Assembly: GCF_042242105.1 (NCBI RefSeq)
Contig: NC_092029.1
Coordinates: forward strand, 3,131,885 to 3,195,884
Source: Pempheris klunzingeri
Taxonomy: Eukaryota > Chordata > Actinopteri > Acropomatiformes > Pempheridae
Length of the DNA: 64,000 nt
Reading direction: 5' to 3'
Shown: positions 1 to 64,000 of the stretch, piece by piece
How positions within the stretch are numbered: the stretch's first letter is position 1
How the letters are laid out: every line of letters begins with the position of its first letter
Translations under genes and position numbers: made by a program
Notes under the pieces: generated by a model
Told to the model about the DNA's origin: nothing
The model's database searches: none
What the model saw: only the letters and a program-made list of their open reading frames with translations

Positions 1-1399
1 TTCTCCTTCTCGGCTCCCAAACTGAATCCTGCTGTGCCATCTTGTGTGTGCTGAGTTGACTTAGAAGTAACTACTGTCAGTGTGGTGATTGTCTCCTGTG
101 CTTTTTTTTTAAGGAAACCGGTAAGAGCCCTGTATTTTCTGTCATTTTCTTTTCATCAGGTAGGAAATGTAGTTGATGTTTTTCACAAGATGTTTTGTTT
201 ATCATTTTAGCTCATCCCACCTTGAAACTGAGAGCTACCTGATGATGATAATACATCAATTCTGACTCCGAGAGAAGTCTCTTTGTGTCCCCTATCTAAA
301 CTATTATGAACCACAAGCCACATAGATAGATAAAATACGTTTTCTAAACCCTTAATACAGCCATCACACATTTAGCCCAAACCTCATCTCTTATTAAATA
401 CCAACAATGTCACAACTCCAAGTCCAACATCAGCTCTTATTTAGCTGCAGCTCATTTAAAACAGCAGTGTAAGTAAACACTGTAGTAATGAACACAGCAC
501 ACCTGACACCACCACCACATGTCAGAAAGCCTGTTACACCCTCTTGTGGCTGGGCTGAGACACGTCTTTCAGTTGTGCTCCTCTTGCATGCATGTGCAGG
601 TTAACCACAGCGACCAGAGCGGTATGTGGTTTAAAAGCTTCCACAGGAGAGGGAAGTGTTAGAGACTCCTCCAGGTGAAGTGGAGCCAAAGGAACCTGAA
701 GATCTCACTAACTATCTGTCTCATGTACTGCTGCCAGGATACAGCGATAGTTTCAGCAGACATGACAAAAAGCTATTTTAACAAAAAGATACCAACTGCT
801 GCTTTAAGCTGGAATACCAAATCTTTCTCCTGTGCACAGAAAGTCAGAACACCATGTTTTCAAAACTTGTAAACCACTTTATGAAGAAGTCACAGTTACA
901 ACCTGGAACCGCAGTGGAACAGGATGTGTGTTGTGGTTTTGGTTGTTTGGTTAGTCAAGACTTTCACCTTCAAGTCCGCCATCTCCGAGTGAGTTTTCTC
1001 TGCCAAAGAAGCTTCTCTTGTCTCACCACATCATCTGTTGGGCAGATAACTCATCTGAAAAGCATCACTGACTCATTTCCTTCATCCTCACACTGAACCA
1101 CAGCATCCTCCCCTGCTGATGCATTTTTTTTTAGAACAATCTCCTCCCCTCTACTTGTTCTCAGCTGATTTCCCAGCATGCCATCTTTAAATATGATAAT
1201 TCCAGGTCCAAAATAACAGACTGCTTCAACATCTGACCTCTTTGCTGCTGGTTGCTTCTCAGATTGCTGATTATTATTGCTGATGGATTACTACTCTACT
1301 TTTGAAACCAGTGTAAATCACTGTGGATGAGGGGTTTAAAAATGAAAAACAAGTCTTCGGCTGTGCAAGTATATCAATTTAAAAAAAAAAAGAGAGAAA
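1..1399. other. 5' flank of the Ig-receptor array, no gene seen
   Basis: I find no exon here with a matching splice frame. Short open frames at 675-872 and 854-1096 lack a signal peptide, Ig cysteines or homology to the neighbouring genes. A block near 921-945 (GTGTTGTGGTTTT) resembles sequence upstream of the second Ig gene at 6947-6970, so part of this stretch belongs to the duplicated unit. Confidence 0.6.
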
Positions 1400-1532
1400 C
1401 TCAATGAGGAAGCATGACATTGCTAAGCACAGGAAGTACATGCAGAAAGTACACGGGGAGTTCTTCATTTCTTCAGTGAATGATGGTTAATAGCGGAGAA
1501 CAGGAGCAAGAAAAAAAGACACGGAGAGAAAA
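1400..1532 (+). promoter_or_regulatory. proximal promoter/5' leader of Ig gene 1 with paired GGAAG sites
   Basis: Two AGGAAG motifs start at 1407 and 1431, 24 bp apart, and the second lies 102 bp before the ATG at 1533. The first is in GAGGAAG context, the purine-rich box bound by PU.1/ETS factors. No TATA box is evident. Myeloid promoters are often TATA-less with a PU.1 site near the start of transcription, so myeloid expression is an inference. The same pair recurs before the other three genes. Confidence 0.5.
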
Positions 1533-4500
1533 ATGATGCTTCAATTCAGATGGATTAAAATGTCTTTACTCCTGATGCTGCTGGCTCAGTTTTCTGGTAA
1601 GGAAACATACAGAAACACCTTTCAGACATTTCAGAACAAACTTCTGTTGGATCTGGAACAGCCACACTGATATTTCATCTTGTTTTCCAGCTGTGACCAG
1701 ACAAAAGCCCTTCCGCTTTATCGTCAGAAATGGAGGTGAAGTGGCTTTGCCTTGTGGAAATGTGATAAATGGTCAAGACAGGTGTGACAAGGCCAGCTGG
1801 ACCTTTGCTGGTTCAGGAAACAGAGCCTCAATATGGCTCTTTACATCTGGGAAGATTGGTGAACACGTCAAAGCTAAAGACAGACTGAGCGTTGCAAAGA
1901 ACTGTTCTTTGGTTATAAGAGAGGTCACAGTTGAGGATTCTGGTTACTACTGCTGCACACAAGAGGGGCATCCTTGTATTGAGGTTTATCTGTATATCAT
2001 CACCAGTGAGTATTTACATCTTAATATTTTTTTTTCAGCTCAAACAATTTACTCAAACTAAGATAATTTACTTTTTCTCATCTTATTCTCACAATATCTC
2101 ATCTTCAACAGTGACTGAACATAAGCACAATGATGATGTGATGCTAAAATGCATCGTGTCAACATATGGAGGGTGTAGATACACCGCGAAGTGGCTGTTT
2201 GAGGGGGGTAAAAATGTTGAAGGAGATGACACACACATGGAGACGTCACAGTATGGCTGTTCAGTTACTCTGACATTTCCTGCTGCTCGGCTCAGCCGGA
2301 GGTATCGTGAGTTGTTGCAGTGTGAAGTGACTGACAGTTACAGTAGAGAAGTGTTTCCCTTCAGCCCTCAGTCCTCAGGTGAGAAACCAGGTAAGTAATC
2401 CCGTTAAATCACACATTATGTGTTTCTCTCCATTTCGTTTACTGCAGACGGTGAATCATCATCGTCATTCCATTCCTGTCTAAAGTGTAAATATCCTATG
2501 GTGTAAATATTTATTTCATTTCATCACAATCCATATATTTATATTTATATTTATATTTATATTTATATTTATATTTATATTTGCTATTTTTTGTCTTTTC
2601 TATTGTTTTGTTTCTTTCACTGTCCCTGTTTATATTGTTGCTGCTGTAACAAGAAAATTTCCCCCTATGGGGGATAAAATAAAGAAGTCTAAGTCTATGA
2701 TGTTTTTTCTCACCACACAGTTTGTCTGATTTTGGTATTTCATTCTGTAGGTGTGACGACGATGACAACAGCAGCAGCGACGACTACAACAACTAAAAAA
2801 CGCAAAAAAACGAGGACCAACTCAACAGGAACTGCAATCAATGACACTCCAACAACACCAGGAAGTGGTGACCCACAGCTTTGTGTATTTCTTTCAAGAA
2901 TCTCTTTGTCTGTCAGTCGTGAGCAGAGCGGAAAGCAGCAGCTGAAGTGTTTTTTAATGTTTTCATTTGCTTCCCAGTTTGGTGGCTGTACGTCATTGCT
3001 TCTGTAGGTTTCGTGGCACTTGTAATAATCATTGTGGTGATCATCAGATGGAAGAGAAGTAAAGGTGAGCACGTTCACACACACACAACTTTCACCTAAA
3101 AAGAAGTTTAGAAGAAGATGGATTTTTGCCGTGGAAGATAAACATGACTCTACTTTCTCCTTTTTTTTTTTAGGCAACAAAGCACAGATGGACGACAAAA
3201 CTGTGAGTTTGAAACTGAATAATTTAACTTTAAAGAGCAAACAAGGCAGCTGTTCTTAGTGTGTTTGTGTGGCTGAGAGAGTGAGAGAGAACAGTCTGTC
3301 CTGTCTGTGATGCTCTGAAGGTCAACAAAGTTTTTTTTTTTTTTTGTGTGGAGATGGAAGAATATTTGTTAAAGGAACGGAGCATCTTGGTTCATTTTCT
3401 TTCTATGTTTAAAAATAACAAATAGCAAAAGAAATACTGCTGCAAACATGTAACTGTGACACATCTGTGCACTATGCAAGGAGCCGGTTATGGGTATCTT
3501 AGCTTAGCTTAGCTTAGCTTAGCAGACACAAGAAGCTCAGCTCAGTCTCAAGTTCAATAACACACCTGTCAGCACCTCTAAAGCTCAGCCACTAACGTGT
3601 GGCATCGTTATTTCTTGATGAACAGCACATGACACAGGAGGGTGCAGTGATGGCTCCAGGGGGTTACTGCATCCAGCTGGTGGTCACCAAGAAATAGTTA
3701 AAACGTACAGTTCCAGCCCGTCCTCATGCAGACAACGACAACAGTGATCCTTTTATCGACAGGGTTAAAATGACCAATGTTCAGGATGGATGGATGAGTG
3801 GATCAAGCACTTTGAAGGACTTCCACCCAGCCTGTTTGTGTCCCATGTGAAATCAAAAGTGAACGTTGAGTTATTATTATGTGTGTGACTTAACTTGTGA
3901 CTTAAATCCACCACTTCCGGCTGTTCTTTGTCTAAGATACTTATCATAAAGGTCCCATATTATGCAAAATGCACTTTTTAATCACTTTTTAACTTTTTTG
4001 AATATAAAATTTGTTCGTACGTTTAGATTTTGCTACCTTTATGATGTCATAAGGACATCTGTTGATCGGGTGACCTCCTCTAGTCCTTCAGCAGGCCGCC
4101 ATTGTTTTTTTTGTTTTCTCACTAACGCCAGCTCCAGGTAACACAAAGATGATTTCGATGGCGAGAGAGAAGCAGCAGATTGTTTCTTTTCTTCTAAAAC
4201 GGAGCGTTCAGACGAAGGCTGAAAACAGCTGCAGCAGCCACATCTGGAGGACAAAAAAAATGCTTTTTTTGAACATTAAACATGTAAACCTGCTCTTGTA
4301 GGACCTCCAAACACAAGTATGAGCTAAATATGCAAATATGGGACCTTTTAGAGTAGTTTTTGTTGCCTAAATCTAACCAAACTGCAACTCTTTAACATTA
4401 AATTGCATACATTATTACTTGGGATCCTATTCTGTCATTTCATAATTTCAGCGTGCGGATTTGTTGCTTAATGTTCTCTCTTTATTTATGGGCGTTTGTG

Positions 4501-5787
4501 AACTGTGTGTCCAGGGATACAGCTTAAACCCTGCAGTGACTGAGTGTGGTCCAGAAACCAGTCAGGACGCGGTGAGATCACACAGCACACCTTGTACACA
4601 GTCACACTCACTGTTACTGTATGTTTGTTCACTGGAATGTAGTTTGTTCTGCAAGACGGAGAAAAGGGAAGGAAGAGAATAGCCCAAATAACAGTCAAAT
4701 TAGTAGCGTAGAAAACATGAAGCAGAACGTCTTGTGTGAGTGTGAAGTGACGAGTGCATCAGTGTGCCATGTCCACAATAATGACTAAGCTGCCATGATT
4801 TTGTCTTCTTTGTGTAGGCTGATCCAGAAGATGGCGTCTCCTACGCCTCCATCAGCTACACCAAGCAAAGCACCAAAAAAGCCTGGGTAAGCTGTCTGAT
4901 TGGTCCCACATGTGATGCTAGTGAACACAGATAAGTTAAATAAAGAGTAGAAATATAATTCTTCAGTGAAAGCAAAAGCAGCTATAATTGATATTTTCAT
5001 AATAACATCAAATGGTGATTAATCTTTATCTGTCCAGCCCATAATTTGACTGTTTTGGTTCACTGGTGGCAGCAGCAGGGAGCTGTTTTCAGGGAGGAAG
5101 CTCCAAAAAAGCCCCTGCACACGACCGGCTCATCACCACACAGCAGGCAGACTCAGTTAGAGAGTAGCTGGAGAGCCAGGTGTTTCAATCAGGAGCATAG
5201 ACTGTACACAAAGATGGACGACACGTCTCCGCTTATTCCCACTGCAGGCAAATGAAGCCAAAACATCCTGGACACGACCTCTTTCATCTTGGGCTGGTGG
5301 GGCACACTTGACCTTGCAGCAGCATGATAAGAAGTAGCAAAAATGCTGGAAAACCATCTTTAGGAAAAGTTTATTTGTGTATTTAGGTTTCATCAAAAGG
5401 ATTTCATGACCTGTGCTGCAGCCAGCCATCAGGGGACGATCCAGAGGTTTTAGGCTTCACTTTTGGGGGCCTGTCATGTCGTCCATCTTTATATAAGAGT
5501 TCATTTATGTATAGTCTACGATCAGGAGCTAAGAAGAGAGTGTACACCACCGGACCAAAACATCAACTCCATCTGTCTCTGTAAGTGTGTAGTTTACTGT
5601 ATATGTGAGGGCGTTTTCCCCCTTTGCTTCTCAGGTGCAGGTTGCAAATGATGATGATGATGAAGGTGATGCAGTGACCTACAGCTCTGTGAAAGCTTCC
5701 TCTTCTTCTGCTGGAGCCTCTGATGATCCCGACAGCGTCTACGCCGTCGTCAGCAAACCAAACAAAATAAGAGATGACAACACCTGA
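1533..5787 (+). CDS. Ig receptor gene 1: two-Ig-domain, single-pass, ITIM-bearing membrane receptor (9 exons, 385 aa)
   Basis: Putative inhibitory immune receptor at the cell surface. Exons: 1533-1596, 1691-2005, 2112-2378, 2751-2867, 2978-3064, 3174-3202, 4515-4571, 4818-4886, 5635-5787. The first five introns are phase 1 and the last three phase 0. Residues 1-22 are a signal peptide. D1 (about 23-126) has Cys43, Cys53, Trp58, Cys93 and a D-S-G-Y-Y-C ending at Cys109. D2 (127-215) has the same four-Cys plan and a K-W-L-F core. The stalk (216-255) is Thr-rich with a K-K-R-K-K run. A membrane helix lies at about 258-281, followed by basic residues. The tail carries VSYASI (Tyr321), VTYSSV (Tyr351) and SVYAVV (Tyr371), all fitting the ITIM pattern, which recruits SH2 phosphatases in known receptors. 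A two-Met start (1533, 1536) makes the exact start uncertain. The stalk-exon donor (GTGACC) is weak. A second in-frame donor for exon 3 lies at 2391. The ligand and orthology are unknown; DICP- or CD300-like teleost families are alternatives. Confidence 0.8.
2532..2700. repeat. (ATATTT)n tract and retroposon-like tail in intron 3 of Ig gene 1
   Basis: About eight copies of a TATATT hexamer run from 2532 to 2581. They are followed by T-rich sequence ending in AATTTCCCCCTATGGGG-GATAAAATAAAG (about 2656-2690), resembling the 3' tail common on fish retroposons. A related tail is at about 61375-61410. The family name is not determinable by eye. Confidence 0.55.
3420..3625. repeat. degenerate teleost interspersed repeat with TTAGC tandem
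   Basis: The stretch contains five to six tandem copies of CTTAG (3498-3523), then sequence including CACCTCTAAAGCTCA. I recognise this combination from widely dispersed percomorph repeats. It lies in intron 6 of Ig gene 1. Boundaries are approximate. Confidence 0.5.
3948..4350. mobile_element. MITE-like element with GGTCCCATATT terminal inverted repeats
   Basis: The left end reads AAAGGTCCCATATTATGCA (from 3948). The right end reads TGCAAATATGGGACCTTTT (4331-4349), its near-perfect inverse. The element is about 400 bp with no transposase frame, so it is a non-autonomous DNA transposon. I could not define a target-site duplication. It lies in intron 6 of Ig gene 1. Confidence 0.65.
5040..5270. 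repeat. interspersed repeat remnants in the last intron of Ig gene 1
   Basis: The sequence GACTGTACACAAAGATGGAC at 5199-5218 and nearby GC-richer sequence resemble a dispersed fish repeat that often begins ATAGACTGTATATAAAGATGG. A block at 55860-56000 looks like another part of the same family. Recognition is from memory, so confidence is moderate. Confidence 0.4.
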
Positions 5788-6805
5788 GAACCATTTTTAC
5801 CAGCTTTGGCATTTTGGATTGAATAATGAAATATTCTCCTGACAGACCAACCAGGAAAATCCTCAAAGATGAGCAATCTAAAAGCCAGTAAAAGTATTTA
5901 TTACTCTTGATATCGTCCATGACTGAGCACCCAAAGATGACCTGGTTAGTTTTTATTTATCACATTTTCCTCAAGAATGTAAAACAACATCCAAAGACTG
6001 AAATCGTTGGGCACCTTAGAAGAAAACTAGGATGTTATTTCCAGGACGTACTGTTGTAAAAAGCTTTTTGTCCAGAAGGTGGGGTAGTGGCTTAACTAGT
6101 ATGTAGACAGTAAAAGTTATAACCAAACCCTTGTACGTCTGGTTGCTGTGCTTAACTAAAACACAAATAAGAATAATACATGACATGTGCTGCTTGCTGT
6201 CACTACGCTGTGCTCGGGGATGAATGTACTACTGTTGGGATTTGTTTTTAATGCTTTTGTATTTGAATTAGTTTTCTGTGTTAAACACTGGAAACACTAT
6301 TAGAAACGCTCACCAACAACAACAACAACATCAGTTCATACAAACAGCATTCGTGCTGTATTTGCTGTATTTGAGACATTCTTTATTTTAGTTATATTTT
6401 AAGGCTCCCAAAGCTTCCTCGTCACATGTGGTTTCCCCTCTGTGTCACCATGTTACACACCGTGGGTATCGGACATCAAACTCTGGGGTCTGACTCACTT
6501 TGTGTGTTGTCAAACATCACCAAGGCTTTTTAAAGTTTATTTAGCTGTATTTTAAGGCTATAGTTGCACAATTACTTCTCAATTCAGCCTCCTCAGTATT
6601 CCTCATCACCTTTTCAGGACGCCGTAAAACATCCACAGCCACAAATTTAAGTACTGAATGACTGAAAACTGTTAAATCTATTCTTCTTTGTCTGTTGTCT
6701 TTACTGCTAAAAGATTGTATCAGCTCATAGCGTACAGTTTGTCTCATGTTTCACACAGTAAGTCAGATAGCCTGTTTATTGAAATGTGAAAAAAATAAAA
6801 TAAAT
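5788..6805 (+). other. 3' UTR/flank of Ig gene 1
   Basis: No coding exon was seen. An AATAAA cluster lies at 6794-6805, about 1 kb past the stop, and is the best polyadenylation candidate. A block at 6059-6083 (AAGCTTTTTGTCCAGAAGG) recurs 3' of Ig gene 4 at 18497-18513. Confidence 0.5.
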
Positions 6806-6946
6806 AAGAGTTTGTTACTCAGCTCAACCTGGTGTCCTGAAATTTCTGTTGTAGCTTATTGAGAAATAGTTCTTAAAAAGCAAATATTGTCTCCAATAGG
6901 AACCCATTTCAAAAGGATTACATGAATAGAAGTTATGATTATAGAC

Positions 6947-6966
6947 AGGAAGTGTGTTGTGGTTTT
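6947..6966 (+). promoter_or_regulatory. ETS-RUNX-like composite upstream of Ig gene 2
   Basis: AGGAAG (6947) is followed after a few bases by TGTGGT (6958), which are the core motifs for ETS and RUNX factors. The block resembles 921-940 upstream of gene 1, where the ETS core is mutated to GGAT. Function is inferred from motif match only. Confidence 0.35.
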
Positions 6967-7114
6967 TTGGTTGGTGAAAAATGTTCAACAACCTGTGATT
7001 CTGATTCTGTGAAGACTTCTTCTCTTCATCTAAACACCTAAAGTTTCTCCTCCGTCCCCCGAGAGAGAGAGAGATTCAACATGTGAAAGAAAGAAGGGCG
7101 AACAAAGATTCAAG

Positions 7115-7228
7115 TCACTATAAGGAAGTGACACTTTACTGATAACAGGAAGTAATCCTGCGTCTCTCTTAAAGAAGGCGAGTTCAGAAAATTTGACAGT
7201 TTAGGGAAGAGAGAGAGAGAGAAGCAAG
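7115..7228 (+). promoter_or_regulatory. proximal promoter/5' leader of Ig gene 2 with paired GGAAG sites
   Basis: AGGAAG motifs start at 7123 and 7147, again exactly 24 bp apart, with the second 82 bp before the ATG at 7229. No TATA box is seen. Confidence 0.5.
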
Positions 7229-10200
7229 ATGGTTCAGTTCGGTTGGATTCACACGTCTCTTCTGGCGATCGTGGTGCTTCTGTTTACAGGTAAGGATACA
7301 CAGAATCAATACATGAATGAAATAAACATTAAAGATGTTATAGTATTTAAGAGACATTCATTAAAGTAAGTCAGCCAGGTTTGCCGTTTGGTTTGTGCTG
7401 AGTAGTTTCCCCTGTTTAAAACCATCCTGACATAACTCTGAACATAAAACTCATGTTCTGATCACAGTGCATTTGTTTACTTCTCTCTTCAACAGCTGTA
7501 ACTGGACAATCCAAACCCTCCCACACCGCCGGAGTTGGAGATAACATCACTTTGCCTTGTGGAAATGTGCTAAAGAATCAGCCCAAATGTGACGGCACTT
7601 CTTGGCTTGTCACTCGTTATAGCGGGAAAGCAGCAGAAGAGCTGGTCACACATGGGAACATTTCAAAAAATGGGATTTCCAGAGCTAAATCCGACAGACT
7701 GAGTATCACGGAAAACTGTGATCTGGTCATAAAAAACATCACCACTGAGGATTACGGTCGATACTCCTGCAGACAGTTCACAACAGGAACACCAGACTCT
7801 CAGGTTCACCTGTCTGTTATTAACAGTGAGTATTTACATCATCAGCTCCCTCTGAAACATACTGGAACATGAACTGATTGTGCTCTTTTTGCCTTTCTCT
7901 CACAACATCTGCATCTTCTCCAGCAGTTGAAGAGCAGCTCAGTGATGGGGCCGTATTGACCTGCTCCGTGCTGGCATATGAAGGCTGTGGGCACACGGTG
8001 AGGTGGCTGTATGAGGGTGATGTGAGCAATGCACGGATAGAAGAGCACTCCTGTTCAGCCACTGTGTTTCTGACTCCTCCCTGTAATCAGAAGTCAAACC
8101 ATTGTGGGCTACTGAGGTGTCGTGTGACAGATACTAAGAGTGGAGAGGAAAAGCTGGTCAGCCCTCAGTCAGGTACATTTGGCTTTGTTTGATGGATTTT
8201 AAGATTCATTCTTTCTCATCCAGTCTCCTCCGATGTTCAGCTGTTGTGTTTTCTTGTTTCATATCGTATTCGACAAAATCAAAGGGAGCACATCGGATGG
8301 GAAAAACCAGGAATCGTCTAAAGGTCAAAGTAGTTAACTTCCATCTTCCATCTCTGTCTCTCTTTCTTTATAAAGTCTGAATGTCAGCAGACACTCAGAA
8401 GTCTCGAGCCTTGCTGTTGCTCACCAGTGTATCCATAAAAAAATCCCATAAAATTGTTAGACAAGGTGGAAATTCTCTTCATGGTGGCTGCTTCACGCCT
8501 CTCTCATGTTGGCATTGTGTTGACTTTGGTGTGGAAAGAGTTTATATTTAAGTTTTTCACTTCCAGGTTGGTGGTTCATCACTGGGACTTTGGGTTCATC
8601 AGCACTTTTAATAATCGTTGTGGCTCTCGTCTTGTGGAAGATAACTAAACGTGAGAGCGTTCACATTCACGGATGAAACCTTTATAAGCTGTTTTGATTT
8701 TCACTGATGTGAAATGTGAAAACCATCTCTCTCTTTTTATCTTTTCAGGGAGCAAAACACAGACGGATGAAAACATTGTGAGTTTCAAACCTTAATTAAT
8801 AATCAAATCTTCATACAGTTGAATCTTAAAAAGAACAGTTTGTGGTAGTTCAATTACGAAAGTGACTCTGGTCATAGAATAAACAGTGTGTACTGTATTG
8901 TATTGACACTACTGTGTTGCAGCTGCAAAGGTGCAAAGGCCGAAAGAATGACTGATATAGAATTTATTTTAGGAGTGATTAGATATGATTAGTGATTACA
9001 TATGCAAATTTACAGCACAGCTCGCATATTTTCTGGAAAACTGTACTCTGATGGTGTTTTTCCAGGGGCAGAGGTTAAACTCAGCAGTGACTCAGCCTGG
9101 CTCAGGGCCCAGTGAGGACATGGTGAGGTCACACACGGCAACCAGTTCAAAGTGACGCTCGCTGTTATCTATATTTGGTCTCCATAACACAGCAGCGTGA
9201 GACAAGAAGAGTCCGACTTCCCTCTGCAAAAAGAGGAAAAAAGAAGTCAAATCATGCTAGTAATCCAGAACGCCCACATGCTACTGAGCAACGGTTATGT
9301 TGTCTTCTCCGTGTAGGTGGATCTTGAAGATGGTTTGTCCTACGCCTCCATCAGCTACACCAAGAAGGCCGACAGTGCAGCCCAGGTAAGCTGTCTGCTT
9401 GGTGATGCCGGTGTTGGTAGTGAATGAGGAAGCAGGACAGTCATGTTAGAGCCTCTGTTTGGCTGCACAGTGGTGTTTTAAACTGTTACCACAGACTGTT
9501 ACCACAGACTTCCCCAGATTTCTAACATGCTGATGCTAAGCAGGTGATGTCAGTAGTAGTTGGGCATCTTACCATGCTAACATTTGTACAGCTGAGGCTG
9601 ATGGGAACAATATTTCCCAAGTATTGGCTCAAACGTATTGTTGAAATTGAACTTTTGACTAAAAGGCGGCACCAGGTGAAGTTAAAGAACAATTGTCATC
9701 ATCTAGAGTGGAACGTGAATTTAAAGGCAATCCATTCATTCATTGTTGTGATGTTTCATTTAAAAGTCGACCCCACGGTGGCCCTACAGAAAAATAAGTC
9801 AGGGGATCACCAAAGTCCTAAAGATTCATCCTCTGGGAGCCATGAACGTCTTTACCAGATTTGTGGCAAGTTTAGCCATAATTTACTAAATGAACATCCT
9901 GCTGTGGTGAAGAAGAGTGTAAACTAGCAACTGAGAACATAAACTGAAATGTTTATGAGCTGATATAGAGAGAAAAGAGAGAAGTAGCGTCATTTTCTCA
10001 TTCACTCAGAATTCTTTTTGCAGGATTAAAGGTGATAACGCACCATTTTTCAGACCCAGAAGCTACATCCACTTCTTTTACACAGTCTGTGATCTGATCA
10101 TCTACATGTAATTAAAGTAGCTGTAGATATTTATGGACAATGAATCTCAAAATACTTTTTCAGACCAGAGTTTCAGTGCCTCCAAGAAGTGGGGAATTCT

Positions 10201-11172
10201 TGCAGCATTTCCACAGCATCCTCTATATATCATAAACATAAGCAAATGAAAAATGGTACATTTTTAGCGCAACTCAGCCGACTCAGACAACTTCAGCGTG
10301 TGTCATATAGTGATTCACCAGGGTCCCTGCCTGATGCTGAAGCCATATGGACATTACTTCATTAACCCTTTCATGCATGAATTATGATCCTTACCTCAGT
10401 CAGGATTTTTTTTACTAAGTGTTTTTATTCATCTTTCTTCTTTTTTTTTTTTCAACCCAAATTTTCTAAAGATATTTTTACATGTCCAGTAGTTGAAATA
10501 TAGCTACTGATGCATGATGTACAATTCAGTGGGCATGTGATCAATCATAATTTCCTCCCAATATAAAATCAATACTTGGAAAATTTAGCAATTGCATGAC
10601 TCCTTAGATGTTACCTGATGTCCCCATATTTTTCTTACCTGCAACAGTCTCTTTTTATAGAAGGTTTGAACAGAAAAAAATGAGTAACTTGGTGTTTCTG
10701 GCTGTCTGTCGGCCATCTTGGCTTCCCACTGGGCAGTGGGCAGTGTATGAGATGATGTAGCAGCTTCACTGTAGCGGCTGATGTGCAACTACGCCATCAA
10801 AACTCATGCATATACAAGAAAACAGCTTTTGAATAGCTGCACACTGCAGTGACCTCTATGCATGAGAGGGTTAAGATGAGACTGCTGGGCTGCATGTGCT
10901 GCTTTGCTCGGTGCAGGATTCTTGTGGCGGAGCACTAACACTGTGTCCTGTATTAATGTATATTTTATTGTGGTTTGTAGTGCTTACGTTGTGTTTATGT
11001 GTTGCTCAGTGAGAGGATGTAACTCATGTGCCACACTGCTTCTCTTTTTTTCTCAAAGGTTGTGGATAAAGAAGACGCTGCTGAAGGTGACGCAGTGACC
11101 TACAGCACTGTGAAAGCCCCCGCCGATGATCCCAGCAGCCTCTACGCTACCGTCAGCAAAGCAAGCAAATAA
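7229..11172 (+). CDS. Ig receptor gene 2: two-Ig-domain ITIM receptor lacking the stalk exon (8 exons, 330 aa)
   Basis: Paralogue of gene 1. Exons: 7229-7289, 7496-7825, 7924-8172, 8567-8650, 8749-8777, 9066-9122, 9317-9385, 11059-11172. Residues 1-21 form a signal peptide. D1 (22-130) carries the four-Cys plan (L-P-C-G-N, K-C-D, N-C-D-L, Y-S-C) and an E-D-Y-G-R-Y turn. D2 (131-213) has V-R-W-L-Y and a short C'-D region. D2 joins the membrane exon (215-241, starting W-W-F) directly because no stalk exon could be found in the 8173-8566 intron. The tail has LSYASI (Tyr279), VTYSTV (Tyr308) and SLYATV (Tyr322), all ITIM-type. The last tail segment is shorter than in genes 1, 3 and 4 because the Ser-rich linker is missing. 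Exon 3 may instead start at 7927, since two AGs lie 3 bp apart. The final intron holds two interspersed repeats. Confidence 0.8.
9530..9900. repeat. teleost interspersed repeat in the last intron of Ig gene 2
   Basis: The stretch includes ACCATGCTAACATTTG and, at about 9798-9850, GGGGATCACCAAAGTC followed by CATCCTCTGGGAGCCATGAA. I recognise this order from a repeat spread through percomorph genomes. The 127-codon open frame across it has no domain features and is treated as chance. Confidence 0.5.
10366..10870. mobile_element. piggyBac-type MITE flanked by TTAA
   Basis: The element begins CCCTTTCATGCAT at 10366 and ends ATGCATGAGAGGG at 10870, an imperfect inverted repeat. TTAA lies on both sides (10362-10365 and 10871-10874). 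TTAA target duplication with CCC/GGG ends is the hallmark of piggyBac transposons. At 505 bp with no transposase frame it is non-autonomous. It sits in the last intron of Ig gene 2. Confidence 0.8.
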
Positions 11173-11776
11173 AAGGTCACAGTGTAGCTACAGCTCATAT
11201 CAGGACATCGATTTTACACCAATAACTGTTCAGGAAACCAAGTGGTTTTTTACATTTTTTTTATCGTGCCTCGTCTTTACTGATGCTGTTGTACTGAGAC
11301 TTTTATGCAGTCAAAATCCTGGATTTGATATTTATTGATGTTTTTATAAATAACCCAAATGCTCTGACCAGATTAAAGCCTGTTGTTATTGATACACAAA
11401 GGAAAAGGTCAGCGCTTAAAGCTCAACTATATCTGTGTATTATTTCCAATATGGCAATGTTTTAATTCTTACATAAACATATGAACATGTTTTCTCTGTT
11501 ACTATTGTTTTTATGATCAATTTCAGGATTTATTGTGGTTAAAAAAACAACAACAACTTCCTGTCCGAAAGAGGTCATGGTGGTTTTACTCGTAGCACAG
11601 TGGAAAATGTAGAATAATGTGTATAATGTATTATACAGGCTGTATATTCCAGATGTTACTGTTATTTAAATGGGGATCAGTCGTTTGTTATCGAGCTTTT
11701 ATTGTGTCATTGTTTGTGTTCTGTGCCGTTTTGTATGTATGTTCTTGTCCCCATAGAAATAAACTTCTAAAATAAA
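11173..11776 (+). other. 3' UTR of Ig gene 2
   Basis: Non-coding. Two AATAAA signals at 11758-11763 and 11771-11776 are plausible polyadenylation signals about 590 bp after the stop. Confidence 0.55.
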
Positions 11777-11934
11777 CTAGACAAAAGATACTGGCCACCC
11801 GTGGGAGTCTTATTAAACAAGTAAATGAGTGGAAAGACCCAAAGGGACATATTCTCATTTTCCCTCTTCTGCTTCAAACTTAATGTCCCCTGCTGCAACA
11901 GATCTTTGATATGCTCTAAAAGGAAAAAGTAAGT

Positions 11935-12066
11935 CAGTACGAGGAAGCAACGCCTGTCTTATCACAGGAAGCACACACCATCTATATCCACTATCGATAT
12001 CTAGATCTGTCTTTATGAAGACTTTGACAGTTGAGAGGGTGAGAGTGACAGAGACAGAGAGTCAGG
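11935..12066 (+). promoter_or_regulatory. proximal promoter/5' leader of Ig gene 3 with paired GGAAG sites
   Basis: AGGAAG motifs start at 11942 (GAGGAAG context) and 11966, 24 bp apart, with the second 101 bp before the ATG at 12067. Confidence 0.5.
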
Positions 12067-14632
12067 ATGGCTGAGTTCAGATGGATGAAAATGTCTTTTT
12101 CACTGATCGCCGTGCTTCAGATTACAGGTATGGACTTTTAAAAGGGACAGAAATGCTCTTATGAGGATGACACACATTTGTTGTATCTAAAAATCATCTT
12201 CAAACTAACTATGAACACTATTTTCTTTTTCGTTTTTTCTCTCTTGTCTCCTCAGCGGCTGGAGCTCGACATCCCCACAACTTCATCGCCAGAGATGGAG
12301 ATGCTGTCACTCTGCCGTGTGGACATGCGAGAAAAAGTGGCTGTGACGGCGCCACCTGGTTCTTCCAGGGCCTGGGAAACGCAGCAAAAGGAGAGCTGAG
12401 TGAATTAAAGACGATTGAACAAAAGTCCAAAGCTGCATCAGACAGACTGAGTGTTACAGCGAACTGTTCTCTGGATATAAAGAAGGTCACAGCCGAGGAT
12501 GTTGGTCTTTACACCTGCAAGAAGCACAAACTGAGCAAACAGCAAGGCCACGGCTCTCAGGTTCATCTGTCTCTTATCAGCAGTGAGTATTTGCATCTTA
12601 ATGTTTTCAGCTCAAACTGGCAGTATACTTTTATATTTTATTTAGTTTGCTCTTATTCTTTTATTCTTTTTATCTCTTCTCCTGCCTTCTCTCTACTGTT
12701 TTTGTCTTTTTCTTCCTGTTTTAAATCTTCATCCTTGCTTCTGTTTGGCCTCACTGTTCGGCTGTTATATTTCTCCCCGAGTATCCTGTTTTTCTTTGTC
12801 TGTCAAAGGTGCATAACACAACAATAATTATACAATTTGACTCCTCTTTCCTCTTTCTCTCGCAACATCTCCCTCTGCACCAGTGACTGAACACAAGGTC
12901 GGTGACAAGGTGACGTTGAACTGCTCTGTGCTGACATGTGGACGGCGCAGACACACAGTGAAGTGGCTGTATGGGGGTGAAGATGTGAGCGAAGAGAACA
13001 AGGAAATCACGATTAGCTGGTCTACCTGCTCAGTCAATGCGACCTTTATGGAGTTAGTGAAGTGTGGCGTGGCAGATACGTACACAGGAAAAGTGCATTC
13101 GTTTCCCTTCAGACCCATTTTGACTGAAAGAGACAGCTTCAGCCAAACTGTGTCATGTTGGTGGGGGTACATCCTTGTGGCTGTGGCTTTAGTAGCACTT
13201 CTGGTGAACGCCGTTGCCGTCCTGAGATGGACGAGAACCACAGGTGAGAATGTACACTGAATTCATCAGCAAGAATTTCCTACTGACGAGGATGCTCACC
13301 GTGGAAGCTGAAGCTGAGTTTCTCTTTTGTCTTTTCAGCAAATGAGGACGCACAGATGGATGACAACACTGTGAGTTTAAAACGTTTAAACAGTTTATAC
13401 AATATCTATGAGATCATTGAGCAAACCAGTGTTTGTGGTGCTTCTTTTTCTCTGAGACTTTAACTGTGATTTCATGCAGTTATTGAAAGAAAATAACTAT
13501 AAACCATGATGCAAAGCCAGCAGCTGGCCCGGGGGAGCAGGGGGTCACTATTAGGATGAGCTGCCCATTAATGAAGATGCATTTCCGCTTCCAAAATGAC
13601 AAGAGAGCAGTGACTTCAGTGCGACAGTATTTATTGTGGTTATTGTGGACTGAATTAGAGCTGGAGATGTTTTCACAGTCACCACCACATGTAGTACCTG
13701 AGACACTGAGACATGCACAGATATGGTATGATGCATACATAGCATTACATTGTGGAGGTGTTGCTCCTCTCTCTAGCAATATCTGCATGAACTGAACTGT
13801 AACCGAGACCAGCGTGTGTTTGTTCTCCAAAATATTACCCTCTTGCAATAGAGAAAAAAAAGGGGAAGGAAAATGGTGCAACTGAACCACACCAGAAACA
13901 AGCCTACGTCATCACTGGGTGCTGTTTACACACACTCGTGTCCTAGTTGTGAAGCAGAACACACATCATGTGCTCAGAAACCTGGAGAAGACCGTACCTG
14001 AGTTGTGAGAAATCTGGATATGTTTTGTATTTGTACTCATGGGTACAAATAATGATAATAAATAAAAGGTTTGACCCATGTAAACATCAGATCCTGAGGG
14101 ACAACATTTCACAGACATAGGATACATATCATGACCTACCTGGCTGAGGTAACAGGAGTTAATTATCTTGACTGTTACAGACTAGAATAAAAACATGAGA
14201 GCGAGTCAGTATAACTCCACAAGTTGCTGAGCAGCCATTCTGCTCTGTTCTCTGTTAGGCTGATCCTGAAGAAGGTGTTTCCTACGCCTCCATCAGCTAC
14301 ACCAAGAAGACCCAGGTAAGCTGTCTGCAATATTATACTGCTGCTGGAGGTGAAGAAAAATGAAAGGAATCAACTATTTCATCGCTGAAAGCTTGTGTAC
14401 TCACTAGGTTAAGGATTTCAGGATGCTCTTTTGCACTGGTGTTATCTTCCATCACGCAGCGTTGCTATGCTACGCTTTATCATATCCTGTTGTGTGACTT
14501 TCGTCATAGGTTCTGGGTAAAGATGATGGTGATGTGGTGACCTACAGCACTGTGAAAGCTTCCTCCTCTTCCGCTGGAGCCTCTGCTGATCCCACCGACC
14601 TCTACGCTACCGTCCGCAAACCAAAGAAATAA
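12067..14632 (+). CDS. Ig receptor gene 3: ITIM receptor with D2 and membrane segment in one exon (6 exons, 319 aa)
   Basis: Paralogue with a reduced gene structure. Exons: 12067-12127, 12256-12582, 12884-13243, 13339-13370, 14259-14315, 14510-14632. Signal peptide 1-21. D1 (22-129) has L-P-C-G-H, S-G-C-D, N-C-S-L and Y-T-C. D2 starts with M-T-E-H at 130 and has V-K-W-L-Y; its second cysteine is shifted toward the first (N-C-S-V-L-T-C). The same exon reads on through a short linker into the membrane helix (W-W-G-Y-I-L-V-A), where the other genes have one or two introns. The 57-bp tail exon found in genes 1, 2 and 4 could not be found between 13371 and 14258, and phase 0 on both sides lets the frame continue without it. 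The tail has VSYASI (Tyr269), VTYSTV (Tyr291) and DLYATV (Tyr311). The last has Asp at the -2 position, so it only loosely fits an ITIM. Confidence 0.78.
13371..14258. other. long intron of Ig gene 3, no retained exon seen
   Basis: This 888-bp intron occupies the place where the paralogues carry a 57-bp tail exon. I see no sequence matching that exon (GGN..CT..A..CC.GCAG..ACT). The GC-rich piece at 13514-13550 and the sequence after it look inserted, but I cannot name the repeat. Confidence 0.45.
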
Positions 14633-15065
14633 GAGACCACAGTGCACATCATTACATAATATATATGTGACATGTTTTACATGATATGTCTGTCTGGTTA
14701 AAGGATCCACCCGTTATGCTGTACTGTGTAAAACATACTGTTCATCTCTGTGGGCAGTTTGTCAATGTAATGCAAATCTTGGTGATGCTTTCATATATTA
14801 TCCTGACAGAGGTGGATGCACATTTGCATCTAGTTATTTACTATGATTTTAACGTGTAACATCTGATTCTTAATGTTTTTTTTCTTGAATTTGATTTCCA
14901 GGATTTATTTCTGTAAACTGCTTTCTCCTCCATCAGCTAACTAACATAATGTAGAAGTTGTGATCAGACATTGCTAAATCTGTTTGCTTAAAACATAAAT
15001 CATCATAATGTGTGAACTTGCTATCAGGCTCTTAATTTTGAGTTTTTCCTGTTTTTTCAAATAAA
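14633..15065 (+). other. 3' UTR of Ig gene 3
   Basis: Non-coding. AATAAA at 15060-15065 is the likely polyadenylation signal. GATTTCCAGGATTTAT near 14891 resembles ATTTCAGGATTTAT near 11521 in the gene 2 3' region, consistent with tandem duplication. Confidence 0.5.
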
Positions 15066-15130
15066 AGCATTCTGTTTTATCTCTTTTGAGCATACATCAC
15101 TTGTAATTGTTTCATAAGCAGTTTGAATAG

Positions 15131-15134
<4 letters not shown>

Positions 15135-15165
<31 letters not shown>

Positions 15166-15166
15166 G

Positions 15167-15200
<34 letters not shown>
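15135..15200. repeat. (TA)n then (CA)n microsatellite between Ig genes 3 and 4
   Basis: About twelve TA repeats are followed by about fourteen CA repeats with short interruptions. Confidence 0.9.
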
Positions 15201-15202
<2 letters not shown>

Positions 15203-15297
15203 TACACCTGCAGCTGCAGCTGTTAACATGTGTGAGTGTTGACTGGCTGACAGGAGGAAAGTCAAAACTATCTCCATCAAGAAAAGAGGGAAGCTGC

Positions 15298-15393
15298 CAC
15301 TTTGAGGAAGTTGTGCACAAGTCTGCTCGCAGGAAGTATGAGCTTTATTGCATGTGCTGTAAGCACAAGTTTCAGCGAAGACAGAGAAGAACG
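15298..15393 (+). promoter_or_regulatory. proximal promoter/5' leader of Ig gene 4 with paired GGAAG sites
   Basis: AGGAAG motifs start at 15305 (GAGGAAG context) and 15331, 26 bp apart, with the second 63 bp before the ATG at 15394. The spacing differs by 2 bp from the other three genes. Confidence 0.5.
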
Positions 15394-18179
15394 ATGGTTC
15401 CATACAGACGGATTAAAATATCTTCATCTCTGATGCTGGTGCTTCAGTTTACAGGTGAGGACACGTACACTTTAAGAAGGTGAACTGTACCAGCGTAGAT
15501 ATTACTGGTACTTGGTAGCTTCGTGTTGTTTGTTTTTAACATGAACGGAACACTTTGAAACGTATGCATCTAAAATGATCGTCACACTAAGTAGGATCAC
15601 ATCATTATGCCTTTATTTTCATCAGATTCTGCTTCTATTTAGCTGCTGTGAATCAGTTTGTGATTGGGTTTTGAAAGGTGCTATGCAAGTTAGATGTATT
15701 TTTATCATTAGCATTACCATTATTATTATTATTAGTAGTAGTAGTAGTAGTAATAGTAGTAGCAGTATATCACACATATTCTGATTTTAGTTTATTTGTG
15801 GCTGTTTCTCTCTCATTTCCTTCACAGCAGCAGCTCTACAACAGACCCCCTCCTTCATTGTCAGAGCTGGAGATGAAGTCACTTTGCTTTGTGAGAATTT
15901 GGTAAATGATCACCACAGATGTAACAGCACCTCCTGGCTTTTCAATCGTTTTGCCTCTTCAGCAGCAGTGGGCCTGTTCGAACATGGACAGTTCAGTAGA
16001 GACGCCAGAGTGAAATCCAACAGACTGAGTGTCACAGAGAACTGTTCTCTGGTTATACAGAAGGTCACAGGTAAAGATGCAGGTCTTTATTTCTGCCAAC
16101 AGTCCAAATCAGGACGAAGACCAGTTGAAGACTATAAGGTTCAGCTGTCTGTTGTTAACAGTGAGTATTTATATTAGAATTTCAGCTCAGACTGAGTTGT
16201 TAGAACATGAACATACTGAAACTCAACAATTATAATTACAGAGATGAAATCAATTTTACTCTTGTGCTCTTTCTCTCAACATCTCCATCTGCACCAGTGA
16301 CTGAACACGAGGGCGCTGATACGGTGACGTTAAAGTGCAACGTGTCGACCCGTGGAAGGTGTATGCACAAAGTGAAGTGGCTCTTTCAGGGTAAAGCCAT
16401 AGATAAAGGCAATGAAGGCTTGAGGACGTCACAGTCGACCTGCTCGGCCACCGTGACCTTTAAGATGTCTCATTTTGTCTACCCATCAAAGAATTACAAG
16501 TTCTTTAAGTGCAACGTGACAGACAGTTACAGTAAAAGAGTGCATCTGTTAACCTTCGGGCCTCAGAACTCAGGTGAGAGAGTGGGTGAGACTATGATGA
16601 GCTGCTCAAAATCACCCCATGATGTGTTCATTTTATGGGTTTTATCTAATGTAGGAGCAACCAAAGCAGCACCTGGAGACGACAACAGTGCAGCAAAGCC
16701 ACACGGTATTTTTCATATCTCACGTTTATGTTTTAAAACATTTGTAAAAGGTGAATTGTCTTTTAGCCGCAGGGTGTCGAACAGAACAGATGGCTGCAAC
16801 TGAACATGCTTTAATTCTGTTTCTAGATCAGTGGTGGCTGTACATCGTCGTGGCTGTGGGTGTAGCAGCGCTCATCATAACTGCTGTGGCGCTCATTAGG
16901 TGGAGGAGAAATAAAGGTGGGAACATTCACAGAGGAAACTTTTACTGACAAAACGTGTTGATACATCTGAATTTCTGCAGTGGAAGCCAAATAAGTCTCT
17001 CTCTTTTTGTCTTTTTAGGGAGCAAAACACAGAGGGGTGAAAGCATGGTGAGTTTTTAAAAAGAATAATCAAATGTTAAAAAACAATTATGACTTTACAG
17101 TGTTTGTGGTAGTTGGTTTTCAGAATTATAACTATGAGACATGAGTAATCAATACTGCCTATATTGTCTTGAAAGAAAGTGGTGGCAGCAGCAAAGGTCA
17201 AATAATTCCTTGTGAAGGAAACTGAGTGAGAATATAAACCAAAACATCAGTTAAATTATTGATACACTTGAGGCCATGTTGTATTCCTACATAGGAATAC
17301 CTGGGTGATCTTTGGATAACTTAAGGCAAGCGAGCCCCTGGACCCCCCCTTGCCTCAAGGCTTCCAGGGTCCACCCACCACAGTCTCAGAAAATCCTGTG
17401 GATGAAGGAAGCCTACACAGTGTTTTATTGCACCACTGTTGCTCATATTGTGTGCTGGAAATATCTGCATTCTTTTCTAACTGGATGCTCGTAAGATGCT
17501 TTGGGGGCAAAATAACTTTAACTAGACCGTGTTTGTTCAGGGACCGAGCTTAAAGCCTGCAGAGACTCAGTGTGGTCCGGAAACCAGTCAGGACTTGGTG
17601 ATATCACACACTCCAAACAGTGCGAACCAGTTACGCCCACTGGTGTTTGTACCCTTTCTTTAATATATAACTGAGCGTGACACACAGTGACTCTTGAGCC
17701 TAGTTTCCGTCTGCAACAAAGAAGAAAGGGGAATAAACAGAGGGTCAAAAATAACAGATGAAAATGCAAAGTCACTCAGCTTATAAAAGCACAGTTTCAC
17801 AACTCTTGAAGTCATCCTATTTACGACATAGAGGCAGAGGAATTAAAAGAAAAAGCAAAGAATAGAACAGAAATCCTTGGTAGTGAGCGGCCATTATGTT
17901 GTCTTCTTTGTGCAGGCTGATCCTGAAGATGGCATTTCCTACGCCTCCATCAGCTACACCCAGAGGACCAACACTGAGGGAAAGGTAGGCTGTCAGTTAA
18001 AATAATGTTGGTAGTGAATATAGAAAATAAACAAATGCTTCATTCCTGAGCTCTGTGCGGTATTTGTCCTGCAGGTTAGGGGTGCTGGTGACGTAGTGAC
18101 CTACAGCGCTGTGAAAGCTCACTCCTCTTCTGCTGGAGCCTCTGCTGATCCAACCAACCTCTACGCCACCGTCAACTAA
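15394..18179 (+). CDS. Ig receptor gene 4: two-Ig-domain ITIM receptor with short stalk (9 exons, 356 aa)
   Basis: Paralogue with the same nine-exon plan as gene 1. Exons: 15394-15454, 15828-16160, 16298-16573, 16655-16705, 16827-16916, 17019-17047, 17541-17597, 17916-17984, 18075-18179. Signal peptide 1-21. D1 (22-131) has L-L-C-E-N, H-R-C-N, N-C-S-L and Y-F-C. D2 (132-223) has V-K-W-L-F and the four-Cys plan, with an N-V-T-D after the last Cys that could be glycosylated. The stalk exon gives 17 residues rich in Ala and Asp, unlike the Thr/Lys-rich stalk of gene 1. Membrane helix about 243-265, starting W-W-L-Y. The tail has ISYASI (Tyr308), VTYSAV (Tyr332) and NLYATV (Tyr352); the last departs from the ITIM -2 rule and the protein ends two residues after it. 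The D1 acceptor is duplicated (CAGCAG, exon start 15828 or 15831). Confidence 0.8.
15640..15775. repeat. retroposon-like tail with ATT/AGT tandem in intron 1 of Ig gene 4
   Basis: TTTTGAAAGGTGCTATGCAA (15671-15690) resembles the GTGCTATATAAATAAA tails of fish SINE/LINE copies. It is followed by an impure (ATT)n then (AGT)n tract at about 15716-15760, as expected for a retroposon tail that seeded a microsatellite. Confidence 0.5.
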
Positions 18180-18880
18180 CTCAAAAGCAGCACAGTGTAG
18201 ATACATTTAATATCATTACATGTATTTTACATTGATAGCTCACAATGAAAACGTCCTGGTGAGTTTATATTAAATTTAAGCAGAGTTCACTCTTTTCACT
18301 TTGCTTTATTGGTCCAAGTCTTCAAAAAAAAAGTATTTTTAATATTTAATCCTCCACATTTAATGCTCTAACTCAGTTATTTATTATGCAGTGCTTATTC
18401 TACTCCACCCAGCTGTTATTTTTCTTGTCTTACAAAGTTGCAGTGCAGTTATTTTTAACATAATGTTCACCTTTCCTCCCTGTTTTGCTGTAAGAAGCTT
18501 TTTGTCCAGAAGGGGGAGATGTAAGTTCAGTTATTAAAAGTGATACCCCAACATTCACAGGTATGATACACAGTGTCTAATTAGCTTGCTATGAGGCACA
18601 TTTTTATGTTTTTGTGTATGCAAGTAACATTATCATTTACACACAAGTTTGGAAATTTTATTAGAACAAATATACTGTCTGCATTTTGTGAGGTGTGTGT
18701 GGATAGACTTTTGCTGCAAGAGTAATTCTATGGTGTTCTACTTCGTCCAGTTATATTCTATTCTGAGAACTGATCCTCACAAGCACCTGAAAGTGAACAA
18801 AATGTGCACAAATCAACAGTTGCAGAGAGGGTCAGGTAGCCCCATTTGTTGCAGATACATCACTTGTTGACGTCTATCAG
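18180..18880 (+). other. 3' flank of Ig gene 4
   Basis: No coding exon was seen. ATTAAA at 18533-18538 is a possible polyadenylation signal. AAGCTTTTTGTCCAGAAGG at 18495-18513 repeats a block 3' of gene 1. Confidence 0.45.
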
Positions 18881-19030
18881 AAATCCACCAATCAGAGCGC
18901 GTCGTCTGTTCCAAATATGGTGAGGCGTACTCTTCGGCCCGCCCCTCTTTGTTGGCTCGACCAATGAGAAGCCGCCGAGCGCTGGCGCTGCCGTGGATAC
19001 GGCAGAGAGATACGGGAGAGCAGTAAGCTA
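18880..19030 (+). promoter_or_regulatory. GC-rich, TATA-less promoter of vash2
   Basis: A rise in CpG begins at about 18890. It holds a GC box (CCCGCCCC, 18938-18945) and a CCAAT box (18961-18965) and no TATA box, typical of a CpG-island promoter. It lies 1.5 kb before the vash2 start codon and in the same orientation. Confidence 0.55.
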
Positions 19031-20538
19031 CCAGCGCCGCTTTATCCTCACTGATTCAATCATGTGAGGGATTGAAGACGCCTATTTTTTTTTTTTATCA
19101 ACATGAAGTCGGATTTTCTGGGGAGATTGTTGATAGCGAGGCGCCGTGCAGGCTGCTGACGGGAAGGAATGCTCACAGGAGGTCATTTTCCCGGACTGGG
19201 GTGGTGGGAGGCAACGGCCCCCGCAGTGTTGAGTAGCGTCAGCTAGCTAGCAAAATAGAAGGGCTTCCGGATGATATTTTCAAAATAAGGAGACTCGTGA
19301 GAGAACGATTGGTTTGGTCGACGTTTTTTAAAGATAATTCTGCAACCGACACACTCACCACGCTTACACGCGAAGAAGTAGTGGCTTTATGAGTGTGCTG
19401 TAACGATTATTAGGATGTATTCTTGATATCCGCAATATCAACAAACGTGCAGCTTTTATTTTGGTGGAATCTAACGTTAGTGTGTTCCGGTTTAACGGTT
19501 GTTAGCTCCTGCTAGCTTGACGCGCACAAGAAGGGGTGAAGTTACAAAGCCTCGAACCAAAACAAGACTTCACAGCCTGTGGTGGACAACGGCGGCTTGT
19601 TATGAATGGGACCTACCTCTTCTCGCCGTGTGTCTGTCGAGTCAAATGCCTTTTAAACGGCAGGATCCGACGGTTGTGTGAAGCCGGAGCCCCGGTGGAG
19701 AGCACGGCACTGTTGGATTAATAACGGTTGGGTTTTTTTTTTTCGGCGGATGGACTCAAACGACAAAATCCCTGATGTCGAAATGAACTTGTGCCTGTGG
19801 TGAGTTTGGAAAGAGGATTCCTCTCCGTAACAAGACATGTCTTTAATTTTGTGCATGCAATGTAGTATTGTATGATTTAAAAAAAGAAACTAGCATGTGT
19901 TTTTGTGCTCATGGAGGAGTTTATAGAGAGCCTGTCGATCTGCAGGGTCACTGAGGACTAAAACCACCTTGTCATTTGTTGATTTTTATTCTAATATCCT
20001 TAAACTTCATAGTGCATTTAACACCTTTTGCACCCTGCTGATTTTAACAAGCATAATCGGATTTTTTCTATCACCCAGTGAGCAACTTTAGGATGGTATG
20101 TGCGTCATTTTGGACCCATGATTTCTCTGCACATTTATGCTTTTTACAGTAATTGCAGGATTTCTATGAAAGAAATCAGTCTTGGTCGACTGTTGTCACA
20201 CTTGGGAAGATTCTAGCCATGCTGTTTAAGCTTCGCTCCTCTTCCAAAATAGGAAATGCTCAGATCAACCTACCTTATTAAAGCACTACTGGGCCATTTA
20301 TGGAAACATTTCCTCCAGCTGATCCTCGCAGTGCAGAAATTCAGCTGTATTTCAAAAAGCATGTGACATTTCTACCACATTTGAGGAAGTGAAATGTGTT
20401 CTGGTTTGTTTTATCCTGCCAGGTTTGTCCTTTAAGATCAACATGTACCGTCCAACTCTGACAAACAAGAAGAAGCTCTTGTAGCTGGAGGAGGATTTCC
20501 TGCCCCAACTTTTCCTCCTCCTGGCCCTCTTGGGAGCA
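19030..20538 (+). other. vash2: 5' untranslated exon(s) and first intron of vash2
   Basis: CpG-rich sequence continues to about 19730 and contains several out-of-frame ATGs but no long frame. A donor-like CTGTG-GTGAGT at 19799 and an acceptor-like TTTTATCCTGCCAG ending at 20422 suggest a non-coding first exon spliced to a leader about 115 bp long before the ATG. These splice sites are inferred. Confidence 0.4.
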
Positions 20539-42821
<22,283 letters not shown>

Positions 42822-43870
42822 TCACCTGCTTCCCCTCCCAGTCGTCCCAGATGTGTCCAGCCACCCTGATCCAGCCGTGTCTACCTGCCACCTGTGTGTT
42901 TTTTTTTGTGAGGAGAGGAGTCACCGCAGCAGCTGACGAGGTGGATGATGAGCACAAAAACATGTTACAGGAGCTTTTCTAGGCTGAAACAGGAAGAACT
43001 TCTTCTGAGACTCGACAGTTGGCCTGGTTTTAATACTTCACTGTTGCTGTTGTTTACCTGATTGTTAGCAGTGATTTCCTGACAACCGCCTCGTTGTCTC
43101 ACTCGGCCTGAGAGCGGCTGCTCTTTCTGTGACACCGACACATTTCAGTCATGTAGCTAAAGCGCTTACGTTGTCCAGAAGAAGTGATTTCTAGCATTTC
43201 AATCAACTGGAAGTTAGAGATCTGTCGTGTCCCGGCAGCAGATGAAAACTAAACCCCCTCAGTGAGAAGGAAGCAGGAGAGTCACAGGTGCGCTTGTTGT
43301 TACCCCGCTCAACTACCACAGCACTCCAGCTTCTTCTTTAAGTCCGAGAAGATCGAAGAAATGTTCAGAGGTGAAGTTTTAGATACACTTTAACTTCCCC
43401 AAAACGTCAACGCAAACCAACAGCAGTTTGAACATGATGAGTAAGTAGACTTCCACATACTGATTCTATTGATCAGAGGTCCTCTCTCTCGCCCCGAGTG
43501 CAGAATAAGAGAGAAGACGTTCGATAAAGTATGCAGGGAAATCAAAGACGCAGAGACGATGGAGCGGAAAAAGGACAGATAAAAGAGAGGGAGAGGAGGT
43601 GGAGAGGAGGGACCGGAGTGAAGAGAGAGGATTCACTGCAGAAAATCAGAGAACGATTATTAAAGCACTGCAGCAAAGCCCTTCCTCCTCTTCCTCCTCT
43701 TCCTCTGCCCTCTGTTGACACACATACCACAGCTGTGTTTCCTCCCCAGCTTTGACATCACACTCCAATACAAGCTCGTATTGGACGAGAAGTCAGCAGA
43801 CACAATATCTGATGTTACCCATGAAGACAGAAGTGCACGCTCAGCATGTCTGTCAACTCAAATAAATAAT
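42822..43870 (+). other. vash2: probable 3' UTR of vash2
   Basis: Non-coding sequence after the stop. The first clear AATAAA is at 43861-43866, about 1.04 kb on. A further AATAAA at 48475-48480 could end a longer form. Confidence 0.45.
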
Positions 43871-46310
43871 GGCGGGGGCTTTAAATGACAGACGCAGTTA
43901 TTAGCTACCAAAATAGTTTCTGTTGTTATTGATGACCTCTGTCGCTTAGCAGCAGGTCAAGCTGACAGATGTTCTTAAAGGAGGAGAAACATTCTGTTAC
44001 ACCAACATGTGCTCATTTTTCTGCCAAGTCCTAAAGAAGTGAAGTGCAAATATTACTTTTGTGTAACACAGATTTTTTTTCTTTTGTCATCTCTTTAATC
44101 AACCTGTGGCCGTTCAGTATTTCCAGAACAAGCGGGCTGAAGGCAGGTGGATGTCAGGTGGAGCCAGACCATGTGTTCACTCAGTAAAGTAACACACTGT
44201 AAGCCGGCTGGCCGCCGCCTTCACAGCTGGAAAAATAAAAATGACTCAGCTGGTCCAAGTTCAGCTGCAGCCACTTTGTCCATTCAGACAAACAAGGAGT
44301 GAAGGCAGATGTTGTAACAACGGTCTCATTCAAGGCAGATCTATGTGGCAGAGGGGTGTAACACTCTGTGCACGCTGTCAGTGAATATTAGAGGCAGTCA
44401 GGATGTTTCAGTCACAAATGAAATACTTCTCTATCTGCGGCCTTAAACTTAAAACTTGTGTTTTAAAACTCTGAAAACACACAAATCAAAAATGTAGGAT
44501 TTAGAGCAGAGGGACGCTGCTGGTATTTTGCAACACGAGGGAGAAAATCTGCTCTGTTTTGTGTTTGACAACCTAAAATGTTAATGCAGATTTTAATCAG
44601 TAACTCATCATTTCAGTCAGTCAGGAAACCATTCGATGAATCTTGCTTTCGCTCCGTGAGGCGTCGGTACCAAGTGTCCTATGAGAGTCCAGACAGTACT
44701 GTATGCACTGTTTCACGCTCGTATGCGTGATGCGTCCTAAGGATTGTCCAAAAATGGCATCAATGCTGAATTTGATTGTTTTTGGATCCTCCTGTTGAGG
44801 CCTTCGATGGCTGAGAAGCTTGAAATCAAAGAAGCTTGAAATCTCACGTCACACATCAGTCCAGCATCATGTTCATATCAAGAGATAAAACAGTATTCAC
44901 TTCTCATCACGCAGTACAGACACCTGAAATCAAGACAAATATTCTGCTTACGCTGTTCGACACACGTCATGTGTGTGAATCTACATGCGTTCATGTTTCT
45001 TCATGTTTGTTACATCCACAGAATGTACTGAACAGTTTTAAGCCTTCAGACTGAGAACTATACAAGTTTGTTTTAATTAAGAAAAGATGTGTTCATAAGC
45101 ACAAGCAGAGCCCTCCACCAGCTCTGCTCATACTATTAAGGGCTTCGATGCCTTAAGGGCACCTTAAGGGGAGCGATAGGGGTTTTCATTCAGGTTAAAA
45201 AGCAGCTTTAAACATTTGCTCTCTAGACATTTGGCTACTGACTGGATTGATGATAAACTCATCTGCCTTTTAGGATACTTGAAAAAAATGACAACAGACT
45301 TCTGTAGTTTTCATCTGAAGGATTAACTTAAAGAAAAATGGTGTTTGATTATGAATCAAGCACAAAGATGATTATCTTCGCTCTAGTAAGCTGCACCAGG
45401 CAAATGTTTTGTGACCAAAAGTGGCAACAAGAGACTTATTTATTAACTCAGAGGCAGGTGATAATGAGCCCTGTGATAGTGCTGGTGTTCATACTTAAAC
45501 TTCGTGTGTCCCATTTAAAGTGTTTTGGCCACTAGTGTTTTATTAGCATCCCATCAGCTAATGCTGACCCCACACAAGAGGGTAATTGGGTAGATTGTGG
45601 GTCTGACTGAAGGCTGGTTTGAACAGATTATTTGCCCAGATGATCCCGTAGTTTAAGGGTTTTACAGACATAATCTTAATGTTACCTGAATATCAAGTAT
45701 CCATGTGAAAGGACCAGCGATAGTAACGGGCCTCACCAGTGTCCTGCAGAATAACCACTACAGAGGGGACACGGTTAAAATCGGTTCAATCTGTGGTCTC
45801 CCACAAAAACAATCCCGTGGCGTGAACCCAGCGTAACTCTGATGCAGGTGAGCTCATATTATATCATATATAGTGAGCAGACATGGATGTAAACCATATA
45901 CGTCTCAAACAATCTGAAGAATAGACACACAAAGTGCTGAGGAACTTTAAGAGTAGGCCTGAGGTCACAGAGGACCTCTAATGAGAGTGGGGGCCACTTC
46001 TGGATCTAAACTGAGACAGGAGAGAGTTTTCTTACACAACCTGCCTGGTGCAACTTTAACTTCATATCTAATGGAGCGAAGACGATCTTCCACCGCTGTA
46101 ACATTTTAAAACACGAGCAGCCTCATTGTACGTTTGTTGTTTTGGGCTCATTAATCGTCAGCGGGAGGATTTCTGTGTACCGACTGTTCCATCTGATTGT
46201 TTTCTTGCTTTTCGTTGAATGTTTCACGACGTCTTGTTGCCATCCGAAAACTACGAACATTTTATCCTAGCTTTTTGTTTCAACAATGAGCTATGCACGC
46301 ACTGCTTTTT

Positions 46311-46331
46311 AAAAAAAAAAAAAAAAAAAAA
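46311..46331. repeat. poly(A) run
   Basis: A run of about 21 A. No retroposon body was recognised before it. Confidence 0.85.
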
Positions 46332-47954
46332 TCCTAGTCTTCCATAATTCAGTGACGGAGGACGACGCTGCTTGTACGTCGACCTACACGAAAATGAAAA
46401 TCGCATCTTAATCTTATCATTTAAAGTGATTCTACTCGCCAAGGACACACAGAGAAGCCACAGCGTTCCCTGTGTGTAGCTCCACCTGAGCCGCCATCAC
46501 TGATCCGAGGTGCTGTGAGAAAAAGCAGAATACTTTTACATATTTCTGATGTTTGGCCAGCGGCGGAGCGTAGCCCGGCCCAGAGCCCACACAGAGCTGA
46601 CGGTCACACCTCCAGCTCTGGCACAAACCAACCAGCTCAGCACGCTCACTAATATTTGTCCTGGAGGAGAAGTGTTGATTCTGTCCAAAGGCTTCGTGTC
46701 TGAAGAAGCACAAAGCTGCTTTTCTAGCGTGGATGAAAACAAACAGACGAAGAATCGATGCATCTCCACACACTGAAGACGCAACATATCTGTGGGTGCA
46801 TTTTACAGGAAAGACCCGACTGATGTTCACGTATTGTTTTTGTTTGTTGGATTCAGCAGTCATCCAAGGACCTAAAGTTCATGAATTTGTCTCGATGCAC
46901 AACAGACAAACGGCTAAATGGCAGTTTTGGAGCCAACAACAGTGACAAACTACCTGACTGCTCAGTGACGACACGTCACGACAAAACACAACAACCAGAC
47001 GGGGAGCGGATCCTCGATGTAGCCACACACATCTGTTTTCATGTCCGTTTGCAATAGAGACCTCTGTGCTTGACAATTTATCTTCTTGAATGTTTTCAGT
47101 TTTTTGTCGTTTTGTTTTTTGTTTTTTTTTTTAAAATAAGTTTGTGGTATTACTTCTTAGGAAGACATTTGGGTTTGAGTCATTGATTGTACGCTCTCAT
47201 TTTGAATGAAGAGAACAGCTTGTAGATGTAACAGGCGTTCTTTTTGATGGCCTTTGATTTGTTTCCAAAGTGCTGATACCACATTTCTCAGCTCCATCTT
47301 AGTCCAAAACTTAGTCTGTTCTACAGTCAGCGACTCACGAGGCCACTTTTAACCTACAGAACACCGGCCAACGCTCACAGCAGCGATATCAGTAGCATCA
47401 TTTGATCATTTTAACATGAACTCTGTTACCCAGTCTGAAAACTTGACACGCTAGCTGACTTAATGGCCAAACAGGGACGCTAATCAATTAAATTCAGAAG
47501 TTCCCTGTTGCATCTTCATGAAATTCAAAATCTTTGCTGGCCAACATCTATAAATGCTTTACATTTTGCTGCTGGATCAACAAAAGTTTGTTTTTTTTTT
47601 TTCCTCCTGAAAGCCGAATTCAGAGCAAAATATCTGAACAGTGTTTGAAATTAAGATATTTATTGGACGTGAAAAAGCTTCCAGTGCCTCAGCAGAACGG
47701 GTTTAACCAGATGAGAATATCTTGATGTGTGTGTGGTGTGTGTGTGTGTTTGGAGGAGTCATGTTTCCAGTGAACGAGCTCAGATCTCTCCGTCTCTCTC
47801 TCTTCACAGCTGCTCCCTCGTTGTTTTCTCGCTGGTTTTGTTCTCCTCATCTGAAACTCTGTGATGGATGTTTTGGTTTCGGATGAGGACAAAAGGGACG
47901 ATCAGCTTTCTGTCAAACTCTTGACTCTGACGTGAAGTAAGACGAGCAAAAATT

Positions 47955-48101
<147 letters not shown>

Positions 48102-48246
48102 CTAATCGAACCCCAGCCCACTGTAACAGTATTCAGCCCACTGATCAAACAGCTCATCGGACGGACTGCAGCCAACCGTCGGTGCGAGTGATGGGTTTAA
48201 CATGTGAAGAGCTGAAGAGCCGCCCCCCCCACACACACAAACACAC

Positions 48247-48280
<34 letters not shown>

Positions 48281-48764
48281 TATTTTTGAAGAGCGCTGTG
48301 GAGTCCTCCAGGTTCCCCGTGTGGTTTTGTATTCCTGTGGAGATGCTTAGTAGGAGAAGATGTGACCCCACTTCAATAATATTCTAATGATTATTGTAAC
48401 TTTCCTACTGTTGCGGCATCAGTGGTCAGACAGCAGCTGTTTTTATCAACAACTGTAGCAGCATGTGTTCTTTTAATAAATGATCTATGTTTTTAAACTG
48501 TGGGCTCTTTTACTTTTCACACTTTTGACCCATTTTTGTACTTTTATCTTATGACTGCGGTTTATTTAGCAAACTCTAGCCTAGTAAGAGCTCTCGGGGC
48601 TGAATGGTAAGAGTGATCTAAATTAGCCTGTTGCACATTACACAAATATGTTTGAGGCTATTCAGTTGTCACTGTTTGTCCACCAGAGAGCCCTGACCAC
48701 TTTATTTTTACACTACACACAGTATCCAGGTCATAAATCTAAAAACTAATGAAATATCAAAAAT

Positions 48765-48790
48765 ATTAATAATAATAATAATAATAATAA
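48765..48790. repeat. (AAT)n microsatellite
   Basis: About eight AAT units. Confidence 0.85.
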
Positions 48791-49580
48791 ATATCGACTG
48801 AAATATCTGAATCTTTAAACTCTAGAATATCAATATTGGCCTCAAAGTGGAGCACAGCAGCATTAAATAACATGTTTACTAATATAAAGTTTGACATTCA
48901 CATTGTGGTGAAGCTACTTTTACTTATTACACCATAATATTAGTCAGATTTAACACAACCGGACTGAAGCATGTGAGAGGTTAGCTGGTTTGTTGGCTGC
49001 TGACTGAGTGACGAGTTGATGGATTTCTGTATTATCTTTCCTGGGGGGGGGGACTCATAATATCAAACACAACACAATATAAAGCCTTGTGTTAGCAGAT
49101 CACCCCCCCCACCCACCCCCCTGCTGTCAGTAGCAAACAGCATGACGCAGCGCTCAGACTGCAGATTAGGAAAATGAAAAGGAGGAGACTTCAGGTAAAA
49201 CTTGGAAATGCAAATAAGTCTGAAAAGATGTAAGAGAAGAGGTTTGGTGGAGGCAGGACAGGAGAAGATTGTTAGAAGGATGTTTAAAGAGGGAAAGAGC
49301 AGGACGTTCCTCCTGTGAGCAAACCCTCAGAAAACATGATGACCTTCAACAACACGAGGAAGCTGCAGAGAAAACAGTGTTCGAACAGTGTTCCTCTTTA
49401 GATGGCGGTCCGGTAAACAGTCACACCACACTACAGCCTGCTGCCTGATAAAATAATCTGCTTACGTTCCACTGCAGATGTGTGTGTGTGTGTGTTTTAG
49501 ACAAGCACATGGAGGCAGCAGATTTATAGAAATAATCCTTCATTTCTCATCTATGCAGCAGCTTAAGGACTCTCTCACTC

Positions 49581-49624
<44 letters not shown>
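49581..49624. repeat. (GT)n microsatellite
   Basis: About 22 GT units. Confidence 0.9.
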
Positions 49625-49625
<1 letters not shown>

Positions 49626-50970
49626 AGATGAGATCCCTCTCCATTGTTAGGATCAAGCTGTTGACCGACCTGTCAAGGTGAGACGGCAAGAAGCCATCGG
49701 ATCAACAATTCCTACCAACACAATAACTCGTTCTCCACCTCACGCTGTGTTTCAGAGCCAAACAGAACCTGGAGTCAGCTGAAAACTCACAATATAATAT
49801 AAATATAAATCTAAATATTACACAGACATCATCTCTCTGCTGCACCAGTAACCACAGCGAACACGCTAGGGTCCTAGAATACACCTGTACGGCACCGCAG
49901 CAGCTTACAGCACGTTAAAACACACCGGTGTTGGTGGAAGCCTGAATCTACCTGCAGGAACAGGTGCTCCTCTAACATTGGCAGCAGCTGAGTGCAGAGT
50001 AACCTAAACAAACCGTTCATGGCTAAAATCCAGCTTCTGTTTTGCAGAGTTGTGGCCCGACATCATCGAAAAGCTCTTTGGATTCCTGAGCCTCAAAAAC
50101 CAAAATGCCTCTCAGATCAATGTGACGCAGCTCAAGGCAGAAATTTAACTTTTACCAAATCTTTTTTTTACATCAACAAAACCTTTAAGTGCAGTTGTTT
50201 GCTTTTCTGTTAGAGAGGCCACTAGACAGGCAGCTGCACTCCTTATGTGACATTCACCCTCGTACATGTTCACTACACAAGTCTGTGTGTTGTGATCTAG
50301 AAAGGATGTTTTGGTTTTAGCGTTGAGACTACAGGCAGTTTCTTTTTTTTAAATGTCAGAACTGATGAATGAGCCCCGTCTCCTCTCTAATAAATTAGCT
50401 CCTACACCTGAGACGTCTTTGTTGTAACTTTGATAAAGAGGAGGAATTCATTTCTTTTCACATTTGTGAAACGTGAGAGGAGGCATCGGAGGGTTTGTGC
50501 CAGAAATGTGCAATAACATCCAGGTGAGCCTGAAACTCTCCGTTTTTAGATTCAAACATCCTGTCGGCTCTTTGTCGGTGTGGATTCAAGATGGTTTTCA
50601 TGGTTTCTAGTGGTGATAATCATCCCAACATCCACAGACAGTCCATGTCTCCAATGTTCACACATAAACAAACACTCTTCACTTCAAACTATGAGCTTTT
50701 TTTTTTTTAGTTCACCTGCCTTCACTGCTGCATCACTGGTTTCCACAAAGTCTGCTGCTGCCATCTAGTGCTCGTAAACTAAACAAAGACTTGTCCAGCT
50801 CAGATTTGTTGCGATGCAGCAAAGAAACCTGATGAGCACAAACTGCTCTGCGGCAGAGGCACAGCAGGAGGACGGACACCCGACATCAACCATCTGCTGA
50901 TGTGGGCAGAAACATGAGGGATGTGAAGGCAGTGAGAGCGATGAAGAGAAGCATGCAAACTGTACGCAGA

Positions 50971-51014
50971 AAGGTTCAAAGGTCAAAGGTTCAAAGGTCA
51001 AAGGTCAAAGGTCA
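50971..51014 (+). promoter_or_regulatory. array of nuclear-receptor AGGTCA half-sites (DR1)
   Basis: Six direct repeats of A-AGGT(T)CA lie in 44 bp. Four are perfect AGGTCA, and the last three (50995, 51002, 51009) are spaced by 1 bp, the DR1 layout bound by RXR heterodimers and HNF4. It may equally be a neutral 7-bp tandem repeat. It lies about 2.3 kb past the angel2 stop. Confidence 0.4.
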
Positions 51015-53341
51015 ACCCAGCCAGCGGATCTGAACCTGCAGCCTTCCTGCTGTGAGGCAACACTGCTAAACTTCTAACACCACCAATATTCACTACACAC
51101 AAGCAGAAACTCTCCAAACGACATGATACAGCACTCAAACACTTACTGCAGTAACTATGACACTGAGTGCTGCCACACTTCGGTTTACAAGATGAAGAAA
51201 CACAGTTAAAAGCACTGGGAATAAAAAAAAGTAAGATGTTTAATATGAAGTTTTTCATATATATATATTCGTGTTGCTAAGATAAATACAATTTTAGGGT
51301 CTTAAGGGTGTTTATTTAAGGATTTACTGCCATTTTTTCCTCTTAAATTACAGATATCAAACATTCACTCAGGATTAAAATCATTGGAAATGTTCCTGAT
51401 TCGTAAAAATCACCTCATCTTCATCGACAACCATCTAAAATGTCCTTTTGTTTGCTATCTATCAAACTAGTCACATGAGTATTTCTTTCAGGATTAGGGA
51501 AGCGAATAACCAGGTGTTTGTTTCTAATCTTTGTTTGCTCAAATTAAAATAGATTAGCAGAAAAAACAGTGATGTTTTTCGACAGCAAACAGAAGGTGTT
51601 GAGACGCAGCCCCAGAACGGACCGAAGGGAGCCTGCGGAGCCTGTTGAGATCCAGCCCAGTGTCTTGCTGCAGTGCAGAGTGATGCACAGAATACCAAGA
51701 GGTCTGAGTGCTGAGGGGGGGGGGCGAGGTGAACGGTGCAACCATCTGTCACCATCACACACACACTGTCGTTAAAAAGTGGCTTCAGAGACGCTAATGG
51801 CAAACAGACTTTTAGACAACAGACAATAGAAAACACAGCCACTTCTATTTACAGCCAAACCTCAAACCCAGCAGTGTGTCATTATGCTTGAATATGAGAA
51901 AAACATCTCTCTCCCATCAGGCCAGAGGACAAACAGCAGACGTCCTGCAGAACAATGAACGGACAAGAGTTTAGCCACAGTAGAAGCACACAGAAGCTGC
52001 AGACACACAGCGGAGGCACAAAGAGCTTCCTGTTCGTCTCCCTGTGCTCATTTAAGCAGCGTGACGACGGCATTAAACCAACAGCAGCCACATGTAAAAA
52101 CACACATGTTCTTTATTTACATCCAATACAAACAAGCAGCTTGCTAGAAAAATATATACAGTTTGTTGATTTGTGTAGAAATGTGAAATCACACCACAAT
52201 GCCCATGAGTTCATCTTCATGTCCTCCTCAGCACCATTCACAGTTCTACAAAATAAAAGCCTTTACTGGCTGAAAGTACCTTAATGATTCGTGAAGCAAA
52301 TCATAGATGATATAACACATTCTCTGTGATAAATAATCAAACTTTAATTCTTTCCTACTGTTCAGAGTTTGATCTCATGTGGATTTAATGTTTTTGTGGC
52401 ACAGTGGATTAGATACAAGACAAGTGTTACAGGGGAAACTTTTTTTTTTCTCTTCTATGAATAATTAATAAATAAGCTAAAGACTCTTTTAATAACCAAA
52501 TCCTTCATGTTCATTTCTTTATTGAAAAGCCATGCTGTTGTTCAGTATAACGTACTGTACCGCTATGTTGATCGTGTAGAGATCCAAATACAATAGAGAT
52601 AGAAGAGATCCAACCATCAGCAGCACTTTAACGTCACGTGATAATGTTCAGGCTTTAAAAACAGATCTAAAACTTGGTGCAGTCACACAATTCAAGAGAA
52701 GAATCTAAACATAGTGTCTTGAAACAAACACTTTTTCCAGTAAATAAGAAAAAAAACAAAAAACTGTGACCTTCTCGGCAGCAATCAAATGAGATGTTAG
52801 TGCTGGTCGTTAAGAATCATGCAGATTTAGTTTGTGTTGACAGCTTCAGGACAATCCTCCTGATCACACTGATCAATCACAGAGTCACAGAGACACGAGG
52901 AACAGGATCATTCGGCTGTTCCTTTGGTTTCTAACATTCATTTGAAACAAACTTTGCATGAGAAATGCAAACTGAAAATCAGACTGTAAAATTATGAAAA
53001 CTTTAAATTATTGTTAAAAGCCAAGTTAAGTGCTTTACAAAATCTGCTGCATGAAACTATTTGTGTTTTTGTGTTCTGTACTTTTTGTTCTGGGGTTTCC
53101 TGCAGTTTTTAATCTGCCGACAAATTTAATAATTTAAGTGCATTTAGGATTTTACAGTGTTTAAGTGGATCAAATTTCTTCTTGGTTGTCACAGTTTTAG
53201 GGAAACACGTTAGAAAGAACGAGAAGTAACTCTCGAACCAAAGTATCTGCACCTTTGCTTCTTGGCAGTTTGATAGAAAAGTCCAGGAACTTTATTTTGA
53301 TTATTTCGTGTTCAGTCGACATCTTCTGGCTCCCGTCGGAG

Positions 53342-53842
53342 TCAGCGCCCGAGGCGGAAGCGAGCAAGAAGAGGGAGGTGATCGGACGAGTGGTGCTGAT
53401 TGGGCAGGCCGTTGACTTCCTCAACCGCCGACTGGTCGACCAATGACAGCCTGCCCAGCAGCTGGAGGCCCCGCCCACCAGGAAGTGAGGGAGGTGGGGT
53501 TACATCTGTCAGAGGAGAACAGAGGGACGTGAGGGAGGGAGAGAAGGAGAGGCAGCGGTGTGGCAAGACGGGGAGGAAGGTGGAGGAGAGAAAAAACAAA
53601 AAAAATTAAAAAAGAATACAAGAAGAAAGGAAGAATAAAGAGCAAACTGATGAATTTTAGCAAAAACTGTCCAGTAAAATCAGTCAGGTTCCTCATTTTG
53701 TTCAGATAGTTTCTGATAAACTGAAGTTTTGTAGAAGTAAGGCATGAAAAAAACAGCATCACCTTGGTATTGACACCTAAACGCAGGTATTGACACCAGT
53801 ATCAATAATGATAGTAAAGAAAGGCATTGAGGGAAGTGATTT

Positions 53843-53881
<39 letters not shown>

Positions 53882-54020
53882 CACCTGGAGTGTACAGGAT
53901 GTAATCCACCGTCATGGCTGTGCGCGAGTGACAGGTGGTGATCTCAGGTCTCCCATCAGGCGCCAGGCGGTGCTGGTAGGACGACTGCAGCTTCAGGCCG
54001 TGCTCGATCCTCGCTCTAAA

Positions 54021-54063
<43 letters not shown>

Positions 54064-57000
54064 GGTTATAGAGCGTGAAGACTCTGCTTTACACTTGGAC
54101 TTTGGAGAGAAATGAAAGAAGACAGACAGAGTAAATCTTACCTCTTAGCAGCAGCAGCTTTGTTGGCAACATCTTCTACAGTCAGATTAGAGATGGCTCC
54201 TTCTACGGCTGAGAGAGAAAACAGTGTCAGCGATGAGGCTCCACGTCCAGCTGACAGACCCAGCAATAAAACAAACTTAATCTAAGGACTAAACTAAAAA
54301 GGTTGATTTTTGTGCCAAGACATCCAAACTTAAGTGTTTGCATGAATTAAACTGAGCAGATTTAGCAACTTCAAATATCTTCAGATTGAACATAGTTTAA
54401 CTCAAATAATAACAGTAAAAAGTGTGCAGTAAGGTAAGTTTAGATGAGCTCAGTAGATGATGGATGTACCTGTCGGGCTGCTGGAGGACGACTCAGCAGT
54501 GGGTTTGTATTCACACCGAGAGTTGATTCCCAAACCGTGAGACCAGATTGGAGACGTGAGGAGACGCTGACCTCTGGGACTGTTTTCCTGACCAGACACC
54601 TGCATACAAACACACAGTCACATACTGAAAGTCATCTTTTTACAATTAAACTGGTATTTTTAAATCCAGGCCCCCGTTTTTATGTATTTTGGGTTTGAAT
54701 TTTGGGATTTTTATACATTAGTTTGGATCCAAGCTAACACCAACAGGCAGCAGTAGAAGAGCAACTCCTGTGATCTGCAGGGTAAAATTCCTGTTTTTGT
54801 AAATGGAGTCTGGTGGCTTTGAGGAGAACAATGAAACAGGAGGTTTGTGGTTCATCAAAAAGGATCTAAGCAAACTCAGAGTAACAATCGAAGCGCCTGT
54901 TAGTGGCAGAAAGAAGCACTTCAGTGGACGCACCCCCCCACCGGACCAATTCCAACACATTTTGTTTGTAGCAGTTGTTTTAAAACCTACATTTATATAA
55001 AATAGGGTGTGTGTGTCTCACCATGCCAATCTGTAGTCCCTGGTACTCCAGGCAGCCTGTGGTCAGAAAGCTGTACAGTGGACTCCAGGGGGTGGAGTTA
55101 AAATCCCCACACAGCAAAACCGGACAGGTGGAGCCGTCCGGGAGGCGGGACAGTCTCTTTATCTCGGCCAATAGGATCGCCAGCTGAGCCAGTTTGACGT
55201 CGCCGCGGCGAGGGTTGTAGAGGAGGTGAGTGTTGGCGACGCAGATGAAGGCGGATGGATCTGACGGAGCCGCGGTGTCGTTTGGCTGCAGCAGCACGAC
55301 CAGTCCCACGTTGTCCCGGTCCAGGAGGGCGTCGCCGGGGCGGAAAAACTCAATGGGATTGGAGGAAAGGAGTGACAGGCGGGAGGCTTTAAAGATGACA
55401 GCACAGCCGTCTGGTTTCCTTCCTGTTCGCCTCTTGTACTCACACTGGTAACCTGACACACACACACACACACACACACACCAATATGAACATAAACACA
55501 TGCATAAGGTTTAACATTTCACAATAAAAGCACAAGAAATGTGAAAATACATTGATGGATTTTAAATATTTTCCATCATACGGTCTTCAATTGCAAAGAG
55601 GACACACACACACACACACACACACACATACCTAGTGCCTGTAGAGCAGGTTTAATCTGGTTTTCGTAGTGGTCCTCTTGGACTTCTTGCAGACATACGA
55701 TCTAGAAAAAGAGATTTTCCGTCACATGTTATGTCTCCATCACTAATGCTGTAATTGAGATGTCACGGCAGGATGTTCATTTAGTAAATTATGGTCCCAT
55801 TCAGAGGAAAATAGACCAGGAAGAGCGTTAAGACGGGGCTACCCTGTGATAAACCTAACCAATCAGATACAAATGTCACTTCTGGTTGTGAAACCAAGAT
55901 GGTGACGGCCAAAACTCCAAACTTGAAGCTTCAAAAATGGCCGTCCACAACCAACGGGTGACGTCACGGTCGCTATTGAGATTTTCACGGCAACATATTA
56001 ATGCTTCTGGTTTTTAGAAGGAGGCAGCAGTCATATTTTCAAGTGTCCTCATACTTCTGGCCATATAATGTACATCCCTTTGAATCAACCTAACCCACTC
56101 ACATCAGCGTTGTACTGCTGGATCTCCGCCAGCAGGTTGGGCAGCCGGTACTCCCAGGGCAGGACGCTGGGGTTACAGTGGCGGTACAGGTAGGCGTTGT
56201 CCTGCAGCAGCTCCTGCGACAGGATGTTGTAGGTCATCACCGAGAAGTCGAACGCTGCGCTGTCCTGGCAGGCAGGAAGAGCCTCCCAGCGTCTCTGAAG
56301 AGCTGAGGAGGGACAGACAGATGCATCAGCAGCTTCACAGCCATCCAACAATAACAGATACATTAATTACACGTGTCCTGAACTGAGACATGAGATTGTA
56401 AATTGCTCCTTTACTCATCAAACAAAAGCAACAAGACATTACAGGTTTACTTCACAGAAGAAAATAAGCAAATGCTGACATGTGGAATAGAATAATGTGA
56501 ATTTGGTCATTTATTTTTGGTGAGCGACTCAGAAAGCAACTCAAGTCTTGGATGTCAGAGCATCTTTAACACGCGGAGCTCTGAAAATAAAGTTCTTGAT
56601 GATTAAAGCAGCTACATGGAGCATTAAGTTTGTGCTGATGTTGGCGCCCCCTGTGGACACAAGCGGTACCGTTTCCCAGAATAAAGAATGTATCCGAGTA
56701 CAAAATGCATTTTCTAAAATTAAGCGTGGCCCTGAGATGATCACTGGTCACGCCAAGCGCTGTGACGGCCCCCAGGGCGAGAGAGGAGAGCCAGGCTAAG
56801 AGATAAGATGACCCAGATTGGAGGAGAGCCGTGGTAAATCATTTAGTTGGAAGCAGGCATTTAGGAGAACAAAACAGAAAGCCAATAACAGCCAATAACA
56901 GCCAATAACAGCCAATAACAGCCGATCTTCTGCTGGTCTGTAGCTTCTGTAGGTCACATACATTCCACTGTGACTGTTTCACAACCAGAACCTGTCCTTT

Positions 57001-58033
57001 GTATGTTTTTATGAACTAAAACCAGAACCTGCCAACATATAGTTAAACACAACACTTGTAGTTAACCTCCCTAAAGGTTTAACTTACGTTTCACTGGTTT
57101 TTCAGGCATCCAGGTTCCAGGTGGAGGAGGCTGCCTGCTGGCTCCGGCCACCTGCCACGGGTTTGAGGGGACAGCGGCGCTGCCAGGCTGCGAAGGAAGC
57201 TCCGGCCACTGGCCTCCATCACTACCTCGGTCCCTTAGCCGTCCCTCTGGTCCTCTTGTGCTCCTCTGCCAGCCTCCCTGCTCCTCTACGCCCCTCCCTT
57301 TAAACCAGGGGTTGGGTTTGTGCATGGTAACTTGCTCAGGTTCAGGTTTTGACTGGGGGGTTTGAGTCCTAGACCTTGCAGGCTGTGAATCTTCATGTTG
57401 CCTTTGTTGATGTGCAGCCCTCCCTCGATTTGGGGTTTCATCCCCACCATCGCTGTCTTTTCGCTGTCGGTCTTTAATCCCAGTTTTAGTCCTTTCTGCG
57501 GCTGCATCTCTGCTGTTTTCCCTTCTGACATCTTTTCCAGCTCCGTTCCTCCCTCGTTCTCGACTCCCATCCTTGAAGCGGTTGTTCGATCGAGGGCAGC
57601 TGTCGGTGCCGGAGTCCCACTTGGAGCCTTTGTCTTTGTCTTTGCCTCCTGCCGCTCCTCCTCTCTGTCCTTCCTTTTCTTTGACGCTCCTCGCCTCCTC
57701 TGCGCTCTTCCTCCGTTTGTAAGGAGGCTCTCTGTCTCTGTCGCGTCTCTCCATCATGACACCGGCAGAGGTGTAGAACGGATGGCAACCACCGGTGAAG
57801 TAACCCGGGTTGATGCTCCGTGGGCGTAACGTCCTACCAAAGAAAACCTGATGGGGGAGTCGAGGAGGCCAGGGGGGAAATCCCCGCACCGGCCACCATG
57901 GACGCGGAGCAGGGACGAGATGGGGGACGTAGGAGGACGAGACACTGCTGCTCCTGAAGCCGGCCCTGCTGAGAGCAGGAGGGCTGCGGGGAAGGATGGA
58001 GGAGACGGAGGAGCTCAGCTGGCGAAGGAACAT
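53342..58033 (-). CDS. angel2: Angel homolog 2, EEP/CCR4-family phosphoesterase (8 coding exons, 712 aa)
   Basis: Member of the endonuclease/exonuclease/phosphatase family; human ANGEL2 is known to act on RNA 2',3'-cyclic phosphate ends. Exons in transcript order: 58033-57088, 56302-56103, 55701-55632, 55452-55022, 54599-54470, 54208-54142, 54015-53885, 53505-53342, all GT-AG and in frame. Residues 1-100 include aromatic/Pro-rich sequence, and about 100-310 are a charged, low-complexity stretch. The catalytic domain follows: T-Y-N-I-L-S-Q (339-345), L-Q-E-V-Q-E-D-H with Glu388, A-N-T-H-L-L-Y-N (His481), C-G-D-F-N-S (Asp522, Asn524), T-V-D-Y-I and S-S-D-H-L-P-L (Asp700, His701). The end A-R-F-R-L-G-R matches the family C-terminus. 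It is about 170 residues longer than the human protein (544), nearly all in the N-terminal region. The start is the ATG at 58033, 7 nt after a good acceptor (CTCCCTCCAG), so a non-coding exon probably precedes it. Confidence 0.92.
53845..53879. repeat. (GT)n microsatellite beside angel2 exon 7
   Basis: About 17 GT units end at the 3' edge of the intron that follows angel2 coding exon 7 in transcript order. An (AC)n at 54022-54061 flanks the other side of that exon, so the 131-bp exon sits between inverted dinucleotide tracts. Confidence 0.9.
55458..55630. repeat. two (AC)n tracts in angel2 intron 3
   Basis: (AC)n at 55458-55482 and 55601-55629. On the transcript strand they are GT-rich and lie next to the donor and acceptor of the same short intron. 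Confidence 0.85.
55860..56070. repeat. interspersed repeat in angel2 intron 2
   Basis: CCAAGATGGTGACGGCCAAA, then GCTTCAAAAATGGCCGTCC and GGGTGACGTCACGGTCGC, follow the order of a dispersed percomorph repeat that I recognise. The same family may account for 5199-5218. The end, 56046-56065, is a short match to the transposon remnant at 31138. Confidence 0.5.
56303..57087 (-). other. angel2: angel2 intron 1 of the coding region
   Basis: Non-coding. It includes a tandem of four AGCCAATAAC-type units at 56880-56921, each holding a CCAAT pentamer. An open frame at 56548-56799 has no recognisable features. Confidence 0.55.
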
Positions 58034-59410
58034 GTGGTGGCTGGAGGGAGGAAAGGGGGAGAGATAATGGAGGGAGAATTAATAAAGAGAAAGAGGTGAT
58101 TCATTGTCTGTCAGTTGACTGATTGATTAACTGATTAACATTTGAAGCTCTAGTTCTAAAACCAGTGATTTGAAGACACCGAGTCCTGTTTAGGAAATTG
58201 TGACTGTGAAAAATTGTGATTTCTCACTTTTAAAAAAGGCTTTTATCAATTTATTAAGAAAATAATCAGCACACTAATCAATACTGACTGTAATCGTTTG
58301 TGTTACATAAGATGATGAAGTGGAGAAAAGTTAATTACAAACATTTAGGGCTCCAAAACTAATGATTATCTTATCTGATTAGCCTCAGTCAGTTCTCTTT
58401 GTGATCAATTGATTATTTGTTTATTCTTTCAAACTTCAGAAAAGAAAGTTTCCAACCAACAGTCCAAAAGGACAAAGAGTCTGGAAACAGGAAGTGTTTG
58501 GTATTTTGGCTTCGTTAATTACTTCAATGATCATCACCAGTGAAGAGGAGAGTAAAAACATGGGGGATGAAGCAGAAACACGTTTAATCTTCTTTCTTTC
58601 GACAACTTAGCTGCTAACTGGAGTTAGCGGCTGTGTGAAGGTTTAAAAAAAAAAAAAACACCAGAAAGATGTATTTCATGTTTTAAATGTAACTGATAAC
58701 CAAAGAAAAACAGCCCCACGACAAGATAACGTTAGTTTAGTGATGAATTCTGCTGTGAAAGTGCAAGTGTGGGTTGTTTTGAAGGTCAGTTATCTGCCGT
58801 TAGCTATGTTGAGCCCCATTGAAAATAAACAACACTCAAACTTTCTCAGCCTTTATTTAACGCTGACCGGCTAGCTCACATTAACTTACTTCTCTCCGAA
58901 GGTGGAGGAGGCATTCTTTATGTTTCGGCTCGGATACATAAAGATAAAATACTTTCAGCAAACATTATCGATGCCTCAAGTTATAGATTTCCACAGAATC
59001 CAATACAGTCTGTATGAAAACAACCAGCAGATTCTGGGTCCCCAACATAAGACGTCATCATAAGCGCCGTGGAAACATGTGCTGCCTTCAAAAACTCCGG
59101 TAAAGAGTAATTCCCGTATAATGCAATAAAACTCGTGCTCGTTCAGATGCGAGGAGATGGGCAGAGTACCGCCACACCTGATGTAGGTTTTATATTACAG
59201 TATTAAATGTATTATATAAAACGGGCTGCATGGTCCAATTTGTTCTAATTGGACAAAATGACGGGAAAAACAAGAGTTTCAGCTAAAAGAAAAAGCTTAA
59301 GAAATACAACGCCAATATTGGTTCAGTGTTCATCTGCTAATAACATAAACACCACAGTACCTGGTTCCGCGGTGTCTTCCTTATTGTGAAGGCAAATAAT
59401 TGTCTCATTT
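58034..59410 (-). promoter_or_regulatory. angel2: angel2 upstream region with candidate first exons
   Basis: Two candidate first exons are visible on the minus strand. One ends at a GTAAGT donor (58889-58884) and contains an ATG at 58914 whose frame, joined to the acceptor at 58040, stops after 16 codons and overlaps the main start. The other has an ATG at 59408 and a GTACTG donor (59360-59355). Neither gives a frame that joins the main protein. No TATA box is seen. Confidence 0.35.
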
Positions 59411-62400
59411 TACGGATTCAACTCTCCATGGGTCGCAAATTTCCGTAATTCCGACATTACCGAGAGCGTTTAAAAGCAGCATGTCGTCTTCGTCCTTCTC
59501 GCTGGAACTTGTAGTCTTTTTGTTTCGTCTCTTAGCGACGACTTATTTCAAACGAACGAGTGAACGGACTACAGGCAGGTCGGTACGGCTCACTTAGCGT
59601 TCCGACTGGAAACGTATCTAACTGCTATTTTTTTATGGAGAACATCCTTAAATGTCACAATTAATTGGGTAGGAACAATCAGTCGTTGAGGATAAATTCA
59701 TCAAAACTGTAAATTAGCTTAAACACGAGCATTTCTATCTTTCCCTCTATTTGTACAGAAATCTGTTTTTTTTTTGTTTTTTTTAAAAAGGATGGCGGAA
59801 CAAAAAGGTCATTCTACTTACGTAAAAACAAGCCTCTTCTTTAAGATAACGGCTGCTGTTACAAAAGGTTTGTCGAAATAAGATGTCAGCGTTTAATGTG
59901 CAACATATTCCGGTTTTCCGTGTCGTGAAAGGCCGAAGTGAAGCTGCTGGGGGCGGATTAAATAGTCACCGTGTGGCTACAGAGGACCGGTGGTCTGAGA
60001 GAAGAGGGGTCCGCACACATTTCCTTCCCATAGACCCCCCACCTCCCTCTCTCTCTCTCTCTCTGTAGATCCATCCTCTCTCTCTCTTTGGTGTATTATG
60101 CTTTAACTTGAATGAAGGCAGCTGCAGAAAAGATGAGCTCCCCTCATTCTTTCTCTCTTTGGGCTCATTTTTGTGAGAAAAATGCACCAAACCTCCTCCT
60201 TTACTGTGCAGACAGAACTGTAATTGTTTTTTTTTTTGTGGGCGTTGGTCTCCATCATCAGGATCATGCACCCAAAGTTTAGTTTAGTTTCCACATCCAG
60301 TTATAAAGCACAGAGAGAAGAGACGTCTGGTGTTAAATCACAAAACACTCAATCAATTTTTATGCAACTTCTATTATCGGAGCAGGTTCTGGTCTGTATA
60401 ATATCCCATAACCACAAAATCCATTACGTGGCCACTTTGTGCACTAAACTCTAAGCAGTCAGATATAAAGTACAATGTTCAGACCAATTTTATCATTAAA
60501 TTACTCTACTTGGAAAAATCTGATCATTAAAACTGAAGCAGTGGAAATAAAAGTAACACCACAAATAGTAGAAGTTACCGCAGTGGTTAGATATTTAATT
60601 ATTAGCCTGTGTGAAGCACTTTGAATTGTCCTTGTGTTCCTCTTATATAAGGTGCAACACAAATAAGTTTACTGTATTTAATATCTAAGTAATCAAAATA
60701 TACTATAATACTACTTATAATATATATAAAGTACTCTGATGTTGCAGCTGGTAAAGATGGGAATAGTTTAAATTACTTTACAAACACTGCTGAGTAGTTT
60801 AATCCACAATAATACATCATAATCTATCGAATCATTTTATATTAATAATCTGAATCTGCAAAGTTACCAGTAGCTAATATTTGCCAAATACATGTAGTGG
60901 AATAAAAAGTACAATATTGTCTTATAAAACTTAACATACTTAGGAGCAGGAATGTTAGTGATAGAGGTTATAACTGTGCATTTTACTGTTATTATTGATC
61001 ATATTTCTTCTACTAATAGAAGAAGTAGCAGTAATAGAGGTCGTGTTCTTGGTGGCTGCAGTAATAGAAGAAGTAAAATAGCAGTACAGTAGCTATAGTA
61101 GTAGTTGTCTCCCGTTTTGCAGTTTGCACTTTGCACATATCATATTTAATTGTTAAAGTCTATTCTGTATAGTTTCACTTACTTTGCACACTTCACCTCA
61201 CACACTGTGACACTTCTCACAAATTTGTACTTTTCAATCTGTACTTTTTGTTTTAGAAAGGTAAAACTTAAATTAAAACTATTTAATTTAATTGTATTTT
61301 ATTGTGTCTAAGTTTCTGTTCAATTTTGTATTTTAATATTTTGTATTGTGACGACCTCTGTACCGCACTCTGGCACAACAATTTCCTCCGGGATAAATAA
61401 AGTCGGTCTTATTCTTATTCTTTTCTTAGTCGTGGCATTAGCAGCACTGTATATAGACTCTTTTTACTTTTACAACACATAACATAAAGAAATACAAATA
61501 AATATACAGTTTTGATGTGTAGTTTATTAATTTCAAACGATGTGTGTGTCTGTGCCTGCATGTAAACATCACAGCCGCTTCAATAAAACACAAACAGCCA
61601 TTAAAAAACCCTTTTTATTCAGGAGTCACACAGGATATCAAAATGATGCAGCCGCTGATGGGGAACACACAGGAACACAGAACCTGACAGTCTTTACTTC
61701 AGCAGGTCTGTGGCTCGACTCCAGTTGTGTTTTGACACTGTTGGAATTTGTAATGAAAACCCAAAGAAGGCCGTCACATGACCGGAGGGTCACAGGTTTG
61801 ATCTCCACAGCAGCTGCATCCCGCCGGTGCGCTCAGGCTGAAAAACTATCTCAGGTATGCGAGCAACAAACGGTCTGGTTATTTTCAGCTATCTCTCCAG
61901 ATCCTGACGCTGTAAAAACAAAAACCTCGAACAGCGTCATCACTTCTATAAATCCACCAAAGCTGCACAAGAAACACGAACGAGAACTTTTTAGGGCGAC
62001 AAAGGAAATTGAGAGTGAAGCTTTTCCACCCTGTTTGATAAAAGTTAATGTGTGGAGAAGAAAAAAAACCCAAACCAAACTTGTGTTGCAGCAGCAGAAC
62101 CTCGAGATGTGCTGCATGTCTCTTTCTGAGGCCTTTGTGTTTTAAACTTCCCTCACTTGACTATTCTACTCTTTACTCTTTAGCCACAGCCTCTAAAATC
62201 TGGCTTCATGCTCCCTCCTTTGCGTCTCCTCCTTTCTTCTCCTGCGATCACTTCAGCTGGCGTGGACGAGGAGGCCTTCAGCCAACAGAAACAGTATGGA
62301 GACTTGTCAATGTAAGAGCAGCACAGAGCAAAGACTCCTCTTCTACAAGCAAAGTGACAATCAAAGCAATCTCAGGGTTCCTGTCACTAAGTTATGTTCA

Positions 62401-63324
62401 AACTTTGAATTAAATGACAAAAGCTCTTTTCTTAAAGGTTCTCCAGACGATATCTCAGCCTCTCTTATTCAATCAATTGATTTTAAAATAGCTTCCACTA
62501 TCAGAGCTGCATCTATAGCAACAGAAAGAACAGACCATCTGTATCCTTACAAAGCTGATAGTTATTTAAGTTAATGCTCTGAGTGTCGTACAGAGAATCT
62601 TTAATGTCAGTTTCCAGATTCGCAGTGATTTTATGGTTTTATCCTGTGATCACCGGAGGGTCGATAAACACGAGCAAACTGGGATTTTGTGCTGTTTATT
62701 ACATTTGATACATGGCCTCTGCCACTTTAACAAGGTGCTAGAGTGGTCACAAGAAGTTCATCTTCAAATTCAGAGCAAGAGGAGACGAAACAGACGATGT
62801 GGTCACTTTAGAAAACAAACCAAACAAAACTGAGAGGATCCTACACCACAGTCAAGACAGCGACAAGTTAGTAAAATAAAAACTCAGGTTGTGCTTGATT
62901 TTAATTCCCAAATTCTTGAATTCTTGGACAAAACAGACATTTTCATTACAGGACACATTCTTTGATATTTTCCTCTCAAGCAAAGCTGCAGCCCTCCTCA
63001 AGTCTTTGCCATGTCGGGGTTTTAAGGTGCACTTGGTTCGACTCTTCCCCCAAACTTCTCAACAGCTTCACACTTTAACCTGCAGACAAGACAAACCAGA
63101 CGTGTCTGATGCGTCTCTCCCTTGAGCCGATCTAGATCTTCAATAGATCCACGCTTGACTTCCTCTCATGACCAACAGTGAAGAGGCATCAAAGAGTCTT
63201 AATAAACCTTCCTCTCAGCGCGGCACCCATGCACCCTCCCTCAGTCAGAGCGGCCTTTGAGGCTGTGGATGGGTGGCAGGGCAGGTTGTTGGAGGTGTAA
63301 AAGGTCGCTGGGGGAGGTTTGGGG
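59411..63324. other. mostly non-coding interval right of angel2
   Basis: No convincing exon. It holds AT-rich sequence and retroposon-like tails at 60610-60670 (AGCACTTTGAATTGTCCTTG) and 61375-61430. A 201-codon plus-strand frame at 61540-62145 has no domain, no splice support and lies opposite the probable 3' UTR of the gene ending at 63325. Confidence 0.5.
61345..61430. repeat. retroposon-like tail with CTTATT tandem
   Basis: CACTCTGGCACAACAATTTC followed by GGGATAAATAAAGT and a TCTTATTCTTATTCTT tandem matches the type of tail at 2640-2700. Confidence 0.55.
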
Positions 63325-63483
63325 TCAGGAGAAGGGGACCTCCCATCTCTGTGTGTACGCACTCAGTTCACAGGGGCTGATGACCAGCATCCGAGAGGAG
63401 TCCATGCCGTCCAGAGCCATCTCCGAGTCCAGGCAGAACCGGGAGACCAGGTGCTCCAGGTGAGTCCCCGACTTCTGCCACCG
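63325..63483 (-). CDS. last coding exon of an unrecognised minus-strand gene (partial)
   Basis: After a pyrimidine-rich acceptor (poly-T then GTGCCTCCAG, ending at 63484) the minus strand is open for 52 codons to a TGA at 63325. The peptide starts R-W-Q-K-S-G-T-H-L-E-H-L, has C-L-D-S-E-M-A-L-D-G-M-D-S-S-R-M and ends W-E-V-P-F-S. Its balanced composition and codon use look like a real protein C-terminus, unlike the Arg/Trp-rich reading in the overlapping frame. I do not recognise the family. The preceding exons must lie beyond 64000, as I see none at 63500-64000. Phase 0 at the acceptor is assumed. Confidence 0.5.
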   Translation of the reverse strand, partial: RWQKSGTHLEHLVSRFCLDSEMALDGMDSSRMLVISPCELSAYTQRWEVPFS

Positions 63484-64000
63484 CTGGAGGCACAAAAAAA
63501 AAAAAAACACACCATCAACATCACACTGACAATCAGCCTGATCTGAAACCTGCAGTCAGCTGAGACACCACTGAAAAGGTCCGCACAGGGCAGGTACAGT
63601 CGGGTGTGACCGAGGCTCAAAGTGCACAGAAACATGAATGTGTCGATTTGATGAAGCGCTCTGTTGCACCCGGAGGAGGAAAGCCTGTGCAGGTAGCCAT
63701 GACGGCCGATTCAGGCGGCTTCTTTCTGTGTTCGCTTCCACTATCAGGGACGAGTGTTTGAAATGATTCAGGTAGAAATCAGTTTGGAAAGCTGTGGGAG
63801 CCTCAGACTCGTTCTCCAAATGTCTACAAGTGAGGACAATGTTGGAGCCACTATACACGGCCACGTTAATGGGAAACACGGCGGGCTGAAATATAGCAGA
63901 ATGATCCTTTAAGTGACTCAGATGGTGTTTAATGTGAATATAGAGAAAAAGAGGTGAACAGTCCATTTCTAAACTTCACACCATCGGAGTCGTCATTTAT

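Follow-up and report, generated by a model that had tools for sequence, protein, structure and literature searches.

A cluster of four two-Ig receptor genes with ITIM-bearing tails next to vash2 in the teleost Pempheris klunzingeri, a probable part of a larger paired-receptor complex

The DNA studied here is a window of 64,000 nt from Pempheris klunzingeri (GCF_042242105.1, NC_092029.1, positions 3,131,885-3,195,884 of the forward strand), and all positions below are counted within it unless given in Mb. It contains four complete genes on the plus strand, between 1533 and 18179 (Table 1), as the initial annotation had proposed when it described four paralogues within 17 kb. The exon ends were set by hand from conserved sites; in the resulting spliced models all introns are GT-AG, the phases are compatible and there are no internal stops. 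The proteins are 42-49% identical overall in pairwise comparisons, and dN/dS between the genes is below 1 overall (0.67-0.89). On the right the array is flanked by vash2, and this assignment, also made earlier, is confirmed by the Pfam match and by the fact that VASH2 chains outscore VASH1 for the open frame. A search within the window revealed no further copies, at E < 0.1, in 1-1532 or to the right of 18179.

Table 1. Position and content of the receptor genes and of the flanking vash2 frame in the window
Feature	Position	Strand	Content
Gene 1	1533..5787	+	9 exons, 385 aa; Thr-rich stalk exon; tail motifs VSYASI, VTYSSV, SVYAVV
Gene 1 exons	1533-1596, 1691-2005, 2112-2378, 2751-2867, 2978-3064, 3174-3202, 4515-4571, 4818-4886, 5635-5787	+	
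Gene 2	7229..11172	+	8 exons, 330 aa; without stalk exon; tail motifs LSYASI, VTYSTV, SLYATV
Gene 2 exons	7229-7289, 7496-7825, 7924-8172, 8567-8650, 8749-8777, 9066-9122, 9317-9385, 11059-11172	+	
Gene 3	12067..14632	+	6 exons, 319 aa; tail motifs VSYASI, VTYSTV, DLYATV
Gene 3 exons	12067-12127, 12256-12582, 12884-13243, 13339-13370, 14259-14315, 14510-14632	+	
Gene 4	15394..18179	+	9 exons, 356 aa; tail motifs ISYASI, VTYSAV, NLYATV
Gene 4 exons	15394-15454, 15828-16160, 16298-16573, 16655-16705, 16827-16916, 17019-17047, 17541-17597, 17916-17984, 18075-18179	+	
Gene 4 D1 exon	15828..16160	+	V-set Ig; canonical Cys pair and second Cys pair (BC loop, strand E)
Gene 4 D2 exon	16298..16573	+	C-type Ig; four-Cys layout similar to D1
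Gene 4 last two tail exons	17916-17984, 18075-18179	+	both entered in phase 0; carry tyrosine motifs
vash2, first conserved part (open frame)	20485..20874	+	Pfam Vasohibin, 60.7 bits

All four genes follow one plan, namely a signal peptide, a V-set D1, a C-type D2, a membrane helix and a tail encoded by small exons. The shared architecture claimed for them thus stands in outline, but not in every exon: gene 3 has neither the 57-nt tail exon nor a stalk exon, and its D2 and membrane helix are fused in a single exon. Pfam V-set is above the cut-off in all four proteins, and a hydrophobic helix follows D2 in each of them. Four cysteine columns are common to all 11 D1s, the second pair being 40-43 residues apart in the four window genes. 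The AlphaFold2 model of the gene 4 D1 has a mean pLDDT of 78.7, and the D1 fold resembles the V domains of the SLAM family, among many others; the model of the gene 4 D2 (mean pLDDT 79.7) has seven strands. D2 contains four cysteines in genes 1, 3 and 4 and six in gene 2. The four-Cys likeness of the two domains suggested that D2 arose as a copy of D1; however, the profile comparison was weak (probability 20.5, 28 columns), and we do not claim such an origin.

Each tail carries three tyrosine motifs, as noted initially, and 3, 3, 2 and 2 of them (genes 1-4) are canonical ITIMs according to the consensus [SIVL]xYxx[ILV] given in the excerpted text of PMC2442602; in genes 3 and 4 the third motif (DLYATV and NLYATV, respectively) is ITIM-like only. 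Shuffled tails gave means of 0.16-0.21 canonical ITIMs (P = 0.00035, 0.0006, 0.010 and 0.0075 for genes 1-4); the count pattern also permitted T at the first place, where no observed motif has it. At the first two positions the motifs have the canonical forms [VLI]xYxxI and VTYxxV in eight cases out of eight, with neither YxN nor YxxM at these tyrosines in any of the four genes. The exons with tyrosine motifs are entered in phase 0 in the window gene models. All four products have the structure that defines ITIM receptors, that is, a type I membrane protein with the consensus in its cytoplasmic part. Taken together, gene models, motifs and fold models support a family of ITIM-bearing two-Ig receptors, and the motifs further suggest that these receptors may be inhibitory and that their tails could recruit SHP phosphatases.

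The four genes belong to a larger complex. A search of the same genome with one D1 retrieved 20 D1-like exons, 19 of which lie on NC_092029.1 between 3.10 and 3.44 Mb, and some members lack ITIMs; the description of the locus as an array of four is correct for the window, but not for the complex. More copies had been expected left of position 1, and two related genes do occur there, 15-27 kb away, between flvcr1 and the window, one of them with six Ig domains. The left relative L1 has an Arg in its helix and the tail motif VTYENI. More relatives lie 218-290 kb to the right of gene 4, and three of the 12 D1 exons of this right-hand cluster were built into genes. Among them, R1 is fully intact, and its membrane helix contains D, R and E (LDYMMLVIRVAEILL) while its tail has VNYENM and no ITIM; R2 is only partly intact, its tail stopping early. 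The tails of the sister genes carry YENM, YENI and YENV, and the combination of YENM with a charged helix in R1 is the sole direct sign of an activating type.

Between copies, divergence is uneven along the gene. R1 and R2 are 71.6% identical in D1 and 74.4% in D2, as against 98.8-100% from the stalk through the last exon, introns included. The recent copies A and B differ at 27 of 333 sites in D1 versus 13 of the 2389 sites that lie in neither D1 nor D2 (P = 2e-16), a 15-fold higher rate of difference for D1 than for the remainder of the unit; of the 26 changes in the D1 coding sequence, 23 are nonsynonymous. In three D1 pairs, picked after the counts had been seen, without copy A and without a model of transition bias, 34 of 35 changes are nonsynonymous (P = 0.00095). 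Variable D1 sites fall into BC-C-C' and FG in 17 of 25 cases in copies A-C (P = 0.0025), and for the L genes the count is 16 of 29 (P = 0.08), although this front-face test is weak because the region was chosen after the sites had been viewed. Since dN/dS among the window genes is below 1 overall, the evidence for fast change of D1 is confined to recent copies in other parts of the complex. The D1 excess could stem either from selection or from gene conversion.

We consider it likely that these genes form a germline paired-receptor complex, of which the four window genes are the inhibitory branch. This reading is based on the intact models, the ITIM counts above those of the shuffles, the phase-0 tyrosine exons, as in the NILTs of the excerpted PMC3022915, the clustering of the D1-like exons, the charged helices and YEN tails of R1 and L1, the cassette identity of R1 and R2, and the D1 excess in copies A and B. 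The complex would sit between flvcr1 and vash2 and resume at the right-hand cluster. The ligand of the D1 V-set, probably bound on its front face, would be of microbial or cell-surface origin, and its binding would lead Src-family kinases to phosphorylate the tyrosines of the tail; the phosphorylated tails would recruit SHP-1/SHP-2 via their tandem SH2 domains and so damp the signals of neighbouring activating receptors, presumably in leukocytes. The activating side would be provided by the sister genes, which have the same ectodomain plan, charged membrane helices that may pair with adaptors, and other tails. Recombination would homogenise the stalk-to-tail cassettes while D1 diversifies. In mammals, KIR, LILR, SIRP and CD300 likewise have similar ectodomains on inhibitory and activating tails within one cluster; the working plan is alike, but the sequence searches gave no tie beyond generic Ig domains.

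The initial annotation had found no tie to a named mammalian receptor, and this is still the case: searches of Pfam, NCBIfam and PDB sequences gave generic Ig domains and no match to a named family. The window D1 matches pIgR among many Ig proteins. Both CD300 and pIgR have an extra disulphide in the C-C' region; in all four window D1s the stretch from the Trp of strand C to the Cys of strand E contains no other cysteine. Like our genes, Siglecs and CD22 have a V-set D1 in which strand E ('CSL') includes a Cys, and the relative L1 matches Pfam Ig_CD22 with 33.4 bits (cut-off 27), the window genes remaining below (only gene 2 matched, 15 bits). A strand F cysteine, at variance with the usual Siglec disulphide layout, is present in all 11 D1s here. 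As to viral capture, 57 pattern matches among viral contigs included no relatives. In the open-licence literature we found no report on this array, the papers matching the motif strings having no apparent link to fish receptors.

Among teleost families, the NITRs, as described in the excerpts of PMC2442602, are clustered germline type I receptors with a V-type D1, a second Ig domain, mostly ITIM tails and few charged helices, and the window genes resemble them in clustering, topology, both domains and tails. However, nearly all medaka NITRs in that text have a J or J-like FGXGTXLX(V/L) ending the V and/or I domain, whereas the window D1s end in SVVN, SLIS, SVIN and YIIT, and no FGXG is present at the ends of the four D2s. 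The NITR I domain there has six highly conserved cysteines, a number reached here by the gene 2 D2 alone, without evidence that its six are those of NITRs; tail exons are also more numerous in the window genes. NILTs, according to the excerpted PMC3022915, are clustered and have V-type domains and several ITIMs in phase-0 exons, all of which apply to our genes, although phase 0 is a general rule and not diagnostic. Their extra Ig cysteines form CX3C, CX6C or CX7C in the same source, i.e., they are 3-7 residues apart, as against about 40 in the window genes.

DICPs have ectodomains of D1 (V-type) and D2 classes, a variable number of domains, and inhibitory and activating forms, and in this they are much like the present genes. 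They are said, in the title of a paper, to be linked to MHC class I. The genes described here lie between flvcr1 and vash2. According to the excerpts of PMC5340972 and PMC10961373, DICPs form a multigene family of teleosts, and their expression in zebrafish is NK-like. That our genes belong to the DICPs is a serious possibility, somewhat short of an even chance. Slightly less probable, and put forward tentatively, is a distinct, as yet unnamed paired-receptor complex of ray-finned fishes, extending from flvcr1 to vash2 and beyond on the contig, with four-Cys D1 and D2 and with ITIM, YENM and charged-helix cassettes exchanged between rapidly diversifying ectodomains, including the six-Ig form; it would be a separately evolved counterpart of KIR/LILR.

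Alternatively, these might be adhesion-type receptors whose tails, instead of recruiting SHP for inhibition, chiefly provide a phosphotyrosine scaffold on which Grb2, SAP-like proteins or PI3K dock. The YEN-type tails of the sister genes fit YxN and YxxM docking, and the SLAM-like D1 fold would agree with this, but the uniformly canonical ITIM form of the first two motifs in the window genes makes it unlikely. Decaying or unexpressed duplicates, which the early stop of R2 and the lost exons of gene 3 might bring to mind, are highly improbable, as all four genes, at 42-49% identity, have retained an intact reading frame, their splice sites, the cysteines of the Ig domains and the tyrosine motifs, with dN/dS below 1 overall.

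Fish immune receptor complexes reveal how frequently receptors paired in inhibition and activation have arisen in evolution. If the genes are indeed such a complex, the locus offers a complete set within a short distance, and both the exchange of cassettes and the rapid change of D1 have left direct traces in it, which makes the drivers of such receptors testable in one species. Should they form a separate family, it would join NITR, NILT and DICP; should they be DICPs, that family would be extended and its place in the genome, beside flvcr1 and vash2, made visible.

The window carries four complete plus-strand paralogues, as the initial annotation had proposed: in models whose exon ends were set by hand from conserved splice sites, every intron of genes 1-4 is GT-AG, the phases are consistent and the frames open. 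All four receptors follow the plan assigned to them earlier: each has a signal-peptide exon, an exon for D1 (a V-set domain), D2 (a C-type Ig domain), a membrane helix and a tail of small exons. The tail exons of 57 nt and 69 nt are constant in length in genes 1, 2 and 4. In gene 3 both the stalk exon and the 57-nt tail exon have been lost, the counterpart of the 69-nt exon measures 57 nt, and a single exon carries both D2 and the helix. Three tyrosine motifs per tail, such as VSYASI and VTYSSV in gene 1, are likewise seen in all four genes; canonical inhibitory motifs (ITIMs) number 3, 3, 2 and 2 in genes 1-4, versus 0.16-0.21 in shuffled tails. With the four proteins as queries, no further copies were found in the whole window at E < 0.1. 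Among genes 1-4, dS is 0.29-0.44 in the tails, 0.39-0.83 in D1 and 0.66-1.32 in D2; the tails are thus closer at synonymous sites than either domain, which fits a partial exchange of tail cassettes.

Features of the window, of its contig (C18) and of other contigs of the genome (C2, C3, C4, C10, C290)
Feature	Position	Strand	Remarks
Gene 1	window 1533-5787	+	385 aa; VSYASI, VTYSSV, SVYAVV
Gene 2	window 7229-11172	+	330 aa; LSYASI, VTYSTV, SLYATV
Gene 3	window 12067-14632	+	319 aa; VSYASI, VTYSTV, DLYATV
Gene 4	window 15394-18179	+	356 aa; ISYASI, VTYSAV, NLYATV
Open frames across CA-rich repeat array	window 36353-37639		long, THTYRL-type translation; probably no gene
Open frames with Exo_endo_phos support	window about 55000-58100	-	presumably angel2, by position
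Assembly gap	C18:3090885-3095884		exactly 5000 N
L1	L010:3028-7730 = C18:3105027-3109729	+	three D1-D2 pairs (six Ig domains); candidate signal exon, two upstream copies (C18:3102490 and 3103645)
P450-like exons	C18:3121997-3130512 (L011, L012)	-	located left of gene 1 and right of L2; Pfam support for at least two
Three tandem near-identical receptor copies	L029, C18:3368000-3377999	-	D1 far more divergent than remaining unit (measured A vs B)
R2 stalk, helix and tail exons with introns	L030:5746-7375		
Sole D1-like exon found off C18	C4:2548366-2548611		E 1.2e-7
Further dense Ig_3 match groups	C3:2826565-3404925; C10:27073612-27511060		
Shared Ig_3 trio	C2:4899842-4903592; C290:23144-26918		equal scores; perhaps an unmerged haplotype copy

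The window spans C18:3131885-3195884 (assembly of 646 Mb, 439 contigs). In the 180 kb examined to its left, flvcr1 was identified at E 1.3e-70 to FLVCR1; within the window, vash2 comes next after gene 4. The order flvcr1, receptors, vash2 deserves attention because human FLVCR1 and VASH2 are adjacent, and no Ig genes are known between them. Since the gap separates flvcr1 from L1, receptor copies may be missing there. To its right lie two plus-strand relatives, L1 and L2, which bears out the suggestion of more copies left of position 1. L1 has an arginine within its helix, a tail with VTYENI and, in total, one ITIM; L2 has a single D1-D2 pair, the plan of genes 1-4 and the motifs MTYVSV, VTYSTV and NLYSNV.

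When the genome was searched with D1 of gene 4 (41 candidates scored), at least 20 matches had an E of 0.001 or below, of which 4 fall in the window, 3 in L1, 1 on C4 and at least 12, six per strand, in a right cluster (C18:3368541-3439861). These counts are lower bounds; D1 of L2 fell short of the threshold, this gene being detected by tblastn instead. In the 20 kb of the right cluster that were read, R1 has the ectodomain plan of genes 1-4, the helix LDYMMLVIRVAEILLITVITVLLF, in which D, R and E occur, and an ITIM-free tail carrying VNYENM; R2 shares this helix and has a premature tail stop. The helix of copy A is neutral, and this copy carries VNYENI. Activating receptors are known to have charged helices and YxxM tails. 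The family therefore combines alike ectodomains with differing signalling ends. In the D1 and D2 trees the window genes intermingle with R1, R2 and A at modest support (0.14-0.88), and the L genes form a separate clade (support 1.0).

R1 and R2 are 71.6% identical in D1 and 74.4% in D2, versus 98.8-100% in the stalk, the helix, the tail exons and the intervening introns; judging from these identities, their signalling cassette was recently exchanged or duplicated. Across 3 kb, copies A and B are 98.1% identical, the differing sites being 27/333 in D1, 12/285 in D2 and 13/2389 elsewhere, and 23 of the 26 coding changes in D1 are nonsynonymous. Such a pattern would result from diversifying selection as well as from conversion with other D1s as donors; however, the overall dN/dS of the older genes 1-4 (0.67-0.89) counts against such a picture.

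As to known families, the NITR hallmarks given in PMC2442602, a J motif together with six cysteines in D2, set that family apart from genes 1-4, which do not show them (D2 of gene 2 has six cysteines by count). The NILT hallmark CX3-7C, as defined in PMC3022915, was not found in the window genes; their exons with tyrosine motifs start in phase 0, like the ITIM exons of salmon NILTs described there. The Pfam CD22 first-domain model is passed by L1 over a partial stretch, genes 1-4 fall below it, and the strand F cysteine is kept in 11 of 11 D1s. We presume DICP to be the likeliest family name. The window genes are filed here as teleost multigene Ig receptors, a separate family being the bold reading.

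We take genes 1-4 to be putative inhibitory receptors. Only their anatomy and locus are directly observed, the signalling steps being drawn from established ITIM biology: a ligand would be engaged by D1, the tail tyrosines would then be phosphorylated and would recruit the phosphatases SHP-1/SHP-2, and as the outcome an activating partner, which may be an R1-type sister gene with an adaptor, would be damped.
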